Under the pieces are notes generated by a model, which saw only the letters and a list, made by a program, of their open reading frames with translations, ran no database searches and was not told the DNA's origin. From IMG/VR virus record IMGVR_UViG_3300035703_000058, positions 1-64,000 of that record: DNA of 64,000 bases. One strand, written 5' to 3'. Positions 1 through 64,000 of the stretch are shown here, in pieces; the first letter of the stretch is position 1, and each line of letters begins with the position of its first letter. Source of the stretch: a virus. The position numbers and the translations under genes were made by a program.

Positions 1-85
1 GCTTGCAGATCGCGATGGCGTCGGTGGGCTCGCGGAGCCTGTGCGCGACCCGGCCCCACACGATCCACCCGTCGGCGGGCATCAT
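1..85 (-). CDS. Partial hypothetical protein (5' end only)
   Basis: The first 28 codons of a gene reading off the left edge are visible. The peptide starts MMPADGWIVWGRV and continues without a stop. The start codon overlaps the stop of the preceding gene as ATGA (82-85), the same coupling used throughout this operon, which supports both the start and translation of this frame. Too little is present to assign a family. Confidence 0.5.
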   Translation of the reverse strand, partial: MMPADGWIVWGRVAHRLREPTDAIAICK

Positions 86-477
86 GCCCAGCCCGCGCGC
101 TCGCATCGCCGCCAGCTCGTCCGCTGCTCGGCTCGGCGCCAGGGCTCAGCGCAAGCGGGGCACAGGTGCTCATCCTCGCCGATGGTGAGCGCGCAGGCGG
201 CGCAGACTGGCGCCGAGCAGGTGCGTACCACCGGGGGCCCATCAGCCATAATGCGGACCATCTCGGCGTTGATCCCGCGGACTTCGCGCGCGATCATGCG
301 TCTCTCGCTGGCACCCGCTGCCTCATAGGATGCCGCGAGCGCCTTGCCCTGCGCGTACAGCTCGACCACGTCGGCGATCTCCCACCACGCCCGCGGCGCG
401 TCGCACAGGTAGGCGGCTGGCGCGCCACATAGGCAGACCTCGCTGATGTGCGAGCAGAGAAAGGTGGGCCCGGTCAT
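82..477 (-). CDS. Hypothetical zinc-ribbon-like protein, 131 aa
   Basis: The start at 477 forms an ATGA overlap with the preceding stop. The protein has Cys-rich segments near both ends: CSHISEVCLCG near residues 6-16 and, in the C-terminal third, CSAPVCAACA followed by HLCPACAEPW, which look like CxxC metal-binding knuckles. The middle is predicted helical. No catalytic motif is visible. It is the penultimate visible member of the long minus-strand early operon. The family was not recognised; a small metal-binding accessory protein is the most that can be said. Confidence 0.6.
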   Translation of the reverse strand: MTGPTFLCSHISEVCLCGAPAAYLCDAPRAWWEIADVVELYAQGKALAASYEAAGASERRMIAREVRGINAEMVRIMADGPPVVRTCSAPVCAACALTIGEDEHLCPACAEPWRRAEQRTSWRRCERAGWA

Positions 478-707
478 CGCCGCTTCCGCCCCGGTGTGTC
501 GGGCATCGGGCGGCGAATGACGATGCCCGCCAGGGCGTTGGCGCAGCTCCAACAGACCCAGGGTCCGGTGTCGTCGTCCCCATGGCGGAGCAGTAGGGCG
601 GATCGAGGTAGACGACGTAGCCGGTGAGGTCCGCGGGCAACAGGTCCAGACCGCCGAACGCCGCGCTCGCAGCGGACAAAAAGGGGATTGGCAAAGGGAC
701 GAATCAT
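474..707 (-). CDS. Hypothetical protein, 77 aa; region resembles a decayed DNA methyltransferase
   Basis: This frame is joined by ATGA overlaps at both ends (704-707 and 474-477), the main support for it. Its C-terminus contains WVCWSCANALAG, a possible half zinc knuckle. An alternative frame over about 560-690 encodes LTGYVVYLDPPYC, which resembles motif IV (DPPY) of N6-adenine methyltransferases. The coupled frame has low-complexity Arg-rich sequence exactly there. Either the DPPY string is coincidental or the gene is a frameshifted remnant of a methyltransferase. Confidence 0.4.
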   Translation of the reverse strand: MIRPFANPLFVRCERGVRRSGPVARGPHRLRRLPRSALLLRHGDDDTGPWVCWSCANALAGIVIRRPMPDTPGRKRR

Positions 708-1204
708 GGCGCCACCGACCACCCGACATGGGTGGCATCGGCAGCATGTCGGATCTGGCCGTGTGCGTCGCAGAAACCGAAGGTCACGCCGCGCTCGGCG
801 GCTTTGGGCATGTACTGGCCCGCGTACAGGTACAACGCCGCCAGCGGCACCTTCCAATACGGCGCCGACAACTCGCGGAGCAGGCGCTCGGTGTGCTCGG
901 TGCGCCTGACGACGTGGGCGAACGTGCGGGCCGCCCACCGGTCGTTGGCGTCGAGCTGGGCCAGCGCCGCCCGAACTGCAGAGCGTCGGGAGCCGAGCCC
1001 GGAGACGAAGACCCGCGTGAGGTCGGGCACCAGCCGCCCATCCGAGGCGGCGTAGACGTGGGTGGTCCACCCGGGGAGCAAGGCGCCGACGTCGTGCTCG
1101 CCCTCCACGTCGCTGTAGATCAGTTCGCCCACCAAGACGCCGCTGGCGTGGACGAGATAGAGGCGGGTCGGCCCATCGGCGATTGGGGCGTCGATGGTGA
1201 TCAT
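704..1204 (-). CDS. Hypothetical phage protein, 166 aa
   Basis: The start at 1204 overlaps the upstream stop (ATGA, 1201-1204). The protein begins MITIDAPIADG, has a beta-rich N-terminal half and a helical Arg-rich middle (RRTEHTERLLREL). No known catalytic motif or membrane segment is seen. It directly follows the Mom-like gene, so a role near DNA modification or counter-defence is possible but only by position. Family not recognised. Confidence 0.6.
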   Translation of the reverse strand: MITIDAPIADGPTRLYLVHASGVLVGELIYSDVEGEHDVGALLPGWTTHVYAASDGRLVPDLTRVFVSGLGSRRSAVRAALAQLDANDRWAARTFAHVVRRTEHTERLLRELSAPYWKVPLAALYLYAGQYMPKAAERGVTFGFCDAHGQIRHAADATHVGWSVAP

Positions 1205-2010
1205 GCGACCCTCACGAGAGCTTCGCCCTTGGGGTAGGGTAGCGAGGGGAGCTTGGTGCCGTCCAAACGCCAGCCGTAGGCGATGTTGCCCGGGTGGCGG
1301 ACCCGTCGGAAGCGGGTGCGGTCGGCGAGCGCACGGCGCACATAGTCGCCGCCATCCTCGCCCAGCCGGCGCGTCGGTGCGCCCCACCGCTGTAGCTGCG
1401 CATAGGTGTAGTCGGCGCCGCGGTCGCCCGTGCGGAGCTTGGACAGGGCGCGCTCGGAGAGCACCGAGCCGTCGGGGCTGAGAATCAGCGTGCGCGGGGT
1501 GGATCGGCCAAGGTGCGCGCCGTTGGTGGCTTGGTAGATGACGCCTATATGGCCCGGCGTCACCACACGCCCGTCCAGGCTCACCCGCTGCACGGGGTCG
1601 GAGAAGCTGAGGACGCCGCCGACGTTGGGCAAGACGCGACGCAGCAACCGGAAGGCCCGGGCGATGAACCAGCTCTCGCCGTTGGCGGGCACGTCGTCAA
1701 GCAGGACGAGGCGGCCAAGCTCCACCGCCTCAACGCCTGGGAACCAGCAGTCCAGCACCTTCGGTCCGGCTGGCACCGAGAAGACCGCGACGCCGACAAG
1801 CTCCGCCGTGACCCATGCGCGGCTTCGGTACAAACCCACGGCGAGGCGGGCGGCAACGTAGGAGGCGCTGTAGTGGTGGTCGACCACGAACCGGCGGGCG
1901 TCGCGTTCCTCAACCACCTCGACGCCGTGGCGGGTCGGGTCGATGGGCTCGCCCGCGGGGCGGTAGGTGTCCCGGCGCTCGCGCCAGCGTTGGCAAACGA
2001 GTGGGTTCAT
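1201..2010 (-). CDS. Mom-like DNA modification protein (adenine methylcarbamoylation family)
   Basis: The 269-aa protein resembles the phage Mu Mom family, GNAT-like enzymes that convert adenine in phage DNA to a carbamoylmethyl derivative and so resist host restriction. Visible family features are the HHYSAS segment near residue 43, a hydrophobic GVAVFSVPAG strand, VELGRLVLLDDVP in the GNAT-like core, and the GVIYQATNGAHLGRS-type segment typical of Mom homologues. The ATG at 2010 overlaps the preceding stop as ATGA. The phage also carries several methyltransferases, consistent with heavy DNA modification. The assignment rests on motif recall; a distant GNAT family is the alternative. Confidence 0.6.
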   Translation of the reverse strand: MNPLVCQRWRERRDTYRPAGEPIDPTRHGVEVVEERDARRFVVDHHYSASYVAARLAVGLYRSRAWVTAELVGVAVFSVPAGPKVLDCWFPGVEAVELGRLVLLDDVPANGESWFIARAFRLLRRVLPNVGGVLSFSDPVQRVSLDGRVVTPGHIGVIYQATNGAHLGRSTPRTLILSPDGSVLSERALSKLRTGDRGADYTYAQLQRWGAPTRRLGEDGGDYVRRALADRTRFRRVRHPGNIAYGWRLDGTKLPSLPYPKGEALVRVA

Positions 2011-2672
2011 GGCGTTACCCGAAGAAACGTGAGGAGCGACGTGATGCCGCGTCGTTCCATTTCGTTCCCGAGTTCGTGCAACCGGGTGGCCTCTTCTTGC
2101 GAGTACGCCTTCATGGGCGATGGACCAAGCCCTGGGGGGTAGACCGTGGCTGGCCATACAAGCTTTGCGTTGCGCTCGCGCCAGTCGAAGTCATTGGCCA
2201 GCCAGCATGGCCCCTTGTGGACGATGCAGCCGCAGTCCTGTGGCAATTGTTCAGCCGCCTCGCGCCACCCTGCCGGCACGCCAATTTGCTCCTTGATCAC
2301 GTCCGGATGAAGCGTGCCGTCCTCAAACAGCGGGTCGCCGAATCGATGCGCCAGCCACCGTCGCCCGGTTTCGTCCTGCCATACGCAATACACCGGCTTG
2401 CGTTCCGGCACCGGGGTAGGTGTGGATGGCCAAGAGAGCGTTGGGGGCGGGGGCGGCGGCGCATCTGGCGTTGGCGGCGGTATGCTGGGCTTCGGCTTCG
2501 GCCTTTTGCGTGGTGGTGTAGGCGCCGTTCCGGGAACGGCGCCGCAACCGTTCACGATGGGCTTCGGAGCGTTTGATCGCGGCACATACACATTCGGCAG
2601 TGCCTTCGTGTCGATCATGAGTCGCCCGTCCGCGGCGATAGTCACCTCCTCCATTTTCGTGGCGTCAGCCAT
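2007..2672 (-). CDS. Hypothetical protein with Pro-rich linker, 221 aa
   Basis: An upstream in-frame ATG exists at 2687, but GGGGAGG lies at the right distance only from the ATG at 2672, which begins MADATKM. After a short N-terminal region comes a Pro/Lys-rich low-complexity linker (about residues 50-90), then a globular C-terminal domain with Trp and Cys residues (VYCVWQDETGRRW, CGCIVHKGPCW). The layout suggests two small domains joined by a flexible linker. Function not recognised. Confidence 0.6.
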   Translation of the reverse strand: MADATKMEEVTIAADGRLMIDTKALPNVYVPRSNAPKPIVNGCGAVPGTAPTPPRKRPKPKPSIPPPTPDAPPPPPPTLSWPSTPTPVPERKPVYCVWQDETGRRWLAHRFGDPLFEDGTLHPDVIKEQIGVPAGWREAAEQLPQDCGCIVHKGPCWLANDFDWRERNAKLVWPATVYPPGLGPSPMKAYSQEEATRLHELGNEMERRGITSLLTFLRVTP

Positions 2673-3141
2673 GCCGCGCCTCCCCATGAAGGGGGCACGG
2701 GCGGCCCGTCAACGCCTCGAACTCGCAGCCGCGGCACTCGCCATCGTGCGGCGTGGTCCAGGTGTAGCCGTCGCTGTCCACCACCACGCGCTCCTCTTCG
2801 GCGCACTCGCAGCCCACACGGAACTGCGGATCGACGGGCATCCAGAAGTGGCGGGCGTTGCCGGGGTGGTGGTTGTCCTCTTCGGCGCCGACAAGGCCGA
2901 AGGCGATGAGGGCAAGCTCCACGTCCTGCCGCCGGGGTCGGTGGCCGGCGCGGCTGATCGAGACGTGCCACTGTGGCCCGGGTTCGTCGCGGCGCGGGAG
3001 CTTGGCCATCTCCAGCGCCGAAATGACGCAGACCGCGCCACGGCGGTAGATGGCGGCGCTGAGGACGTTGGGGCCGGGGTAGGGGCCGACGTGCCTCCAG
3101 GCGGTGCCCTTCGGGGGGCGGTGGGCGAGGGTGGCGTTCAT
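2665..3141 (-). CDS. Conserved phage protein with C-terminal Cys/His motif, 158 aa
   Basis: The start MNATLAH at 3141 overlaps the preceding stop (ATGA). The centre contains WHVSISRAGHRP and ARHFWMPVDP. The C-terminus carries CECAEEE, then CRGCEFEALTGRPCPLH, a set of Cys/His ligands typical of a small zinc site. Similar W-H-V-S-I-S proteins occur as uncharacterised genes in phages of high-GC bacteria. No enzymatic function can be assigned. Confidence 0.6.
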   Translation of the reverse strand: MNATLAHRPPKGTAWRHVGPYPGPNVLSAAIYRRGAVCVISALEMAKLPRRDEPGPQWHVSISRAGHRPRRQDVELALIAFGLVGAEEDNHHPGNARHFWMPVDPQFRVGCECAEEERVVVDSDGYTWTTPHDGECRGCEFEALTGRPCPLHGEARHG

Positions 3142-3563
3142 CGTTGCCGCCCACCAAACAAGCCGGTCTGCCGTTCGTCCTGCAGCGGAGTCGCATCGGC
3201 AGCCTGTGGCCATGACGTCGCGGTGCGCCAGCCGGGGAAGGGCATCTCGGCGCCACGCTCCCACCACCGACGGCGCCAGCCCCGGAAGCCTGTCACCTGC
3301 TCGGGAATCGTCACCGCGACGGCGCCACCGCGACGGCAGATCACCCACTGGCCTTCGTGGCGAACCAGTCGGGTCACGGGGGCGTAGCCGCGCACAAGAC
3401 CACGCGCGACGATGTAGAGGCGGTCGCCGGGTCCGATGTCAGGCTTCGCGCCGCCAAGAAAGAAGCCCCATTCCTCGCCCGTCTCGGGCTCTCCGGCGGC
3501 GTCGCCCTCACGAATCCAGTCGGGCCAGAAGCCCATCGGAACGGTTACAACGAGATCAGACAT
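3138..3563 (-). CDS. Conserved phage protein, possible PUA/ASCH-like fold, 141 aa
   Basis: A GAGGTGA ribosome binding site lies just upstream of the ATG at 3563. The protein has GDRLYIVARGLVRGYAPVT and GFRGWRRRWWERG segments. The first resembles the beta-barrel entry of ASCH/PUA-like nucleic-acid-binding domains. This fold guess is weak. The gene is translationally coupled to the next through an ATGA overlap. Confidence 0.6.
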   Translation of the reverse strand: MSDLVVTVPMGFWPDWIREGDAAGEPETGEEWGFFLGGAKPDIGPGDRLYIVARGLVRGYAPVTRLVRHEGQWVICRRGGAVAVTIPEQVTGFRGWRRRWWERGAEMPFPGWRTATSWPQAADATPLQDERQTGLFGGRQR

Positions 3564-3566
3564 GGG

Positions 3567-3956
3567 TCACCTCATCCCTTCGTACATGCGCCACCGAAGC
3601 CAATCGCCGAAGGAAACGCCGATGTCGGCGCTGAGCCATGCCGTGTAGCGGTCCTTCGACCGTCGCTTGTGGGCTGGGGTCTCAGCCTGACGGGCGCGAT
3701 GCTGCTTGGCGTGAATGCGCAGCGCGTGGACCTTGCCGGCGGCGGTCACCAGCCAAGCACGGTCGCCAGCGGCGAGGTAGCCGGGCGCGCGCGCCTCGAC
3801 CATATGGCCCGCGGCGACAGCGGCCAGCACGTCGGGCCCGGGCTCGGCGCCGCTGACGTAGCTGTTGCGCCACGGTAAGACGTGCCGGTCGTCGAGCCCA
3901 AGGGCGTGGAGCAACACCTCGTCAGCGGCGCTCTTCGGGGTGCGGGTGTCAGCCAT
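3567..3956 (-). CDS. Conserved hypothetical phage protein, 129 aa
   Basis: The start MADTRTP at 3956 overlaps the preceding reading frame by 8 nt. The sequence has LLHALGLDD, then RNSYVSGAEPGPDV, VEARAPGYLAAGDRAWLVT and a basic region AKQHRARQAETPAHKRRSK. This pattern recurs in uncharacterised phage proteins of early operons. No catalytic residues are evident; the basic stretch could contact nucleic acid. Confidence 0.6.
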   Translation of the reverse strand: MADTRTPKSAADEVLLHALGLDDRHVLPWRNSYVSGAEPGPDVLAAVAAGHMVEARAPGYLAAGDRAWLVTAAGKVHALRIHAKQHRARQAETPAHKRRSKDRYTAWLSADIGVSFGDWLRWRMYEGMR

Positions 3957-4401
3957 CGCTCGTCTCCCAGTCGGAGGCATCCTCGGTTTCGTCCTCGCCG
4001 ATGTACTCGTCAGGGTCCAGGTCAAGCGCCGAGCAGATCGCTTGTGCCGCGGTGGAGCCCACGCTCAGCGTCTCGGCGACGTGCGCCCAGCGCAGACCGC
4101 GCCCTTTGCCGGGCCGGGGGCGCCGGCAAACCTGACGCAGCAGGTCCAGCTCAGAGCGCTCGAAGGTGGGCACGTCATGGCGCACCCGCGCCACGAACGG
4201 CGTCGGGGTCGCGATGCGCCGCTGCTCTTCGGCGAACGGAACCGCCTCTGCCGTCTCGCTGCCGAGCACGCCGGAGTCGTCCTCATACAGCCCCGCTTCG
4301 GCGAGGCTGTCGGTGTAGCCGGCGCGGTTGGCGCGCCAGTAGGTGCCGCGCCCGCTTCGGTGGTCGGGCTTCACGCGGTAGACGAACAGGTCGCGCATCA
4401 T
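3949..4401 (-). CDS. Hypothetical protein, possible C-terminal HTH, 150 aa
   Basis: Two ATGs are adjacent at 4401 and 4398; AGGAG five bases upstream favours 4401. The C-terminal part (GLRWAHVAETLSVG followed by AAQAICSALDLD) has the spacing of a helix-turn-helix, and the protein ends very acidic (DPDEYIGEDETED). It is the first gene of the leftward block behind the palindrome-rich intergenic region 4402-4608, so it may be directly controlled there. Confidence 0.55.
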   Translation of the reverse strand: MMRDLFVYRVKPDHRSGRGTYWRANRAGYTDSLAEAGLYEDDSGVLGSETAEAVPFAEEQRRIATPTPFVARVRHDVPTFERSELDLLRQVCRRPRPGKGRGLRWAHVAETLSVGSTAAQAICSALDLDPDEYIGEDETEDASDWETSDG

Positions 4402-4501
4402 GACTCCTGTGGGCGCCCGGTGTGCGGGCGGGTTGTGCGGGTTTCGGGACGCGCGGGGACCGCACGGGACACAATGGACCCGCACAGGCGCGTCAAGTGT
4501 G

Positions 4502-4514
4502 CAGGTTCAACCTG
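4502..4514. promoter_or_regulatory. Palindrome, candidate operator (CAGGTT-C-AACCTG)
   Basis: A perfect inverted repeat with 6-bp arms around one central base lies in the 206-bp intergenic region between the small XRE regulator (4609-4920) and the operon beginning at 4401. It is 18 bp from a second, longer palindrome. The position suggests binding by the neighbouring XRE protein, which is inference. Confidence 0.4.
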
Positions 4515-4531
4515 GACCGCATGGGTATCCC

Positions 4532-4550
4532 AAAGTCCGTGACGGACTTT
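4532..4550. promoter_or_regulatory. Palindrome, candidate operator (8-bp arms)
   Basis: AAAGTCCG and CGGACTTT face each other around TGA, a perfect 8-bp inverted repeat. The same intergenic region also holds several copies of GTGCGGGT or its complement (around 4430, 4480, 4582 and 4597). No long T-tract follows, so an operator is favoured over a terminator. Confidence 0.45.
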
Positions 4551-4608
4551 ACGAGGTGAGCGATTCCGCGCACTTGTGACGCTGTGCGGGTCTGGTGTGC
4601 GGGTCTGG

Positions 4609-4920
4609 CTATCCACCGGGCACCTCGCCAGGGCACGCCCTCGCCGCCGCCACGTCCTGCACCCGCCGCCTCGTCTCGGGTGAGAGCGCCCGCTTGCCAG
4701 CGGCGACATAGCCGATGGTGGAGCGAGAGACGCCGGCCTTGGTGGCGAGCGCGCACCGGGTCAGGTGATCGAGCAGGCCCACCACGAGCCGCTGATCTGC
4801 GGCGCGCTGCTCGGGGCTCGCGCCGGGTCGGCCCGGGCGTCGAAGGTGCGCGGCGCGGGGGTCGCCTTCCTCCAAGAGCAGGCGGGCGAGGGCGCGGCGG
4901 TCGGTCTGGTCGGTGCGCAT
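4609..4920 (-). CDS. XRE-family HTH regulator, 103 aa
   Basis: AAGGAG precedes the ATG at 4920. The C-terminal half contains LATKAGVSRSTIGYVAAGKRALSPETRRR, a lambda-repressor-type helix-turn-helix: the recognition helix follows the GVSRSTI turn. The N-terminal half is Arg-rich and helical. It sits between the integrase and a palindrome-rich control region, so it may regulate the leftward block (4401 to 1) or itself. There is no peptidase domain, so it would not be cleaved like CI of lambda. Confidence 0.7.
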   Translation of the reverse strand: MRTDQTDRRALARLLLEEGDPRAAHLRRPGRPGASPEQRAADQRLVVGLLDHLTRCALATKAGVSRSTIGYVAAGKRALSPETRRRVQDVAAARACPGEVPGG

Positions 4921-5024
4921 GTGCTCCTTATAGGCCAAGCGCGCCGCAAGCGCCACACTACCGTATACAATTCTGTCTCCACCGCGGGCGCGCCGACGAA
5001 CGGCCCAGCATCGGGGCCGACTTC

Positions 5025-6176
5025 TCAGCGTTTGAAGGGAAGCACCTTCGCGGCGTCGGCTTCGGCGGCGGCGCTGGGGAGCACGCCGAGACGGGCCTTG
5101 GCGGCGGCGGCCTGGAGCTGCTGAGGGCCGGCGCGTCGCCTGTAGCGCAACGCGGTCTCCGGGCTGTGGCCGATGAGCCCGGCCTCGGTCTTGGCGTCGG
5201 TGCCGGCGTCGATAAGCTGATTGACGGCGCCGTAGCGGAAGGCATAGGCGGTGAAGGGGGCGATGCCGGCGCGCTCGGCGGCGGTGGCCAGCGTGTAGCG
5301 GGCCAGCCCCGCGATCTGATCGTAGGAGACGCCGAGCACGGTGCCGTGGGCGCGCTCGGGATGCCGGTCCAGCCACGCCAGCACGGCATCAGCGATCGAG
5401 GCGTCGACGGGCACCTCACGGGGGTTGGCCTTGCCGCGGGCGAAGACGAGCACGCCGCGCTCCAACTCGGTGCGACGCACGCTGAGCTGGTGCAGCTCGC
5501 CGGGGCGGCAGCCGGTCGCGAAGAGGATCAGGACGGCGAGGCGGCGCCAATCGTCGGGAACGTGGGGCAGCAGCAACTCCACCTCTTCGGGGGTGAGTGA
5601 CCGGCGCAGCTTCTCCGGGACGTTGACCCGGGCCGTCGGTGGGTCGGCACGCAGGGCCTCGATGTCGAGGTGCTTGCGTCCCCACACCCACGCCAGCGCG
5701 AGCACCCGGATGTCCTTGGCCACCGTCGATGGCTCGTAGCCCTGCCCGATCTTGGCGTCTCTGTAGCCGGCGATGTCGGCGTTGCGGAGCTGGGTGAGGC
5801 GGACGGCGCCGAGCCCGCCGAGCAGGCGCTGGGCAGAGACGCGGTGGGCCTTGCGGGTGACTTCGACGATGTCCGCCCGGGCGTCAACGGCGGCGATCCA
5901 CTCGCCGAGCAGGTCGCCCAGCAGCAGGACCGGGGCGGGGGTGCGCGCCGCCTTGCGCCAGGCGCCGCCGGTGTAGGCGGCCAGGATGGGGGAGTCGGTG
6001 CGGTCCAGCTCCTTGCGTGTGCCCCAGCCGCTCCACACGGTCGAGGACTTGCCATCGGCGTAGACCTCCGCGCGCCACCGCCACCGCTTCGGCGCCGCCG
6101 GGTCGGGTCCCCCGATGCAGCGCACGCGCACCTCGCCGAGCTTCCAGGGGTCGGGCTTGGAAGGCGGCTTGCTCAT
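5025..6176 (-). CDS. int: Tyrosine site-specific integrase
   Basis: The 383-aa protein has the arrangement of tyrosine recombinases: an N-terminal arm-binding region, a core-binding domain (about residues 85-180) and a catalytic domain. Candidate catalytic residues are Arg224 (TGCRPGEL), Lys249 (ARGKANP), Arg314 in YAFRYGA, His337 (LIGHSPE) and the nucleophile Tyr345 (ALRYRR). The usual His of the HxxR box is replaced by Tyr/Ala, an unusual but tolerated variation. The ATG at 6176 overlaps the stop of the small HTH gene upstream. It integrates and excises the phage genome; an attachment site could lie in the 104-bp gap at 4921-5024 but was not identified. Confidence 0.9.
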   Translation of the reverse strand: MSKPPSKPDPWKLGEVRVRCIGGPDPAAPKRWRWRAEVYADGKSSTVWSGWGTRKELDRTDSPILAAYTGGAWRKAARTPAPVLLLGDLLGEWIAAVDARADIVEVTRKAHRVSAQRLLGGLGAVRLTQLRNADIAGYRDAKIGQGYEPSTVAKDIRVLALAWVWGRKHLDIEALRADPPTARVNVPEKLRRSLTPEEVELLLPHVPDDWRRLAVLILFATGCRPGELHQLSVRRTELERGVLVFARGKANPREVPVDASIADAVLAWLDRHPERAHGTVLGVSYDQIAGLARYTLATAAERAGIAPFTAYAFRYGAVNQLIDAGTDAKTEAGLIGHSPETALRYRRRAGPQQLQAAAAKARLGVLPSAAAEADAAKVLPFKR

Positions 6177-6436
6177 CGGGCACGCTTCGTTGACACGGCC
6201 CTCAGCGTACCACGTCGGGCCGACGGGGGCGCCGCGGGTGGTGGGGCCTGCCCCGCTCCGGTCAGGCGCCCGTGGCGGATCGCGTCGAGCAGGTCGTCGG
6301 TGATGACCCGCTCGGTGTCGCCGACGCCGTGGACCAGCCCCGCCGCCTGGAGCAGCGCCCGGGCCGTGGTCCGCCGCACGCCGAGCTGGCGGGCAGCTTC
6401 GGCGACGGTGAGCACGAGCGGGCGCGCGGGGGCCAT
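6173..6436 (-). CDS. Small HTH protein, excisionase-like
   Basis: The 87-aa protein has LTVAEAARQLGVRRTTARALLQAAGL at residues 8-33, a winged-helix/MerR-type HTH as found in excisionases and AlpA-like regulators. A basic tail follows. Its stop overlaps the integrase start (ATGA), so the two are co-translated, the typical xis-int arrangement. A role as recombination directionality factor or as a regulator of int is inferred from this context. Confidence 0.65.
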   Translation of the reverse strand: MAPARPLVLTVAEAARQLGVRRTTARALLQAAGLVHGVGDTERVITDDLLDAIRHGRLTGAGQAPPPAAPPSARRGTLRAVSTKRAR

Positions 6437-6439
6437 GGG

Positions 6440-7027
6440 CTATTCGTCCTCGTTGCTGGCGCTGGGGTCCTGTGCCCCGGCTGCCTTGCACAAGGCGTCG
6501 ATGGCCTCAGCGGGCGATGCGTGGTCGCTGGGCGGCGGCGCCCCGGGCCCGCCGGTGCGCCAGTCGCCGCTGGGGGCGCGGGACAGCCACCGGCCATCGG
6601 CGGTGCTGGCGTTAGCGCACCACCACCAACCAGCGGGAAGCGGGGGAAACGACGCGCACAGGTGGGCGAGGTCGCGCAGCCCAGCCTCGATCGCGCTGAG
6701 GCGCGCTTCGACCCGCGGGGGCAGGGCGTCGGGCTCGCCAGGGACGGCGTCGCCCGCGCTCACTTCGGCCATCGTCGGCGGAAACGGCATCGGCCACCTC
6801 GCGGGGGTGGGCTCGTCATTTTCGCGCGACTCGGCCAACTCCGCAGCCAGGTCAACGCCAGGCGCAAGATGAACCGGTCGCCAGGGCTCACCGGGTCGGG
6901 TCGGCACGCTCACCCCGGCGCGAGCCAACAGCTTGTGTGCGTGGGCGAGGCGTGCCTCTAACGCGGGCACCTTCGCCGCCTCGGAGAGCAGGCGGTCTAC
7001 GGCGGTGCGGGCTTCGATCGGGCTCAT
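6440..7027 (-). CDS. Hypothetical protein, 195 aa
   Basis: The start MSPIEAR at 7027 overlaps the preceding stop (ATGA). The N-terminal 50 residues are helical and Ala-rich (AVDRLLSEAAKVPALEARLAHA), likely a short coiled coil; the middle is Pro-rich and the C-terminal third is Trp-rich (GWWWCANAS). It lies directly before the xis-int pair. No family recognised. Confidence 0.55.
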   Translation of the reverse strand: MSPIEARTAVDRLLSEAAKVPALEARLAHAHKLLARAGVSVPTRPGEPWRPVHLAPGVDLAAELAESRENDEPTPARWPMPFPPTMAEVSAGDAVPGEPDALPPRVEARLSAIEAGLRDLAHLCASFPPLPAGWWWCANASTADGRWLSRAPSGDWRTGGPGAPPPSDHASPAEAIDALCKAAGAQDPSASNEDE

Positions 7028-7587
7028 CGGTCGCCTCCAAGCGCCCAAAGGCGCGAGTCAAGGATCTGCGGGTCGGTCTGGAGCAGCGTCTCCAACTCAT
7101 CCCAAACGGCCACGAGGGGCGCCCACGCTGGCCACCGCTCGGCCACAAGGGGCAGGCGCTCACGCAGATCGGGCACCCGCGCGAGCAGCCGCGAGCAGCG
7201 GCCGAAGTCGTCGGCGTCCCTTGGGGTGTCGCCGCGCGCGCCAACGTGCTCGGCTTCTTTGGCAGCCTGGCCCGTGCCTGCCGCGGCGAGAATGGACCGT
7301 GCCGAGAGGCCGGTGTCGGTGCCGCGCACCCAGCGCAGAGCCGGGTCGGCCGTGATGCGCGCGATGCTGGCCTCGATCTCCGCGCACCACTTGGCGGCGT
7401 TCGCGGGCGAGGTGAACACGAACGATTGGCGCAGCGCCGTAGCGATGCCCGCGTGGAGGTGCGTTGCACCGAGTGCGCGGGCCATCTGCGCCACTGCGTT
7501 GAATTGCTTGATTTGCAGCGGATCACGGACACAGACGCCATAGCGCATGATCTCGATAGTCACGGCGGAATCGGAAAAGTCAGTCAT
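7024..7587 (-). CDS. Conserved hypothetical phage protein, 187 aa
   Basis: GAGGTGA precedes the ATG at 7587. The C-terminal 60 residues contain DADDFGRCSRLLARVP and WAPLVAVWDELETLL, a D-x-x-D-F-x-R-C-x-R-L-L pattern seen in uncharacterised phage early proteins. The gene follows a probable attenuator or terminator at 7605-7662, so its expression may be set partly by read-through. Confidence 0.6.
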   Translation of the reverse strand: MTDFSDSAVTIEIMRYGVCVRDPLQIKQFNAVAQMARALGATHLHAGIATALRQSFVFTSPANAAKWCAEIEASIARITADPALRWVRGTDTGLSARSILAAAGTGQAAKEAEHVGARGDTPRDADDFGRCSRLLARVPDLRERLPLVAERWPAWAPLVAVWDELETLLQTDPQILDSRLWALGGDR

Positions 7588-7604
7588 CGGTCACCTCGAA
7601 AAGA

Positions 7605-7662
7605 AAAGCCGGGCCGCGACGAAGCGCAAGGAGGGCGCTGCCCAAGTGCCACGGTCCCGGCT
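7605..7662 (-). terminator. Possible rho-independent terminator or attenuator in the leftward operon
   Basis: On the minus strand AGCCGGG (7662-7656) pairs with CCCGGCT (7613-7607), extended by CCG/CGG with one bulged base, and TTTTCTTTTC follows at once. The loop is long (about 40 nt), which weakens it. It lies in the 80-bp gap between the metallopeptidase-like gene and the next gene, immediately ahead of that gene's ribosome binding site. Confidence 0.4.
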
Positions 7663-7667
7663 AAGGG

Positions 7668-8384
7668 TCAGATAACGGCCGCCGCCCGGCGCAGGCGAAC
7701 CAGCGCCTCCGCGACGCGGTTGATCGCGCGCTCGCCATCGTGGTCTGAGCCATCGGTGGCGCTGACAGGCATCAGCATGTGAAGCATCTCGTGGACAAGC
7801 GTCGTCTCACAGTCCCGGTAGCCCGGCGCGATGTCGGCGGGCATGTCGGCGACGTCGAGCATACGAATGGTCGCCGCGCCGGTGCTCGCGTTGCTTGACA
7901 GAAAGCCGGCGGTGTAGGCGCCTTTGCCAAGGTCCACCCACTTGGGCAGACGGTAGGTTTCGAGTGTGATGTCCCAATCCATAAGCCGAAGTTCTCGGCT
8001 CCAGAAGTCGAGCAGAACGCCCAGGTCGTCCATCGTGGGCGCCTTGTACAGCGCGGGCGCGGGCGTCCCGGTCGATGGCCCGTCCAAGTTGGTGATCGCC
8101 TTGTGGGCGTCGTCGCAGAGCTTGGCGAGGTGCGCGGCTTCTGCCCGCTCTGCTTTCCACCCGTTGAGCGCGTAGGCGATCCAGTCGGGCAGCCCATTGG
8201 GCAACTCGCAGTCCTCGGGCGGCTGCGGCACAGGCGATGTGCTCATGACCGTTCGCGCAGCGGCGAGTACCGCGTGAAGGCGCTCACACTCAGCGCGAAG
8301 CACGGAGATTTTCCCGAGCAGGCGTGCCCGCTCGGTCGGTGTGGTTTCGTTCATGTCGTCCTCGTTGAAAAGTGAGTCACTCAT
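7668..8384 (-). CDS. Metallopeptidase-like (HExxH) phage protein, 238 aa
   Basis: The C-terminal region has LVHEMLHMLMP, an HExxH zinc-protease signature, and downstream HDGERAINRVAEALV, where a Glu could be the third ligand as in SprT-like and related small metallopeptidases. The N-terminus has a short coiled coil (ARLLGKISVLRAECERL). The first ATG at 8384 overlaps the upstream gene; an internal ATG at 8354 has a better GAGGA site, so the true N-terminus may be 10 residues shorter. Substrate unknown. Confidence 0.65.
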   Translation of the reverse strand: MSDSLFNEDDMNETTPTERARLLGKISVLRAECERLHAVLAAARTVMSTSPVPQPPEDCELPNGLPDWIAYALNGWKAERAEAAHLAKLCDDAHKAITNLDGPSTGTPAPALYKAPTMDDLGVLLDFWSRELRLMDWDITLETYRLPKWVDLGKGAYTAGFLSSNASTGAATIRMLDVADMPADIAPGYRDCETTLVHEMLHMLMPVSATDGSDHDGERAINRVAEALVRLRRAAAVI

Positions 8385-8769
8385 CGCGCACCCCCATCGC
8401 CGCGAGAAGGCGCTCGCGCTCGGCGATGCGACGGCTGCGCAGGCGATCCAGCGCGTCGATGTCGCTGCTCAGGTCGGCGAGACGGTGCTCGGCCTGCTGT
8501 CCCCGCCCGGTCAGCGCCTCCAGCGTGGCCACCCTGGCGCGGAGCGTGGCGATCGTGTTGTGTTTGGCCTGGATTGCGGCTTGCAGGCTACGCAGCGCCA
8601 CAGCCTGGCGCTCGATCTTGGCCTGCATGGCGGCGCGATCGAGTGCGTCTCGGGCACGATCGAGTGTGGCTCGGGCGCGCTCCGCTTGCAGCGCCTCGCA
8701 GGTCTGCATCATCGTGGGGTGCGCGGACATGTCCGCCGCGCAGAACGGGCAGCTCGTGGGGTTAAGCAT
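8377..8769 (-). CDS. Small zinc-knuckle coiled-coil protein, 130 aa
   Basis: The protein starts MLNPTSCPFCAADM, a CPxC knuckle, with a second possible ligand pair around the His/Cys at residues 18-25. Almost all the rest is a coiled coil of Ala, Arg, Leu and Glu (about residues 30-120). It could be a structural or nucleic-acid-tethering protein. Overlaps with both neighbours place it in the same transcript. Confidence 0.6.
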   Translation of the reverse strand: MLNPTSCPFCAADMSAHPTMMQTCEALQAERARATLDRARDALDRAAMQAKIERQAVALRSLQAAIQAKHNTIATLRARVATLEALTGRGQQAEHRLADLSSDIDALDRLRSRRIAERERLLAAMGVRDE

Positions 8770-9205
8770 TGACTTTCTCTCCGTACAAAACCACCCGCCA
8801 GCCCGCGCGAACCAGGAACGGCGCGAGCCATTCGATGTGACAGGGGTGGGTGCGCTTGGGACTGTCCGGACGCGCACAGGCGCAGAAAAGCGTGTCCCCG
8901 TCGGCGACGGGGACCGCTACGGCGCGCTTGTCTTCGCGGCGCACGCTGACGAGGGCTCCGGGGGCAAAGCGCCCCAAGCCGTCAAGATAGAGCCATCGAA
9001 GCCGGCACCTCTCGGCGTACTCCTCGATGCCGATCCGGCGCGCCTGGACGTCGAGCAGGTCATCCAGGAAGGGCGCCGCGACACCGACTTTACCATCGCC
9101 GCGCGCCCACCACGGAGGGTTGGCCATGGCGCACAGTTTGGCGCCTGGTCCGTGTTGGCCGCGGCTGGCGAGATTGGTGAGGTGCAGGGTCGGGCGGTCA
9201 GCCAT
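8762..9205 (-). CDS. Conserved phage protein, 147 aa
   Basis: The N-terminus LHLTNLASRGQHGPG, followed by LCAMANPPWW and a long-spaced C-terminal part (HPCHIEWLAPFLVRAGW), matches a recurrent uncharacterised phage family with an N-terminal H-L-T-N/S-R-x-x-H-G-P-G signature. A Cys pair (FCACARPDSP) sits in the centre. No catalytic activity is assigned. Confidence 0.6.
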   Translation of the reverse strand: MADRPTLHLTNLASRGQHGPGAKLCAMANPPWWARGDGKVGVAAPFLDDLLDVQARRIGIEEYAERCRLRWLYLDGLGRFAPGALVSVRREDKRAVAVPVADGDTLFCACARPDSPKRTHPCHIEWLAPFLVRAGWRVVLYGEKVNA

Positions 9206-9827
9206 CGCGCACCTCCGCCGGCAAGGTGCCGTGCTTTTCGATGTGGGCGCGGAGAGTCTGGGCGTGTGCCCATGCGGCGGTCGCGGAAGGGTGCGAACAT
9301 CGGCGAGAGGTCCCGTCGAAGTCGGAGACGCGCACATCGTGGCGGCTGTCCACGCTCAAGACAAAAACATCGTGAACCCATTGGAGCCCGTGGCGTACCT
9401 CGCCATTCAACGCCTTGCCCGTGAAGTACCACCACCCTTCAGGCGCGGGGTCCTCCCCGACCAACATCAACCGAATCCTCCGCTCCTCAGCGAGCGCAAG
9501 GGCGGTGTCCATCTCAGTCCGCAGCCGGCGGACCTCGGCGATCAGGGCGGGCACGTCTTGGCGCGCGTGGGCGATAAAGTCGGTGTTCTCGCGCCACTGC
9601 TCGCCATCGTGGGCGGCGAGGTCCGGAGCTTGAAGCAGCGTAATCGCCACCGTCTCGCCTGCTCGCGAGCCGTCCATGCCGACGACGTTATCGTGGAACG
9701 CACCACGATCCTGCGTGCCGACGTAGTGGGCATTCATGTACGCCGTGTCGTCCGTGTGGACAGCGTACCAGGGTCCAGGGGTCGCCGCGTCGACGCGAGC
9801 TTCGACGGCTTCGAGGTCAAGGGGCAT
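9198..9827 (-). CDS. Ead/Ea22-like phage early protein, 209 aa
   Basis: ATGs occur at 9833 and 9827; GGAGG is adjacent to the first and about 6 nt from the second, so 9827 is preferred. The N-terminus (AVEARVDAATPGPWYAV) and middle (NTDFIAHARQDVPALIAEVRRLR) have the hallmarks of Ead/Ea22-type early proteins of temperate phages: an amphipathic R-x-x-x-A-A-T-P-G-P-W start and a terminal coiled coil. Function of the family is unknown. Confidence 0.65.
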   Translation of the reverse strand: MPLDLEAVEARVDAATPGPWYAVHTDDTAYMNAHYVGTQDRGAFHDNVVGMDGSRAGETVAITLLQAPDLAAHDGEQWRENTDFIAHARQDVPALIAEVRRLRTEMDTALALAEERRIRLMLVGEDPAPEGWWYFTGKALNGEVRHGLQWVHDVFVLSVDSRHDVRVSDFDGTSRRCSHPSATAAWAHAQTLRAHIEKHGTLPAEVRDG

Positions 9828-10020
9828 CTTCATCCTCCACGATCTCGGCGGCCATCGCCATGAATTGGCCAAAGCGAGCGGCTTCCACGGCGTGAATGTT
9901 GAGCGCCTCTGCGCGCAGTCGCTCGATCTCGTCCAGGGCGGCGCTCAGATTGCCCAGCGGAGTCCCGTCGCCCTTGCCACAGAGCAGGCGCTTCGCACGC
10001 TCGGAAAGTTCCTCAGACAT
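9817..10020 (-). CDS. Small helical hypothetical protein, 67 aa
   Basis: The short, acidic, mostly helical protein starts MSEELSERAKRLL and ends EIVEDEDAP. Its start overlaps the stop of the DUF5131 gene, and its own stop overlaps the start of the Ead-like gene. No motif is recognised. Confidence 0.55.
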   Translation of the reverse strand: MSEELSERAKRLLCGKGDGTPLGNLSAALDEIERLRAEALNIHAVEAARFGQFMAMAAEIVEDEDAP

Positions 10021-10993
10021 TCGGCACCTCCGACCACTCGCGACCGTCCAAAAGGCGTCCGGCGGCTTTCTTGCCGACGCGCATCACCGAGGTATCGCCG
10101 CTCAGATGGCGGGCATCGGGAAGGGTCCGCCCGAGCGCAATCGCGGTCTTGCGCAGCAGGGCATCGGGCCAGAAGTGAACGGGAACGCCACCACCATCGG
10201 CGGGGCTCGCCTCATACATTCCCGTCCAGCCGGTGCCGTTGGCCTCGACTTCTTCACCGGGCGCCCACTCGCCCCACTGCTTGAAGAAATACGGCACCCC
10301 AGCGGCAACACACTGATCGCGCAAAGACCGTGCCCAATTCGGGTGCATCGGGCGGGCGCCGGGTCCGCTCTCGCCGCCCACGATGATCCAGTCGAGCGCG
10401 GCAAGGTGTGCATCGGCCAGCGCCACGGGGCCGAGCAGCGGCTCCACCGACAGCCACAGCCGCGGCAAGCCGAGCACAAGGGGCAGGCGCTCGTCTGCGC
10501 GCTGTTGGTCCTCCACGGTCACGCCGGGCCACACGACATCGGGGCAGCCGAAGTTCCTGAACCATGCGGCGGCGATGTTGGCGCGCTTCGTCAGCGTCAG
10601 CAGCACCGCGGCGGGGCGGCCATCGGGCAGGCGCAGCGCCGACAGGGCTGGAATCGTGTCGAGCCAGATCTGCGTCCGGACCATTGTGACGACAGGGTGA
10701 TCCTCGAAGATGTCGGCGAGGCTGGCGGTGAAGATGCGCAGCGGGCGGGCTTCGGCCTCGCCGCGCAAGACGGCCCGAAGGTGTGCCTTCGCCCAGCGCA
10801 CGGGCAGGCGCCAGTTGTCGGCGGCGCCCACCACGCGGGTCCCGTTCGGTCCCCACTCGCCGAGCACGGCGGGGTTCCTGAACGAGTTCGCCTTGGCGTA
10901 GCAGTGGGCGCACCCGGGGCTTACCTCGGTGCAGCCGCGGACGGGGTTCCAGGTGGCGTCAGCCCACTCGATCGCGGTTTCTCTTGCCATCAT
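10013..10993 (-). CDS. Phage Gp37/Gp68 family protein (DUF5131)
   Basis: The 326-aa protein opens with TAIEWADATWNPVRGC, then TEVSPGCAHCYA, the diagnostic signature of the DUF5131 (Gp37/Gp68) family, which is widespread in phages and looks radical-SAM-like with its C-x7-C-x2-C spacing. A second typical block, LSVEPLLGPV and WIIVGGESGPGARP, follows about residues 190-225. The ATG at 10993 follows AGGAG and overlaps the sigma-like gene's stop. The biochemical role of the family is not established. Confidence 0.85.
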   Translation of the reverse strand: MMARETAIEWADATWNPVRGCTEVSPGCAHCYAKANSFRNPAVLGEWGPNGTRVVGAADNWRLPVRWAKAHLRAVLRGEAEARPLRIFTASLADIFEDHPVVTMVRTQIWLDTIPALSALRLPDGRPAAVLLTLTKRANIAAAWFRNFGCPDVVWPGVTVEDQQRADERLPLVLGLPRLWLSVEPLLGPVALADAHLAALDWIIVGGESGPGARPMHPNWARSLRDQCVAAGVPYFFKQWGEWAPGEEVEANGTGWTGMYEASPADGGGVPVHFWPDALLRKTAIALGRTLPDARHLSGDTSVMRVGKKAAGRLLDGREWSEVPNV

Positions 10994-11850
10994 ATTCTCC
11001 TGTTGGCTTGTTTGGCGTCCACCGCCAACTCGATGCGGAGGCGGTCGCTGCCGCGGTGGGTGATCTGCCGGATGCGCTCGCGGCACAAGCCGACGCGCTC
11101 GCCCAGCGCGGCGTGCGTGGTCGGTGCACAGTCGATGCCGTAGACGGCGCGAAGGAACTGCATCTCGCGCGGGTGACCCTTCTCCAGCCGGGCGATCGCC
11201 GCCCGCAGTCGGGCGACGTCGAGGCTGGCGGCGGCGGCTTCGTCGACCGGCACGGCGTCGGCGTCGGTGAAGAGGGCGTGCTGGCTGGCGCCGTCGGTGC
11301 CAGGCATAGGCGCGTCGAGGGACACACAGGCGAAGGCGCGGGCGGCGTTGACGTCGGCGACCGAGAAGCGACCGGCGGCCAGCTCGGCGGCAGGTTGACC
11401 GCGGTCATGGGCGCGGAGCATGGCCCGGGCAGCGCGCATCTCGCCTGCGATGGAGACGGCACCCCAGGTGTTGTCCGCCGCTTTGGTGACGCCGAGCCGA
11501 ATCCACCACCGGGCGACGGTGGAGAACTTGCCGCGCGCCGGATCCCAGATCACCGCGGCGCGGAACAGGTGCTCCAGGGCGGCGCCGGCCACTTCGTCGG
11601 CGTCGCGCAGCCGTGCGGCACGGATGTGCAGGTCGGCCATTCGGCTCGCCGCGATGCGCCACCGCAGCGCCTGGCCCTGCCGCCAGCGTGCCGCCAGCGC
11701 CGCCGGCTTCGGGGCGTCATGGACTTCGCAGTACGAGGCCCAGCGGGTGCCGCCCGGGCGCGCCGTGATGGCCATGTCGAGCGCGGCGGCCACCTCGTTC
11801 TCGATGGCCAGCGCTTCGGCGTGGAGTGCCTGGAGCTTGGAGGCTTTCAT
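10990..11850 (-). CDS. Sigma-70-like factor A, 286 aa
   Basis: The protein has a region-2-like segment (EHLFRAAVIWDPARG, then FSTVARWWIRLGV, about residues 95-120) and a C-terminal region-4-like HTH (AALGERVGLCRERIRQITHRG, about 250-270). Long Ala-rich helices lie between them. The start at 11850 overlaps the stop of a second, related factor directly upstream. Divergent phage sigma factors redirect host RNA polymerase to phage promoters; that function is inferred from the architecture. Confidence 0.7.
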   Translation of the reverse strand: MKASKLQALHAEALAIENEVAAALDMAITARPGGTRWASYCEVHDAPKPAALAARWRQGQALRWRIAASRMADLHIRAARLRDADEVAGAALEHLFRAAVIWDPARGKFSTVARWWIRLGVTKAADNTWGAVSIAGEMRAARAMLRAHDRGQPAAELAAGRFSVADVNAARAFACVSLDAPMPGTDGASQHALFTDADAVPVDEAAAASLDVARLRAAIARLEKGHPREMQFLRAVYGIDCAPTTHAALGERVGLCRERIRQITHRGSDRLRIELAVDAKQANRRI

Positions 11851-12713
11851 GCCGCGCCTCGGGCCGCGTAGGGGCTCGCGGGGCGCGGCTGGGCGCCCAG
11901 CATCGAGCGGAGGGCTTCGAGCCCTTGGCGCTCGATGATGCGGGCGCGCTCGCGGGAGACGCCGTGCTCGGCGCCCACCTCCAGCAGCGTGCGCTCTTCG
12001 CCATCGTCGAGGCCGAAGCGGCGCCGGATGATGGCGTGGTCGCGGGGCTGGCGGGCGGCCAACAGGTCGAGGGCGAGGTGCAGCTCTTCGGCCAGCTCGT
12101 TGTCGGCGGCGACCACGTCGACGGCGGGGCTGTCGCCGGGCAGCAAGTCGCCGAAGTAGCCCTTGCCGTCCGGGGCGGGCGCCGAGAGCGACACCATTTT
12201 GAAGCCGCGGGCGGCGTCCACGGTGATGCGGCTGACGGGGGTGCCGACCGTGCCGCGCAGGCGCAGATCGCGGCGCACATCCGAGAGGCGACCGGACGGC
12301 CTGACGACCGGGGCGCGGTCGATGGCGCGCTGGACGCCCGCGCGCACCCAATACGAGGCGTGGGTGGCGAAGCTCGCACGCGACGGCGACCACGTAATCG
12401 CGGCGATGAACAAGGACTCCAGCGCCGTCGAGGCGATGTCTTCGGCGGCTTCGCCCAAGCCGCGGGTCCTGCTACGGATCTGGTGCTGCTGGGTGAGCGC
12501 GAGCTGCCAGCGCAGCACTTCGGCGCGCTGCCACAGCGCCCACGCCGCCGGGTGCGCGCGGACCACCTGCCGCGCGCGCATGTAGCCCGGGGCGCGGGTG
12601 GACTCGCGCGGGACGCTGCGCCGCCGCGGGCTGAGGTCGAGGTGCAGGTCGGCGATGACCCGCTGCTCCAGCTCCAGGGCGGCGAGGTGTAGCTGCAGGT
12701 GCTGGACATTCAC
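11847..12713 (-). CDS. Sigma-70-like factor B, 288 aa (GTG start)
   Basis: The GTG at 12713 overlaps the upstream stop as GTGA and begins MNVQHLQLHL. Region-2-like sequence (DIASTALESLFIAAITWSP, FATHASYWVRAGVQRAI) lies around residues 95-135; region 4 is clear at the C-terminus (LLEVGAEHGVSRERARIIERQGLEALR). It is a paralogue in plan of the adjacent factor A and of the protein at 31544-32536. Likely a phage transcription factor acting with host RNA polymerase. Confidence 0.75.
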   Translation of the reverse strand: MNVQHLQLHLAALELEQRVIADLHLDLSPRRRSVPRESTRAPGYMRARQVVRAHPAAWALWQRAEVLRWQLALTQQHQIRSRTRGLGEAAEDIASTALESLFIAAITWSPSRASFATHASYWVRAGVQRAIDRAPVVRPSGRLSDVRRDLRLRGTVGTPVSRITVDAARGFKMVSLSAPAPDGKGYFGDLLPGDSPAVDVVAADNELAEELHLALDLLAARQPRDHAIIRRRFGLDDGEERTLLEVGAEHGVSRERARIIERQGLEALRSMLGAQPRPASPYAARGAA

Positions 12714-13348
12714 GCGGCACCCCCGGACTTCTGCGCGGCGCGCTCGGCGTCCACGATCTGCGCCCACGTCTCGCGCGTGTAGGTGATGCGCTTGACCCCC
12801 TTGGTGGGGAGCGTCTGGAGGGACCCGTTGTCGCCCGGGTAGGCGGCGAGCCTCAGCTCGTCAGCGTTCATCCGGTAGACCCGCCACCAGACGGTGTTGA
12901 TGCACAGCCGCCCCCGCGGGTGAACGCGGCGGAGCGGAGACATCACGATCTCGTTGGGGCGCAGATAGGCATCATCGGTGTGCAGGCGGTCGCAGTCGGG
13001 CACCAACTGGGTGCCGGGCCACGGCCAGCCCCGCACGTTCGCGGCGTGCTCCCAAGCGTCCGCCGCGCTGCCGTTGCCCGCCGAGAGCGCGCGGGCGTAG
13101 ACGTCGATGCTCAGCGGCTCGAAGCTGCCGTTGGTGGCGTAGGCGCCGAGCCGCCTGATCTCGGCGAAGTCGCCGACATCGAAGCGCGCGCCGTGCTCGA
13201 TCAACCTGCACAGCACATAAGTGAGGGCGCGGTTGGCCTCGCCGCGGAGTGGTGCCCTGCCGTGCCCGGCGGGTCGTTTCTCGGTGAGGATTGCGGTGTG
13301 CAGGCTCATGAGGGCCGACAGCGCCGCCGTGCGTTCGATGCGTTCCAT
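12710..13348 (-). CDS. Hypothetical protein, 212 aa
   Basis: AAGGAGA precedes the ATG at 13348 (MERIERTAAL). The middle of the protein (GDFAEIRRLGAYATNGSFEPL, WPWPGTQLVPDCDRLH) and the C-terminus (GVKRITYTRETWAQIVDAE) look globular, with no known motif. It sits between the SSB-tailed protein and the sigma factors. Family not recognised. Confidence 0.6.
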   Translation of the reverse strand: MERIERTAALSALMSLHTAILTEKRPAGHGRAPLRGEANRALTYVLCRLIEHGARFDVGDFAEIRRLGAYATNGSFEPLSIDVYARALSAGNGSAADAWEHAANVRGWPWPGTQLVPDCDRLHTDDAYLRPNEIVMSPLRRVHPRGRLCINTVWWRVYRMNADELRLAAYPGDNGSLQTLPTKGVKRITYTRETWAQIVDAERAAQKSGGAA

Positions 13349-13358
13349 GGGTGTCTCC

Positions 13359-14663
13359 TTAGAAGGGGATGTCGTCGGCGGGGTCGATGTTGTTGACGGG
13401 GGCGCCTCCCGCCTTGACTGGCCGGGCAAAGCGGCCCGCGCCCCACTCGGAGCGCCGATAGCGGCCACCGTCTGCGGTGTGGATGTAGGCGGCTGTCACC
13501 TCGTCGATAGAGGTGCGAACCCAAACATCCTCGTCTGGGCCGGGCTCGCCCAGCGCGGGGCGCTCGACTGGCTCGCACGAGTAAAGGCACCCGAACACCG
13601 AGCCGTCGGCGGCGCGGAAGAGCCCGGTGGCGTCCTCCACGTAGCCGCTAAGGACGCCGCGGGACCGGCCGCCAGCCTGCTGGACCTGGAAGAGACGCAA
13701 CGCTGGGGCGGCGGGCTGCTTGACCGCGGGGGGGCGAAGGTGGGTGTCCGCCACCGCGTCGTCGATGGCCATCTTCAACTCGCTGGGGCTGGTGACCCCG
13801 AAGGCGTTGGCCGCGTCGGTGGCGACGCCCATCCAGGCGGCGATGTCGCGGGCCTGCTTGGCGAGGTCGGCGGTGGGGTCGAGGTTCAGGACGGCGACCA
13901 CCACCTGGAGCTTGTCGGCGCTCTGGGCGAGGGCGTCGCGGAGACCGTTGTTCTCCTTGACCAGCGCGGCGGACTTGGGGCGTTCAGGCCATGGTGGCAG
14001 CTCGGTGATGTGTATAGCATCCGGGTGGTTAGCCCGGTGCATCGCGATCGCTGCGGGGTCGTGATTCAACGCCAGGACGGGCTCCACGCCCAGCTCCAAC
14101 TCACGGCGCTCGGCGTCGCTGATCTTGGTGGCAATCTCGGCCTCGCTCAGAGGCGCCTTGCCAGCCGGGGGTTTGGCGACGGCCACCGTGGCGTGCTTCT
14201 GGCCGCGCCGGTCCGGGCCGGCGATGGCCTCGTAAGCTCCGACGTTTCGGGCGGCGGTGCGGCATCCGTCACACACGCCGCGAACGTGCGGGGGGCCGGT
14301 GCAGCCGTCGTTGCGGCACAGATCGGGGTGAAGGTCGGCGTTGGGGCGAAGCTTGAACACACGGGGCACAGGGGGCTCCTTCGCCGCCAGCGTGGACGCG
14401 GACGGCTCGATGGGGGTGGGTGTCGGTCGGGCGCCAACAACGGCGCTCAGGGGGCGGGTGTCGGGCGAGGTGGTGAGCCCCCGGGTGATGGGGCGGACGG
14501 TCGGCGCCTTGGCCCGGGCGTCGCGCTCGGCCAGGCGGCGGTTGCGCTCTTCGTGGCCGTGTCTGGCGCACAACCCGTAAGCCTCCCCAGCACCGGCGAT
14601 CGGCAGACCGCAGCGGGGGCGGGCGCACAGGCCGTCGATGTCGGTCAGATCGAGGTCCATCAC
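13359..14663 (-). CDS. Zinc-finger protein with SSB-like C-terminal tip, 434 aa
   Basis: The start is the GTG at 14663 or the ATG at 14660; both overlap the exonuclease stop. The N-terminal 40 residues hold Cys/His ligands (CARPRCGLP, CARHGHEE) and a second cluster follows at about 115-135 (CRNDGCTGPP, CDGCR). The last residues are PADDIPF, the acidic Phe-ending tip by which bacterial SSB recruits its partners. A stretch at about 195-225 (VLALNHDPAAIAMH) closely resembles the motif I-II region of this phage's own C5 methyltransferase. Probable DNA-metabolism hub; a mosaic origin is inferred. Confidence 0.65.
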   Translation of the reverse strand: MMDLDLTDIDGLCARPRCGLPIAGAGEAYGLCARHGHEERNRRLAERDARAKAPTVRPITRGLTTSPDTRPLSAVVGARPTPTPIEPSASTLAAKEPPVPRVFKLRPNADLHPDLCRNDGCTGPPHVRGVCDGCRTAARNVGAYEAIAGPDRRGQKHATVAVAKPPAGKAPLSEAEIATKISDAERRELELGVEPVLALNHDPAAIAMHRANHPDAIHITELPPWPERPKSAALVKENNGLRDALAQSADKLQVVVAVLNLDPTADLAKQARDIAAWMGVATDAANAFGVTSPSELKMAIDDAVADTHLRPPAVKQPAAPALRLFQVQQAGGRSRGVLSGYVEDATGLFRAADGSVFGCLYSCEPVERPALGEPGPDEDVWVRTSIDEVTAAYIHTADGGRYRRSEWGAGRFARPVKAGGAPVNNIDPADDIPF

Positions 14664-15475
14664 TCACCGCACAGGTGGGGCAGGCCCAGCGCGTTGAGAA
14701 CTGCCAGGGTCCCGTCCTTGGCGATCGTCAGAGTGACGGGGGAACCGCTGCACCGTGGGCATCGCGCCGTGGGCTTGGGCCGCTCGGGCCACGCGGGGAG
14801 CGGGGTGCCGGTCACTTCGTGCCAGCCACAGGAGGGGCGCTCGCGATGGCCCGCCCGGTAGGCCCACGCGCAATAGTCGGCCTCTTGTGCCAGCGCACGG
14901 GCTTGCTGGCGCGCGAAGAAGGCGTCCAGCGGGAGCGTGGAGAGGCGGCTGTCTACGTCGGCGGCCACGCGGGGCAGGACCAGCGCGGTGGCCATCGTGT
15001 CCCCGGCGGCGCCGTGGGCGTCCAGGGTGCAGCCCATCTCGGCGGTGACGTCGGTGAGCTTGTTGTCCCCGTACTTGCCGTTGGGCCGGGCGCGGCGCAG
15101 AACGTGGGCGTCTACCCAGGGCCAAGGGATCAGGGCCGGGTCGTGGCCCGCCCGGGCCACCTCGTAGCGCAGGCGACCGTAGTCGAAGGGAGCATTGTAG
15201 GCGACGCAGACGCGGCCCTCGATGGCCGCCAGGAAGTCGCCGAGCACGTCGGCGAAGGCGGGCGCGTCGGCTACGTCGGCGTCGGTGATGCCGTGGACGT
15301 TGGTCGCGCCGGGCTCGATGGGCACGCCGGGGTTGACTCGGACGCAGAAGGCCACCCGGGGCAGCTCGCGGTAGGCGGCGTGGACCACCGCCAACTCGAC
15401 TACGCGGGCGTCGGGGCCTACGCCGGTCGTCTCGGTGTCGATGACGGCGATGGCGGCGTCTTGGAGGGTGGTCAT
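14660..15475 (-). CDS. DnaQ-like DEDDh 3'-5' exonuclease
   Basis: The 271-aa protein has all DEDDh exonuclease motifs: Exo I AVIDTETTG (residues 10-18), Exo II VAYNAPFDYGRLR (about 93-105) and Exo III HGAAGDTMAT with the catalytic His and Asp (about 150-160). A C-terminal zinc ribbon (CPRCSGSP) with Trp-rich linker follows the domain. It would remove nucleotides from 3' ends in proofreading, recombination or repair. It is co-transcribed with a Cas4/AddB-like nuclease. Confidence 0.85.
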   Translation of the reverse strand: MTTLQDAAIAVIDTETTGVGPDARVVELAVVHAAYRELPRVAFCVRVNPGVPIEPGATNVHGITDADVADAPAFADVLGDFLAAIEGRVCVAYNAPFDYGRLRYEVARAGHDPALIPWPWVDAHVLRRARPNGKYGDNKLTDVTAEMGCTLDAHGAAGDTMATALVLPRVAADVDSRLSTLPLDAFFARQQARALAQEADYCAWAYRAGHRERPSCGWHEVTGTPLPAWPERPKPTARCPRCSGSPVTLTIAKDGTLAVLNALGLPHLCGE

Positions 15476-15795
15476 GAGGAGGCGTCCAGCGGCAGCGCCC
15501 GCAGACGGTCACGCTCCGCCACCACGGCGCGCGCCGCTTCGAGCAGGTCGTAGTCGCCAGCCGTCGAGACGCCGAGAATGCGGCACAGCTCGATGCTCTC
15601 GTCGAGTAGGTCCCTGGCTTCGTCGTCCGCGGCGGGCGGCGACTCGGCCGGCACAACCAGCCGGGTCCAGGTGGTCACGTCGGTGTGCCCGTCGGGGCGG
15701 GCGATCAGGATGCGTCCATCGGGCGCGGTGCCGTAGACGAATACCCACGAACCGTCCAGCATGGCGAGAATCGGCGTAGAAAGAAGGCTACTCAT
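15472..15795 (-). CDS. Small hypothetical protein, 107 aa
   Basis: GAGGAG lies 8 bp upstream of the ATG at 15795. The N-terminal half is beta-rich (GSWVFVYGTAPDGRILIARPDG) and the C-terminal half helical and acidic (DDEARDLLDESIELCRIL). It overlaps the exonuclease start by ATGA. No family recognised. Confidence 0.55.
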   Translation of the reverse strand: MSSLLSTPILAMLDGSWVFVYGTAPDGRILIARPDGHTDVTTWTRLVVPAESPPAADDEARDLLDESIELCRILGVSTAGDYDLLEAARAVVAERDRLRALPLDASS

Positions 15796-15808
15796 CGGAC
15801 AAGGCTCC

Positions 15809-17158
15809 TCAAAACAGGTGGTCGGCGAGGTCTGGCGTGATCACCAGAGGCTCGGGTTGGGCGTCGGGCTCCGGCGCCGTCCAGGGCGTCACGGGGCCGT
15901 CCGGGGGGTCGTCGCCGGGGTGGGTCAGCACCAGCGGCGACGGGCCATCGGGGGCGGCGGAGGCGGCGGATGGCTCGTGAAAGCCCCAGCGGGCCGTGGG
16001 CTTCCGCACGGTGAGTTCGGCGATCAGGGCGTCGCGCTCATCGTCGCGATCGGGTCCGGGCAGCGCCAACACCACGCCCGCCTTCAAGCCCGTCATGCTG
16101 CCCAAGGCGCGCAGCAGGGTGCGCTGGGCTCCAGCCGGCGCGGCCCCGGTCACCAACTCCCACAGGCGGAACATCGCCTCGTGGTGTGGCTCCGCCCGCG
16201 TCGCCTGCTGCCAGCCAAGCAGGCGACCACTCACCTCCAGCGGCTCGTCATCGGTCAGCTCGCGCAGCGCCAGCTCAAGCTGGTCGGCGTGGGCGCGGTA
16301 GGTGGCGTAGCGGCGGGCGGTGTCGGCCGCGTTCTTCGCCGCGGGGTCGGCCACCTCGCAGACCCGGCGGTAAAGACAGCCCATGCAGGCGGGGCCGGGG
16401 TTCGCCGGGCGCGGCGCCTTCATCCGCTTCATCGCCCGCGCCAGCGCGCCGATCTCCGCGCGCCAGAGGTCGAGGTCCTGGAGGGCGTAGCCGTTGAGGT
16501 CGTCGGTCGACTCGAAGGTGGCGCCGCTGCGCAGGTTGACGACTTCGCGGCGAACCCAGTCCACCACCTCCGCGTCGGGGAAGAGGGTGGGCAGGTGGGC
16601 CAACAACAGCAGGACGTAGCCCCGCATCTGGAGCGTGTCGGGTGCGTCGGGGCCGGTGGTCCAGGCGGACTTGTAGTCGCGCACGTAGGCGACGACGTGT
16701 CCGCCTTCCTCCTCGTAGACACCGCAGACGTCCAGGATGCCCCGGTAGAGCGCCTTGGGGTCGCGGTAGTCGCACGGCTCCCAGTCGCCGTCTACGGCCA
16801 GGCCGATCTCGGCGCGTGCCCCTTCGGGGAGCGTGTAGTCGGTCATCGAGAGGTAGCGCAACGCCACCTCGACACCGACCTTGGCGCGCTCCAGGGGCAG
16901 CGGGGGCTGGGGGCGGCCGTTGTGGGTGCGGCCCTCCAGGGCCAACTTCGCCAGCACGCTCGCGGCGATGCGCTCGGCGATCTGCTGCCGCATCCCGTGG
17001 CCGGCGTTGATCTCGCGGTGTACGGCGTCGAGCACCGCATGGGCGGCGACCCCGGCGGCGAAGACGTGGTCATCGCCGGAGACGCCGTGCTCCATGAAGT
17101 CGAGTGCGTGGGCGCACCCACGGGCAAGGGTGCGCAGGCTGGTGGAGCTGGGGATCAT
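15809..17158 (-). CDS. Cas4/AddB-like PD-(D/E)XK nuclease with Fe-S cluster ligands
   Basis: The 449-aa protein has the RecB-family nuclease core: an N-terminal His region, YVRDYKSAW carrying the D...K catalytic pair, and LQMRGYVLLL matching the QxxxY motif. C-terminal to these is CMGCLYRRVC, the C-x2-C-x5-C triplet that with a distant N-terminal Cys (GCAH) binds a 4Fe-4S cluster in Cas4 and AddB. The last 120 residues are a Pro-rich tail. It likely processes DNA ends in phage recombination. Its start overlaps the next upstream gene. A link to the CRISPR locus 40 kb away is not implied. Confidence 0.75.
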   Translation of the reverse strand: MIPSSTSLRTLARGCAHALDFMEHGVSGDDHVFAAGVAAHAVLDAVHREINAGHGMRQQIAERIAASVLAKLALEGRTHNGRPQPPLPLERAKVGVEVALRYLSMTDYTLPEGARAEIGLAVDGDWEPCDYRDPKALYRGILDVCGVYEEEGGHVVAYVRDYKSAWTTGPDAPDTLQMRGYVLLLLAHLPTLFPDAEVVDWVRREVVNLRSGATFESTDDLNGYALQDLDLWRAEIGALARAMKRMKAPRPANPGPACMGCLYRRVCEVADPAAKNAADTARRYATYRAHADQLELALRELTDDEPLEVSGRLLGWQQATRAEPHHEAMFRLWELVTGAAPAGAQRTLLRALGSMTGLKAGVVLALPGPDRDDERDALIAELTVRKPTARWGFHEPSAASAAPDGPSPLVLTHPGDDPPDGPVTPWTAPEPDAQPEPLVITPDLADHLF

Positions 17159-18150
17159 GGGGCGGGGCGCTCCACGGGCATGTCTTCGTAGTCGGCCTCG
17201 ACCACTTCGCGCGCGCCCGGCAGGGCGAGCAGAGGACGGCCCTCGCTGGACAGCAGGGGGCGCGCTTCGGCGAGCTGCTGGGCCCGCCAGACCAGAAAGG
17301 ACTGGAGCGTCTGGCCGTCGGGAAGGTCCTGGTGTATCTCGGGCACCCACACCTCCGTCTTGCGGGCCGGGAAGGTGCGGCGCACAAGTCCGATCCGAAT
17401 GGGCAGCCCGTAGACGTTGGGCTCTCCTTCGCCGCCGAGCTGGCGCCACTGCTCGCAGATCGCAGCGTAGAAACCCCACCACTGCATCGTGGCGACGCTC
17501 ACGGGGCCGGACACCTCGATCATCGCGGGCAAGGCCGGGAAGGGCGTCGCGGCGGGCCAGCGAAGCTGGAACAGAAGCGTCGTCTTGCGCGCACACAGGG
17601 TCACCGGGCGACCCTGTATAGTGACTTCCTGCCGGAACTCGCAGCGGTCACCAGCGCAGACGATCTCCTCAAACGTCGCCGTCTTCGGATTCCACCGTTG
17701 GGCGACGTGGCCATCGCCGGTGCAGGCGGGGCGGCGTAACGGGTTCGCGCTTTGCCCGGGAAGCTGGTGGGCCGCAAAGCGCGTGAACGCGCAACCGCCC
17801 TCGGTGCGGGCCGGGGCGTGAAACTCCCCGTGGATCAGCGTGCCCCGCAGCTCGCGGCGCTTCTGGTTGTGGGCGGCCTGCAAAAGGGCCGCCTCCTGTT
17901 CGTCCAGGCTCTCCCCGCGCTCGCGAACGCGCACCAGCTCGGGGGGGAGCAGGGCGTTAAAGGCCACGTAGGCCGGGTGGGGTACGGACCGCGCCTCCAT
18001 GCCGCTCCCGTTGGCGCGGTACTCGGCCAGGTGAAAGCGGTCCTTGTGGGTCACGCCGTAGCCCTTCGTGGCCTTCAACCCCATCCGAACGCGAACGGCG
18101 GGGTGTTGGTCGGGACGAATGCCAAGAGCGTGTAGATCGTGGCGCATCAT
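17155..18150 (-). CDS. RDF-like / metal-binding phage recombination protein, 331 aa
   Basis: The protein has GVTHKDRFHLAEY, HPAYVAFNALLP, a Cys cluster (CTGDGHVAQRW, CAGDRCEFRQ) and, in the C-terminal half, GLPIRIGLVRRTFPARKTEVWVPEI. This order matches a phage family annotated as recombination directionality factor-like or hydrolase/metal-binding proteins, normally encoded next to a Cas4/RecB-like nuclease as here. ATGs at 18150 and 18147 are both possible; GGAGG sits closer to the spacing expected for 18147. Function by family recall only. Confidence 0.55.
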   Translation of the reverse strand: MMRHDLHALGIRPDQHPAVRVRMGLKATKGYGVTHKDRFHLAEYRANGSGMEARSVPHPAYVAFNALLPPELVRVRERGESLDEQEAALLQAAHNQKRRELRGTLIHGEFHAPARTEGGCAFTRFAAHQLPGQSANPLRRPACTGDGHVAQRWNPKTATFEEIVCAGDRCEFRQEVTIQGRPVTLCARKTTLLFQLRWPAATPFPALPAMIEVSGPVSVATMQWWGFYAAICEQWRQLGGEGEPNVYGLPIRIGLVRRTFPARKTEVWVPEIHQDLPDGQTLQSFLVWRAQQLAEARPLLSSEGRPLLALPGAREVVEADYEDMPVERPAP

Positions 18151-18338
18151 GCCTCCGCGGTCGCCTTGACGACCGAGATACGGGTGTCCTGAAGCGCATC
18201 GGCCAACAGCGGCCCGACGCGCGTGCCCTCTACAAGCCAGAAACCCGGCGCGACCTGCTCGGCGTCGCAGTCGTGCAGGCGCACAAGGCGCAGCAGCCAG
18301 CGAAGGGCACGCAGGGAAACCGGAGCGTAGAGGAGCAT
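18147..18338 (-). CDS. Small hypothetical protein, 63 aa
   Basis: AGGATGG lies upstream of the ATG at 18338. The peptide is basic at the N-terminus (LRALRWLLRLVRLHDC) and mixed after. Its stop overlaps the next gene's start. No function assigned. Confidence 0.5.
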   Translation of the reverse strand: MLLYAPVSLRALRWLLRLVRLHDCDAEQVAPGFWLVEGTRVGPLLADALQDTRISVVKATAEA

Positions 18339-18363
18339 GTGACCATCCTATCCGGAGAGGGTG

Positions 18364-18465
18364 TCAGAACCTGACCGGCACCATCATCCAATACGCGACG
18401 ATGATGCAGGCAAAAACAAAAAAAGCAACAATAATCTCAACACACACGGCGCAATCAACGGGCAT
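18364..18465 (-). CDS. Small single-pass membrane peptide, 33 aa
   Basis: This short gene begins MPVDCAVC and its centre (residues 7-28) is a continuous run of Ile, Val, Phe, Ala and Cys ending WMMV, a clear transmembrane helix. AGGAAGGGG precedes the ATG. The start overlaps the stop of the nucleotidyltransferase-like gene, the coupling used by true genes here. It fills what would otherwise be a gap at 18339-18454. Candidate roles are holin-like, superinfection exclusion or membrane anchoring; none is proven. Local base composition is A+T-rich compared with neighbours. Confidence 0.55.
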   Translation of the reverse strand: MPVDCAVCVEIIVAFFVFACIIVAYWMMVPVRF

Positions 18466-19093
18466 GGCGCCCCCCTTCCTGGCGGCGAACCGGGATCGGC
18501 TCATGACCATAGCGTTGAGCATCGGTGAGATCGTGCGAGGTCAGGCCGTCGATGGCCTCACCTCTCAGAGCGATGTCGATCTCGCGCGGGTCCAGCGCTG
18601 GGCAGCGCCAGCCGCGCTGCAGGTAGCTTTGCAGGCGCCGGGGGTCCGTCTGCCGAAGGAGCACGATGCGATGGGCTTCGGCGTCTTCGATGGCGCCTTC
18701 CAGGGCGAACGCCCGGATGCCATCCGACACCAGGCCACAGGCGCGGATGTCGTTCTTGGCGAGCACCCGCTGGGGTGTGCCGCCAGGCAACAACACCAGA
18801 TCGTAGGCTGGTCCTGTGTCGCTGCCAAGCACCGCGGTCCCTGAGCGGGGGTTGTGACGCAGCAGCTGCAGACCCGCGTGCAACAGCGCGGCGTGGGCGC
18901 CTGCGAGCTCCTCTTCGCGGAAGAAGAAGAGGTCCACGTCCTTGCCGGGAAGCTCCCCGGACTCGGCGCGGGTGAGCAGGCCACCGCCCAGCACAGGGCC
19001 GGCGTCCAGGGAGAGGCGGATGCCGAACTCGGCGAGGCGCCGGGCGTGGTCGGCAACGTGCCGCGGCGGGACATACTCAAGCGTGAACGTCAT
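18455..19093 (-). CDS. Nucleotidyltransferase-like protein, 212 aa
   Basis: An N-terminal GPVLGGGLLTRA then GKDVDLFFFRE has the GG...DxD layout of the polymerase-beta/CCA-adding nucleotidyltransferase fold, with the two metal ligands in KDVDLF (about residues 51-56). A third Asp lies in AYDLVLLPGG (about 96). The DIRACGLVSDG segment also fits phage members of this fold. Substrate (tRNA end, nucleotide or protein) is unknown. It overlaps the membrane peptide and the next gene. Confidence 0.6.
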   Translation of the reverse strand: MTFTLEYVPPRHVADHARRLAEFGIRLSLDAGPVLGGGLLTRAESGELPGKDVDLFFFREEELAGAHAALLHAGLQLLRHNPRSGTAVLGSDTGPAYDLVLLPGGTPQRVLAKNDIRACGLVSDGIRAFALEGAIEDAEAHRIVLLRQTDPRRLQSYLQRGWRCPALDPREIDIALRGEAIDGLTSHDLTDAQRYGHEPIPVRRQEGGRHAR

Positions 19094-19494
19094 ACGCTGG
19101 CCCTTCGCACGCGGCGCACCGCGTATTCGCCCGTCGGGTCGATGCCCATGGCGAGAGCGACGACCGCGGCGAGCTGGTCGGCGCCGCGCTCGACAAGCGC
19201 CACGGCCTGCCCAACGTCCCGGGCGTCACCTCCAATCAGGGCGAACCCGGCACAGATCAACTCGCGGTCAGCGGGCGGCGCTGGCGCTGGCCGCATGACC
19301 GCCTGAACACGGCCAACGGCGTCCGCGATGACGGGCAGATCGGCGGCGATCTTGGCGTCCTGCATCGCGGCGTCCAGGCAGCCCGCGATCTCTTCGATCG
19401 TGTCGAAGGGCCGGATCGAGTAAAAGCCGATCAGGTGCTCGGCGCCCTGTAGAAGCGCAAGCAGGGTGGCGCCGTCGGGCACAAGGTCGTCCAT
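19090..19494 (-). CDS. Hypothetical protein, 134 aa
   Basis: GGAGG is five bases upstream of the ATG at 19494 (MDDLVPDG). The protein is almost all helical (LLALLQGAEHLIGFYSI, CLDAAMQDAKIAADLPV), Ala-rich, ending in a basic tail. No family recognised. Confidence 0.55.
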   Translation of the reverse strand: MDDLVPDGATLLALLQGAEHLIGFYSIRPFDTIEEIAGCLDAAMQDAKIAADLPVIADAVGRVQAVMRPAPAPPADRELICAGFALIGGDARDVGQAVALVERGADQLAAVVALAMGIDPTGEYAVRRVRRASV

Positions 19495-19556
19495 CGCATC
19501 CTCCGAGTCAGCGCCGCCGGCTATCTGGCCGGACCGGCGGCGCCTGTTCTCGCTGC

Positions 19557-20012
19557 CTACTCTGGCTGCCGAGTGTCCGACCCGGCGCGGTCTTGCCCAC
19601 TTTGGGCGAGGCGGGCGAGCGCGTTGGTGTGCGCGCGCCAGCATTCGACGGCGTGCTCCAACGTCGGGTGTCCGAGACACGGATCCGCCTGACGGGTGCG
19701 ACGCCAACACTGCACCTCCAACATCCCGCTGCCCGCTGGATTGATGGTAATGCGGCACGAACGATCATGCGCCGCAAAGACCAGCCGGCTCAGCTCGTCA
19801 CGATCGGTGGTGGAAAGACCGTCACGAACGGACATCCGGGCGCCATTGCCCCACGAGCGCAGGCAGCGCCAATTCCTGCTGATGTTCCATGGGCCGGTGG
19901 ACAGGCCGGCGCACAGAATGGTCACCAGCTCCTGTTCGACGGCGTCGAGGGGGCGTCTCAACGTGCCGCTGACCCATTCGCAGGCGCCGGTGTTGAGGGG
20001 CAGCTCAGACAT
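19557..20012 (-). CDS. Hypothetical protein, 151 aa
   Basis: GGAGGTGA precedes the ATG at 20012. The protein includes ELVTILCAGLSTGPWNISR, a basic central region and SCRITINPAGSGMLEVQCW, looking like a small alpha-beta domain. The 62-bp gap downstream of its stop shows no clear signal. Family not recognised. Confidence 0.55.
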   Translation of the reverse strand: MSELPLNTGACEWVSGTLRRPLDAVEQELVTILCAGLSTGPWNISRNWRCLRSWGNGARMSVRDGLSTTDRDELSRLVFAAHDRSCRITINPAGSGMLEVQCWRRTRQADPCLGHPTLEHAVECWRAHTNALARLAQSGQDRAGSDTRQPE

Positions 20013-20217
20013 GGGTCACCTCCTCATAAAGTCGAGCACCACCCACGCACCTGGACGCGACAATCTGCACCCAGCCACGCCACAGCCGGGCGACCATGCG
20101 GTGGCCGTCGCGGGCAGCGGTGACGGGCTCGCCCTCGCCGCGCTCGAAGGCTTCGGCGGCGTCAAGAATCGTTGGGGGTGCCGGCTCGATCCGGTGGGTG
20201 AAGGCGTCCTCGTTCAT
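20005..20217 (-). CDS. Small hypothetical protein, 70 aa
   Basis: A GTG lies at 20223, but GGGAGG is correctly spaced only for the ATG at 20217. The peptide (MNEDAFTHRIE) has an acidic helical N-terminus and a C-terminal WRGWVQIVAS beta segment. It overlaps both neighbours. No function assigned. Confidence 0.5.
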   Translation of the reverse strand: MNEDAFTHRIEPAPPTILDAAEAFERGEGEPVTAARDGHRMVARLWRGWVQIVASRCVGGARLYEEVTHV

Positions 20218-20465
20218 GACCACCTCCCTGGCATGCCGAGTCGGCGCTCCAACAGGTCGATGTACGCGGCGAGATTGCCGTCTGCGTTCCGTACCGGATC
20301 ACGATGGGCGAGATCCCGGTGGGCGGCTGGGTCCTGGCGCATGGCGAGAATGAACGGGGCGCGCTCCCGGGGTGTGGCCTTGCCCCAACACTCGGCGCAA
20401 AGCGCGCCGCCGGGCATGGGCTTTGGGCTCGTCGGCAGCGGTCGATGGCAGCGAGGGCAGGTCAA
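20214..20465 (-). CDS. Small zinc-ribbon protein, 83 aa (TTG start)
   Basis: The frame begins at TTG (20465), overlapping the preceding stop as TTGA with GGGGAGG just upstream; no ATG gives a sensible start. The first residues are MTCPRCHRPLP and a second pair follows as LCAECWGKA, forming a CxxC...CxxC zinc ribbon. The C-terminal half is charged and helical. Confidence 0.6.
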   Translation of the reverse strand: MTCPRCHRPLPTSPKPMPGGALCAECWGKATPRERAPFILAMRQDPAAHRDLAHRDPVRNADGNLAAYIDLLERRLGMPGRWS

Positions 20466-20956
20466 AGGGCCTCCCCGATGCCGCCGACGGGGGCGGACTG
20501 CGGTTTGCGCAGAAACAGCAGGGTGCCGTCGGGGTTGAGCCCCAGCTCGGAGCAGACCGTGGCCCGCTCGGGGCCATACTCGATGAGGAGGCCCCGCTGG
20601 GTGCGGCCCAGCAGGAGTGCGGCGAGCTTGCCGGCCAGCAGGAGCACGGGAACCGGCATCGGCAGGGCGGCGGGAACAAACGTGCGCAGGGCGGCGTCTA
20701 CCGCATCGGCGGCGGGACCATCCCACACCCGCCGGGCGAGGCCCAGCGCGGCCCCGAAATGCTCGGCGGCGGCTTCGAGGGCGGCGCGGTCGGTGATGGC
20801 GTCGCCGGTCATGACCACTTCGGCAAGCGCGCGCTCGAAGCGCAGCACCAGCGGCTCGGTGTCCTGCATCCCCGCCGGCAGCGGGGCGAAGGTGCCGAGC
20901 TGGGCGCGGCTGTCAGCGAGGCGGACGTGGAAGTCGTTGAGCAGGTCGTTGAGCAT
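20462..20956 (-). CDS. First gene of the leftward early operon, hypothetical, 164 aa
   Basis: GGAGA precedes the ATG at 20956, 25 bp from a good sigma-70 promoter. The N-terminal part is helical and acidic (MLNDLLNDFHVRLADSR); the centre is very hydrophobic (AALPMPVPVLLLAGKLAALLLG) but contains Lys, so a buried helix is as likely as a membrane segment. Family not recognised; its promoter-proximal place suggests high early expression. Confidence 0.6.
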   Translation of the reverse strand: MLNDLLNDFHVRLADSRAQLGTFAPLPAGMQDTEPLVLRFERALAEVVMTGDAITDRAALEAAAEHFGAALGLARRVWDGPAADAVDAALRTFVPAALPMPVPVLLLAGKLAALLLGRTQRGLLIEYGPERATVCSELGLNPDGTLLFLRKPQSAPVGGIGEAL

Positions 20957-20980
20957 CGCTGTCTCCGAGGTGGTGAAGAC

Positions 20981-21009
20981 AGTGTATGTGCTCCTCACAT
21001 ATGTTGCAA
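20981..21009 (-). promoter_or_regulatory. Sigma-70-type promoter of the leftward operon, with overlapping operator
   Basis: On the minus strand TTGCAA (21009-21004) and TACACT (20986-20981) are separated by exactly 17 bp. The spacer contains the perfect inverted repeat TATGTG-CTCCT-CACATA (20985-21001), so a repressor bound there would block the promoter. It would drive the genes from 20956 leftward. Confidence 0.6.
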
Positions 21010-21076
21010 GCACATTATGTAAACTTTCATCGGCGGTTTGCAAAAGCGATATATGAACGCTCGCAACGGAGGTCGA

Positions 21077-21268
21077 ATGCACGACGCGAAGGGGCAGGGT
21101 CGCCCACAACTTGAGCTGGTGCGGCACAGCGTCACCAGCGGGCCGACAGAGGAGGAGGTCAACGCCGCGCGCATCATCGCGGCGATGCAGGACGCCACAC
21201 CCGAACAGCTTCTCATGCTGCGGCGGGTGGCTGAGGCGCTGGTCTACCCGGCGGCGGTCTCGGCCTGA
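21077..21268 (+). CDS. Small hypothetical protein, 63 aa
   Basis: An upstream ATG exists at 21038 but GGAGG lies 5 bp before the ATG at 21077 (MHDAKGQG). The C-terminal half, EEEVNAARIIAAMQDATPEQLLMLRRVAE, is a helical region like those in small phage regulators. It is transcribed divergently from the leftward operon and overlaps the 3' end of the CI-like gene tail to tail by 25 bp. A role in the switch is possible by position. Confidence 0.55.
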   Translation: MHDAKGQGRPQLELVRHSVTSGPTEEEVNAARIIAAMQDATPEQLLMLRRVAEALVYPAAVSA

Positions 21269-21606
21269 GCCTGCGATTCAGCGAAGAGGATGAGCCCGCG
21301 TAGAACGCGCGGTGTAATGCGACCTATCAGGCGCGCCAGCGTGAGTAGTGTTTCCACCTGCTCGGGGTTCATCGCCGCAACCACCTCGCGGAACCGCCCC
21401 ATGATGTCGTCTGGCGGCAGCGGGTCGAGGCTGACGATCAGGCCCAGCGCCTGCATCCAGGCGGTGTAGTCGGTCACCGTGACGGCGTAGGCGCCGCGCT
21501 CGGTTCGCGAGACCCATGCCTGGTCTCGGCCCATCCGGCGCGCCAGCTCGCCCTGAGACACGCCGGCCTTGAGTCGCTCACGGCGAAGTATCGCGTTCGG
21601 GATCAT
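21244..21606 (-). CDS. XRE-family repressor (CI-like), 120 aa
   Basis: The ATG at 21606 begins MIPNAILRRERLK. LARRMGRDQAWVSRTERGAY is a classic Cro/CI helix-turn-helix, preceded by AGVSQGE. The C-terminal half is helical with no LexA-type peptidase. It faces the Cro-like gene across 97 bp holding palindromes, the layout of a lysogeny switch. It is the best candidate for the prophage repressor. Confidence 0.7.
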   Translation of the reverse strand: MIPNAILRRERLKAGVSQGELARRMGRDQAWVSRTERGAYAVTVTDYTAWMQALGLIVSLDPLPPDDIMGRFREVVAAMNPEQVETLLTLARLIGRITPRVLRGLILFAESQAQAETAAG

Positions 21607-21673
21607 GGCGTCACTCTGCCCCGGCGGGGGCGACGCGGCTAATGTGGGGAGCACATGAATTCCCTGTTGCCGC

Positions 21674-21686
21674 GCAATGCGATTGC
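21674..21686. promoter_or_regulatory. Candidate operator in the CI/Cro-like intergenic region
   Basis: GCAAT-GCG-ATTGC is a perfect 5-bp inverted repeat between the divergent repressor genes. It contains ATGCGATTG, which recurs in the larger palindrome at 21963-21983 on the far side of the Cro-like gene. The rest of the gap (21607-21703) has no convincing promoter boxes. Confidence 0.45.
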
Positions 21687-21703
21687 GGCTATGTGACAGG
21701 CGC

Positions 21704-21934
21704 ATGGAAGCGAACACCACCACCGAATCCCCACTTCGACGCCTGCGCGTGGCCCATGGCATGTCGCAGCGTCAGCTCGGCCTTCACCTTGGCATCGATC
21801 AGGCCGCGGTCTCCCGCCTGGAGACTGGCGAATACGAACTGCGAGAGGCGCAGATACGCATCCTCGTGGCCGTGTTCGGCGTGTCGGCGGACGAGCTGTT
21901 GGGGTTGACATCGGTGCCCTCGGTGTCGGCGTGA
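21704..21934 (+). CDS. XRE-family regulator (Cro-like), 76 aa
   Basis: The protein (MEANTTTESPL...) contains LRVAHGMSQRQLGLHLGIDQAAVSRLETGEY, a full XRE helix-turn-helix, and ends after a short dimerisation helix (ILVAVFGVSADELLGL). Its size and divergence from the CI-like gene suggest the Cro role at the head of the rightward early operon. The start at 21704 lies shortly after a weak AGG. Confidence 0.7.
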   Translation: MEANTTTESPLRRLRVAHGMSQRQLGLHLGIDQAAVSRLETGEYELREAQIRILVAVFGVSADELLGLTSVPSVSA

Positions 21935-21962
21935 AGTCCGCGTCGGCGCGGCTGTTTGAGCA

Positions 21963-21983
21963 TCTATGCGATTGGCGCATAGA
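21963..21983. promoter_or_regulatory. 8-bp inverted repeat, candidate operator before the rightward early operon
   Basis: TCTATGCG and CGCATAGA are perfect complements around ATTGG. It lies 29 bp after the Cro-like gene and about 95 bp before the RecU-like gene, and shares ATGCGATTG with the site at 21674. No T-tract follows, so it is more likely an operator than a terminator. Confidence 0.5.
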
Positions 21984-22031
21984 GCGTCAAACCCCGATAT
22001 GACGGGTTCGTCACTTTTTCGAGAGGCCAAG

Positions 22032-22091
22032 ATGACCGACCCCTGCACCGTCGCGCCGCGCCGCATCGGAGGTGGCCATGGTCCACTTTGA
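22032..22091 (+). CDS. Possible 19-aa leader peptide
   Basis: GAGAGG is 5-6 bp upstream of an ATG opening MTDPCTVAPRRIGGGHGPL. The stop lies inside the start region of the RecU-like gene, so translation would pass over that gene's ribosome binding site. It may couple or modulate translation of the operon. Chance is a serious alternative for so short a frame. Confidence 0.25.
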   Translation: MTDPCTVAPRRIGGGHGPL

Positions 22092-22683
22092 CGCGCCGAC
22101 TTGGCTGACCGGCGAGGCCAGCACGCCCGGGAAGAAGCACGCCAAGGCGGCACAGACGGGTCGTGAAGGCCAGCGCCGGGGACTTGGCTTCGAGGACGCG
22201 CTCGATGGCCTGCACGCCGCCTACAACGCCGCCGGGCGCGCGTGGGTAATCAAGGTGCCGGCGCCCTATCGGGTGCTGGGCAAGCCCACCGGCAGCCGGT
22301 TCACGGCGGCTTGGGAGGGCGAAGGTCCGCCCGACTATGCCGGCGCCGTCGGTGGCCGCCCGATCTGCTTCGATGCCAAGCAGACCGCCGGGGACCGATG
22401 GAGCTTTGACGCGCTCGCGCCGCATCAGGCCCAGCACTTCGACCGGGCGGCCGCGCAGGGCGTTGCCTGCTTCGTCCTGCTGTGGCTCGACGGCAACGTC
22501 TGGTTGGTGCCGTGGGCGACGCTGGGGCCGCGGTGGTGGGCTTGGCGCGAGCGGCGGGCGCTGCGTGAAGCCGTCCCCTATGGCAGCGCCTCGCTGTCTA
22601 CGGCGGGTCTGCACGACGTTGGCCACCGCTGTCAGGGCTACGACTGGCTGCCGGTTTTCTCGCGGCTGTGGGGGGCGCCATGA
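22078..22683 (+). CDS. RecU-like Holliday junction resolvase
   Basis: A GTG exists at 22072, but GGAGG is well spaced for the ATG at 22078 (MVHFDAP). The 201-aa protein follows RecU: GLGFEDALDGLHAAYNA at the N-terminus with the first acidic residue, KVPAPYRV, then GPPDYAGAVGG with the catalytic Asp, FDAKQT in place of the (D/E)xK box, HQAQHFDRA and LLWLDGNVWLVPW. It would cut four-way junctions in phage recombination or before packaging. Confidence 0.75.
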   Translation: MVHFDAPTWLTGEASTPGKKHAKAAQTGREGQRRGLGFEDALDGLHAAYNAAGRAWVIKVPAPYRVLGKPTGSRFTAAWEGEGPPDYAGAVGGRPICFDAKQTAGDRWSFDALAPHQAQHFDRAAAQGVACFVLLWLDGNVWLVPWATLGPRWWAWRERRALREAVPYGSASLSTAGLHDVGHRCQGYDWLPVFSRLWGAP

Positions 22684-23228
22684 TCGCCGTTCGCCCCGGG
22701 CGCCGCGCCTACGACGTGCTGCGCCTCATCGTCGACAGCCCGGGCGAGCACACCGCCGCCACGCTGGTGGACGCGCTCGACCCGGCGCCGCGGCGCACGG
22801 TGCCCTTCACCCGTGACGACCCGCCGTCGAGGTGGGCCGCGATGGTGGCTGAGCACCGCCGCGCGAGTTGCGCGCGCATGGCGCGCCTGCTCGGGAAGCT
22901 GGTTGAACAGGGGCTGATCGCCAAGGTGATGCCGCCCCGGCTGAGCCCGGAGTTCCTGGCGATGGCAGCCATCGGGGGCGCCGAGCGTGCGCTCTTCCAC
23001 GCCCACCCGGCGTTTCCGGCGCGGCCCAAGGACCTGCTGCACGGGCACCTGGAGATGGTGCGGCAGGTGGAAGAACTACCCGGGTCGGCGCGCGATCTGC
23101 TCGGCGCCCGGCCCAGCGGCGCCCGCCAGCGCGTGTACCGCGAGTTGATCGGCTGGGGCGTGGTGGTCGCGCCGCAGCAGCGGTGGCCGACCGAGGCGGG
23201 GGTCGCGCTGATTCGGGGTGGCGCATGA
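22680..23228 (+). CDS. Hypothetical winged-helix-like protein, 182 aa
   Basis: The ATG at 22680 overlaps the resolvase stop (ATGA). Residues 10-75 (AYDVLRLIVDSPGEHTAATLVDAL, then RMARLLGKLVEQGLIAKV) have the length and pattern of a winged helix. A similar segment recurs at the C-terminus (RQRVYRELIGWGVVV), so two DNA-binding modules are possible. No catalytic motif is seen. Confidence 0.55.
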   Translation: MIAVRPGRRAYDVLRLIVDSPGEHTAATLVDALDPAPRRTVPFTRDDPPSRWAAMVAEHRRASCARMARLLGKLVEQGLIAKVMPPRLSPEFLAMAAIGGAERALFHAHPAFPARPKDLLHGHLEMVRQVEELPGSARDLLGARPSGARQRVYRELIGWGVVVAPQQRWPTEAGVALIRGGA

Positions 23229-23437
23229 GTCAGCTCACCCTGCTGGCGTCGCCGACGCCGTGGCGGCCCGGGCTGCGCGGGCTCGCGTGGTTCATCGAGG
23301 GCGGGCGCTGGGCCTCCATGCTCGTGCTGGCCGTCGAGGGCGACCGCGTGCGCGGCGCCACCAACGAGGGCATTCGCGTCCTCGATGCCCGGGCGCTTCA
23401 CCCACGCCCGCACAGCCTTGGGGGTCGCCGTGGCTGA
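23225..23437 (+). CDS. Small hypothetical protein, 70 aa
   Basis: ATGA overlap at the start. The peptide (MSQLTLLASPTPWRPG) has a central beta segment (ASMLVLAVEGDRV) and a basic tail. It overlaps the start of the Dam-like gene. No family recognised. Confidence 0.5.
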   Translation: MSQLTLLASPTPWRPGLRGLAWFIEGGRWASMLVLAVEGDRVRGATNEGIRVLDARALHPRPHSLGGRRG

Positions 23438-24305
23438 GCCCTTCGTCCGCTGGGTCGGCGGTTCACAGCGGTCGCTCGGGGCGCTGCGCGAGCGCCTGCC
23501 CGCCGATGCGGCGCGGCGCCGCTACGTGGACCCCTTCCTCGGTGGCGGCGCGCTGCTGTGGGCGCTGAAGCCCCGGCGGGCGCTGGTCTCCGATGCGTGC
23601 GCCCCGCTGATCGCGGCGTGGCGCGCGCTGCGCGATGCGCCCGAAGAGCTGCTGCGCGAGCTGGCGGTGCTGCAGGCGCTGCGTGAGACGACCGACCTGC
23701 CGAGCTGGTATCGGCTCGTGACCGACCTGCTCGGGCAGGACGGCACCGACGTCGAGCGCGGCGCCCGGCTGATCGCCGTGAACAGGTCCTGCTACAACGG
23801 GCTGTGGCGGGAGAACGGATCGGGTCGGTTCAACGTGGCGCTCGACCCGGCGTCGGCCAAGCGCGACCTCGTGCGGGCGGACCTGCTGCGGGGCTGTGCG
23901 GCGGTGCTCGGCACCATGGACATCGAGGTCTACGCTCGGTCTTGGGAGGCCACCGTCGAGGCGGCCGGGTCGGGTGATTTCGTCTACGCCGACCCGCCCT
24001 ATGACGCTGAGGTAGACGAGGGCGCCCAGCCCAGCCTGATCGGTGGCCCGCCCGCCGTCGAAGGGCACCGCTACACCGCCGCCGGTTGGATTCGCGGCGA
24101 CCTGGTGCGCCTGGCGGACGCCCTCGCTGTGGCCCGGGACCGCGGCGCCTACGTTCTCAGCACGAACAACCCCACCACCTTCGCCGTCCAGCTCTTCGAG
24201 GCCCGCGGCTTCCGCTTCGACGTGGTGCAGACGCCGCGCTCGGTCAGCCGCGATGGGGCCGGTCGCGGAGTGGTGAATGAGCTTATCGCCGTGGGGGTGC
24301 CGTGA
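23430..24305 (+). CDS. Dam-like N6-adenine DNA methyltransferase
   Basis: The family normally begins just before the FxxWxGGK motif. Here PFVRWVGGSQRSL begins four residues after the GTG at 23430, preferred over an ATG at 23385 that lacks a ribosome binding site. Other D12-class motifs are VDPFLGGGALLW (motif I), RSCYNGLWREN, and FVYADPPYD (motif IV). The C-terminal LSTNNP and FRFDVVQTPR fit the fold. It methylates adenine, probably protecting phage DNA from restriction; no cognate nuclease is visible. The Lys of GGK is Ser. Confidence 0.85.
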   Translation: MAEPFVRWVGGSQRSLGALRERLPADAARRRYVDPFLGGGALLWALKPRRALVSDACAPLIAAWRALRDAPEELLRELAVLQALRETTDLPSWYRLVTDLLGQDGTDVERGARLIAVNRSCYNGLWRENGSGRFNVALDPASAKRDLVRADLLRGCAAVLGTMDIEVYARSWEATVEAAGSGDFVYADPPYDAEVDEGAQPSLIGGPPAVEGHRYTAAGWIRGDLVRLADALAVARDRGAYVLSTNNPTTFAVQLFEARGFRFDVVQTPRSVSRDGAGRGVVNELIAVGVP

Positions 24306-25399
24306 TCCCACTCTACACCAGCCGCCGCACGTCCGCCTATTTCGGTGACTGCCGCGACGTGCTCGCCCACCTGATCGCCAAGCGCGGGGCCTTCGCCTCG
24401 ATGGCTTGGATCGACGGCCCCTACGGCATGGGCAAGGGCGAATGGGATCGGCTCACCGGCGCGCGGCACAACCGGAGTGCGGTCCCTGACGAGGCGGTGG
24501 AGGCGCGCGTCTCCCGCTATGTGGACCTGCTCTCGGACCTCGACCCGGACGGCGCCGACCTCGCCGCGTGGTACGCGCCCGTGCTGTATAGGATCTCGGC
24601 GGCGTGCCTCCAGTCGGCGAGTGCCTACGTCTGGAACACGGACGCGGGCGAGGCGGTGTTGCGCCCGATCATGCAGGCGCTTGGGTGGACGTTCCGGGGG
24701 CGGGTGACTTGGGACAAGATGACCACCAAGGCACTCATCGGTGCCAATGACATGCGGACCTGGCTGGACGTCACCGAGGTCTGCGGCTTCTACCAGCGGG
24801 AGCCGGCGGATCTGTTCGAGGCCCTTGCGAGTCGGATGTGCTCAGAGCGTGACCGTGTTGGCGTGAGCCGGGCCGCGATCGATGCTGCTGCTGGTACGTC
24901 GAATGTCTCGCAGTACTGGTGGCAGTCGCGAGGCTGGAGGCTTCCCACCCGCCCGATGTGGGACATCCTACAGCGTGTTTCCGGCGGGTTCCGCTGGGAT
25001 TGGGAGGACTTGAGGCGCGAGGAGGAGGGGGTCCGTGCGGCATGTCCGGCCTTCTCTGCCCCCATCGGCGTCTCCAACGTTTGGCGCCACAACGCCGTGA
25101 GCGGGTCGGAGCGGTTGCGCATCAACGGCGAGGCCCACCCCTGCCAGAAGCCGCTCGCGTTCGCTGAGCGCGCCATCCTCGCCAGCACGCGCCCCGGCGA
25201 AGTCGTGTTGGATCCCTTCGCTGGGACTTGCCGCTGTGCCGTCGCTGTCGAGCGCCTGCCCGCCTCCGAAGCCCGCGAGGTGGTCAGCATCGACACGGAC
25301 CGATGCTGGCTCGAAGCCGTGCGGCCCTCGCTCCTGAGCGATCCGATGGCGACCGCGACCGCGGCGCAACCCTCACTGTTCGGAGGCTCTCGTGAGTAG
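24302..25399 (+). CDS. DNA methyltransferase (N4-C/N6-A, DPPY-class)
   Basis: The GTG at 24302 overlaps the Dam-like stop (GTGA). The 365-aa protein has motif IV early (WIDGPYGMGKGEW, DGPY replacing DPPY), and motif X-I late (HPCQKPLAFAERAI and VVLDPFAGTCRCAVA), the permuted beta-class order. A region of about residues 180-270 between them, including GVSRAAIDAAAGTSNVSQYWW, probably is the target recognition part and resembles an HTH. It is one of several methyltransferases in tandem. Confidence 0.8.
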   Translation: MIPLYTSRRTSAYFGDCRDVLAHLIAKRGAFASMAWIDGPYGMGKGEWDRLTGARHNRSAVPDEAVEARVSRYVDLLSDLDPDGADLAAWYAPVLYRISAACLQSASAYVWNTDAGEAVLRPIMQALGWTFRGRVTWDKMTTKALIGANDMRTWLDVTEVCGFYQREPADLFEALASRMCSERDRVGVSRAAIDAAAGTSNVSQYWWQSRGWRLPTRPMWDILQRVSGGFRWDWEDLRREEEGVRAACPAFSAPIGVSNVWRHNAVSGSERLRINGEAHPCQKPLAFAERAILASTRPGEVVLDPFAGTCRCAVAVERLPASEAREVVSIDTDRCWLEAVRPSLLSDPMATATAAQPSLFGGSRE

Positions 25400-25982
25400 C
25401 TGGCCCGCTCCCGTCTCAATAGAATGGGGTCCGCCCGGCGACAGCTCGTCTCCGTGGCGCATCGTCCTGCGCTGCCGGTGGGGCGAAGGTCCGCCGCTGG
25501 TCGTCTGCGGGCTTAACCCGTCCACGGCGGACGCGGACAAGCCAGATCCGACTTGTGTCCGGTGGCTGGGCATGGCGCAGCGCTGGGGCTTCTCGGCGCT
25601 CACCGTCGCCAACGTCTACCCGCTGCGGGCGACGTCACCGAAGGACCTGGAGCACGGGCGCTTCGCCATCGAGGGGCATGAGCCGCGCATCGTCGGACGC
25701 CTGCCCCCGGACGAGGTGCGCGACACCCTGGAAGCGCAACGCAACGAGGCGGTGAGGGCGTGCGGGTTGCTCCTGTGTTGTTGGGGTGCGGGTGGACCCG
25801 CCAGCTCCGCCTTCTGGGGTGGCGCGCCCGGCTTTCCCCGCCTTGTGTACCTGCACCGCGCTAACGGCTGCCCGATCCACCCGCTCGCCCGGATCAAGGG
25901 CGTCGAGGTGTCCAAGCTTCGCCCCCGATGCTGGTGGACGGGGAAGCTTGTTCCGCTTCCGATCGACAAGGGAGACGCATGA
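25392..25982 (+). CDS. DUF1643 family protein
   Basis: The GTG at 25392 follows GGAGG with good spacing. The signature of DUF1643 is clear: VVCGLNPSTADADKPDPTC, then MAQRWGFSALTVANVYPLRAT and LLLCCWGAGG. The family is common in phages and genomic islands, often next to DNA methyltransferases as here. Its biochemical role is unknown. Length of 196 aa is normal for the family. Confidence 0.8.
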   Translation: MSSWPAPVSIEWGPPGDSSSPWRIVLRCRWGEGPPLVVCGLNPSTADADKPDPTCVRWLGMAQRWGFSALTVANVYPLRATSPKDLEHGRFAIEGHEPRIVGRLPPDEVRDTLEAQRNEAVRACGLLLCCWGAGGPASSAFWGGAPGFPRLVYLHRANGCPIHPLARIKGVEVSKLRPRCWWTGKLVPLPIDKGDA

Positions 25983-28066
25983 CGCCGCGTTACAAAGCCG
26001 TAGACCTGTTCGCCGGGGGCGGCGGTGCCTCGCTGGGCATCGAGTGGGCGCTTGGCGTGCCGCCCGTGTTGGCGGTCAACCACTGCCCGGCGGCGATACA
26101 CATGCACGCCGCCAATCACCCACAGACGATACATCTTACCGAGGATGTGTTTGACGTTTCGCCGTGGACCGTACACACCGGCGGCAAGGGACTGGATCTG
26201 CTTTGGGCCTCGCCGTCCTGCACGCACTTCTCCAGGGCGCGAGGCGGTAAGCCAGTCCGCGAGCAATTGCGCACGCTCGGTTGGGTGGTGGTCGAGTGGG
26301 CGCGGGCCATCGCCCCCCGCGTAATAATCACAGAGAACGTTGCTGAGATGCTCACGTGGGGTCCGCTGAATGGCGACGGCACCCCGATCAAGGCGCGGGC
26401 GGGCGAGACGTTCCGGGAGTGGGTAAAAGCGCTCCAGCTCGCGGGATATCGTGTCGAGTGGCGCATCCTCAACGCGGCCGACTTCGGCGCGCCGACGCGC
26501 CGCAAGCGCCTGTTCATCGTCGCCCGGCGCGACCGTGAGCCGATCCGATGGCCGACACCGACGCACGGGAACGGGCTCGCACCGTGTGGGATCGTCGCCG
26601 ACTGCATCGACTGGAGCATCCCATGTCCGTCGATCTTCACCCGCAAGAAACCGCTGGCCGCCGCGACCTTGCGCCGCGTGGTCGAGGGCATCCGACGCTA
26701 CGTGCTGAACGGGCGACCCTTTCTGGTCAACCTCACGCACGGCGCCCGGGTGGAAAACGTCGATGAGCCCGCGCGCACCATCACCGGCGCCCACCGCGGC
26801 GAGAAGGCGGTCGTTGGTCCGCACCTGCTCAACCTGAGCCATGGCGGTCGCTCGGAGCCCGTGGACGAGCCGGCGCGGACCCTGACGGCGACGCCCAAGG
26901 GCGGTGACCGGATGGTGGTGGCGCCGATGTTCACCCGTGCGCATGGGCACGGCTGGGATTGTGGCGGTGGACCCTCAACACCGCCTGATGGGTTGCTGCC
27001 AACCCTGACGGCGACGGACGAGCACGCGCTGGGCGCCGGCCATCTCGTCAAGCTCTACGGCAAGTCCACCGTCGCGGACATCGCCGAGCCCATGCCGACC
27101 ATCACGGGCACCGACAAGCTGGGGCTGGCGTGCGCGTTCCTGGACAAGATGCGGGGCTCAGCGCGTGCGGGCCAGCGCATCGATCAGCTGGCGCCCACCG
27201 CGACCGCTGGAGGTGAGCATCAGGCGCTCATCGCGGCGAGCATCGTGCGCCACAACGGCACCACGCCCGGCCACGGCAACGCGGGCCGGGCGATGAACGA
27301 GCCCTTGGGCGCGGTGACCTCGGTGGACACCCACGGGCTGATGTCGGCCTATCTGGTGAGTACCGCGAATGGCGAGCGCGAAGGCCAGCGGCCACGAGCG
27401 CGGCCTGTCACCGAGCCGCTGACCACCGTGACCGTGACGGGCTCGCCGGGCGCCATCGTGGGCGTCGGCCTCGCCCGCTATCATGGTGAGCGGCGGGACG
27501 GGGAAAACCCCCGTGTGGATGCGCTGGATGCGGCCATGCCGGTCCAGACGACGGAGAACCGCTTCGGCCTGATCGCGGGCAGCCTCGTCGCCTACTACGG
27601 CTCCGAGACCGACGGGCAGGGCCTGAACGAGCCGCTGCGCACGGTGCCAACGAAGGACCGCTTCGCGCACGTCGATTGCGACCTTCGCCAGCAGCTCACG
27701 GACGCGCAGCTCGACACGGCGCTCGCGGTGGGTCAACTCCTGACCGCGCATGGCGTCGCGGTGGGTGCCGATGGCCTGGTGAGCCTGATTGTCGACGGCG
27801 AGCTGTACGTGCTCGTAGACATCGGGCTGCGGATGCTCACACCGCGCGAGTTGGCCCGGGCGCAAGGTTTCCCGGACACCTACCTGCTGACCGGCACCCG
27901 CAGCGAGCAGATCGCCCGCATCGGCAACAGCGTCTGCCCGCCCGTGGTGGAGGCGCTCGTTCGGGCGCAGCTTCGGCCCGAGACCGTGCGTTGGGTCGTA
28001 GATGACCCCCGCGGTGGTGTGCGCCGCCCACCTGTGCGCACACGCCAGACGAGCGCGCAGGCATGA
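25979..28066 (+). CDS. C5-cytosine DNA methyltransferase with long repeat-bearing insert
   Basis: Motif I is AVDLFAGGGGASLG at the N-terminus; the catalytic Cys is in ASPSCTHFSRA (about residue 82), motif VI is ENVAEM, motif VIII RKRLFIVARR, and motif X GNSVCPPVVEALV near the end. The 695-aa length is nearly twice that of a minimal Dcm. The extra 350 residues between motifs VIII and X are about eight degenerate units of the type EPxxTIT followed by GLxxAxLxxYxG, which replace the usual target recognition domain. ATGA overlap and GGGAG support the start. Confidence 0.88.
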   Translation: MTPRYKAVDLFAGGGGASLGIEWALGVPPVLAVNHCPAAIHMHAANHPQTIHLTEDVFDVSPWTVHTGGKGLDLLWASPSCTHFSRARGGKPVREQLRTLGWVVVEWARAIAPRVIITENVAEMLTWGPLNGDGTPIKARAGETFREWVKALQLAGYRVEWRILNAADFGAPTRRKRLFIVARRDREPIRWPTPTHGNGLAPCGIVADCIDWSIPCPSIFTRKKPLAAATLRRVVEGIRRYVLNGRPFLVNLTHGARVENVDEPARTITGAHRGEKAVVGPHLLNLSHGGRSEPVDEPARTLTATPKGGDRMVVAPMFTRAHGHGWDCGGGPSTPPDGLLPTLTATDEHALGAGHLVKLYGKSTVADIAEPMPTITGTDKLGLACAFLDKMRGSARAGQRIDQLAPTATAGGEHQALIAASIVRHNGTTPGHGNAGRAMNEPLGAVTSVDTHGLMSAYLVSTANGEREGQRPRARPVTEPLTTVTVTGSPGAIVGVGLARYHGERRDGENPRVDALDAAMPVQTTENRFGLIAGSLVAYYGSETDGQGLNEPLRTVPTKDRFAHVDCDLRQQLTDAQLDTALAVGQLLTAHGVAVGADGLVSLIVDGELYVLVDIGLRMLTPRELARAQGFPDTYLLTGTRSEQIARIGNSVCPPVVEALVRAQLRPETVRWVVDDPRGGVRRPPVRTRQTSAQA

Positions 28067-28455
28067 GCGGCGAAATGATGGCCACCCTACGCCGCTTTTG
28101 CAGCCTGCCACGCGCCCGCCTGCGGGCACGCGCGTACACATATGCGCAGGCAGGCACGCGCGGGCGCGACGATGCCCCGAAAGGCACGGGGCAACCTGCG
28201 ATGACGCCGCCCCAGCGCCAAGCCGTTGCCGACACCGACCCGGCGGTGCCCCGCGGCGCCCACGGGCTCGTCATCCACCACACCGCCACGGCGGGCCGCC
28301 ACGCCGTCGAGGTGGTGGTCGGCCCGCGGTTGTCCTGTGCCGCCATCGCCGCCAGCCCGGACGAGGCGCTGCGCGTGGCCGTCGCCCTGTCACAAAGCTT
28401 CGCGCCCGGCCACCCGGGCCTCGCTGAACTGCTCGCCCCTCGGAGGTCGCCATGA
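28063..28455 (+). CDS. Hypothetical protein, 130 aa
   Basis: ATGA overlap with the methyltransferase stop supports the start, but the first 45 residues are Arg-rich and coincide with a repeat-rich DNA segment, so an internal ATG at 28201 (MTPPQRQ) is possible. The C-terminal 85 residues (GAHGLVIHHTATAGRHAVEVVV) look like a small beta domain. Family not recognised. Confidence 0.45.
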   Translation: MSGEMMATLRRFCSLPRARLRARAYTYAQAGTRGRDDAPKGTGQPAMTPPQRQAVADTDPAVPRGAHGLVIHHTATAGRHAVEVVVGPRLSCAAIAASPDEALRVAVALSQSFAPGHPGLAELLAPRRSP

Positions 28456-29678
28456 CTGCTCCCCCCCGCTACGAGATGCGCGCTGCGGCTGTCGCCGCAA
28501 TCAAGCCGCGGTCATGCTTGGTGGTCTACCTCGTGCTGGTGGACCGGCTCGGCGACAACGCGACCTGCTGGCCCAAGGTCGGGTCCATCATGGCGGACAC
28601 CGGCTGTGCCGAGCGCACCGTGCAGGCCGCCCTTCGCGTGTTGGAGCAGACCGGCTGGATCGCGCAGGTCAAGGACAGCGACCGTCGGGCCAACGAGTAC
28701 AGCCTGCACATCGGGGGCGCCATCGAGCGCGTCACGAAGGCGAGGGACGCGCACGAGGTTGCACCCGATGGTGCAGCCGATTGCACCCCTGCTGAGGCGC
28801 AAGGGATTGCACCCATGGGTGCAGCCGATTGCGCCGATGGGTGCAATCCGTTGCGGCTTGGGGTGCAATCCGCTGCACCCGAACCTGTCCATGAACACCT
28901 ACAAGAACAAGAAATAACTCCAAAACGCGCCTGTGTGCCCACACACGCACACGAGGCCCCCTCGCAGCCCGCCCAACTCAGCCTCACGCCGGAGCCGCAA
29001 CCGGCACCCAAGCCGCAGCCCCAGTCGCAGCCCAAGCGACCGTCGAAGCCACAGCCCCCGAAGCCGGAGCCGCTGGACCCGGCGGTGTGGGATCGCTTCG
29101 CCGCGCTGGCCGTCGAGTCGGGCCAGGTCGGCAAGCTCCCGGAGCCCGGGGCGCAAAGCTACCAGAAGGGCAAGACCCGGGCCGACGTGCTGGCCGCGCT
29201 GGTGGCCGAGCACGGCGCCGAACGGGTGCTGGCGGTCTGGCGGCACACGCTGACCTCGCCGCGGAAGGACCCGACGTGGTGGCGAACGAACCGCGAAGGA
29301 CCCTCGCTGATCGGCGCATTCCTGGCCGGGGAAGCGTTTCAGAAGCTCGCCGACGACCTGGAGGCGGCCCAATCGCGGGTCGCCAAGCCCAAGCTCGTCT
29401 CGGTGCTCACCCTTGATGGCTTGCACCCGATCGACAAGCTCGTCGCGGTGATCCGCCAGTTCGGCGACGAGCCGCCCGCGGAGGAGGTCACCCGGGCCGC
29501 GTGCGGCACCGCCGAGCACTTCGCCGACGTGGTCGAGGCGGCGCGCTACGTCGGCCGCTGGGGCGGCGGCAGGGGCACCGTGCGGGCCGGGTGGTATCAA
29601 ATCTACCAGAACCCGAGTAGCGCGGCGGACTTTCGTAAGGATTGGGATCGCGCCCAGCCGATGCGGCAGGCCCAATGA
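28452..29678 (+). CDS. Phage replication initiator (O-like) with N-terminal winged helix
   Basis: The 408-aa protein begins with a wHTH (LVVYLVLVDRLGDNATCWPK, then TGCAERTVQAALRVLEQTGWI), as in HTH_36-type replication proteins. A linker of Pro, Gln and Lys (about residues 170-215) separates it from a C-terminal domain that probably recruits the helicase. The gene is immediately upstream of dnaB with ATGA overlap, and the DNA under residues 100-143 contains a cluster of iterons, the arrangement of lambda O. It likely binds them to open the origin. Confidence 0.75.
   Translation: MTAPPRYEMRAAAVAAIKPRSCLVVYLVLVDRLGDNATCWPKVGSIMADTGCAERTVQAALRVLEQTGWIAQVKDSDRRANEYSLHIGGAIERVTKARDAHEVAPDGAADCTPAEAQGIAPMGAADCADGCNPLRLGVQSAAPEPVHEHLQEQEITPKRACVPTHAHEAPSQPAQLSLTPEPQPAPKPQPQSQPKRPSKPQPPKPEPLDPAVWDRFAALAVESGQVGKLPEPGAQSYQKGKTRADVLAALVAEHGAERVLAVWRHTLTSPRKDPTWWRTNREGPSLIGAFLAGEAFQKLADDLEAAQSRVAKPKLVSVLTLDGLHPIDKLVAVIRQFGDEPPAEEVTRAACGTAEHFADVVEAARYVGRWGGGRGTVRAGWYQIYQNPSSAADFRKDWDRAQPMRQAQ
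28757..28880 (+). other. Probable replication origin: iterons inside the initiator gene
   Basis: About eight copies of TTGCACCC or its complement GGGTGCAA (allowing one change) lie within 124 bp: around 28759, 28768, 28781, 28807, 28817, 28839, 28861 and 28873. Full GATTGCACCC occurs at 28805-28814, near-identical at 28779-28788, and its inverse GGGTGCAATC at 28839-28848 and 28861-28870. They lie where the initiator has a variable linker, as in the lambda origin. Confidence 0.65.
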
Positions 29679-31186
29679 AGCCCCGCCGCGTCGTCACCCG
29701 GGCCCTGGAGACCCGCTCCTCTCCGCAGTCGCTCGAAGCCGAGCGCGCCGTGCTGGGCGGTTTGCTGTTGCTGGCGGGCGCCCCAACCGACCATGACCTC
29801 CTGCGTGAGCTGTGCGAGGGACTGCGCGCCGAGCACTTCTACAGCTCCGACCACGGACGCCTGTTCGCCCTCATCGCCGAACGCGCCAAGACCGCCGCGC
29901 CGCTCGACGTGCTGGGTCTCGCCGATCACATCATGACGACCGAGACCGCGGTGAACTTCGGTGGCCTCACCTATGCCACCTCGTTGCCCGAGCAGGTCCC
30001 CACCACCGAGAACCTGGACTACTACGCGGGCATCGTGCGCGAGAAGGCCGCGCGCCGCGAAGTGCTCGATCTGGCCAACGAACTGCGCGCAGGCGCTGTC
30101 GATGGCACCGAGCTGGAAATTATCCTCAGCCGCGCCAAGGTCGGGCTCGACAGCCTGGACGGTGCCGGCGGCGAGCGGGTGCGCCGCGATACCCCGGTGC
30201 TCGACACGGTGTCGCGGTTCATGACCCGCATCGACGAAGAGCAGTCGCAGCTCATCCACGGGGACGCCCGCGTCGTCACCTACGGCTTTGAGGCCCTGGA
30301 CAAGTTCGGCCCGCCGTTGCCCGGCGACCTCGTCATCATCGGCGGGCGGCCCGCGATGGGCAAGACCCAGCTCATGCTTCAGGCGCTGGTCCATATGGCC
30401 CAGCAGGGCAAGGAGATGGGCCTGCCCGGCGTGGTCTACGTGTGCTCGCTGGAGATGGGCGAACACCAGCTCATGGCCCGCATCATCAGCTCGCTCTCAG
30501 GCGTGCCCTACAAGAGCATCCTGAACCCACGGTTGCGGCTGACCGACGACCAATATCGCGCCGTCACCGAATGGGCCGATTGGCTCGCCACGCTGCCCAT
30601 CGTGGTCAACGATCAACCGGCCCGCACCATCGAGTCGGTGCGGGCGTCGGCCATCCGACTGCGCCGACGCCACGGCGGAATGCTCGCGATCGGCCTGGAC
30701 TACCTCCAGCTCGCAGGCACCGACGAAGACACCGAGACTCGCGCCCGTGAGGTCGCCTTCATCGCGCAGGGCGCCAAGGAGATCGCCAAGACGGTCCACT
30801 GCCCGTTCCTGCTCGCCGCCCAACTCAACCGCGGCGTCGAGGCTCGCGCCGACAAGCGCCCGTTCCTCTCAGACATCGGCGAGGGTGGGGGCATCGAAGC
30901 CGCCGCCGATCAGGTCGTGTTCCTCTACCGCGACGACTACTACCACGCCGACAGCCCCAACCCCGGCAAGGCCGAAGTCCTGTGCGCCAAGATGCGCAAC
31001 GGCGAGACCGGCAAGGGAATTCTGAACTTTGAGGATGGCGTTTTCAGCGACGTCATCGACTACACGGGAGAAGACTATGGACGTACACCTGACCCTGGAC
31101 GCCAACGGCAACGCCCACATCGGAGACGGCCTGCATCGCGTGGTCATCGACCGCCCCATCCTGGAGGCGCTGAAAACGATGATTGA
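29675..31186 (+). CDS. dnaB: Replicative DNA helicase, DnaB-like
   Basis: The 503-aa protein has the DnaB N-terminal domain (SLEAERAVLGGLL; AEHFYSSDHGRLF) and a RecA-like ATPase: Walker A GRPAMGKTQ near residue 225, SLEMGEHQLMARI (H1a), Walker B AIGLDYLQL and LLAAQLNRGVEARADKRPFLSDI with the arginine-finger region. It unwinds the fork as a hexamer and is loaded by the adjacent initiator. The last 35 residues are Arg/Pro-rich and overlap the next gene by 110 bp, so this tail may be a by-product of the overlap. Confidence 0.92.
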   Translation: MKPRRVVTRALETRSSPQSLEAERAVLGGLLLLAGAPTDHDLLRELCEGLRAEHFYSSDHGRLFALIAERAKTAAPLDVLGLADHIMTTETAVNFGGLTYATSLPEQVPTTENLDYYAGIVREKAARREVLDLANELRAGAVDGTELEIILSRAKVGLDSLDGAGGERVRRDTPVLDTVSRFMTRIDEEQSQLIHGDARVVTYGFEALDKFGPPLPGDLVIIGGRPAMGKTQLMLQALVHMAQQGKEMGLPGVVYVCSLEMGEHQLMARIISSLSGVPYKSILNPRLRLTDDQYRAVTEWADWLATLPIVVNDQPARTIESVRASAIRLRRRHGGMLAIGLDYLQLAGTDEDTETRAREVAFIAQGAKEIAKTVHCPFLLAAQLNRGVEARADKRPFLSDIGEGGGIEAAADQVVFLYRDDYYHADSPNPGKAEVLCAKMRNGETGKGILNFEDGVFSDVIDYTGEDYGRTPDPGRQRQRPHRRRPASRGHRPPHPGGAENDD

Positions 31187-31283
31187 GCGCCACGCCGTCG
31201 GAGAGGTCGCCCGCGGCAGCGTCGAGGCCCGCCCGCTGATCTGCTACGCCGTCCCCGCGACGCCCGCATCGTGGCCGCAATGA
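31077..31283 (+). CDS. Small protein, LDANGNA paralogue 1, 68 aa
   Basis: GGGAGA precedes the ATG at 31077, inside the dnaB 3' end. The peptide (MDVHLTLDANGNAHIGDGLHR) shares a strongly similar N-terminal half with the next gene: both have xTLDANGNAxIxDGLHR then a helix. A 24-bp DNA identity (31092-31115 and 31321-31344) shows recent duplication or conservation. Function unknown. Confidence 0.65.
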   Translation: MDVHLTLDANGNAHIGDGLHRVVIDRPILEALKTMIERHAVGEVARGSVEARPLICYAVPATPASWPQ

Positions 31284-31305
31284 CATTCACGTACGGAGGT
31301 GACTT

Positions 31306-31533
31306 TTGACCGCAGCAATTACCCTGGACGCCAACGGCAACGCCATCATCAGCGATGGCCTCCACCGCATCGGCCTGGACGCTCCCGTCGTGGCCGCGCT
31401 CGCGGATCTGCTGTTGGAGCGCATAACCCAAACGGGCCGCCCTCCGTTCCGTGAAGTGCGCGCTGCCCAGGCCATTCTCGTGGTGCCGCTGGCGGCCGAG
31501 ACGACGGCGCACGAGGCGGTGTCCAACCCGTGA
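31306..31533 (+). CDS. Small protein, LDANGNA paralogue 2, 75 aa (TTG start)
   Basis: GGAGGTGA lies just upstream of the TTG at 31306; no ATG is available. The N-terminus AAITLDANGNAIISDGLHR matches the preceding gene, but the second half (LADLLLERITQTGRPP) diverges. The pair sits between dnaB and a sigma-like gene. Function unknown. Confidence 0.65.
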   Translation: MTAAITLDANGNAIISDGLHRIGLDAPVVAALADLLLERITQTGRPPFREVRAAQAILVVPLAAETTAHEAVSNP

Positions 31534-31543
31534 GGAGGCGTCC

Positions 31544-32536
31544 ATGAAGTCCACCCCCGAAGACCTTGTGTGTGCCGCCCACCGTCACGAGCAGTACGCC
31601 CAGCGCGCGCTCGGACTGGACGATGACGCGGTGCTCGGCCACGCGCCGATGCAGTTCCGCAACACCCGCACCCGCGCCGCCTACGTCGAGGGTCTGCGTT
31701 GTGCCCAGCGGTCGAAGCCCAGCGCGTCAGCAGCGGCGCACCTGGCGATGGCCGACGCGCTGTACTGGTGTCTCGCCAGGCGCTCGGTGGACATCTTGCG
31801 CCCGCGCCGTCGCAGCATCGCCTACGACTCAGCCGACGCCACGCAGGAGGGTCTGCTGTGGTTGGTGAAGGCGGCGCAGCGCTTTCAGCCCGGCATGGGC
31901 GCCTGGAAGCGTTACGCGATCTCATGGCTCATGGCGGCAGGCGTTCGCGGTCGCGCGGGCGGCTTGTCGTTGCACGATCGCGAGACGCTGGCGCGCCTGC
32001 AGCGGCTGCTGGCACACGGCGAGGCGGTCGGCCACCCACCCACCCGTCAGGAGCTGGCGCGCAGCATCGGGCGCCCCGTGGAGTTCGTGGACCGCCTCCT
32101 CAGCGCGGCGACACCCCTGGCGGTGGTCGACGAACACGAGCCGGACGCCACCGACGAAGACGAGAACGCCAGCCTCAACGTGGACCTCCTGTTGGCCCGC
32201 CTGACGCCGCGTGAGGCGTGGGCGCTCGCCCGTCGCTACGGCCTCTGGCACACCCGCGCGGTCTCGTGTCGCGTCATCGGCGCCGAGCTGGACATCGCCA
32301 CAGAGCGCGCGACGGAGCTGATACGCGACGCCGCCCAGCACGTCGCCGCCGCGGTGGCACCGACCCCGTGGGCCTTCGACCGGCGCGGTCTGCGCTGGGC
32401 GCTGCTGGCCCACACGGGCGCCTCCATCGGGCAGATCGCGAGCCGGGAGGGCGTTCCGGTCGGTCAGGTGGCGACGGCGGTCCGGTTGTGCCGCGACGAA
32501 GCGGGACTGCTCGACGCGACCTCGTGTGCAGCATGA
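31544..32536 (+). CDS. Sigma-70-like factor C, 330 aa
   Basis: GAGGAGG precedes the ATG at 31544. Region 2 is visible as DATQEGLLWLVKAAQRFQPG followed by WKRYAISWLMAAGV (about residues 100-135), a region-3-like HTH as HPPTRQELARSIGRPVEFV (about 165-185) and a weak region 4 at LTPREAWALARRYGLW through IATERATELIRDA, with a further HTH (GASIGQIASREGVPVGQVATAV) at the end. It is immediately upstream of the late genes, so a late-gene activator role is plausible. Confidence 0.65.
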   Translation: MKSTPEDLVCAAHRHEQYAQRALGLDDDAVLGHAPMQFRNTRTRAAYVEGLRCAQRSKPSASAAAHLAMADALYWCLARRSVDILRPRRRSIAYDSADATQEGLLWLVKAAQRFQPGMGAWKRYAISWLMAAGVRGRAGGLSLHDRETLARLQRLLAHGEAVGHPPTRQELARSIGRPVEFVDRLLSAATPLAVVDEHEPDATDEDENASLNVDLLLARLTPREAWALARRYGLWHTRAVSCRVIGAELDIATERATELIRDAAQHVAAAVAPTPWAFDRRGLRWALLAHTGASIGQIASREGVPVGQVATAVRLCRDEAGLLDATSCAA

Positions 32537-33372
32537 CTGAGGAAATTCTGCCCATTCCCTACCTGAGCCCCGGCGAGGCGGAGCTCTACCACGCCCTTGG
32601 CGACAAGGTGCGCGGCCGCGTCATCGCCGCGAGCCGCGCGGTCGCCGAAGGTATGTTGGGCTACAAGAAAGCCGGCCGCGTGTACGACGTCGCGGAGGTG
32701 ATCGGGCTCGTCCAGGCCATCGTCCAGCCGATCCGCAACCGCGAGCAACCGCCCCCGTGGCAGTCCGCGGTGCTGGAGCCGACCAGTCCACAGCAGTTCG
32801 TCCCCGCGGCGAACCTGCTGCCCGCCGTGGACACCATCGTCGAGTTGGACGTGGGCGGCGCCAAGACCCTCTCGGAGTTCGTCGCCGACGGCCGCCTGAC
32901 GGCGGCACAGGCCACGGCGGTGATGATGCTCGCGCTCGGCGAGCCGACCTATCAGGTGGCGGACAAGCTCCGCGTGCAGCGCACGGTGGTCTACGAATGG
33001 CGCCGCAAGCCCGCCTTCGTGGAAGCGTATGGGCTGGTCGTCCGCGAGCGCGCCGAAAGCCTCATGGCCAAGCTCGACGACGCGCAGACGCTGGCGCTGT
33101 CCACATTGGTCGAAGCCCTCCAGGCGACCACCATCGACCGCCTGGACAAAGAGGTGCCGGACTGGGATGCGCGCCTGAAGGCTGCAAAGGAACTGCTCGA
33201 CCGCGGTGGCCGTGCCCTCAAGACCAACCGCATGGTGGTCGCCGCGTCCGTGATGAAGGACGACATGAGCCTGGAGGACCGCATCGCCAAGCTCATGGAG
33301 GAGGAGCGCGAGCTTGAAGAGGACCTGCGCCGCCTGTCCACGCCGCTGACGGTCATCGAGGGCGGACGGTGA
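32533..33372 (+). CDS. Terminase small subunit-like protein
   Basis: The 279-aa protein overlaps the sigma-like stop (ATGA) and the large terminase start (GTGA). Its centre has ALGEPTYQVADKLRVQRTVVYEWRR, a terminase-type HTH for DNA recognition, preceded by TAAQATAVMML. The C-terminal third is a coiled coil (AKLMEEERELEEDLRRL) suited to oligomerisation. It would select the packaging site and stimulate TerL. Position is decisive for the call, since small subunits are poorly conserved. Confidence 0.75.
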   Translation: MTEEILPIPYLSPGEAELYHALGDKVRGRVIAASRAVAEGMLGYKKAGRVYDVAEVIGLVQAIVQPIRNREQPPPWQSAVLEPTSPQQFVPAANLLPAVDTIVELDVGGAKTLSEFVADGRLTAAQATAVMMLALGEPTYQVADKLRVQRTVVYEWRRKPAFVEAYGLVVRERAESLMAKLDDAQTLALSTLVEALQATTIDRLDKEVPDWDARLKAAKELLDRGGRALKTNRMVVAASVMKDDMSLEDRIAKLMEEERELEEDLRRLSTPLTVIEGGR

Positions 33373-35006
33373 GAGCAGACGAAACCACCGCCGCGCTGCT
33401 GCGTCGCCACCGCGAGGTGGTGGAGCAGCGCGGTCGGCTGCAGTACCAGGCCGCCCGCCCCCACTGGGCTCGCAAGGTGCTGGAGGGCGGCCCCGGCAGC
33501 TACGCCGCCTTCGTCCGCTGGGCCTGGCACATCTTGGAGCCCGGCACGCTGCTCCGCTGGAACTGGCACATGGACGTGGTCTGCGACGCCATCCAGCGCC
33601 AGATCGAGGGCGACCCCACCTACCGGCGCCTGCTGCTCGTGCTCCCTCCCGGCACCGGCAAGTCCATCACTCTGGCGGGGTGTCGCGACCCCTACATGTG
33701 GCTCGCCCAGCCCTACCGCCGGACAATCTATTTGAGCGCCAATGATGGCAATGCCACGCGGGACAGCCGCCGGGCTCGCAACATCATCCAGTCACCTGAG
33801 TATCAGGAGCTGATGCGGGCGGCGGCTGAAAAGCACGGCATGGAGCCGTGGAAGTTGGCACACGACCAGAACGAAACGACAAACTTTGAGAACAGCCAGC
33901 GAGGGTTCAGGCAATGCTTGGGTATGGGATCCGACGTCACAGGCAAGCGCGGCGACGACCTTGTGATCGACGACCCGATGGACGCCAAGGAAGCCCTTCT
34001 CGGCACACCCGAAACGATCGAGCGAAGAATGAAGGAGGCGAGCGATATAATCGGCAGCGTGCTCACAAGTCGCGTTAACGACCAGGAAACCGCCTCTATC
34101 ACGATCATGATGCAGCGGCTTTACCCAAGCGACCCTGCCGGAATGGCGATTGCCGCTGGTGGCTGGAAGGTCATCGTGCTGCCGATGGAGTATGACCCTG
34201 ATCTGCCTGACGCCTGTGGTGGGCCGTGTGTGGAGGATCGGCGCCGCGTGAGGGGCGAGAGTCTCCACCCCGGCAAGTTTCCAGAGCATGTGATAGCCAG
34301 ACTGAAACAACCTCCGATCAACGGGCTCGGCCTCGTCCAGTTCGAGGGCCAGTACAACGCCAAGCCCAGCCAGAAGTCGTCCAAGCTCTACGACGCGGCG
34401 TGGTTCGCGAACACCTACCACCAAGCCCCGGCGGTGATGCGGCGGGAGATGGACCGGGTGGCGCTGGTCTGCGACGCGAGCTTCAAGAAGACCGGCACCT
34501 CCAACGTCGCGCTCGAAGTGTGGGGCAAGCGGCAGGGCCGCCTTTACCTGCTGCACGAGGTCTGCCGCAAGATGGGCTATCGGGAGACACGCGCCGAGAT
34601 CCGCCGTCTCGTTGGCGCCTGGAGCGTGGACGAGGTGGTGGTGGAGGACAAAGCCAACGGGTCGGCGCTTGTGGACGATCTCGGCAACAGCCACGAAGAC
34701 GAACACGAGCCACCGCTCGGCGTGCCGGTGGTGCCCTTCAACCCCGGCACCACCTCGAAGGTCGAACGTGAGGAGCTGTACAGCGTGCCCGCCTTCGCCG
34801 CCGGCAACGTGCTGTTGCCGGAGCCCCAGCACGCGCCCTGGGTCGGCGACTACGTGGCCGAGCACCTTGGCGGCACCATGAACGACCGCCGCGACACGAC
34901 CTCGATGGCGATCGCGTGGCTGCGTCGCGGCGAACGCGCCCGCGAATCCTCGGTGTTGGACCTGTTCGCCCACAGCCACAACGACGGCCTCATCGTGGGC
35001 TCCTGA
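33369..35006 (+). CDS. terL: Terminase large subunit
   Basis: The 545-aa GTG-started protein has Walker A LPPGTGKSITL (residues 92-102), Walker B LVIDDPMD, a coupling motif in ITIMMQRL, and a C-terminal RNase H-like nuclease with acidic residues in LVCDASFKK, VVEDKANG and RRDTTSMAIAW. It drives ATP-dependent packaging into the prohead and cuts the concatemer. Start is fixed by GTGA overlap with the small subunit. Confidence 0.92.
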   Translation: MRADETTAALLRRHREVVEQRGRLQYQAARPHWARKVLEGGPGSYAAFVRWAWHILEPGTLLRWNWHMDVVCDAIQRQIEGDPTYRRLLLVLPPGTGKSITLAGCRDPYMWLAQPYRRTIYLSANDGNATRDSRRARNIIQSPEYQELMRAAAEKHGMEPWKLAHDQNETTNFENSQRGFRQCLGMGSDVTGKRGDDLVIDDPMDAKEALLGTPETIERRMKEASDIIGSVLTSRVNDQETASITIMMQRLYPSDPAGMAIAAGGWKVIVLPMEYDPDLPDACGGPCVEDRRRVRGESLHPGKFPEHVIARLKQPPINGLGLVQFEGQYNAKPSQKSSKLYDAAWFANTYHQAPAVMRREMDRVALVCDASFKKTGTSNVALEVWGKRQGRLYLLHEVCRKMGYRETRAEIRRLVGAWSVDEVVVEDKANGSALVDDLGNSHEDEHEPPLGVPVVPFNPGTTSKVEREELYSVPAFAAGNVLLPEPQHAPWVGDYVAEHLGGTMNDRRDTTSMAIAWLRRGERARESSVLDLFAHSHNDGLIVGS

Positions 35007-35027
35007 CCCCGCGATAGCCAGCAGGAC

Positions 35028-37505
35028 ATGGCCAGCTTCCGTCAGCACCTCGCCGCCGGTCTTCGGGCGGCCCTACAAGGCCCGCCCCCGGCCGCCACCC
35101 CGCCGCCCGCAGCGCGCGCCGACACGCTCGGCGCGATCAGCCCGACGTCGGCGGCGGCGCTGATCAACCCGATCAGCGGCATCGGCTCCGCGGACGACTC
35201 CGGCGCCGCCAGCCGCCCGAATCTCTCCCGCGAACGCCTGAGCATGGACGAGCTGGTGGCGCTGCTCCGGGGCAGCCTCTACCGGCGTATATGCGACGTG
35301 ATCCCGTCTGATGCCATGCGGCGCGGCCTCATCGTCACCGATGACACCCGCCGGTCCAATCCGCTGCAGGTTGAGCTGGAGCAGTTCGATGTGGCGGCGA
35401 CGCTCCGACGGGCCGCCACCTTGGGCCGCGCGCTCGGCACCGCCTGGATCTGGCCCGTAGTCGAGGATGGCGGCGCCCCGCTGTCGGAGCCGCTGGACAT
35501 GCAGCGCGTCACCCGCCTCTACGCGCTGCACGTCCTGGATCCGCGCGACCTGACCGTGTGGACCTGGAGCCGCAACCTGCGCGAGCCCGGCGCGGGCCAG
35601 CCGTTGCTCTACACGTTGCAGCCTTGCCGCCCTGAGCTGTACGTGCCCCCCAACACGCTCATCCACCGCAGCCGCCTCATAGCCTTCTGGGGGGATGAAC
35701 TACCCCCATCAGAGCAACTCTACGGGAACGAGTCGCCGCTGGGCGACGCCATTGGTCAGACGATGTGGGATGGGCTACGCAACCTCACGCAGACCAGCGC
35801 GGCGGGCGCCCGGTTGGCTGAGGAGCTGTCCATCGCGGTGTTCTATCTGGCGAAGATGCCGGAGAAGGACGCCGCGGGCGGGCGCGACCTGCTGCGCACG
35901 GCCCTGAACAACATCATGCGCTACAAGTCCATCGCCCACGGTCTTGTGCTCGGCACGGGCGACAAGGCCGAGCGGCTGGGCGCCAACGCTTCGGGCTTTG
36001 ACACGCTCACCGAGGCGGGCTGGGAGGTCCTGCAGTCCCTCTCCGGGGTGCCGGCGGCGCGCCTGCGCGGCGTCGCCCCGAGCGGGCTGTCCACCGACGG
36101 CGCGAGCTGGCAGCAGAGCTACTACAGCGACGTGGACGCATGGGCTTCGGAGCGTTTGCAGCCCGCCGCCCGGCAGATCGTCCGCCTGCTGTACAGGCAC
36201 CGCGGACAGGAGCCCGCCTCCTGGCACGTCGGCTTTGGCCCGTTCTACCACCTGTCGATGCAGGAGCAGGCGCAGCTACGCCTGCTCACCGCCCAACACG
36301 ACCAGCTCGCCGAACAGGCCGGCTGGGTGACCGGCGAGCAGATCCGCCGCTCCCGCTACGGCGACGGCGGCTGGTCCTTCGAGATCCAGCCGGCCACCGA
36401 CGGGGACGAGGCACGGCTCACCGGCGCCGTTGACCCGGAAGAGGCCGAAAAGACGCTTGCCGATCTGACGGGGGCGCCGCCGGACCCGCTGACCGCCGAG
36501 CAGGTCAAGCTGGTACAGGAGGTGCTGGGCAACGTCAGCGCCGGCAAGGTCACCACCGAGGTGGGTCGCCTGCTCCTGGAGGGCGTGGTTGGCGCCACGC
36601 GCGCCGCCGCCCTCATCGGCGCACAGGGCGCCGCCACCACAGTCGACGCCCCAGACCTCACCGCCCAACGCACCCTGGCCGCCTCGATGACCGCCCACGG
36701 GGTCGAACGCTGCGAGCACGGCGCCGTGAACCGCTGCCGGATCTGCGGCATCGAGCGCGATCGGGCGCTCGTACTGGGCGCCGATGGCCAACCCACCCGC
36801 GACGCCGAGGGCCGCCCGGTGTGGGCGGTGCGCTGGCGGGCGCTGGGCGACCCCGATCCAACCCCGGACGCGACCACCACCGAGCCCCGACAGGACGCCG
36901 ACTTCGGCGGCAAGGCCCTGCTGTCGCTCACGCTGGGCGAGACGGGGCGCGCCGCTTGGGCAGAGCTGGCGCGTCGGGCAACCGACATCACCGGCCCCCT
37001 GGAGGGCTACGAGGTCGGCGAGAACGGCATCGCCGAGCCCCCACACGTCACGGTGCTCTACCTTGGCGCCGTCGCCGACGAACACCTCGCGGAGATCGAA
37101 CGCAGAGCGACCGCGGTCGTCGCCGACTTCGGCCCCATCGCGCTCCGGGCGAGCAGGATCGGCACGTTGCCCCCCGGGCCAGCCAGCGAGGGACGGGTGC
37201 CGGTGGTCGCCGAGATCCGAGCGTGGGAGCTGCCCGAGCTGAACGACCGCCTGCTGCGCGCGCTCGCGCCGTTCGTGACCGCGGATCAGTTCGCGCGCTT
37301 CCGGCCCCACGTCACGCTCGGCTTTGCCACCAACCCTACGCCCGAGCAGGTGGCCGCGCTGACGGAGATCCTGCCCGACACAGGGCCGACCGACATGATG
37401 TCGCTGGGCAGCGTCGCCGCGCTGGACCTCCACCACGGCAATCGGGTGGTGGCGCGGTTGCCCCTGCGCGGCACCCGGGCAGACGCCGATGCTGCTGAGC
37501 CCTGA
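35028..37505 (+). CDS. DUF1073-type portal protein fused to a 2H phosphoesterase (Acb1-like)
   Basis: AGCAGGAC precedes the ATG. The first 480 residues follow the DUF1073/Mu gp29-like portal plan: SMDELVALLRGSLYRRICDVIPSDAM, then SPLGDAIGQTMWDGL and GVPAARLRGVAPSG. After a Cys-bearing linker (CEHGAVNRCRICG) the C-terminus (about residues 625-820) has two HxT motifs, PPHVTVLYLG near 673 and RPHVTLGF near 760, the signature of 2H phosphoesterases. Acb1, a phage 2H enzyme, degrades cyclic oligonucleotides of CBASS; similar fusions to portals are known. Whether this one is active is inference. Confidence 0.85.
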   Translation: MASFRQHLAAGLRAALQGPPPAATPPPAARADTLGAISPTSAAALINPISGIGSADDSGAASRPNLSRERLSMDELVALLRGSLYRRICDVIPSDAMRRGLIVTDDTRRSNPLQVELEQFDVAATLRRAATLGRALGTAWIWPVVEDGGAPLSEPLDMQRVTRLYALHVLDPRDLTVWTWSRNLREPGAGQPLLYTLQPCRPELYVPPNTLIHRSRLIAFWGDELPPSEQLYGNESPLGDAIGQTMWDGLRNLTQTSAAGARLAEELSIAVFYLAKMPEKDAAGGRDLLRTALNNIMRYKSIAHGLVLGTGDKAERLGANASGFDTLTEAGWEVLQSLSGVPAARLRGVAPSGLSTDGASWQQSYYSDVDAWASERLQPAARQIVRLLYRHRGQEPASWHVGFGPFYHLSMQEQAQLRLLTAQHDQLAEQAGWVTGEQIRRSRYGDGGWSFEIQPATDGDEARLTGAVDPEEAEKTLADLTGAPPDPLTAEQVKLVQEVLGNVSAGKVTTEVGRLLLEGVVGATRAAALIGAQGAATTVDAPDLTAQRTLAASMTAHGVERCEHGAVNRCRICGIERDRALVLGADGQPTRDAEGRPVWAVRWRALGDPDPTPDATTTEPRQDADFGGKALLSLTLGETGRAAWAELARRATDITGPLEGYEVGENGIAEPPHVTVLYLGAVADEHLAEIERRATAVVADFGPIALRASRIGTLPPGPASEGRVPVVAEIRAWELPELNDRLLRALAPFVTADQFARFRPHVTLGFATNPTPEQVAALTEILPDTGPTDMMSLGSVAALDLHHGNRVVARLPLRGTRADADAAEP

Positions 37506-38451
37506 CCGCCGCGCCGACGCGGTACAGCAGCGCCTGCACCTGGAGGCGGTTGACCGGTTGACGGCCAACTACTACGCCGACCTGGAGCGCCGCGAGCGCC
37601 GCCTGCACGAAGAGACGGTGCGGGCGCTGCGGGGCAGGCTGCGGGCGGACAGCACCGAAGACCCGATCGCAGCCGCGGACCGCGCCGCCCTGCTTGGCCT
37701 GCTCGGACGCATCGCCCGCGCCCGGAAGGGCGAGCACGCACCCGACCAGCGCGACCTGGACCGGCTGTTTGGCCGCGCCGATCAGGCCACCACCGCCCAC
37801 ACCCGCCGCACCGTCGCCGCCACCGTCCGCGGCCGTGGCGTCGCCGAGCTGTTGGCGGACGCGCCCGCCATCGACCCGAAAGCCATGCGGGCCAACTTCA
37901 TCGCGTCCAACGTGGACCTCATCCGGTCGATCGACACCCGCTACCTCGCCGACGTGGCGACCCTGGTGGACACCGCGGCCAACGAGGGGCGCGCCTGGTC
38001 CTGGTTGGCCCGGTCGCTGGAGGATCGATACGCGGTCAGCCGCAGCCGGGCGCAGCTCATCGCCCGCGACCAGCTCGGCAAGCTCACCGGCCAGCTCACG
38101 CAGGTCCGCCACCTGGAGCTGGGCCTCGACGCCTACCAGTGGATGACGAGCGGAGATGAGCGGGTGCGGCGCAGCCACGAACGCCTGGAGGGCCGCATCT
38201 TCCGGTGGGATGCCCCGCCCCCAGTCGGCCACCCCGGCGAAGACTTCCAATGCCGCTGCACGTCGCGCGCGGTGGTCTCCGCAGCCCACGCCGAACATCT
38301 CCGCGGGCTGGCCGAGCAGCGCGCCCGCGCACAGGCCCAGCGCATCGCGCAGTCCCCGATCGTGCTCGGCACCATCGTGGCCCGGCAGGGGCGGCGCCTC
38401 GACCCCGCACGGTTGGCCGAGTTCCGCGGCGAGTTCAGGCGGGCGGCTTGA
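37489..38451 (+). CDS. Phage head morphogenesis protein (MuF/SPP1 gp7-like)
   Basis: The 320-aa protein overlaps the portal end by 17 bp. The MuF signature lies in the C-terminal half: ARDQLGKLTGQLTQVRHLELGLDAYQW, SGDERVRRSHERLEGRIF and HPGEDFQCRCTSRAVV. N-terminal 150 residues are helical. Proteins of this family are packaged minor head components that bind the portal. Confidence 0.85.
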   Translation: MLLSPDRRADAVQQRLHLEAVDRLTANYYADLERRERRLHEETVRALRGRLRADSTEDPIAAADRAALLGLLGRIARARKGEHAPDQRDLDRLFGRADQATTAHTRRTVAATVRGRGVAELLADAPAIDPKAMRANFIASNVDLIRSIDTRYLADVATLVDTAANEGRAWSWLARSLEDRYAVSRSRAQLIARDQLGKLTGQLTQVRHLELGLDAYQWMTSGDERVRRSHERLEGRIFRWDAPPPVGHPGEDFQCRCTSRAVVSAAHAEHLRGLAEQRARAQAQRIAQSPIVLGTIVARQGRRLDPARLAEFRGEFRRAA

Positions 38452-38641
38452 CCCGCCGGCCCTGCAGGACCACCACGCCCAGCTTGATCGCGTAGCGCGC
38501 GACGGCGGTGTCGCTGTCGAGTGTGGCGAGCAGAGCCGGATCCTGCTCGGACAGCAGCCGCCGTAGCTGCTGCATCGTCTGGTTGTCGATGTAGATGCGC
38601 GCCGCCTGCTTCGAGCTGGCGGCTTCGTTGCTTCCGACCAT
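38435..38641 (-). CDS. Counter-oriented ribbon-helix-helix-like small protein, 68 aa
   Basis: GGAGG lies 5 bp upstream of the ATG at 38641 on the minus strand, a real initiation site in a region where everything else is on the plus strand. The protein (MVGSNEAASSKQAARIYID) has a short strand RIYID followed by two helices (TMQQLRRLLSEQ; SDTAVARYAIKLGVVVLQG), the pattern of CopG/RHH DNA-binding proteins. It overlaps the end of the MuF-like gene by 17 bp. It could repress late genes or be an antitoxin-like moron. Confidence 0.6.
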   Translation of the reverse strand: MVGSNEAASSKQAARIYIDNQTMQQLRRLLSEQDPALLATLDSDTAVARYAIKLGVVVLQGRRVKPPA

Positions 38642-38743
38642 GTGGCCTCCGTGGGTCAACACTGGCCGGGCTATCCCGGTTCGTCACCGCCGCGACCCGC
38701 CCCAAAGCCGATCGGCAAAAGCCCGCGCGGTAGCCCCTCCGCG

Positions 38744-40018
38744 ATGGCCACCACCGCCCGCCGCTTTGACGACAAGCTCGGAGCCCCCCTGCTCCGGGTG
38801 TTCGTGCGCCCGGAAGACGGCGCCCGGCTCTGCGAAGGCATCGCAACCCAGGAAGGCGTGCTCGTCTACCGCAACGCAGACGGCACCGAGCGCCTGGAGC
38901 TGGTGACCCGACAGGCGGTGCTCGACACGGCAGCGACCATCGGCCGCGCGACGATGACGCTCCACCACCCCGAAGACGGCTTCGTCGGCCCGGACAACTA
39001 CCAGCGCCACGCCATCGGCGACGTCGACGGCGATGTGCGCGTGGAGGAGTTCGGCGCGCAGGGTGGCTTCGCGCGGGTCCGCGTGTTGACCGCGGTCCGC
39101 CGCGCCGACGCCCTCGATGCCCTCGCCGCTGGCGTCTGCCAACTCAGCAGCGGCTACGAGGTGGACCTGGACGAGACGCCCGGCGTCCACCCGGTCTTCG
39201 GTCGCTACGACGCCTGTCAGGTGGGCCGCCGCATCAACCACCTTGCGCTCGTGCCGGAGGGTCGCTCCGGCCCCGAAGTGGCCCTGCGCACCGACTCCGC
39301 CGACGCCGTGTGCGCCCGGCGCATCGACCACCACGAAAGCGGGGCGACCCGCATGGACTCGACCATGAAGCACCTGCTTGTGGCGCTGGGGCTGCTCGGC
39401 ATCACCCTGCGCGCAGACGCCAAGGACGACGATCAGGGCGCCGCCCTGGTCGAAGGCATCAAGAAGCTGAAGGCCGACATGGCCGAGATGGGCGAAAAGC
39501 TCGCCGCCGCCGAGAACGGCGGGGACGCGCTCAAGGCGTTCCTCGACGCCTACCAGCTCAAGGACCTCGCCGCGCTCAAGGCGAAGTTCGCCGAGATGGG
39601 CGCCCAGCTCACCGCCGCCCAACAGGAGGCCGCCGCCGCCAAGGCTGCGCTCCAGGCGAAGGAGGACGAAGCCGCCGCCGCCGCCCAGCAGGCCGAGATT
39701 GGGCGCATGGACGCGCTGGCCAAGCAGCTCGGCCTCAAGACCGACGGCCTCGACCTCAAGGCCAAGCGGCTGGCCATCGCCAAGACCCGCGTCGACAGCA
39801 TCGACGCCAAGGCCAGCGACACCTACATCGCCGCCGTGCTCGACATCATCGAGGGCGACCTCAAGGCCCGGGGCCAGCGCGCCGACGCCGCGGGGGCCAC
39901 GGGCGCCCGCCTCGACGATTGGGCCGACAAGCGCGGCGACCGGCGTGAGGACGCCAAGGACGAGTTCTACAACCCCCACGTGGCCCACTCCGATGCGGCC
40001 TTTCGAGGTGACAAGTGA
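38744..40018 (+). CDS. DUF2213 capsid maturation protease / scaffold-like protein
   Basis: The 424-aa protein starts MATTARRFDDK; no good ribosome binding site is seen. DUF2213 features include ATQEGVLVYRNADG, MTLHHPEDGFVGPDNYQ and LSSGYEVDLDETPG, then VGRRINHLALVPEGRSG (residues 1-190). The C-terminal half is a long Ala/Lys/Glu coiled coil (about 230-330) resembling a scaffold. Such fusions of protease-like and scaffold parts sit between portal and capsid genes, as here. The 102-bp space upstream (38642-38743) shows no clear promoter. Confidence 0.8.
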   Translation: MATTARRFDDKLGAPLLRVFVRPEDGARLCEGIATQEGVLVYRNADGTERLELVTRQAVLDTAATIGRATMTLHHPEDGFVGPDNYQRHAIGDVDGDVRVEEFGAQGGFARVRVLTAVRRADALDALAAGVCQLSSGYEVDLDETPGVHPVFGRYDACQVGRRINHLALVPEGRSGPEVALRTDSADAVCARRIDHHESGATRMDSTMKHLLVALGLLGITLRADAKDDDQGAALVEGIKKLKADMAEMGEKLAAAENGGDALKAFLDAYQLKDLAALKAKFAEMGAQLTAAQQEAAAAKAALQAKEDEAAAAAQQAEIGRMDALAKQLGLKTDGLDLKAKRLAIAKTRVDSIDAKASDTYIAAVLDIIEGDLKARGQRADAAGATGARLDDWADKRGDRREDAKDEFYNPHVAHSDAAFRGDK

Positions 40019-41205
40019 GCGCCAACGGCTTCTTCGAGCGCGCCAGCGATGTGCGCACCAACCGTCCGATCGGCTTCATCGGGCAGGTGCTCGGGTACTT
40101 CCGCTCCCGCAGCGGCAACAACCAGCGCCCCCAGGCCGCGCAGATCACGACCATCGCCATCCCGGCGAGCCCGGACAGCAGCACCGCCTACTCGGTGGTG
40201 ATCGACGGCGTGACCTGCACCTACACGACCGACGCCTCCGCTACCCAGGCCGAGCTTGGGGCGGGCCTGGAGGCGGCCATCGAGGTTCAGGCGGGCGCGC
40301 GCGGACGGATGTCGCCCAGCTACTCGGGCGGCACCCTGACCCTGACCGGCTCCTGGCCGGGCATCTCCTACACCGTCACCACGTCGGGCGGCACCGGCGG
40401 CGGCGCCATCGGCTCCGCGACCACGGCGACCGCGGCAGCGTCGGCGACGGCGGTGCAGTTCGGGCGCGCCCTTTGCACCGACGGGCAGGTGACCGACGAA
40501 GGCACCCCGAAGGTGTTCATGCCGACCACGGCGCTCTTCTCGGCGCAGGTGAAGACCTTCACCTACGCGAGCGTGGCCAGCGGGGACAGCATCCAGACCC
40601 GCGTGGTCATGAACGGCGATGAGATCCTGGTCTCGACGCCCTACAACACCTCGCACGCGCAGTCGCTCATCGACCACGCGGCGGCGCTGGAGACGGCGCT
40701 CAACGCGACCTTCGGCGCCGGCTATGGCGCGGTGGCGGCCCGCAGCTCCGACACCATCACCATCACCGCCGACGTGGCGGGCGCCGAGTTCAGCGCCGTC
40801 AGCGACGTCGTCGGCTCCGGCGGCGGCACGGTCAGCGCGGCCAACACCACCGGCCCCAGCATCTCGACCTCAGTGGCGCGGGCGCTGATCGGCGTCTCGA
40901 AGCGCCGGGCGGACGTCGAGAACGTCACCGTCGATGGCGACGATCCCGCCTACGCGGCCAACCGCGGCGTCGAGTACGTCGTGCACGGCGAGATGTTGGT
41001 CGCCCGCGACACCACGGAGACCTGGGATCGCAACTCGCAGACCTGGGTTTCGGTGTCCACGTCCGCCACGCTCAGCGGCCGCCTCTACGACACCGGCTCG
41101 TCCACCCGGGTCTGGATCCCGCAGGAACTCATCCGGCTCGTCGCTCAGGAACCCTCCACCCACACCGACGGCATCGGTCAGATCGCCGTCAACATCGGAG
41201 TCTGA
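40015..41205 (+). CDS. Head decoration / structural cement protein
   Basis: The GTG at 40015 overlaps the previous stop and follows GAGGTGA. After a short N-terminal part (TNRPIGFIGQVLGYF) the 396-aa protein contains two repeats of a beta-rich module (AYSVVIDGVTCTYTTDA near 60 and FTYASVASGDSIQTRVV near 180) with Thr/Gly/Ala-rich strands, ending in SVSTSATLSGRLYDTG. Position directly before the capsid gene and composition suit a cement protein like Gp24. It would stabilise the shell. Confidence 0.65.
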   Translation: MSANGFFERASDVRTNRPIGFIGQVLGYFRSRSGNNQRPQAAQITTIAIPASPDSSTAYSVVIDGVTCTYTTDASATQAELGAGLEAAIEVQAGARGRMSPSYSGGTLTLTGSWPGISYTVTTSGGTGGGAIGSATTATAAASATAVQFGRALCTDGQVTDEGTPKVFMPTTALFSAQVKTFTYASVASGDSIQTRVVMNGDEILVSTPYNTSHAQSLIDHAAALETALNATFGAGYGAVAARSSDTITITADVAGAEFSAVSDVVGSGGGTVSAANTTGPSISTSVARALIGVSKRRADVENVTVDGDDPAYAANRGVEYVVHGEMLVARDTTETWDRNSQTWVSVSTSATLSGRLYDTGSSTRVWIPQELIRLVAQEPSTHTDGIGQIAVNIGV

Positions 41206-41207
41206 CC

Positions 41208-42332
41208 ATGTCACGGTTTGTCGAGGTTCTGGAAGGTGGTTGCGAGGGCGAGCTGTCGTCCTCCGACTACTACGCCGGTGCGGTGGAGGAGTTCCGCGCC
41301 ACCCTCAAGACCAAGCTGGACGCGCGCGGGCGCCGTGTGGACAACGCCTACACGGCGTCGATGACGCGGCTGGACAGCTATCTCGCCAGCGCCAACGACC
41401 GCCGCGGGGACGCCTTCGTGCCCGGCGCGGGCAACTACAACCCCCGCGACCTCACCCAGCGCATCAAGCGGGCGATGGAGGAGCGCCTGCAGCCGCTCAC
41501 CGCGGACAAGTGCTTCCCGATCAACACGGAGCTGGACCCGGGCGCGCTCACCTACGAGCAGACCCGGCTGATGACCACGGGCCGGGCGATCGAGTACCGC
41601 GGCGGGCTCGGCGATGACGCCCCGACCGTCGAGGTTGGCCAGTCCTCGGTGCAGCAGCCCATCTTGGGCGGCATCATCAAAGTGGTCAACGACTTCCGCG
41701 AGCTGGCAGCCGACCGCTTCGCGGGCGTCGATCGGGCGGCGAAGAAGATCGCGGGCGCGCGCCGCTCGATGCAGGAGCTGCGCAGCCGCTGGATCTGGCG
41801 CGGCAGCCAGGCCAACGGCATGTACGGCATCATCGGCCACCCCTACGTGGACACCGCCACCTCGCAGGTGCCGTACACCAGCGCCAGCGCGGTGGCCGAC
41901 ATCATCGCCGACTTCGTCTACTGGGCGCAGTGGGCGGACAACCAGTCCGGCAGCGCCTACAAGCCCGACTCGGTGGTCATCGGCCAGAAGCTGTACAACT
42001 ACCTCGCCGGGACGGTGATGGCGCTGAACAACAGCTCCAACGTCACCATCCTGGAGATGTTGAAGCGGCTCTGCCCGGACATCGTCAACTGGATGTCGGC
42101 GCCCGAGCTGAACGCCACGGTCGCCTCGAACGTGCATGGACTGTTCTTCTACGCCAAGGGCACCGGCGAGCTGGACCGCTCGGTGGAGCTGATGGACGCC
42201 ATGCCCGCCACGCTGCTCGCGCCCGAGAAGCGCGCGCTTGGCGAGCAGACCTTCATGGTGATGTTCTTCGGCGGCGCCAACCAGCGCAGCGCCGGGGACA
42301 ACCTGCTTGTTCACGTCGAAGGCCCCGCGTAG
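41208..42332 (+). CDS. Major capsid protein (DUF2184/HK97-like)
   Basis: The 374-aa protein follows the expected gene order and has family features: LTYEQTRLMTTGRAIEYRGG, RRSMQELRSRWIWRGSQANGMYGIIGHP and a C-terminal region MPATLLAPEKRALGEQTF. The MYGIIGHP motif is typical of encapsulin-like shell proteins in this DUF2184 group. It forms the capsid with the cement protein. Confidence 0.82.
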   Translation: MSRFVEVLEGGCEGELSSSDYYAGAVEEFRATLKTKLDARGRRVDNAYTASMTRLDSYLASANDRRGDAFVPGAGNYNPRDLTQRIKRAMEERLQPLTADKCFPINTELDPGALTYEQTRLMTTGRAIEYRGGLGDDAPTVEVGQSSVQQPILGGIIKVVNDFRELAADRFAGVDRAAKKIAGARRSMQELRSRWIWRGSQANGMYGIIGHPYVDTATSQVPYTSASAVADIIADFVYWAQWADNQSGSAYKPDSVVIGQKLYNYLAGTVMALNNSSNVTILEMLKRLCPDIVNWMSAPELNATVASNVHGLFFYAKGTGELDRSVELMDAMPATLLAPEKRALGEQTFMVMFFGGANQRSAGDNLLVHVEGPA

Positions 42333-42346
42333 GGCAAGGAGTAGCA

Positions 42347-42589
42347 ATGAACGTCCGAAACGTGGGCACCCAGCGCATCATCGTGGGCCCGGGCCCCGCC
42401 TCCACGCGCGCCGATATGGGCGAGGCCGGCGCCGGCTTCATCCTGCACGCCAAGAACGACAAGCTCCAGAGCGGCGAGCCGGCCAACGTGCGTCCGGTGA
42501 CGGCCGCACAGCGCAAGGTGCTGGAGGGCATGGCAGCGTTCCAGGCGCTGACCAGGCACAACAGCTACGGCGTGGAGTTCAGCGGCTGA
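42347..42589 (+). CDS. Small hypothetical virion-associated protein, 80 aa
   Basis: AAGGAG is 6 bp upstream of the ATG at 42347. The peptide (MNVRNVGTQRIIVGPG) is beta-rich, ending GVEFSG. It sits between capsid and head-tail joining genes, where small head or connector accessory proteins are usual. No family recognised. Confidence 0.6.
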   Translation: MNVRNVGTQRIIVGPGPASTRADMGEAGAGFILHAKNDKLQSGEPANVRPVTAAQRKVLEGMAAFQALTRHNSYGVEFSG

Positions 42590-42978
42590 TGGCCGTGGAC
42601 ACCGCTGCGATCCTGGCGGTGTTCCGCGTGGTGGCGCCTGAGTTCTCCGCGACCTCAGACGCCACCGTCAACGCTCTGTCCGCGATCGAGGGCACCAAGG
42701 TGTCCGCCACGGCGTTCGGGGCCAACACCTCGGAAGCCGTGGCGCACCGCGTTGCGCATCTGCTGGAGATTCAGGCGCGTCTGGCCGCGGAGACAGCCAG
42801 CGCCCGCGGCCCCGGCGTCACCACGTCGGTGAGCACGGGTGACCTCTCGATCAGCCGCAGCTTGAGCATTACGGCGGCGACGGCGGGCGACGCCTGGTGG
42901 ATGCAGACCGCGCACGGCCTGGCCTACCTGGCGCTGCGAGACGAGCAGGGCGAGATCGGCTACTGCTGGGCCGGTTGA
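42589..42978 (+). CDS. DUF4054 head-tail adaptor
   Basis: TGATG coupling fixes the start. The 129-aa protein (FRVVAPEFSATSDATVNALSA; VAHRVAHLLEIQ) is helical at the N-terminus, with a conserved ending (WWMQTAHGLAYLALR) typical of DUF4054 connector proteins that close the neck of contractile-tailed phages. Confidence 0.72.
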   Translation: MAVDTAAILAVFRVVAPEFSATSDATVNALSAIEGTKVSATAFGANTSEAVAHRVAHLLEIQARLAAETASARGPGVTTSVSTGDLSISRSLSITAATAGDAWWMQTAHGLAYLALRDEQGEIGYCWAG

Positions 42979-43412
42979 TGGTCACCGACCGCGACCACGG
43001 CTACCGCGGGTTGCTTCGTCGCCTGCTCGGCGTGCGCGAGTACGCGACCCGCGTTGGCATTCACGAAGAGGACGGCAGCGACCTCGCCGTCATCGCGGCG
43101 GCCAACGAGTTCGGCACCACGAACGGCCACGTCCCCGAGCGCAGCTTTCTGCGCGCGACCGTGGACGCCAACGCCACCACCTACGGCGACGAGCTGGACA
43201 AAGCCGTCCGCGCCCACGTAGACGGGCGCCGCACCCTCGACGTCGGTCTTGGCCGGCTCGGCGCGCGCGTCGAAGGCGACATCAAGCAGTTCATGACGGA
43301 CCTCCAGGATCCGCCGAACGTTTTTTCTACCATCGCCCGCAAGGGCAGCAGCAACCCGCTCATCGACACGGGGCGACTGCGGGCGACCATCCGGCATGAG
43401 GAGGAGCCTTGA
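42978..43412 (+). CDS. HK97 gp10-like tail completion protein
   Basis: TGATG start. The 144-aa protein has ATRVGIHEEDGSDLAVIAAANEFG, then VPERSFLRATVD, and ends IDTGRLRATIRHEEE: the NEFGT, R-S-F and D-T-G-x-L-R-x-S/T motifs mark gp10-type neck/tail completion proteins. Confidence 0.78.
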   Translation: MVTDRDHGYRGLLRRLLGVREYATRVGIHEEDGSDLAVIAAANEFGTTNGHVPERSFLRATVDANATTYGDELDKAVRAHVDGRRTLDVGLGRLGARVEGDIKQFMTDLQDPPNVFSTIARKGSSNPLIDTGRLRATIRHEEEP

Positions 43413-43774
43413 TCCTGCTGGGCGCGACCACCATCACCCGCCGCCGCTACAGCGCGGGCTCGCGGGCCTCCACCGGCTACTGGACCGAGGGGTCCACCAC
43501 CGACACCTCCATCACGGCGTCGGTGCAGCCGGCGTCAGGCAAAGACCTCAAGCTGCTGTCGGAGGGCGAGCGCACCAAGCGCGCCATCAAGGTCTACACG
43601 ACCGCCGACCTGCGCACGACGTCGCCCCAGAATGGCACCCGCTCAGACGAGCTGGTCATCTCCGGCGTGACGGGCATCGACGACGGCACCTATCAGGTGC
43701 AGCACGTCGAGTCCTACTACGCGCTGCTCGCCCACAACAAGGCCATCGCCGTACGCCGCCAGGAGGCGCCATGA
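43409..43774 (+). CDS. Head closure / neck protein, 121 aa (TTG start)
   Basis: The TTG at 43409 overlaps the preceding stop as TTGA and follows GGAGGAG. The protein (ILLGATTITRRRYSAG) is beta-rich and carries SITASVQPASGKDL and LVISGVTGIDDGTYQVQHVES, a barrel like that of head-closure proteins. Family inferred from position between gp10-like and tail terminator genes. Confidence 0.65.
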   Translation: MILLGATTITRRRYSAGSRASTGYWTEGSTTDTSITASVQPASGKDLKLLSEGERTKRAIKVYTTADLRTTSPQNGTRSDELVISGVTGIDDGTYQVQHVESYYALLAHNKAIAVRRQEAP

Positions 43775-44310
43775 GCATACGCGGCGACATCCTTCAGGCG
43801 GTCCGCGGCTGGCTCAAGGCGGCGTCCAGCCTGACCGACGCACAGGTCATCCCCGCCGACGACATCGGCCCGCGCCCGGCGCTGCCCTACCTGACCGTCA
43901 AGGTGGTGGTGGCAGACCTTCCGGTCGGCGAGGACGAAACCCGCTACGCCCTGAACGGTGACGACGACCCCACCGTCACCGTTCACGGCACCCGCCGCGG
44001 CACGGTGTCTGTGCAGGGCTACGGGGCCGCCGCAGAAGAATGGCTGGTCACCGCGCGTCTGGCGCTGCGCCTGCCCACCATACAGGCGACGCTCAACACG
44101 GCGGGCCTGACCGTGGTGCCCATCGGGGCGCCGCGTGACGTCGCCGTGGTGCTCGACACCAGCTTCGAGGCGCGGGTCGTCTGGGATCTTGAGGTCCTCT
44201 ACGACGTCAGCTCCGCGGCGGAAGAGGAGATCGCCGCCGCGATAGCCACTGTCACATCGGTGCTCAGCCCCGGCGCGCTGACCACCACCTCCACCCTCGA
44301 TCTCACCTGA
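43771..44310 (+). CDS. Phage neck terminator / tail terminator protein (gp12-like)
   Basis: ATGA overlap. The 179-aa protein has GPRPALPYLTVKVVVADLPVG and GTVSVQGYGAAAEEWL, then ARLALRLP, matching neck terminator proteins that precede the DUF3383 sheath gene in this phage group. It would cap the tail tube and join it to the head. Confidence 0.75.
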   Translation: MSIRGDILQAVRGWLKAASSLTDAQVIPADDIGPRPALPYLTVKVVVADLPVGEDETRYALNGDDDPTVTVHGTRRGTVSVQGYGAAAEEWLVTARLALRLPTIQATLNTAGLTVVPIGAPRDVAVVLDTSFEARVVWDLEVLYDVSSAAEEEIAAAIATVTSVLSPGALTTTSTLDLT

Positions 44311-44319
44311 GAGCACACC

Positions 44320-45429
44320 ATGGCCGTCGTCACGCACCTGGACCGCATCGGCGTCACCGTCAACCTGGACGCCGTGGGGGCGCAGCAGGCGGGCTTCTAC
44401 GTGCTCTACCTGGTGCCGCTGGCGGCCAACAGCCTCAACAGCGCCACCTACATGACGTTCGCGTCCTTCGCGGAGGTCGATGCGGCGAGCACCGCCGGCT
44501 ACATCTCGGCCACCACCCTCCAGGCGCTCACCGACGTCTTCGCCCAGGCGCGGGTGCCGAGCCAGATCCACGTCGCCAGCGTGGACCTTGCGTCGTCGTC
44601 CGGCTCGATCCCCGACACCTACGCGCTGGTCATCGCGTCGATGATCAGCGAGGGCCTGGACTTCTACGCCGTATGCATTCAGGACCGCGACAACACCGAC
44701 GTCGCGACGGTCTCCGACTACATCGAGGCGCTGGCCAGCGAGCGCCCCTACATCTTCGTTGGTCAGTCCTCCGACAGCGACTGGAAGACTGCCACGCCCG
44801 ACGCCGCCTTCAACACCGTCGTGGGCAACGAGCGCACCGTGCTCGTCTACCACGACACCTCCACCGAGCACAACGACCTCGTGTGGGCTTCGTGCGTGCT
44901 CGCCTTCACCCCCGACAGCTACTCCGCGCCTTGGAACCGCCCGCTGACCGACATCGTCGCCCTTGCGACCCTGACGAGCGCCGAGAAGGGCTACCTGCGC
45001 ACCAACAACGCCAACTTCGGCGCGCGTCTCAACTCCACCTACACCTTCTACATGGACCCCGGCCGCACCATGGCGGGCCGGGCGGCGTCGGAGCGGGTGT
45101 CGGCGGACTGGTACGCCATCCGGGTCCAGGAAGGTCTGGCCCAGCTACTCGGCGACCTCACCAACCGCGGCCAGAAGCTCACCGTATCGGTGCGCGGCGT
45201 GCGGCAGGTCGAGGCCATCGCCCGCGAAGTCTACGAGCGCGGCGTCACCGCAGGCCACTTCGAGCCCAACCAGCTCACCTTCACCTCCGCGACCATCAAC
45301 GCCGATGGCACCATCTCCAGCGCCGACCTGACGGCGCAACGCATCCGGGTGACCGCAAACATCCAGCTCACCACGGGCGCCATCACGATCGCTTTCACCG
45401 CCAACCTCAGCCGCACCGCGGTCAACTGA
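44320..45429 (+). CDS. Contractile tail sheath protein (DUF3383)
   Basis: The 369-aa protein has the DUF3383 order: TYMTFASFAEVDA, a sheath N-domain, VCIQDRDNTDVATVSDYIEA, then the conserved C-terminal domain (LNSTYTFYMDPGRTMAGRAASERVSADWYAIRVQEGL and AQRIRVTANIQLT). It shows that the virion is a myovirus. Confidence 0.88.
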   Translation: MAVVTHLDRIGVTVNLDAVGAQQAGFYVLYLVPLAANSLNSATYMTFASFAEVDAASTAGYISATTLQALTDVFAQARVPSQIHVASVDLASSSGSIPDTYALVIASMISEGLDFYAVCIQDRDNTDVATVSDYIEALASERPYIFVGQSSDSDWKTATPDAAFNTVVGNERTVLVYHDTSTEHNDLVWASCVLAFTPDSYSAPWNRPLTDIVALATLTSAEKGYLRTNNANFGARLNSTYTFYMDPGRTMAGRAASERVSADWYAIRVQEGLAQLLGDLTNRGQKLTVSVRGVRQVEAIAREVYERGVTAGHFEPNQLTFTSATINADGTISSADLTAQRIRVTANIQLTTGAITIAFTANLSRTAVN

Positions 45430-45439
45430 GAGGTCTCCT

Positions 45440-45892
45440 ATGCCCGGGCCCACGAAGATCCACGATCTCGCACAGGTGGTCCTCACCATCGGCGGCTACA
45501 CGATCAGCGGCTACGGCGAAGGCGGCGCCGTCAAGGTCGAGCCGGTGTCGTCCGCCGTCGAGTCCACCGTCGGCCACGATGGTCAGGTCACCTACAGCCG
45601 CACCAACGACGCGCGGGCGAAGGTGACCATCACCGTGCGCGGCAACTCGGTCGCCCACAAGCACCTGAGCACGCTCATGCAGGCGCAGCTTGCGGCGCCG
45701 GTGCTGGCCCCGATGGCGTTCCTGCTCGTCAACGCGCAGACCGGCGAGCGGTTCGCGTCGGCCTACTTCGTCTTCCTGGAGCACCCGGGCGTCGAGCAGG
45801 CCAAGGGCGTCACTGATCGCGTCTACATCGGCGAGCTGCCCTACGGCTTTGACGCCGGCAACTACGACGCCGCGCCTCTGGTCGCGGTCTGA
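45440..45892 (+). CDS. Tail tube protein (DUF3277)
   Basis: The 150-aa protein follows the sheath by 10 bp. Beta-rich sequence includes LTIGGYTISGYGEGGAVKVEP and GHDGQVTYSRTNDARAKVTITV, typical of DUF3277 tubes, and PYGFDAGNYDAAPL near the end. It polymerises into the inner tube. Confidence 0.85.
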   Translation: MPGPTKIHDLAQVVLTIGGYTISGYGEGGAVKVEPVSSAVESTVGHDGQVTYSRTNDARAKVTITVRGNSVAHKHLSTLMQAQLAAPVLAPMAFLLVNAQTGERFASAYFVFLEHPGVEQAKGVTDRVYIGELPYGFDAGNYDAAPLVAV

Positions 45893-45900
45893 GGCCACCC

Positions 45901-46344
45901 ATGAGCCAACTCCCACCCCCGGTAGAAGTCCAGATCGGCGACGACAACGGCGTCGCGCACGCCTACCTGATCAGCCTGCACCCCGCCGCGGAGGGCCAGC
46001 GGGTTGTCTGTCAACTGCTCGGCCTGGTGGCCGGTCCGCTCGCCGAGCTGATCGCCGCGGGCATCGAAGGCGGCAGCGCGGCCAACGTGGACTTCCAGGG
46101 CATCGGCCGGCAGGTCGGCGCCACCCTGCTGGGCGACGCGCCGCCCAAGCTCATCCGGGAGCTGTTGCGGTACACGGCCCGTGATGGCCGCGCGATGGCC
46201 AACGAACACGAGTTCAACGTCGCCTACACCGGCAACTACGGCGAGCTGATGGTGGCGCTCTCGGAGGTCGTTCGGAACAACCGTTTTTTGCCGCTGTCGC
46301 GTATCAGCTCCATGCTGCCGGGGGCGAGGCCGACCCCGTCGTAA
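45901..46344 (+). CDS. Tail assembly chaperone, unshifted product
   Basis: The 147-aa product of the zero frame (MSQLPPPVEVQIG) stops at TAA 46342-46344. Its place between tube and tape measure and the existence of a -1 overlapping extension identify it as the short chaperone (like lambda gpG). It probably coats the tape measure during tail assembly. Confidence 0.8.
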   Translation: MSQLPPPVEVQIGDDNGVAHAYLISLHPAAEGQRVVCQLLGLVAGPLAELIAAGIEGGSAANVDFQGIGRQVGATLLGDAPPKLIRELLRYTARDGRAMANEHEFNVAYTGNYGELMVALSEVVRNNRFLPLSRISSMLPGARPTPS

Positions 46345-46544
46345 CTGCCGCCCTGACCCGGGCCGCCGAGCGCGGCGTCGATTGGTGGATCATGCGCGTC
46401 GTCGTTGACCCTCGCATCCCCGATGGACTCGCAGCGATGCGCACGCTGAGCTTCGCCGACATCTACCACGCGCACCTCGCCCTGGACGCCCTCGACACCA
46501 TCGAGGCCCATCGACGCGCCCAGCAGCCCGGGGGTGGGCGATGA
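45901..46544 (+). CDS. Tail assembly chaperone, -1 frameshift product (214 aa)
   Basis: At T_TTT_TTG (46284-46290) a -1 slip after codon 130 continues in an 84-codon frame with no stop (AAVAYQLHAAGGEADPVV, then RAAERGVDWWIMRVV) to TGA 46542-46544, which overlaps the tape measure ATG. The extension fills the apparent gap at 46345-46540 and is the counterpart of lambda gpGT. The shifted frame shows normal codon usage, supporting translation. Confidence 0.8.
46284..46290 (+). promoter_or_regulatory. Slippery heptamer for programmed -1 frameshifting
   Basis: TTTTTTG is read as CGT TTT TTG in the zero frame and fits X XXY YYZ. Downstream G/C-rich sequence could fold (for example GCCGGGGGCGAGGC). 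The two frames of the tail chaperone join here. Confidence 0.75.
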
Positions 46545-48328
46545 TCGTCCGGGAGCTGTTGGTGCGGCTCGGCGTCATCGCCGACCCCGGCAAGGTCAAG
46601 GACTTCGACGGCGCCATCGACGACCTGAAGGCCAACATGGGCGCGCTCGTGTCGGTCTCCAAGCAGGTGGTCGCGGTCGGCGCCGCGGTCGGCGCGGCGT
46701 TTGGCCTCCAGGCCGTCGCCACCGCCAGCGCCACCATCGAGATCGAGCGGCAGGCGGCGGCGCTCGGGCTCAGCACAGACGCCTACCAGGAATGGAAGGC
46801 CGCCGTGGGCGCCTTCGGCGTGGACACCAAGGACCTCGCCGATGGCTTCGGGCAGGTCGCGCAGGTCATCGGCAACGCGCAGGACGGCGCCGACAACGCC
46901 GTCAAGACGTTCAAGAGCCTGAACATCGAGATCGCCGACCTGAAAGGCAAGTCGGTGGAGGAGGTCTTCTACCTCATCGCCGATGGCATACAGGCCACCA
47001 CGGACAGCGGCGACCGACTGCGCGCGGCCAACACCCTGCTGGGCGAGCAACTTGCCCGCCAGCTCCTGCCCCTGCTCGTGGAGGGCTCAGCCGGACTCGA
47101 CGCCTATCGCCGCCGTGCCCGCGAACTCGGCGGCGTGCTGGACCGCGACGCCATCGACCGGGGCCGCGAAGCCGCGCAGGTCTTCGCCCAATTCCGCATC
47201 GTCACCCAGGGGCTCCGCAACGAGCTGGGTCTGGCCTTCCTGCCGTTGATGACGCACCTCGCCACCATCTTCGTCGAGGTGGCTGCCGGAAGCCGCGGCT
47301 GGATCGGGCAGCGCATGGAGGTCGCGGTCAGGCGGATCAGCGAGGCCCTGGAGACGCTGACACGGCACGCGGAAGAGGTCGATGTGGTCGTCCGCGAGCG
47401 GTTCGGCGGGTGGGCCAACATCCTGGAGCGCGTGAAGAGCGTCGTGGTGCTGCTCGCGACGGCGCAGGCGTGGCGCACGCTCGTCAGCGCCATCACCGCG
47501 GTGCGGGCGGGATTCGTCGCACTCACCGCGACCGGCGGGCTGCTGGCAGGCGCATCCTTCGCCACGGTGCTCGGGTGGGCCGTGGCGCTGGCGGCGGCGT
47601 TGGTGGCCCTCTACCTCGTTGTAGACGACCTGTGGACCTATTTCCGCGGCGGCGAGTCAGTCATCGGCGACTTCCTGGCCGGCTCCGAGCGCGCCCGGGC
47701 CACGCTCGCCGCGCTTGGCGACGCGGCACGCGCCGCTGGGCTATTCCTGTCGTCCCTCTGGCTGGCGACCAGGACGTACAGCGCGATCGTGATGAGCGCG
47801 CTTGGGCCCGCGCTGCCCTACCTGCAGAAGCTCGCCGACATCATTCTGACCGGACTTGGCAATCAGGCGCTTGCGAGCCTGCGCGCCTTCACCACTGGAA
47901 TGCGGTTCGCCGCAGAGGCCATCGCGTTCGTTGCGATCACGGTTCAGGAGTTGATGCGCGTGCTGGACGGCCAGCTCAGCTTCAGCGCCATGCTGGAGAG
48001 CATCAGCGACCGGACGGGAAGCCTCGTCTTTGAGGGTCGCAAGGCGCTGGATCAGGGGATCATGTCTCTACCTGGAATCGGCGCCCTCACTGGGGGTGAC
48101 ATGCCCGCGGGCTACGTGCCACCCAGTCGGCCCGCCGTCTACGTGCCCAACGCAGCACCCTTCGCACTGCAGGCGGGGTCTGCGACGCCCAGCGTGACCA
48201 CGAACTCCGTGGGCGGAAACACCAACAACTACTTCGGGCTCAGCACCCGCGACATCGAGGAATTGCAATACCGTGAGGGGCTGGTGCAGGGACGCCAACT
48301 CGCCGCGCTGGCCGGAACGGGGTTCTGA
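46541..48328 (+). CDS. Tail tape measure protein
   Basis: The 595-aa protein overlaps the chaperone extension (ATGA). N-terminal 130 residues are helical and of tape-measure type (LGLSTDAYQEWKAAVGAFGV). Hydrophobic helices (GGLLAGASFATVLGWAVALAAALVALYLVV, about residues 330-360) could enter the host membrane. It spans the tube and sets tail length; at 595 aa the tail would be fairly short. Confidence 0.85.
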   Translation: MIVRELLVRLGVIADPGKVKDFDGAIDDLKANMGALVSVSKQVVAVGAAVGAAFGLQAVATASATIEIERQAAALGLSTDAYQEWKAAVGAFGVDTKDLADGFGQVAQVIGNAQDGADNAVKTFKSLNIEIADLKGKSVEEVFYLIADGIQATTDSGDRLRAANTLLGEQLARQLLPLLVEGSAGLDAYRRRARELGGVLDRDAIDRGREAAQVFAQFRIVTQGLRNELGLAFLPLMTHLATIFVEVAAGSRGWIGQRMEVAVRRISEALETLTRHAEEVDVVVRERFGGWANILERVKSVVVLLATAQAWRTLVSAITAVRAGFVALTATGGLLAGASFATVLGWAVALAAALVALYLVVDDLWTYFRGGESVIGDFLAGSERARATLAALGDAARAAGLFLSSLWLATRTYSAIVMSALGPALPYLQKLADIILTGLGNQALASLRAFTTGMRFAAEAIAFVAITVQELMRVLDGQLSFSAMLESISDRTGSLVFEGRKALDQGIMSLPGIGALTGGDMPAGYVPPSRPAVYVPNAAPFALQAGSATPSVTTNSVGGNTNNYFGLSTRDIEELQYREGLVQGRQLAALAGTGF

Positions 48329-48912
48329 TGCCCACCGCCCTCTACGCCGACGACGGCACCTTTCTGCGCTTCGACGGCACCGCCACCGTGCGGGTCATCG
48401 CCGCCGACTCCGTGACCCGCCACCCCACCGAGCGCGGCGTCACCATCACCGACCACGTCCAGCGCGAGCCCCTGAGCGTGTCCATCGTGGCCACCGTCAC
48501 CGAGAGCCCACTGCAGGAGCAGTCGGAGGTCAGCGGGGCCACCGCGGGCCTCACCGGCGAGGCCCGCCCACGCGCTGCGATGGACTGGCTCAACAGCCAC
48601 CGCGGACAACGCCTGACCCTCGTCAGCGACGGCTACGACGACCTCGACGACCTCGTGCTCGTGCGGGTGCCCAACGAGGTCACCGCGAGCCGCCAGCGCA
48701 TACTCAGCTTGGAGCTGACGCAGATCCTGGTGGCGTCGGTCGAATACGTCGCCATCCCGCCCGAGCTGCCCCCGGCGGCCACCGCACACGCCTTCGCCGA
48801 CGCCGCCGATCTTGGCGAGCAGGGCACCATCTCAGGCACCGACGACACCGCCCAGCAGGCCCGCGACGTGTCGGCCGCAAGCCTCCTGTTGACCTACATC
48901 GGAGGCGGGTGA
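48328..48912 (+). CDS. Baseplate protein, Dit-like, 194 aa
   Basis: TGATG start. The protein has RHPTERGVTITDHVQREPLSVSIVATVTESPL and ends in an Ala-rich C-terminus. The ITDHV...P...I.A.VTE pattern is found in baseplate hub-proximal proteins that follow the tape measure. It probably links the tube to the baseplate. Confidence 0.68.
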   Translation: MPTALYADDGTFLRFDGTATVRVIAADSVTRHPTERGVTITDHVQREPLSVSIVATVTESPLQEQSEVSGATAGLTGEARPRAAMDWLNSHRGQRLTLVSDGYDDLDDLVLVRVPNEVTASRQRILSLELTQILVASVEYVAIPPELPPAATAHAFADAADLGEQGTISGTDDTAQQARDVSAASLLLTYIGGG

Positions 48913-49277
48913 TGGCGACCTCGATCCTGCCCGGCTACCCGAACCTGCCCGAACACAGCTACGTCGTCACGCTGGGCGAGGCCCGTTACCGCGTGACGCT
49001 GATCTGGCGCGAGCGGCCCGCGTCCTGGTACATGGACCTGCACACCCAGGATGGCACCGAGCTGGTGCTGGGCAAGCGGCTCGCCCCGGGTTGGTCTCCG
49101 CTGGCCGGCGCAGACCTCGGAGAGCACGCCCCCGATGGGCTCCTCTACTGCCGCGGCCCGGACAACTACAGCCGCATGGACCTCGGAGACACGCTCGTGC
49201 TGGTCTACGTGCCGCAGGAGGACATCGACGCCGCCACGACCGTCGAGGCGAGCGCGCTCACCTTCGAGGTGGCCTGA
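48912..49277 (+). CDS. Baseplate plug protein (DUF6983-like), 121 aa
   Basis: TGATG start. EHSYVVTLGEARYRVTLIWRERPASWYMDL and GRxLAPGW-like (GKRLAPGW) with LVLVYVP near the end are hallmarks of the small baseplate plug family encoded between Dit-like and hub genes. Confidence 0.75.
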   Translation: MATSILPGYPNLPEHSYVVTLGEARYRVTLIWRERPASWYMDLHTQDGTELVLGKRLAPGWSPLAGADLGEHAPDGLLYCRGPDNYSRMDLGDTLVLVYVPQEDIDAATTVEASALTFEVA

Positions 49278-50089
49278 TGGTGCCCTTCGGGCGTCAGGTC
49301 ATCCTGGAGTTCGGCTTGCCCGGGCAGCAGGGCCGCCGCTTCCGGGACCTGTCGGTCACCTTCCGGGTGGAGATGACGCAGACAGCGACGCCCAACACGG
49401 CCCGCATCGTGGCCCGCAACCTCGCCGCCGACTCCGTGGCGCTCCTGCAGCGCGACGGCGTGGTGGTGCGCCTGCTGGCCGGCTACGACGCCCCCCGCCT
49501 CGTCTTCCAGGGCGAGCCCGTCCGCAACGGCGTCGATGAGCGCTATGAGGGCACCGACCGCGTCCTGACGCTTGACCTGCAGGACGGCGGGCGCAGCTAC
49601 CGTCTGGGCCGCGTCTCGGTCTCCTACGCGACCGCGACCACGCTCGGGCAGGTGCTGGACGCCGTGACAGACCAGCTTGGCTTGCCGCTCGGCACCATCG
49701 ACGTCGATCGCACGGTCGGGCTCGGGCGCGGCATCGTGCTCCGCGGCCCAGCCCGCGACGTGCTGGACCAGATCGCGGAAGCCTCCGACGCCCGCTGGTC
49801 CATCATCGACGGCGCCCTGAACATCATCGCCCGCACCGGCAGCCTGGCGGACCAGGCCGTCGTCTTCTCGGCTGCCCGCGGCAACCTCATCGGCTCCCCC
49901 AGCCGGAAGGACGGCGGCGTCGAGGTCAAGGGGCTCATCGCCCCCAGCCTACGCCCCGGCAAGCTCTTCCGGGTGGAGAGCGCGTTCATCACCGGCGACT
50001 ATGTGGCCACCGAGGTGGACTTCATGGGCGGGCTGCGCGAGCAGGACTTCTACGTGGTCGCGCGGGGCCGCCCCCGCCGGAGCGTGTGA
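49277..50089 (+). CDS. Baseplate hub protein (gpD/gp27-like), 270 aa
   Basis: TGATG start. The protein has FRVEMTQTATPNTARIVARNL, a tube-like domain, then LVFQGEPVRNGVDERYEG and ILVL-type core strands, ending GDYVATEVDFMGGLREQDFY. The order and motifs match hub proteins that hold the spike. Confidence 0.72.
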   Translation: MVPFGRQVILEFGLPGQQGRRFRDLSVTFRVEMTQTATPNTARIVARNLAADSVALLQRDGVVVRLLAGYDAPRLVFQGEPVRNGVDERYEGTDRVLTLDLQDGGRSYRLGRVSVSYATATTLGQVLDAVTDQLGLPLGTIDVDRTVGLGRGIVLRGPARDVLDQIAEASDARWSIIDGALNIIARTGSLADQAVVFSAARGNLIGSPSRKDGGVEVKGLIAPSLRPGKLFRVESAFITGDYVATEVDFMGGLREQDFYVVARGRPRRSV

Positions 50090-50766
50090 TGCACCAGAAC
50101 GACGCGCTGCTGGGTCTTGTCCGCGCCGAAGTCGCGCGGGTCCACACCACCTTCCCCGGCGTAGTCGTGCGCTACGACCGCACCCGCCAGACCGCCGCCG
50201 TGCAGATCGTCCCGCGGTTCCGCTGGCGCAACCCCGACACCGATGAGCTGGTGTTCGAGCAGGTCCCGCAGCTCCCGGACGTGCCGATCCTCTTTCCGGC
50301 GGGCTCCGGCGTGTCACTGGTCTGGGATCTCGCCGCGGGCGACCCGGTGTGGGTGGTGGTGGCCGACCGCTGCATCGCCGAGTGGAAGGCGACCGGCAAC
50401 GCCGACACCGAGCCGCAGACCCCCCGGCGCTGGGACTTCTCCGACGCCGTGGCCTTTCCCGGTGGCGCCTGCCCGGCGGACCCGCTGTCCGGCACGGCGC
50501 TCCCGTCGGCGGCGGGCATGGTGGTCCTCAAGGGTGGCGACGTCCGGCTGGGCAGCTCGGCGGCGGTGTCGGGCGTGGCGCTGGCGCCGTTGGTGGAGGC
50601 CCAGCTCACCACGCTGGAGACGGCGCTACAGACGGCGCTCACCGCGGGCATTGCGGCCGGCGGCGGCGGCGTAATCGCTGCGCTCACCGCGATGCAGACG
50701 GCGCTGACGACGGCGCTGGCGGCGTGGCCATCCACCACCGCGGCGACGAAGGTCAAGGCGGAGTAG
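50089..50766 (+). CDS. Baseplate spike protein (Gp138/gpV-like)
   Basis: A GTG at 50086 precedes the ATG at 50089; TGATG coupling favours the latter. N-terminal residues 15-110 form an OB-fold (VRYDRTRQTAAVQIVPRF; VPILFPAGSGVSLVWDLAAGDPVWVVV) as in Gp138 spike proteins. The C-terminus is an Ala/Thr-rich helix (about 160-225), unusual for a spike and possibly for trimerisation. It pierces the outer membrane. Confidence 0.8.
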   Translation: MHQNDALLGLVRAEVARVHTTFPGVVVRYDRTRQTAAVQIVPRFRWRNPDTDELVFEQVPQLPDVPILFPAGSGVSLVWDLAAGDPVWVVVADRCIAEWKATGNADTEPQTPRRWDFSDAVAFPGGACPADPLSGTALPSAAGMVVLKGGDVRLGSSAAVSGVALAPLVEAQLTTLETALQTALTAGIAAGGGGVIAALTAMQTALTTALAAWPSTTAATKVKAE

Positions 50767-50806
50767 TCGCCCTTGACGCGCGGAAGCGACGCGCTACAGG
50801 TTGTAC

Positions 50807-50879
50807 TGCGACTTGACGCAGCGGTTAGCGTGCTGGCCTCATAAGCCGGAAGTCGGTGGTTCGAATCCACCAGTCGCTA
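50807..50879 (+). tRNA. tRNA-Met (anticodon CAT)
   Basis: A complete cloverleaf folds: acceptor TGCGACT/AGTCGCT (U1-U72 mismatch), D-stem ACGC/GCGT with loop AGCGGTTA, anticodon stem CTGGC/GCCGG with loop CTCATAA, T-arm GGTGG-TTCGAAT-CCACC. CCA is not encoded. The anticodon stem lacks the three G-C pairs of initiators, so it is an elongator tRNA-Met or, if modified, tRNA-Ile2. The 3' end overlaps the last three bases of the HTH gene of the CRISPR operon. Confidence 0.88.
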
Positions 50880-51239
50880 CTTCTCAGGCCGCTGGACGGG
50901 CCACGCAGCCCTCGGTCGACTGGCTGTCCCGCGCGCCCACCGCTTCGCGAGCTTCAACGCCATCGCGCCCGGACGTCGGCTGCTCGTGCTGGGCAGCACC
51001 TCAGCGGCCACGGCATTCCAGGACCCGAGCCGGACGAACGCCTCGTAGCACCGCGCCCCCGTCAAGCGCCCCGGCGGCCACGGCAGCCCGGCGAGTTGGG
51101 CGTATTCGAGGGCCAGCCGCCGGGCAGTGGCCCGGGGCACGTCCAACCGACCCGCGGCGCCGGTCAGCGAGCACCCGGCGACCATGAGCGCGTACAGGCG
51201 CTGACCGGTGTCCGGTGGATGCAGGCGCGGGCGGGTCAA
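50877..51239 (-). CDS. HTH protein at the 3' end of the type IV operon, 120 aa (TTG start)
   Basis: The TTG at 51239 overlaps the CysH stop as TTGA. Residues 12-45 (QRLYALMVAGCSLTGAAGRLDVPRATARRLALEYAQL) form a helix-turn-helix, and RLGSWNAVAAEVLPST with a basic C-terminal tail (AMALKLAKRWARG) could be a second. It has no match I recognise. Its stop (TAG) lies within the tRNA gene's last bases. It may regulate the operon. Confidence 0.55.
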   Translation of the reverse strand: MTRPRLHPPDTGQRLYALMVAGCSLTGAAGRLDVPRATARRLALEYAQLAGLPWPPGRLTGARCYEAFVRLGSWNAVAAEVLPSTSSRRPGAMALKLAKRWARGTASRPRAAWPVQRPEK

Positions 51240-52075
51240 GATACCGCCCGAACAGCCGGATCGATGTCGGCGGCGAGCTGCCACAGGTCGGGCCACCAGC
51301 GGCGCAGCCATGCGTAATGGCTGCCAATCGTCGCGGGCAGACCGCCCACGACCCACCAGCTCTTGCGCAGAGACAGCGCATCCATCCCCGGGTCAACGCA
51401 CAGATAGCAGGGCAGCAACGGCACCTGCTCGCGAACCAGGAAGGCGTGAACGTCGAGCGCGCTCCAGGCGGCGATGGGCTGGGCCACCGTGAGCCCGTCC
51501 TTGCGCCTGTAGACGCTGCCGCGGGTGGCGTTCATGGCGCGCCCCCGGCTCTCGCCAGCCCTCAGCCCGAGCAGCGCGCCATCGTAGCCATGGTGTAGAC
51601 GATGGGCGTTCAGCAGCCCATAGAAGTGCTCGGCGCTCAGCTCGGCGGTTCTGCCGTGGTGGTCGTTCAGCAGCGACCGCTGCCCGGCGAGCACCGACCA
51701 CAGCGACACACCGGGGCTCAGGATGTCCAGGTGCAGGCCAAGATGGCGGCAAAGGTGCTCGATGTAGGCCCGTTCGCCGGGGTAATCGAGGTCGTCCTTG
51801 ACGCTCACGGCGGGCGGGTGCCAACCATGCAGGGCCAGCAGCGCCGCCATGGCTGAGCTGTCCTTGCCGCCGCTCAGGCTCGCGCACCAACCCACCGACA
51901 CCGCCGCGGCCGCATCCAGCGCCCGTCGCGCGACTGTGATCTTGTGGTCCATGGCTCGGGAGCGCGCGTGCAACGCCACCGCCCGCCACGGATAGTGCAG
52001 GCCCACATCCGAACGCCCGGGCAACGCACCATCGCCGCACCAGGCGATGATCTGGCGGAGCCAGTCAGTCCTCAT
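51236..52075 (-). CDS. cysH: CysH-like PAPS reductase family protein of the type IV-B locus
   Basis: The 279-aa protein has the PP-loop SLSGGKDSSAMAALL (SGGKDS at residues 68-73) and the family R-x-x-E-S-R-G-R box (LGLRAGESRGRAMN), plus VAQPIAAWSALDVHAFL as in PAPS reductases and DndC. Two Cys near the C-terminus (PCYLCVDP) could bind an Fe-S cluster or zinc. Type IV-B loci carry a conserved CysH-like gene of unknown role. The start at 52075 overlaps ibrB by 11 bp. Confidence 0.75.
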   Translation of the reverse strand: MRTDWLRQIIAWCGDGALPGRSDVGLHYPWRAVALHARSRAMDHKITVARRALDAAAAVSVGWCASLSGGKDSSAMAALLALHGWHPPAVSVKDDLDYPGERAYIEHLCRHLGLHLDILSPGVSLWSVLAGQRSLLNDHHGRTAELSAEHFYGLLNAHRLHHGYDGALLGLRAGESRGRAMNATRGSVYRRKDGLTVAQPIAAWSALDVHAFLVREQVPLLPCYLCVDPGMDALSLRKSWWVVGGLPATIGSHYAWLRRWWPDLWQLAADIDPAVRAVS

Positions 52076-52658
52076 CGACCATCTCCCAGGCGCCGGAGAA
52101 CTCGACGTTGCGGAACAGCTCGGCGACCCCGGTCACCTGCTTGTAGCGGTAGATGGTGTCCAGGTCCACACCCAGGGCCAGGGCGATCTGTTCGTCCTCC
52201 ATGCCCTGCTCGCACATCCGGCGTATCAGGTCGGCGTCGAGGTCCACCTGATGCACGCCGCGGGCCTTGTTGAACTGCCACGTCGCCGCCAGCCGCCGCG
52301 ACAGATCGTGCGGCAACACCACCACGGGCAGGTAGTCACAGTCCAGCCAGTCCGGCCCCAGCACCATCTTGCGGTGGGCGCCGTCGATGACCACGAACAG
52401 GCGCTGCTCAGGATCGAACACGGTGACGATGGGAAAGCAAAACCCGTTGTCGAGCACCGACTGGAGCAGCAGCTCCATCTTGTCGGGGCTCACGCTGTTG
52501 GGGTTGTAGAAATTCTCGACTACCAGCTCCGCACGAACCAGCACGGCGCGCAGGCAGGGCACCGGAATGCGTCCGCGGGTCTTGGAGGTGATGTAGGCGC
52601 CCTCCGACCCCCCAGCGCGCCACGCCTCGAAGTCGGCCATCGTGTCGATCCTGAGCAT
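52065..52658 (-). CDS. IbrB-like ParB/Srx-family protein
   Basis: The 197-aa protein has YNPNSVSPDKMELLLQSVLDNG, VIDGAHRKMVLG (the ParB nuclease G-x-H-R-like motif) and FNKARGVHQVDL, then an HTH (MEDEQIALALGVDLDTIYRYKQVTG) and NVEFSGAWEM. These blocks follow IbrB, whose gene is always paired with the PAPS-reductase-like ibrA. TGATG coupling with the ibrA-like gene supports a functional pair. The biochemical role of IbrAB is not established. Confidence 0.75.
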   Translation of the reverse strand: MLRIDTMADFEAWRAGGSEGAYITSKTRGRIPVPCLRAVLVRAELVVENFYNPNSVSPDKMELLLQSVLDNGFCFPIVTVFDPEQRLFVVIDGAHRKMVLGPDWLDCDYLPVVVLPHDLSRRLAATWQFNKARGVHQVDLDADLIRRMCEQGMEDEQIALALGVDLDTIYRYKQVTGVAELFRNVEFSGAWEMVDED

Positions 52659-53791
52659 CAGAGCACCTCGGCGTAATGGGCGATGAGCGCGTCGCGGGGG
52701 TCGGCCTTGTTGTCAACCGGCAGGTTGTTCTCGTAGTCGTTGAGAACGAGCTGGCGGCATTGCTGCCGGGCCACGAACTCATTGTCCAGGTGCCCGCCGA
52801 ACCGGCGACGTAAGATGTCCGCCTTGGCCGGATCCGGGTGGGTCGCCAACAGGAAATCGCGGTAGACCCGCCACGAACGAAAGTTCTTCGGCAGCTTGCG
52901 GCATCGAAACAGCGTCGCCGCCTTGGCCGTTTCCTGCGCAAGCGCAATGCCCCTGATGCGCTTCTGCAGCCGCGCGTAGGTCTTGGGCTCAAAGGCAGGC
53001 AGGTCGGCCAGCGCGCGAAAGCTGCGCTCGTGTATGAGCGAAGACACTCGCCGCTCGCCCAGCGGGTAGCCCATCTTGTGCTGGAAGTCGTAGACCCTGG
53101 AGTACCTGAGCCCCTCCATGGCGATGTACTTCCAGACATCGTGCGCGTTCCAGTCGTAGATCGGGTAGAGCGTGACGGTGCTCGCCCGGCGTGTGCCCCA
53201 ATAGACGCGCTGGCCGTCGCCGATCTCGATGGGGTGCTTGGTGACCGCGCGCCAGCGGTTCGGGCTCTCTCCGGCGGCGCGCAGGCCGACCAGAAAGGCG
53301 TGGCCGGGGTAGCAGCGGGCGAAAGTCTCGATCACGTCGTAGAAGCCAAAGCCCTTGTTCCGGTCGCGCACGGTGACCTGCTCGGGCGCCCACGGTGGGT
53401 GCTGGATGGCGTCGCGCTCCTTTGCGCGCATCCAGGTTTTGTGCTCCCCCGGCTCCCAGGCGTTGAGCTGACCTTCGGTCAGGCTGGTCGCGTTGGTGAG
53501 GCGGAAAGGCACCTGAAGCCACAGCGGCCGCGTGTTCTCCGGGTACAGCGCCATCAGGTAGCGCACCTGCTCAACGCTGCTCTGGTACATGACCTCCTCA
53601 TCGAGCAGGTGTACGCCGATGCGCAGCCCCCGGCGGTTGGCCTCCACCAAGGCAAGATGAGCCAACACGGTGCTGTCCTTGCCGCCGCTCACGCTGACGA
53701 TCACCTTGTCGCCGAAGGCGTCGAAGACCATGCGGACACGGCGCTGGGCAGCGGCGAGCACGGTCTCACCCGTGTAGTGCTGTCGCGACAT
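52658..53791 (-). CDS. IbrA-like PAPS reductase family protein (DUF3440-like C-terminus)
   Basis: The 377-aa protein has SVSGGKDSTVLAHLAL at residues 33-48 (PP-loop), LVGLRAAGESPNRWRAV and TVTLYPIYDWNAHDVWKYIA, all of the PAPS reductase/DndC superfamily, and a C-terminal DUF3440-like part (ERRVSSLIHERSFRALADL). It is the partner of the ParB-like gene. It may modify DNA or RNA using ATP/sulfate chemistry; this is inferred from the family. Confidence 0.75.
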   Translation of the reverse strand: MSRQHYTGETVLAAAQRRVRMVFDAFGDKVIVSVSGGKDSTVLAHLALVEANRRGLRIGVHLLDEEVMYQSSVEQVRYLMALYPENTRPLWLQVPFRLTNATSLTEGQLNAWEPGEHKTWMRAKERDAIQHPPWAPEQVTVRDRNKGFGFYDVIETFARCYPGHAFLVGLRAAGESPNRWRAVTKHPIEIGDGQRVYWGTRRASTVTLYPIYDWNAHDVWKYIAMEGLRYSRVYDFQHKMGYPLGERRVSSLIHERSFRALADLPAFEPKTYARLQKRIRGIALAQETAKAATLFRCRKLPKNFRSWRVYRDFLLATHPDPAKADILRRRFGGHLDNEFVARQQCRQLVLNDYENNLPVDNKADPRDALIAHYAEVL

Positions 53792-54668
53792 CGCGCACCC
53801 TCCCAGCCCACGCGGTGTAACGGTCGAAGTACCAGCGGTCTACGGCGAGATCCGACACCAGCAGGGTGGCGTTGGCCTGACGGGTCACGGCCAGCGCGTC
53901 GGCGTAGTCGACGAAGTTGTGGGGGACCTCCAACAACAGGCGCGCACGGTCGTCGGCCACGTCGCGAAAGGTGGCCACATCACCACCAAGACGCTGGTTG
54001 CGGGCGAGGTAGGCGTGTCCGTTCAAGGCGCGAAATCGAGCACCACCCCCGACAAGCGCAAGGTTGCGGGGCAGGACGTGGGGGTCCTTGTCGCCGTCTT
54101 CACGCAGCTCGGCGAGCAGGCGTGCCTTCGTCGCGGCGTATGTCGCTTTGGTTCTGGCGTCGGTCTCCACAGCGCGCACGGTGAAGGCGGGCAACAGCGA
54201 ACGACCCACCACCCGCACCTCAGAGAGCATCGACGGCGCGAAGGCGTCGCGCTTCCACTTCGACCGCGTGACCCAGTCGATGAGGATCATGACGTCGTCG
54301 GGCTCGGCGATGATTGGCAAGGTCTGAAAGACCAGGACGTGCGGCGTGCGCTGGAGGTAGTTGCGCAGGCAGTTGTAGCCGAGATCGTGCCGGTTCTGCG
54401 TGCGCAATCCTTCATTGACCACGATCAGGGTGTCGGGGTCGATCCGCTCCAACAGCGGGTAGTAGTACCGGTACATGACGATGTTGGGCCAGTCGATGAA
54501 CAGGCCGGGCGCGCCGATCTCGGTGCTGGGGTCCAGCAGCTCACGATCCCAGCCAGGCAGGCAGAACCGGCGCGGCGTGAAGACGACGACCTTGGTGAGC
54601 CCGCGCTCCACCATCGTCGCGCGGATCATCTCGGCGCGCTCGACGGGGGTGTGGCCCAAGCAGATCAC
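53766..54668 (-). CDS. Unknown protein in the type IV operon, 300 aa (GTG start)
   Basis: The GTG at 54668 overlaps the methyltransferase stop (GTGA) and begins MICLGHTPVERAEM. No family recognised. Visible segments are TKVVVFTPRRFCLPGWD, MYRYYYPLLERIDPDTLIVVNEG, NCLRNYLQRTPHVLVFQTLPII and YFDRYTAWAGRVRD. Alternating strands and helices suggest a Rossmann-like N-terminal half; the QTLPII and NEG parts resemble phage proteins of nucleotide metabolism, but this is a guess. Overlap of 26 bp with ibrA. Confidence 0.6.
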   Translation of the reverse strand: MICLGHTPVERAEMIRATMVERGLTKVVVFTPRRFCLPGWDRELLDPSTEIGAPGLFIDWPNIVMYRYYYPLLERIDPDTLIVVNEGLRTQNRHDLGYNCLRNYLQRTPHVLVFQTLPIIAEPDDVMILIDWVTRSKWKRDAFAPSMLSEVRVVGRSLLPAFTVRAVETDARTKATYAATKARLLAELREDGDKDPHVLPRNLALVGGGARFRALNGHAYLARNQRLGGDVATFRDVADDRARLLLEVPHNFVDYADALAVTRQANATLLVSDLAVDRWYFDRYTAWAGRVRDVATALHG

Positions 54669-55315
54669 GGGGTCACCGTGTAGCCGCGCCTGACCAACCA
54701 GGCGACCGTCCTGGCCAACCGCTTCGGGTTCAGTTCGCTCCCGATGGCGTTCAGCCCGTAGTGGTGGGCCATGCGGCTGGTCATTCCCAAGCCCATGCAG
54801 GGGTCGCACACCCAGTCGCCGGGCGTGAGGGCGAGCCCATCAAAGACGCGGCGGGTCATCGCCTCACCGTGCAGGCCGGTGGGGTCCGTGACGATGGGGG
54901 TGCGGCCGAAGTGCAGCAGCAGGTTGGGCAGCAGGCGAGAACCGCTGCCGTAGAGGACCGCGTAGCGCCCGATGTCCGGCAGCATCCACCCTGGCAGGGT
55001 GCCGGCCACGTCCAGCAGCATGCCGTGGTGCTTCGGGTTGGTCGCCTGCTCCACCAGGACGTCGTCCGCGCCCCGGGCCATGCACGCCACGGCCACCGAG
55101 CACCACGCGCGGAGAAAGGCGTCGTAGGAGTCGCACCGCTCGCGACCCGCGTGGGTGCGCCAGTAGGTCGCGTTGCCAGGGTTCCAGGGCGGATCGCTGT
55201 AGACCAGACGGACACGATCGGGAAGGTGTGCCTGATACCACGCCAGCGTGGTCGGGTCTTGCAGGTCCCCACACAGCAAGAGCTGGCGTTGCTGCCCGCG
55301 GGTGCAAACGTACAT
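54665..55315 (-). CDS. DNA methyltransferase (DPPW motif) in the type IV operon
   Basis: The ATG at 55315 (MYVCTRG) lies 2 bp after the csf3 stop. The 216-aa protein has LVYSDPPWNPGN (motif IV DPPW) near residue 45, and ALTPGDWVCDPCMGLGMTSRMA (motif I DPxMGxG) near residue 170, then AIGSELNPKRLA, a complete small beta-class enzyme (N4-cytosine or N6-adenine). It may mark self DNA or act in counter-defence. It is not a usual member of type IV-B loci. Confidence 0.8.
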   Translation of the reverse strand: MYVCTRGQQRQLLLCGDLQDPTTLAWYQAHLPDRVRLVYSDPPWNPGNATYWRTHAGRERCDSYDAFLRAWCSVAVACMARGADDVLVEQATNPKHHGMLLDVAGTLPGWMLPDIGRYAVLYGSGSRLLPNLLLHFGRTPIVTDPTGLHGEAMTRRVFDGLALTPGDWVCDPCMGLGMTSRMAHHYGLNAIGSELNPKRLARTVAWLVRRGYTVTP

Positions 55316-55317
55316 GC

Positions 55318-56028
55318 TCACTCCGACGGGCGCGCCTGCCAGCACGCCACCCGCTGCCCGCCGTAGTAGGGCGGACGCAGCGGCAGAAGGGTTTGGACGG
55401 TGTGGGCGGGTGGATTGGACGCCCGCCCCACGGGGAGGTGTCGGAGCCGCACATCGTCGAGGTAGTCGCCCGGGGCGGGACCGCCCACGGCGACCCGCCA
55501 GCCATCAACCCAGCCGATGCCATGGCAGCCCAACCCGCCGATCGCCGGCACCGGCGCGAGCAACCTGCCGAGCTGGTCCAGCGGCGCCAGATCCCAGCCG
55601 AGCGTGCGGTTGACCTCGCCGACGCGGGCCTCGTCCAGCACGCCGGTCCACACCAGCTCGCGGCACGCCGCCCACAGGTGCTTGCGCACGCGCAGGCTCT
55701 TGTCGGGGCCAGCCTTCATGTCCACGGGCCCGCCGGCCCGATGGCGCATGTACCAGTCCACAGGTGCCCGGCGGTGCAGGTGGTGGGTGCGTTCAGGCCC
55801 GACCGGCGCCGCCTGAGAGGCTGCCCACCACCACAGACCCCCGTCGGCGACAACCGCCGCGAACGGCAGCAGGTCCCATACACGCGGGTTGTAGGCCGGG
55901 TGGGCGACCGGGTCCAGCCGATTCAGCCACATCGCCAGCCCAACCCCCGCGAGCGCGTCCAACATCGGCGGGTTGGGCAGGTTCGGCCCGGGCGGGCGCA
56001 GCGCCGCCGTGACGGTGACCGGAATCAC
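55318..56028 (-). CDS. csf3: Type IV-B Cas5 (Csf3)
   Basis: The GTG at 56028 overlaps the Cas7 stop (GTGA). The 236-aa protein begins with a RAMP strand (MIPVTVTAALRPPG), then NPPMLDALAGVGLAM (a Csf3-type P-x-L-D-x-L-L-A block), VDMKAGPDKSLRVRKHL in the middle and GLGCHGIGWVDGWRV, the glycine-rich loop of Cas5/RAMP proteins. It would cap the 5' handle of the crRNA in the effector complex. Order after Cas7 is as in other type IV loci. Confidence 0.78.
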   Translation of the reverse strand: MIPVTVTAALRPPGPNLPNPPMLDALAGVGLAMWLNRLDPVAHPAYNPRVWDLLPFAAVVADGGLWWWAASQAAPVGPERTHHLHRRAPVDWYMRHRAGGPVDMKAGPDKSLRVRKHLWAACRELVWTGVLDEARVGEVNRTLGWDLAPLDQLGRLLAPVPAIGGLGCHGIGWVDGWRVAVGGPAPGDYLDDVRLRHLPVGRASNPPAHTVQTLLPLRPPYYGGQRVACWQARPSE

Positions 56029-57053
56029 GACAGCCACGCCAGGATGCGGTCGCGGCGGTCGGCCAGATGTGCCCGCAGCGCCCCCGCACACTGCTCGTCC
56101 GCGGCGTCCATGGTCGCCACCGGGGCGGCGTCGGTCACCGTGAAGGGCGCCGCCGGTTCGAGCTGCCAGGCGCCCCGCACGCGCACCGACAGGGCACCGA
56201 AGTTCTCCCGGGCCACACCGCCCACACGGGCGCCTGAGCGAATCCAGTCCGCGATCGCCAGCAGCAGCGTCCACAGCTCCACCTCGGTGGCGTTCACCAG
56301 CCGGACCTCGCCGATCAGCGGCACCCCCGCGGAGATCGCCTCGTAGGCGTAGGGCATGGACTCGTTGGCCCGGCGGCGCTCCACCGCGCCCACCTTGCCC
56401 CCACCGGCCCGCCGCTCGGCCAGCACACCTGCGTGGACGGCCTGCACCCGCTCGTCCACCGCGAGCAGGAGCGCGGCCGTGGAAGAGCTGGCGAGATCAT
56501 GGCGATATCGCTGTTCGGTGTGGGTGGCCTGCGCAAGCGCAACGGGGCCGCGCCGATCTGCAAACACCGGCTCGGCGCGCCCGTCGATGGTCGCCACCGC
56601 CGGCTGCAGCCCCGCCGCGACGGCCTCCTGTGCCCACACCGCGAGCCCCGCCACCTGCACGGCGCCGCGGTTGGGTGTGCCGGCGTCCATCGACCCGAAC
56701 ACGCCCAGCAGGGGGCAATTCTGCCGCAGCTCCCACTGCTCCAGGGCGTTGTACCCGCCGACGTCGCCCTTCTCGTAGCGCCCGCCCTTCAGCAGCAGGC
56801 GCAGCCGGTCCCGGCCCAACTGCTCGATGCCCAACTCGGCGAGGTAGCGGGCGACGGCGTGCTCGCGCAGCGTCGCCTTGAGCGCCGCCCCGGACAGCAT
56901 CGGCACCAACAACTCCCGGTAGTCGCCGAGCGTGTCATCCCACACCACCATGCGCTGCCGGCGCAGCACCTGCTCGTTGCCCTCGGTGCTCTCGCCGTGC
57001 GCGAGCGGGGCGAGGGTGACGGCGGTGAGGTGAAACACGTAGGAGGCGATCAT
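56025..57053 (-). CDS. csf2: Type IV-B Cas7 backbone subunit (Csf2)
   Basis: The 342-aa protein starts MIASYVFHLTAVTLAPL at an ATGA overlap. Cas7 features are a RAMP strand at the N-terminus, SGAALKATLREHAVARYL, GSMDAGTPNRGAVQVAGLAVW (about residues 112-133) and, at the C-terminal part, LLLAIADWIRSGARVGGVARENFGALSV with the Gly-rich motif. Its length fits Csf2 of type IV. It would polymerise along the guide RNA. Confidence 0.82.
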   Translation of the reverse strand: MIASYVFHLTAVTLAPLAHGESTEGNEQVLRRQRMVVWDDTLGDYRELLVPMLSGAALKATLREHAVARYLAELGIEQLGRDRLRLLLKGGRYEKGDVGGYNALEQWELRQNCPLLGVFGSMDAGTPNRGAVQVAGLAVWAQEAVAAGLQPAVATIDGRAEPVFADRRGPVALAQATHTEQRYRHDLASSSTAALLLAVDERVQAVHAGVLAERRAGGGKVGAVERRRANESMPYAYEAISAGVPLIGEVRLVNATEVELWTLLLAIADWIRSGARVGGVARENFGALSVRVRGAWQLEPAAPFTVTDAAPVATMDAADEQCAGALRAHLADRRDRILAWLS

Positions 57054-57580
57054 GCGGACTCTCCGGGCGGTGTGGAAACCAAAAGGGCCGGCCTGGAAAG
57101 GTTTCCGGGCTGGCCGGCAAGCGAATCCGGGGCCGCGGCAAGATCGCGCACCAGCTCGCGGGCGACGTTGGCGAGGGTCAACGCGACGGGCAGCGTGGTG
57201 CCGCCAAGCAGGGCAGCGACGTGGCGGCCCGGCTGGGCGTCGGCGGCGCGCACCCACAGCGTCTCGTCATCGCTGAGCCAGCGCCCACCCCGCATGCCCA
57301 GCTTCTCCCCGAGCTTGACGGCCAACTCGTGCAGGCTTCTCGGGCTGGTTCGGGCGACGGCGCGCACCCGGGCCTCAAAGGCGTCGCGGTTCTCGTGATG
57401 CGGCTTGGACCGCCGCAACACCGCGTCGGCGGCGAAGGCGCGGCTCCAGGCCAACGCGAGCACCACGGTCAACTCGGCGCCACCCATGCGGCGCTCCCGC
57501 GCGTCGAAGCCAAGCGCGGGGTTGTCGGCGATGGGGCCGATGTCGCCCACGGCGACCGCGTAGAGGTCAAGGTGACGCAT
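57050..57580 (-). CDS. cas11: Type IV-B small subunit (Cas11-like)
   Basis: The 176-aa protein (MRHLDLYAVAVGDIG) is mostly helical, with no conserved catalytic residue, and lies between csf1 and csf2, exactly where type IV-B systems encode Cas11. Segments LTVVLALAWSRAF and TLANVARELVRDL are typical of the helical bundle. It overlaps csf1 by 14 bp. Assignment rests on size, composition and position. Confidence 0.65.
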   Translation of the reverse strand: MRHLDLYAVAVGDIGPIADNPALGFDARERRMGGAELTVVLALAWSRAFAADAVLRRSKPHHENRDAFEARVRAVARTSPRSLHELAVKLGEKLGMRGGRWLSDDETLWVRAADAQPGRHVAALLGGTTLPVALTLANVARELVRDLAAAPDSLAGQPGNLSRPALLVSTPPGESA

Positions 57581-58565
57581 CGCGGCCTCGCAGTTCGCCG
57601 ACAGGGCGGCGCAGATAGAGGGCGAGGTCCAGCAACGGGCGGTGCCGATGCTTGGCGATCGTGGGCCCATGCTGGGCGATCAGCGGCAGCGCCTCTGCCC
57701 CGCCGCTGTAGGCGCCGCTGACGAGGGCCTCTTCGCGCACCCCCGCCAGCAACAGGGCCTCGATGGCTTCGATCAGCCGCGCGAGTGTCGGCGCCCTGTA
57801 GGTGATGCTCTGCCCGGCGAACCAGACGACCCGCGGCGCGCCCGGCCGCCACTGCTCGGGCATCGCGAAAAGCGCGCAATGCTTCTTCTCGACGCTCAGC
57901 ACGTTGGCGCCGAGGTGGCCGCCGTCGAGGTCGTCGCGCAGCAGGTGGCGACGCATCGCGGGCTTCTCGGCGTCGGTCATCGGGCGCCAGCGCGGCATGC
58001 CGTTCGGGTCGGGCAACGTGACGTGGTGCCAGACGAAGAACCGCTGCTCCAGCCCCGGAGCGAGGCGGTCGGCCGGGTAGGCGCCGACGTAGCGGACGGG
58101 GCCAACGTCGCCGGGCGCGACGCGCTGGCGGTCGAGCTGTGCGGCCCACGCATCCTCCGCGCTCTTCGGCGTCGCGGGCGTCCACAGCCCGATCGTGCCG
58201 TCCGCAAGCTCCAGCACGAGGCGCTTCTGTGCGGGCGCGCCGTCGATGCAGACCTCGGTGCGCCGGTTGCCCCGCCAGGCCAACGTGGCACGCTCCCGCA
58301 GACGCTCGGCCGCGAGCGACCCGGGCAACGCAAAGCCACTCGCCAGCGTCCACCCACAGGCGGCGCACAGGTGGGTCGCGTGGCCAGCCCGGGCGAAGTC
58401 ACGGGCCGGAAACGTGTCGGGCAGCAACCGCAGCGGCCACCCCTCGCCGGACGCATTCACCCCACACCACCAGCAGGGACCGGTGTAGGCGGTAAAATCG
58501 GGATGTGTGGGGCGGCCTGCGGCCTCCCACAGCACCCATGTCGCGCTCGGCATCATGTAGGCCAT
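57567..58565 (-). CDS. csf1: Type IV large subunit (Csf1, Cas8-like) with zinc finger
   Basis: The 332-aa protein (MAYMMPSATW) has a four-Cys zinc finger, CWWCG (C31, C34) and HLCAACG (C67, C70), the characteristic Csf1 N-terminal finger, with PARDFARAGHATH between. The C-terminal part is helical and includes ALLLAGVREEALVSGAYSG. The start at 58565 has only a weak ribosome binding site; ATGs at 58556 and 58553 are alternatives. As the large subunit it would recognise target DNA. Confidence 0.82.
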   Translation of the reverse strand: MAYMMPSATWVLWEAAGRPTHPDFTAYTGPCWWCGVNASGEGWPLRLLPDTFPARDFARAGHATHLCAACGWTLASGFALPGSLAAERLRERATLAWRGNRRTEVCIDGAPAQKRLVLELADGTIGLWTPATPKSAEDAWAAQLDRQRVAPGDVGPVRYVGAYPADRLAPGLEQRFFVWHHVTLPDPNGMPRWRPMTDAEKPAMRRHLLRDDLDGGHLGANVLSVEKKHCALFAMPEQWRPGAPRVVWFAGQSITYRAPTLARLIEAIEALLLAGVREEALVSGAYSGGAEALPLIAQHGPTIAKHRHRPLLDLALYLRRPVGELRGRDASP

Positions 58566-58596
58566 GTACCCCAACGGGCCACAACGCGCAACCCTG

Positions 58597-58947
58597 CTAC
58601 TCGGCGACCGACACCGCCCCCGCCAGCCACGGCCCAAGCGGCGGCGGCAGCTTCGCCGCGTACAGCGCCAGCACCGCGGCGTCCACCACCTCGTCGTGGC
58701 CGGCATCGCGCAGCCCACGCCCCAGCCCGGCGAGCGCCACCACCAACAGGGACAACAGATCCAGGTTAGCCCGCGCCGCAGACGCCAACAGGCGCCCGAT
58801 CGGGGTGTCGTCGAGCGTCATCCCGTAGACGACATCGGCGATGACGATGGCGTCGCGGGGGTCGTCGGGATCGTGGGGACCCAGCTCGGGCTGGGTCGCG
58901 CCAGGGCAACCGTGGATCAGGTCGGTCAACTCGCACAGGTCGTACAT
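58597..58947 (-). CDS. Small protein at the head of the type IV operon, 116 aa
   Basis: GAGGTG precedes the ATG at 58947 (MYDLCELTDLIHG). A helical middle (ANLDLLSLLVVALAGLGRGL, then VVDAAVLALYAAKLPP) follows an acidic N-terminus (HDPDDPRDAIVIADVV). It is the first gene of the operon, 31 bp upstream of csf1. Family not recognised; an extra subunit or regulator is possible. Confidence 0.6.
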   Translation of the reverse strand: MYDLCELTDLIHGCPGATQPELGPHDPDDPRDAIVIADVVYGMTLDDTPIGRLLASAARANLDLLSLLVVALAGLGRGLRDAGHDEVVDAAVLALYAAKLPPPLGPWLAGAVSVAE

Positions 58948-58977
58948 CGGCACCTCGTCTGGTACATGGCGCGAGCA

Positions 58978-59051
58978 GGCGAAGTGTGAATCTTTTTCTG
59001 CATGTTGGCGCGTTGGTTAGCTCGGCCATCGGACCGGTTGTACACTTCGCC
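58978..59051. repeat. 10-bp inverted repeat upstream of the type IV operon
   Basis: GGCGAAGTGT (58978-58987) and ACACTTCGCC (59042-59051) are perfect inverted copies separated by 54 bp. The gap 58948-59163 separates the operon (minus) from the lipoprotein gene (plus). The repeats may be operators for one or both promoters. No CRISPR-like repeat is present here. Confidence 0.45.
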
Positions 59052-59114
59052 AACGTTCGGCCTTTCCGCGTGGGGCCGTGAATGGCGCCGACCCCCGGTG
59101 CGTCTACGCGCGAC

Positions 59115-59143
59115 TTGCCACCAAAGGCTGTCCGGCGTAGAGT
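59115..59143 (+). promoter_or_regulatory. Sigma-70-type promoter of the lipoprotein gene
   Basis: TTGCCA (59115-59120) and TAGAGT (59138-59143) are separated by 17 bp, 21 bp before the ATG at 59164. AGGAG at 59154-59158 supplies the ribosome binding site. Confidence 0.5.
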
Positions 59144-59163
59144 GGCGGTCAAAAGGAGTCCCC

Positions 59164-59727
59164 ATGCTCACACTCGCTCTTCTCGCCCTGCTCGGATGCG
59201 CCCCCACCTGCAACGAGGTGGAGGGGGCGATCTGTGCGGACGACGTTCAGGCGCTGCAGGAGCGTATGGACCAGCTCGAAGCCGCTGGCGCCACCTACGC
59301 CTGGTTCGACCAGGACGGCGTCCAGGTGACCGATGGGCCGGAGCTGGTGTGGTTTGACGAGGCGGGGGTGCTTTGGCAGGTGGACGCCGATCGAGGCATC
59401 CCCGACGCCTACGCCACCGAATACGACGTGGCGGGAACGGTCTTCCACATGACCGAGGACTGCTCGGACCCCGGCTACTACGGCGGGTTGGCCTCGCCCA
59501 AGGTGGCCTTCTACAACGGGGACGCCCGCGACGATTACCCGGTCTACGTGCGCGATGCGTCACCCGACGAGATTTACGCCCGGGCCGTGGCTTACGAGGC
59601 CGATAGCGGCGAGTGCCGCGAGGGCGGGCCGAATCGTGACCAGCACCTGGTTCCGACGACCGAGCTGCACGAGATTGCCCGACCCGATGTGGTGTGGCCA
59701 GCCCCGCTCTACCCGAAGACCTTGTAG
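59164..59727 (+). CDS. Putative lipoprotein, 187 aa
   Basis: MLTLALLALLGCAPTC has a short hydrophobic signal and an LLGC lipobox (Cys12), so the protein would be exported and lipidated. After it come NEVEGAICADDVQALQERMDQLE, a coiled coil, and a Trp/Asp-rich domain (YAWFDQDGVQVTDGPELVWFDE). Its own promoter and opposite orientation to the genes on both sides mark it as a moron. A surface change during lysogeny, for instance superinfection exclusion, is plausible but unproven. Confidence 0.65.
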   Translation: MLTLALLALLGCAPTCNEVEGAICADDVQALQERMDQLEAAGATYAWFDQDGVQVTDGPELVWFDEAGVLWQVDADRGIPDAYATEYDVAGTVFHMTEDCSDPGYYGGLASPKVAFYNGDARDDYPVYVRDASPDEIYARAVAYEADSGECREGGPNRDQHLVPTTELHEIARPDVVWPAPLYPKTL

Positions 59728-59733
59728 CGGGGA

Positions 59734-60942
59734 CTACATTCCAGGCGCCTGGATGTGGCCCTCGGTGTACTCGACCGTCACGTCGGCTACCTTGCAGCCA
59801 CCGCCGGTCTTGTCCAGTATCAAACGCCAAAAGTAGTAGTACGTACTCGGATCCAGCGTTTGACTGATGGCCCCGGAATCAAACAACGTCCAGGCGCCCG
59901 TGGTTGCGAATTCGGTGGCCTCGGTGTAGTTGAGTAGCACGCCCTCCGCACCTGCTCCGTTTCTGGCCACCCTCACAAATTCCAAGCTGAGCTGGTCACC
60001 CGCGGCGTTGCGGTTGTAGCGCAACTTGATCTGGGTGATGGCCCGCCTCGCACCCGCATTGATCGCCGTAGTGGTGTTCACCGGCAGCACCAACGGCCGG
60101 ATGAGCGGCACATAGGTGCCGTCGGTGGGCTCCACATACGGAGGTGTCGCGCCCACGAACATCGTCAGCGTGCCATAGGCGCCTGACCCATCCTGGATCA
60201 TGCTCACCCACCCACCCGCATAGGGCGAGATATCCAGCTCAAAGGTCTGTACGCTGGAGTAACGGACGAAGGTGTTGTCGACCGCGTACGGCTCCAAGGT
60301 CACACCCTCGTTGGCGGTCAGGAGTCCCGCCGCCGTGAGGGCCGCCTGCACGTTCACGCTGCCATCCACGTCCAGGTTCGCCACCCCCGCCCCGGTGTTC
60401 CGCACGTAGAGGGTCTGGTTGGAGCCGCTGCTGACCTCGAAGGCCCAGGCCGCCGACGCCGCCAGCGTAGACCGCCACACGCCGCCGACCAGCTCCAGCT
60501 CCACCCGCGTCGCCGAGCCGATGGCGTCAACCTGCAGGATGACCGCCTCGGCGAGCGAGGCACCAACCCCGATCGTCGCGGTGTTGTCGCTGGCCCGCCC
60601 GGCGTCTCGGAACTCCAGCCGCCCGCCCTGACCGGCCCCGGTGCCCTCGCCGCGGATGACGACGGAGTCGCACACGATGTCCTCATGCGACCCGTCGGCG
60701 ATGGCGCCGCCGAAGGCGTCGGTGGTGTTGGCGGTGTAGTGCTCTTCGGCGAAGGGGGTGCCAGCCTCGTTGGTGAGCCACTCCAGATACTCCCCGATCT
60801 CGTAGAGCGCGCGGTTGAGTTGCGAGGCCGTCAGCAGGTCGTAGCTGGCGTAGCCGTCCAGCCGGAGCTGGTTGGGCAGCACGGTGGAGGCGGGTGGCGA
60901 CGTGGTGGCCCACTGGAAGACGGAAAAGGCGGGGATGGCCAC
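59734..60942 (-). CDS. Tail fibre / receptor-binding-like protein, 402 aa (GTG start)
   Basis: The GTG at 60942 follows AGGAG (MAIPAFSVFQW). The N-terminus (SYDLLTASQLNRALYEIGEYLEWL) is a helical attachment part; then come beta-rich repeats (ASDNTATIGVGASLAE, LEPYAVDNTFVRYSS) and a C-terminal domain (GGWVSMIQDGSG, STYYYFWRLILD). The place after the gpI-like gene fits a fibre. It ends 6 bp from the lipoprotein gene's stop. Confidence 0.7.
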   Translation of the reverse strand: MAIPAFSVFQWATTSPPASTVLPNQLRLDGYASYDLLTASQLNRALYEIGEYLEWLTNEAGTPFAEEHYTANTTDAFGGAIADGSHEDIVCDSVVIRGEGTGAGQGGRLEFRDAGRASDNTATIGVGASLAEAVILQVDAIGSATRVELELVGGVWRSTLAASAAWAFEVSSGSNQTLYVRNTGAGVANLDVDGSVNVQAALTAAGLLTANEGVTLEPYAVDNTFVRYSSVQTFELDISPYAGGWVSMIQDGSGAYGTLTMFVGATPPYVEPTDGTYVPLIRPLVLPVNTTTAINAGARRAITQIKLRYNRNAAGDQLSLEFVRVARNGAGAEGVLLNYTEATEFATTGAWTLFDSGAISQTLDPSTYYYFWRLILDKTGGGCKVADVTVEYTEGHIQAPGM

Positions 60943-60950
60943 GGGGGCTC

Positions 60951-61538
60951 CTACGGGTAGAGTTGGCGGGAGAGGGCGCCCGCGCCGAACCCGGCGGGGG
61001 TGGCGTTGGCGGGGGACTCGAAGCCGACCGGGCTGGCGGTGTACTCGACCAGCAGCATGGTCACCCCGGCGGGCTTGATGGCGACCATGAAGCGCATCAC
61101 CCGGCCCAGCAGGGCGTCGGCCAGCGGGGTGGAGCGCCCGAAGTACAACCGAAACCCGGCGGCGAACATGTCGTAGTGGACCGCCACGCAGGGCGCGGCG
61201 ATCAGCTCCAGGATGGCCAGCAGCTCGTCCGGTGTGCCGTTGCACTTCCTGGCGAGCAGACGCGCGGCGATGAAGCGCCGGTAGTCGGCGTCGTCCAGCC
61301 CTTCGCGGCGCTCGCCGACGATGGACCCGAGCAGGTCCAGGTCCGCGTCGTTGGCGGTGTCAAGCCCGAGCGCCAGGGCCCGGGCGGCGATCTCGTCCTC
61401 CAGCACCTGACAGCCGTGGGCGAGCGCGCGGACGAACGCCTCCAGGCGCGGCTTGCCATACAGGCCGGCGGGCAGGTTGTTGACGGCGGCGTCGCCGATG
61501 AGGAGGTTGTGTACCAGCTCGTAGGTGTCGGAGGCCAT
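60951..61538 (-). CDS. Baseplate protein (gpI/DUF2612-like), 195 aa
   Basis: TGATG coupling with the gpJ-like gene. The helical protein has LHNLL-type NLLIGDAAVNNLPAG, DLDLLGSIVGERREG and DDADYRRFIAARLLARKCNGTPDELLAILELIAAP, typical of DUF2612/gpI proteins linking baseplate and fibre. Confidence 0.75.
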   Translation of the reverse strand: MASDTYELVHNLLIGDAAVNNLPAGLYGKPRLEAFVRALAHGCQVLEDEIAARALALGLDTANDADLDLLGSIVGERREGLDDADYRRFIAARLLARKCNGTPDELLAILELIAAPCVAVHYDMFAAGFRLYFGRSTPLADALLGRVMRFMVAIKPAGVTMLLVEYTASPVGFESPANATPAGFGAGALSRQLYP

Positions 61539-62725
61539 CAGGTCGTGACGCTCGCGGTGCCGTTGAGGGTGCAGCGCTCGTAGAGGTTCGGGGTGACGAC
61601 GGCGGCGCCGTTGAGGGTGATGGCGCTGACGCGGCGGACGCCGGTCACCCGCATGATGGCGGTGTCGTCTTCGTCGTCGTTGCGACCGGCCTTGAGGTCG
61701 TCGTCGGTGATCTCCTCACCGATGGCGGCATCGGCGAAGTAGGCGGCCACGGCGTCTTTGACGGCTTGCGAGACGTCGGCCAGCACGTAGCCGGTGTCCA
61801 GCACCACCGTGACGGCGACCGTCACCGACAGATCGGCGACGTCATCCCACCGAACTGTTTTCGTCAGCCCATCGCCGCCCGTGATGGTGACGACGTTGTC
61901 GCTCCCGTTGGTCTTGATGCCCGCGGCCAGCCGCTCATAGACGGTCTCGGCGATCTCTTCCTTCTGCGCCGTCGTGAGGTCGGCGCCGGGCGGATCGAGG
62001 ATGATGGCGATGGACTGTGGGTCAAGGTTGACGCCGCCGGTCGTCACCGAGGCGGCGGTGTCGTTCTCGATGACGATGGCCGTGTCGATGTAGTCGAGGT
62101 CGGTCAACGCGGCCCGGATGGCGTTCGTTGAGCCCGACCCGGCGAACTGCAGCGAGGCCGCCTGTCGCAGCCGGTAGGCGCTGTCCGTCTCCAGGGCGCG
62201 GCCCGCGGTGGCGGCGGCCGCGTTGGACACCGCGGTCCAGCCGGAGACCGGCGTCACGATGGTGTCGATCTCGGTGGCGAGCGCGGCCACCGCCCCGGCT
62301 TCGACGGCCTGCACGGTCGCCGACACGGTGCCCCCGCCGCCGATGGTGGCGTCGTCGGTCAGCGCCCACCGGGCCGCGCCGTCGGTGCCGCCGCCCTCAA
62401 CAATCTTGCCCTGTGGGATGACGGTGCCGGCGGTGCCGGTGAGGGTAACGGTCGCCGTCGAGTGGGTGGCCTGGTTGCGGGCGATGCCACGAAGGGCGCC
62501 GATGCCGTCGAGCTGCGTACCCTGCGCGGAGTCGGGGTCAAGCTGGTCGTTGAGCGACTGCAGGGCTTCGCCAAGGTTGCCCAGCTCGTTGGCGAGCACC
62601 GCGAAGAGCACATCGAGCAGATCGCCGCGCCCGACCTCCACGGTGCCGCCGTTGGCGTCGGCGGCGAAGGCGGAGCGCATTGCGGTGTCGAAGTCGGTCG
62701 CGCGGGGCGCGGAGTAGCTGGCCAT
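61538..62725 (-). CDS. Baseplate J-like protein (gpJ)
   Basis: The 395-aa protein shows the gpJ plan: GDLLDVLFAVLANELGNLGEAL, QGTQLDGIGALRGIARNQAT, a beta domain with TVIPQGKIVEGGG, VTPVSGWTAVSNAAAATAGRALETDSAYRLRQA (the conserved NP-x-G-W-like block) and VTITGGDGLTKTV. It is a wedge component of the baseplate. Confidence 0.85.
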   Translation of the reverse strand: MASYSAPRATDFDTAMRSAFAADANGGTVEVGRGDLLDVLFAVLANELGNLGEALQSLNDQLDPDSAQGTQLDGIGALRGIARNQATHSTATVTLTGTAGTVIPQGKIVEGGGTDGAARWALTDDATIGGGGTVSATVQAVEAGAVAALATEIDTIVTPVSGWTAVSNAAAATAGRALETDSAYRLRQAASLQFAGSGSTNAIRAALTDLDYIDTAIVIENDTAASVTTGGVNLDPQSIAIILDPPGADLTTAQKEEIAETVYERLAAGIKTNGSDNVVTITGGDGLTKTVRWDDVADLSVTVAVTVVLDTGYVLADVSQAVKDAVAAYFADAAIGEEITDDDLKAGRNDDEDDTAIMRVTGVRRVSAITLNGAAVVTPNLYERCTLNGTASVTT

Positions 62726-62731
62726 GGTGTC

Positions 62732-63157
62732 CTATGGCGCCGTGGGCGCCACCACGATGGCGCGCGGGCGAATGGTGATGGCGGGGTAGGTGTTGCCGCC
62801 GACCGCCGTGGGCGTCGCGACGATCTCCAGGTGCGTGCCGTCGGCGGTGACGGCGTTGCCGGTCACGGTGAGCAGGCCGGTGGTGCGGTTGAGGCTGCCG
62901 GTCCAGTCGGAGACGCTGACGACGCCGACGGTCTCCCGGACTTCGCGGCGGACCCGGGCCACGATGGCGTCCACGGCGACCGGCTTCGTGGTGAGCCAGA
63001 CCACGTACGGGAGGCCCTTCGTGGCGTCGCGCAGGCCCTCACCGAGATGGGTCGTGAGCCGGATGTAGACGCGCTGCGCGACCAGCTCGGCGCCGACGTG
63101 GGGCCGGCCATACAGCGGCAGATCGCCATCGGTGTCCAGCGCAAGGTCAATCGGCAT
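62732..63157 (-). CDS. Baseplate wedge protein (gp25/gpW-like), 141 aa
   Basis: The protein (MPIDLALDTDGDLPLYG) has QRVYIRLTTHLGEGLRDATKGLPYVVW, the core of the gp25-like family that nucleates sheath on the baseplate, and RVRREVRETVGVVSV, NGxxxx-type C-terminal strands. There is no lysozyme catalytic set, so it is structural. It starts next to the strong hairpin at 63161-63198. Confidence 0.75.
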   Translation of the reverse strand: MPIDLALDTDGDLPLYGRPHVGAELVAQRVYIRLTTHLGEGLRDATKGLPYVVWLTTKPVAVDAIVARVRREVRETVGVVSVSDWTGSLNRTTGLLTVTGNAVTADGTHLEIVATPTAVGGNTYPAITIRPRAIVVAPTAP

Positions 63158-63160
63158 GGT

Positions 63161-63198
63161 GGGGGGCTATCGCGCCTCGCGGCCCGCGATAGCCCCCC
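63161..63198. repeat. Perfect 14-bp inverted repeat (hairpin) between divergent tail genes
   Basis: GGGGGGCTATCGCG (63161-63174) and CGCGATAGCCCCCC (63185-63198) pair fully around a 10-nt loop. It lies only 3 bp before the wedge start codon and 19 bp before the plus-strand GTG. No T-tract follows on either side, so it is not a simple terminator. It could block ribosome access, stop transcription or be a protein-binding site. Confidence 0.75.
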
Positions 63199-63217
63199 GG
63201 CAGACCCGGAGCAGCGC

Positions 63218-64000
63218 GTGGCCTCGCTACCCCAGAACGTGAACATCATCGGTGAGCTGTCAGCGTGCCGCCGGCCATCGTGGACCCGGCTGGTGACGAC
63301 GGCTATCACGTCGGCGCCCGATGCCGCCGACGATGGCGTCAGCCTCGCCGACGCCGCGAGCCCGGCGTCGCGCATCATGATCTGCCTACGTGAAGACGTG
63401 TGGCGCCGCACCGCCCGGGTGACGGTGACGACCCGTGACGCCGCGACCAACTACACGGTCACCGTCAACGGCACCGCCATCGCCACCACCACCGGCGCCT
63501 TCGCCACCAACGACGCCATCCTCGTTGAGCTGAAGGCGAAGATCGCCGCCGATGCGACCGTGGGCGGCGCTGCGGCCACGCCGATCGTCACCAGCTACCT
63601 CGTCGACAGCAACGGATCGACCACCGTGGGCACCGCCGGGGGCGGCAACGCCGCGGTGGCGCTCATCGTCATCGGGCTGGCACAGACCGACTACTCGATC
63701 GCCGTCTCGGCGGGCGGCACCGGCGTGCTCGCCTGCAAAGCGGATCCGCTGACCGCCACTGCCTACATCTACGTGACCGCCGATGGCGTCGCCAACGGCG
63801 CCACCACGAACAAGCCCGCTACGACGGATTGGGCGCTCATCGACGATGGGTCGAAGTCGGTCACCTACCGCGGGTTGGCCCTGAACCTCAACACGGGCGG
63901 CTGGGAACGCCTGCATGTCGAGCTGGGCTCCATCGCCGGACACGCCAGCGACGGCGGCTCCGTCACCTACACCGACACCAACTCCCCCCAGGTCTTCATC
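63218..64000 (+). CDS. Partial phage structural protein running off the right edge
   Basis: The GTG at 63218 follows GGAG; the frame is open for 261 codons to the end. It begins MASLPQNVNIIGELSAC; the middle is beta-rich with Thr/Ala/Gly (ATNYTVTVNGTAIATTTG; LIVIGLAQTDYSIAVSAGG), a composition like the cement protein and other virion proteins of this phage. The N-terminal part (DAASPASRIMICLREDVWRR) is different. A tail or head surface protein is likely; family not recognised. Confidence 0.6.
   Translation, partial: MASLPQNVNIIGELSACRRPSWTRLVTTAITSAPDAADDGVSLADAASPASRIMICLREDVWRRTARVTVTTRDAATNYTVTVNGTAIATTTGAFATNDAILVELKAKIAADATVGGAAATPIVTSYLVDSNGSTTVGTAGGGNAAVALIVIGLAQTDYSIAVSAGGTGVLACKADPLTATAYIYVTADGVANGATTNKPATTDWALIDDGSKSVTYRGLALNLNTGGWERLHVELGSIAGHASDGGSVTYTDTNSPQVFI

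Follow-up and report, generated by a model that had tools for sequence, protein, structure and literature searches.

Recurrent, non-obligate pairing of type IV-B csf genes with an IbrAB–methyltransferase cassette in phages

The operon and its gene products

The window, the whole 64,000-nucleotide stretch of DNA analysed here, comprises positions 1 to 64,000 of the 75,417-base IMG/VR virus record IMGVR_UViG_3300035703_000058, which comes from a contractile-tailed phage (genes for terminase, portal, major head protein and tail sheath). At 51236–58565, on the minus strand, lies a single tight operon that reads csf1, cas11-like, csf2, csf3, a DNA methyltransferase (MT) gene, a gene for a predicted Snf2-like protein, ibrA, ibrB and cysH. 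From csf1 onwards, its junctions are overlaps of 14, 4 and 4 nt, a 2-nt gap between csf3 and the MT gene, and overlaps of 4, 26, 1 and 11 nt. All the genes claimed in a preliminary description of this DNA are present, and the coupling by overlap that it reported holds at every junction except csf3–MT, where the gap would vanish if an upstream GTG (55321) were the MT start. Because many other viruses have the same string of genes, the operon pattern is not a matter of chance. An Rfam search gave tRNA as the sole match.

The csf part of the operon comprises csf1 (57567..58565, 332 aa, start codon uncertain; PADLOC typeIV_Cas8, 2.3e-8), which encodes a type IV Cas8-like large subunit, csf2 (Cas7; 56025..57053, 342 aa; PADLOC typeIV_Cas7, 7.8e-32, with a partial TIGR03115 match below cut-off) and csf3 (Cas5; 55318..56028, 236 aa; PADLOC typeIV_Cas5, 1.6e-10). 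The ORF at 57050..57580 (176 aa) is a putative cas11-like small subunit by its position between csf1 and csf2, and had no informative profile match. No CRISPR array-like repeats were found in 50800–64000 or in 64001–75417 of the record. The last gene, cysH (51236..52075, 279 aa; PF01507 (PAPS_reduct), 1.7e-10), encodes a PP-loop ATPase of the type IV-B CasCysH kind; SxGKDS is kept in all 19 relatives compared, and an invariant Cys is absent. A sequence match of CysH to a PDB subtilisin was dismissed as chance. The window CysH is 36–40% identical to the CysH proteins of five other csf loci (L008, L020, L108, L110 and L114). Since csf-type CysH adjoins csf and is absent beside csf-less cassettes, it belongs to csf and not to the cassette. 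CysH is known as a csf-associated protein that is nearly constant in type IV-B (PMC8175902, PMC7937560), and a CysH-like gene without the catalytic cysteine is a criterion of the class (PMC8175902).

Between csf3 and cysH, the MT gene is inserted together with the Snf2-like gene, ibrA and ibrB as a four-gene cassette. The MT (54665..55315, 216 aa; PF01555, 8.4e-7) is of the N6/N4 type, with a DPPW motif at residues 41–44 followed by DxCxGxG, both nearly invariant in 75–77 relatives. Besides this MT, the phage has a Mom-family DNA modification protein and three other DNA methyltransferases, and therefore invests in DNA modification. IbrA (52658..53791, 377 aa) is a PP-loop ATPase with PF01507 and PF11922 (DUF3440) domains (phrog_2302, 5.6e-69), in which SGGKDS is invariant in 81 of 81 relatives; Cys345 is near-conserved (70/76), and the protein lacks a conserved cysteine cluster. 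N-type ATP pyrophosphatases adenylate their substrate by means of the PP-loop. IbrB (52065..52658, 197 aa; phrog_2159, 3.3e-35) is ParB-like, with DGxHR invariant in 76/76 relatives; its C-terminal part contains an HTH-like region that matches HTH_7 at 6.7e-5, slightly below the cut-off.

The remaining cassette gene (53766..54668, 300 aa, GTG start) encodes a protein that alone matched no family in profile searches, including Pfam, PADLOC, TIGRFAM and PHROG-type sets; likewise, its family profile found nothing among PDB sequences, and the family was found in 0 of 50,697 phage records. AlphaFold2 modelled it with a pLDDT of 94.3 from 36 aligned relatives. The predicted fold consists of two RecA-like lobes that match CSB and other Snf2 motors over their full length at Z 15–19; against CSB (9hwg_b), the whole chain aligned as a two-lobe Snf2 motor (Z 19.2, 286 residues, 3.3 Å). 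Phage Snf2-like proteins in BFVD were also matched. An ordinary Snf2 core is longer by about 150 residues. A canonical Walker A motif, GxxxxGK[ST], occurs in 1 of 82 relatives (GLDDAGKT in L020) and is lost in 81, leaving a remnant with G and K/R six residues apart, and a DExH box occurs in 0 of 82. Because the Snf2 fold is kept while Walker A and DExH are missing, the model indicates that this is a catalytically dead, shrunken Snf2-like protein, inactive as a motor. Residues R89, R93, N99, C100 and RNxR (223–226) are conserved in the family and are candidate functional residues. Within the libraries searched, the dead Snf2-like protein represents an undescribed family.

Distribution of the cassette and of csf

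Scans with a single window protein, either the Snf2-like protein or Csf2, gave no matches in viral contigs, in phages or, for Csf2 only, in plasmids, because these proteins are too diverged, and a diverse Csf2 alignment held no conserved stretch usable for scanning. This was overcome via IbrA: an IMG/VR scan with IbrA gave 41 close relatives (L003–L043) and one with the Snf2-like family 26 further contigs, 67 in total. In 64 of 65 testable loci, the Snf2-like gene is followed directly, on the same strand, by ibrA, with ibrB next. Throughout L003–L043, the PAPS_reduct and DUF3440 protein adjoins its ParB-like partner, and the MT gene stands before the Snf2-like gene or after ibrB in nearly all intact cassette loci. 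Type IV csf2 (PADLOC profile) was missing in 48 of the 67 contigs, several of them long (54–137 kb), although viral contigs are fragments and some csf-less calls may reflect incomplete contigs. Together, these data show that Snf2-like–ibrA–ibrB, usually with MT, is a free-standing phage cassette.

The other 19 contigs carried csf2, compared with 0 of 80 control phage contigs, which were fetched with one unrelated accessory gene of the window, a DNA methyltransferase (Fisher p 7e-8). With IbrA clustered at 90% identity and the controls left unclustered, csf2 was present in 15 of 51 clusters (p 2e-7). For comparison, a single, less sensitive Csf2 query matched 1 of 50,697 phages and 69 of 72,556 plasmids; csf2 tallies from whole GTDB genomes were set aside as counts, as other Cas7 proteins also match. 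On a quick IbrA tree, csf presence requires at least 11 changes, and well supported branches force at least 3 of these. In 17 of the 19 contigs, csf and the cassette adjoin each other on the same strand; the two exceptions are L004, where they are neighbours on opposite strands in convergent orientation, and L006, where ~10 kb separates them. From the csf side, 23 csf2 contigs fetched independently, all from one csf2 branch, held no full cassette, and four of them (L084, L092, L095 and L103) have a different IbrAB pair beside csf.

Where they meet, csf and the cassette occur in several gene orders (ARRANGEMENTS). The order of the window, csf–MT–Snf2-like–ibrA–ibrB–cysH, is found in L110, L124 and L128, and the MT gene follows ibrB, before cysH, in L041, L141 and L170 (a Chloroflexi MAG). 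L109 has csf, Snf2-like, ibrA, ibrB and MT and ends in a PAPS-reductase-family protein. The cassette follows csf–cysH in L007, L008, L020, L026, L030, L032, L108, L114 and L171, the last being Caldicoprobacter algeriensis TH7C1, a named strain with both csf and the cassette, and it precedes csf1–csf2–cysH in L023 and L024. The cassette thus lies inside the csf operon, between csf3 and cysH, in several diverged lineages.

Related gene pairs accompany csf beyond phages. A DUF3440 PAPS reductase and a ParB protein are linked to csf on three haloarchaeal plasmids: on a Natrinema plasmid, the IbrA-like gene lies beside csf with a ParB-like gene directly after it, and on a Halomontanus plasmid both stand with a GNAT gene between csf3 and cysH. 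In Actinarchaeum, csf is followed downstream by cysH, a PF01555-like methyltransferase, a ParB_N protein and a DUF3440 PAPS reductase. Most csf plasmids inspected (Rhodococcus, Cellulosimicrobium, Thermococcus) have no IbrAB beside csf.

Near-identical phages reveal how the cassette moves. L020 and L114 are ~95% identical in DNA around the locus, and their Csf1, Csf2 and CysH proteins are 96% and their MTs 91% identical; across the stretch that begins with the Snf2-like gene and ends with ibrB, identity drops to 56–68%, and the 250-base block that follows is again 94% identical, so the borders of the exchange are sharp. L020 and L108 have 100% identical Csf1, Csf2 and CysH, with 43% identity for the Snf2-like protein, 64% for IbrA and 58% for IbrB. 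The Snf2-like–ibrA–ibrB trio was therefore exchanged as one block beside an unchanged csf–cysH–MT, as a specificity or conflict cassette would be. The window's terminase, used as a query, found no relatives.

The preliminary description had proposed a combined system. Its csf link recurs (19/67 versus 0/80), often within the csf–cysH operon, but the cassette without csf in 48 of 67 contigs counts against an obligate single system and in part bears out the refuting outcome that the description itself had named. The gene set is incomplete in the 23 independent csf2 contigs. Two PAPS-reductase-family proteins do stand beside csf, as described, but they are not unique to the window, since haloarchaeal plasmids have them too. 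Together, these results establish csf and the cassette as a recurrent, non-random partnership and not an obligate fused system. We found no published report linking IbrAB to type IV CRISPR in the open-licence literature.

Possible roles of the partnership

The reading that we favour, tentatively and with a little less than even confidence, is that the separate, widespread cassette placed within this type IV-B csf operon marks or protects phage DNA, with the Csf RNP and CysH as its partner. The cassette would act on phage DNA: IbrB, through its ParB and HTH regions, and the dead Snf2 clamp would bind DNA and set the site of action, the IbrA PP-loop would activate a substrate or nucleotide with ATP, and the MT would methylate. 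Phage DNA would in this way be marked or protected when in conflict with host defences or rival elements. The Csf RNP, with CysH as its own PP-loop ATPase, would take part in this task as a partner, without being an essential part of the cassette. The role that we infer as most likely for the cassette is to mark or handle phage DNA during virus–host or virus–virus conflict. Against this, the literature describes IbrA and IbrB as factors that co-activate the expression of prophage genes and not as modification enzymes (PMC4490671).

A serious rival, possible though on balance unlikely, sees csf and cassette as two sets of counter-defence or conflict genes that gather in one phage accessory hotspot and have no joint action. 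The csf-less majority of cassette contigs, the independently fetched csf contigs without a full cassette and the varying gene order, including the separated arrangements in L004 and L006, are all as expected of mere neighbours. Such neighbours would less readily explain why the two are contiguous on the same strand in 17 of 19 contigs, why the junctions of the window all overlap or nearly do, or why the cassette lies within the csf operon between csf3 and cysH in several diverged lineages and a related DUF3440–ParB pair occupies the same place on a haloarchaeal plasmid. Alternatively, IbrA, IbrB and the dead Snf2 may form a transcription regulator, as their naming in E. coli implies, of csf or phage genes. 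Phage immunity regions get swapped, and the swapping of the trio resembles this; IbrB carries an HTH-like region, and IbrA/B have been described as prophage co-activators or regulators (PMC4490671, PMC8813620). The invariant IbrA PP-loop and the frequent DNA methyltransferase partner point instead to chemistry, and in csf-bearing loci the trio is inside or adjoining the operon on the same strand, not separately placed, which leaves regulation improbable.

More ambitious readings fare less well. That the Csf RNP, CysH and the IbrAB–pseudo-Snf2–methyltransferase set form an RNA-directed or RNA-gated DNA-modifying phage machine is doubtful, and its guided version, in which the Csf RNP would direct the methyltransferase, IbrAB and CysH to selected sites on DNA, is more doubtful again. 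Operon fusion, its recurrence and the near-constancy of CysH in type IV-B (PMC7937560, PMC8175902) speak for guided delivery; array-like repeats are absent near the operon, the RNA bound by the single IV-B complex that has been studied is heterogeneous (PMC8175902, PMC7937560), and the cassette persists in many phages that lack csf. The preliminary description had also suggested sulfur chemistry, which did not find support. Phosphorothioate (Dnd-like) modification of the DNA backbone would fit the parallel of PAPS-reductase-family and ParB-like proteins with DndC and DndB; DndH and PglZ also contain dead Snf2 domains (PMC12839542). The 75-kb record, however, has no PF00266 match for a cysteine desulfurase (DndA/IscS), a step for which a host enzyme could serve, and no match for DndD; a DndE search of the record gave no match, as did its positive control. 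Neither IbrA, apart from its near-conserved Cys345, nor CysH has a conserved cysteine cluster. Dnd-type sulfur insertion is accordingly unlikely, and we give this explanation only a very slight chance.

In CRISPR research, the function of type IV-B and the near-constancy of its CysH still await an explanation (PMC7937560, PMC8175902). The statistically strong pairing of csf with the cassette in phages, and with a related form on archaeal plasmids, provides concrete candidate partner genes for a type IV-B role; an RNA-directed or RNA-gated DNA-modifying machine, if true, would give type IV-B its long-missing function.

Comparison with known systems

The Dnd and type 4 BREX systems share with the window a PAPS-reductase-family ATPase, a ParB-family protein and an inactive Swi2/Snf2 domain (PMC12839542), but the window lacks the desulfurase, DndD and the cysteine cluster and has a methyltransferase instead. 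The type IV-B operon of Fuxivirus, a Bathyarchaeia virus, is likewise virus-encoded with CysH beside Csf3, whereas IbrAB, a Snf2-like protein and a methyltransferase are not mentioned in the available portion of that report (PMC10848311). Like the IbrA–IbrB pairs of prophages and phages (E. coli; Flavobacterium phages FCL-2 and 6H; Mycobacterium and Streptococcus phages), the window joins a PAPS reductase with DUF3440 to a ParB-like partner; its IbrA, however, forms its own subfamily, ~33–35% identical to Flavobacterium phage IbrA, in which the dead Snf2 is a constant companion and a DNA methyltransferase a usual one. With type IV-B CRISPR–Cas, the window shares csf1, csf2 and csf3, a cas11-like gene by position, a cysH with an intact PP-loop and no conserved cysteine, and the lack of an array; it differs by the four genes inserted after csf3 and before cysH, one of which encodes a second PAPS-reductase-family protein.

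DNA modification genes and operon flanks

Three additional DNA methyltransferase genes lie consecutively on the plus strand of the window, at 23385–24305, 24302–25399 and 25928–28066; the phage is rich in DNA modification genes. A Mom-family DNA modification protein is encoded on the minus strand at 1201–2157 (PF25680, 5.3e-23; phrog_1384, 1.1e-26).

The late gene operon is separated from the end of the csf operon by a tRNA-Met(CAT) gene (50807–50880, plus strand), possibly a captured host tRNA or an attachment site. Upstream of csf1, a 118-aa ORF (58597–58953, minus strand) matched no family in any of the libraries searched and had no relatives among the fetched loci.

Cassette-carrying viral contigs

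In one viral contig, fetched as both L032 and L104, csf2 is cut to 107 aa (L032 7873–8196), despite which csf1, cysH and the cassette are all intact; perhaps the csf operon is decaying there beside an intact cassette. Two further viral contigs, L009 and L010, each carry two ibrA–ibrB pairs, back to back and of differing subfamilies.

Csf loci of other replicons

With one query, Csf2 was detectable in a sole phage record, that of Skermania phage SPI1 (L189), where the annotation reads hypothetical proteins. In the type IV-B locus of the haloarchaeal Halomontanus plasmid, a GNAT acetyltransferase gene (L195 10928–11314) sits between ibrB and cysH.
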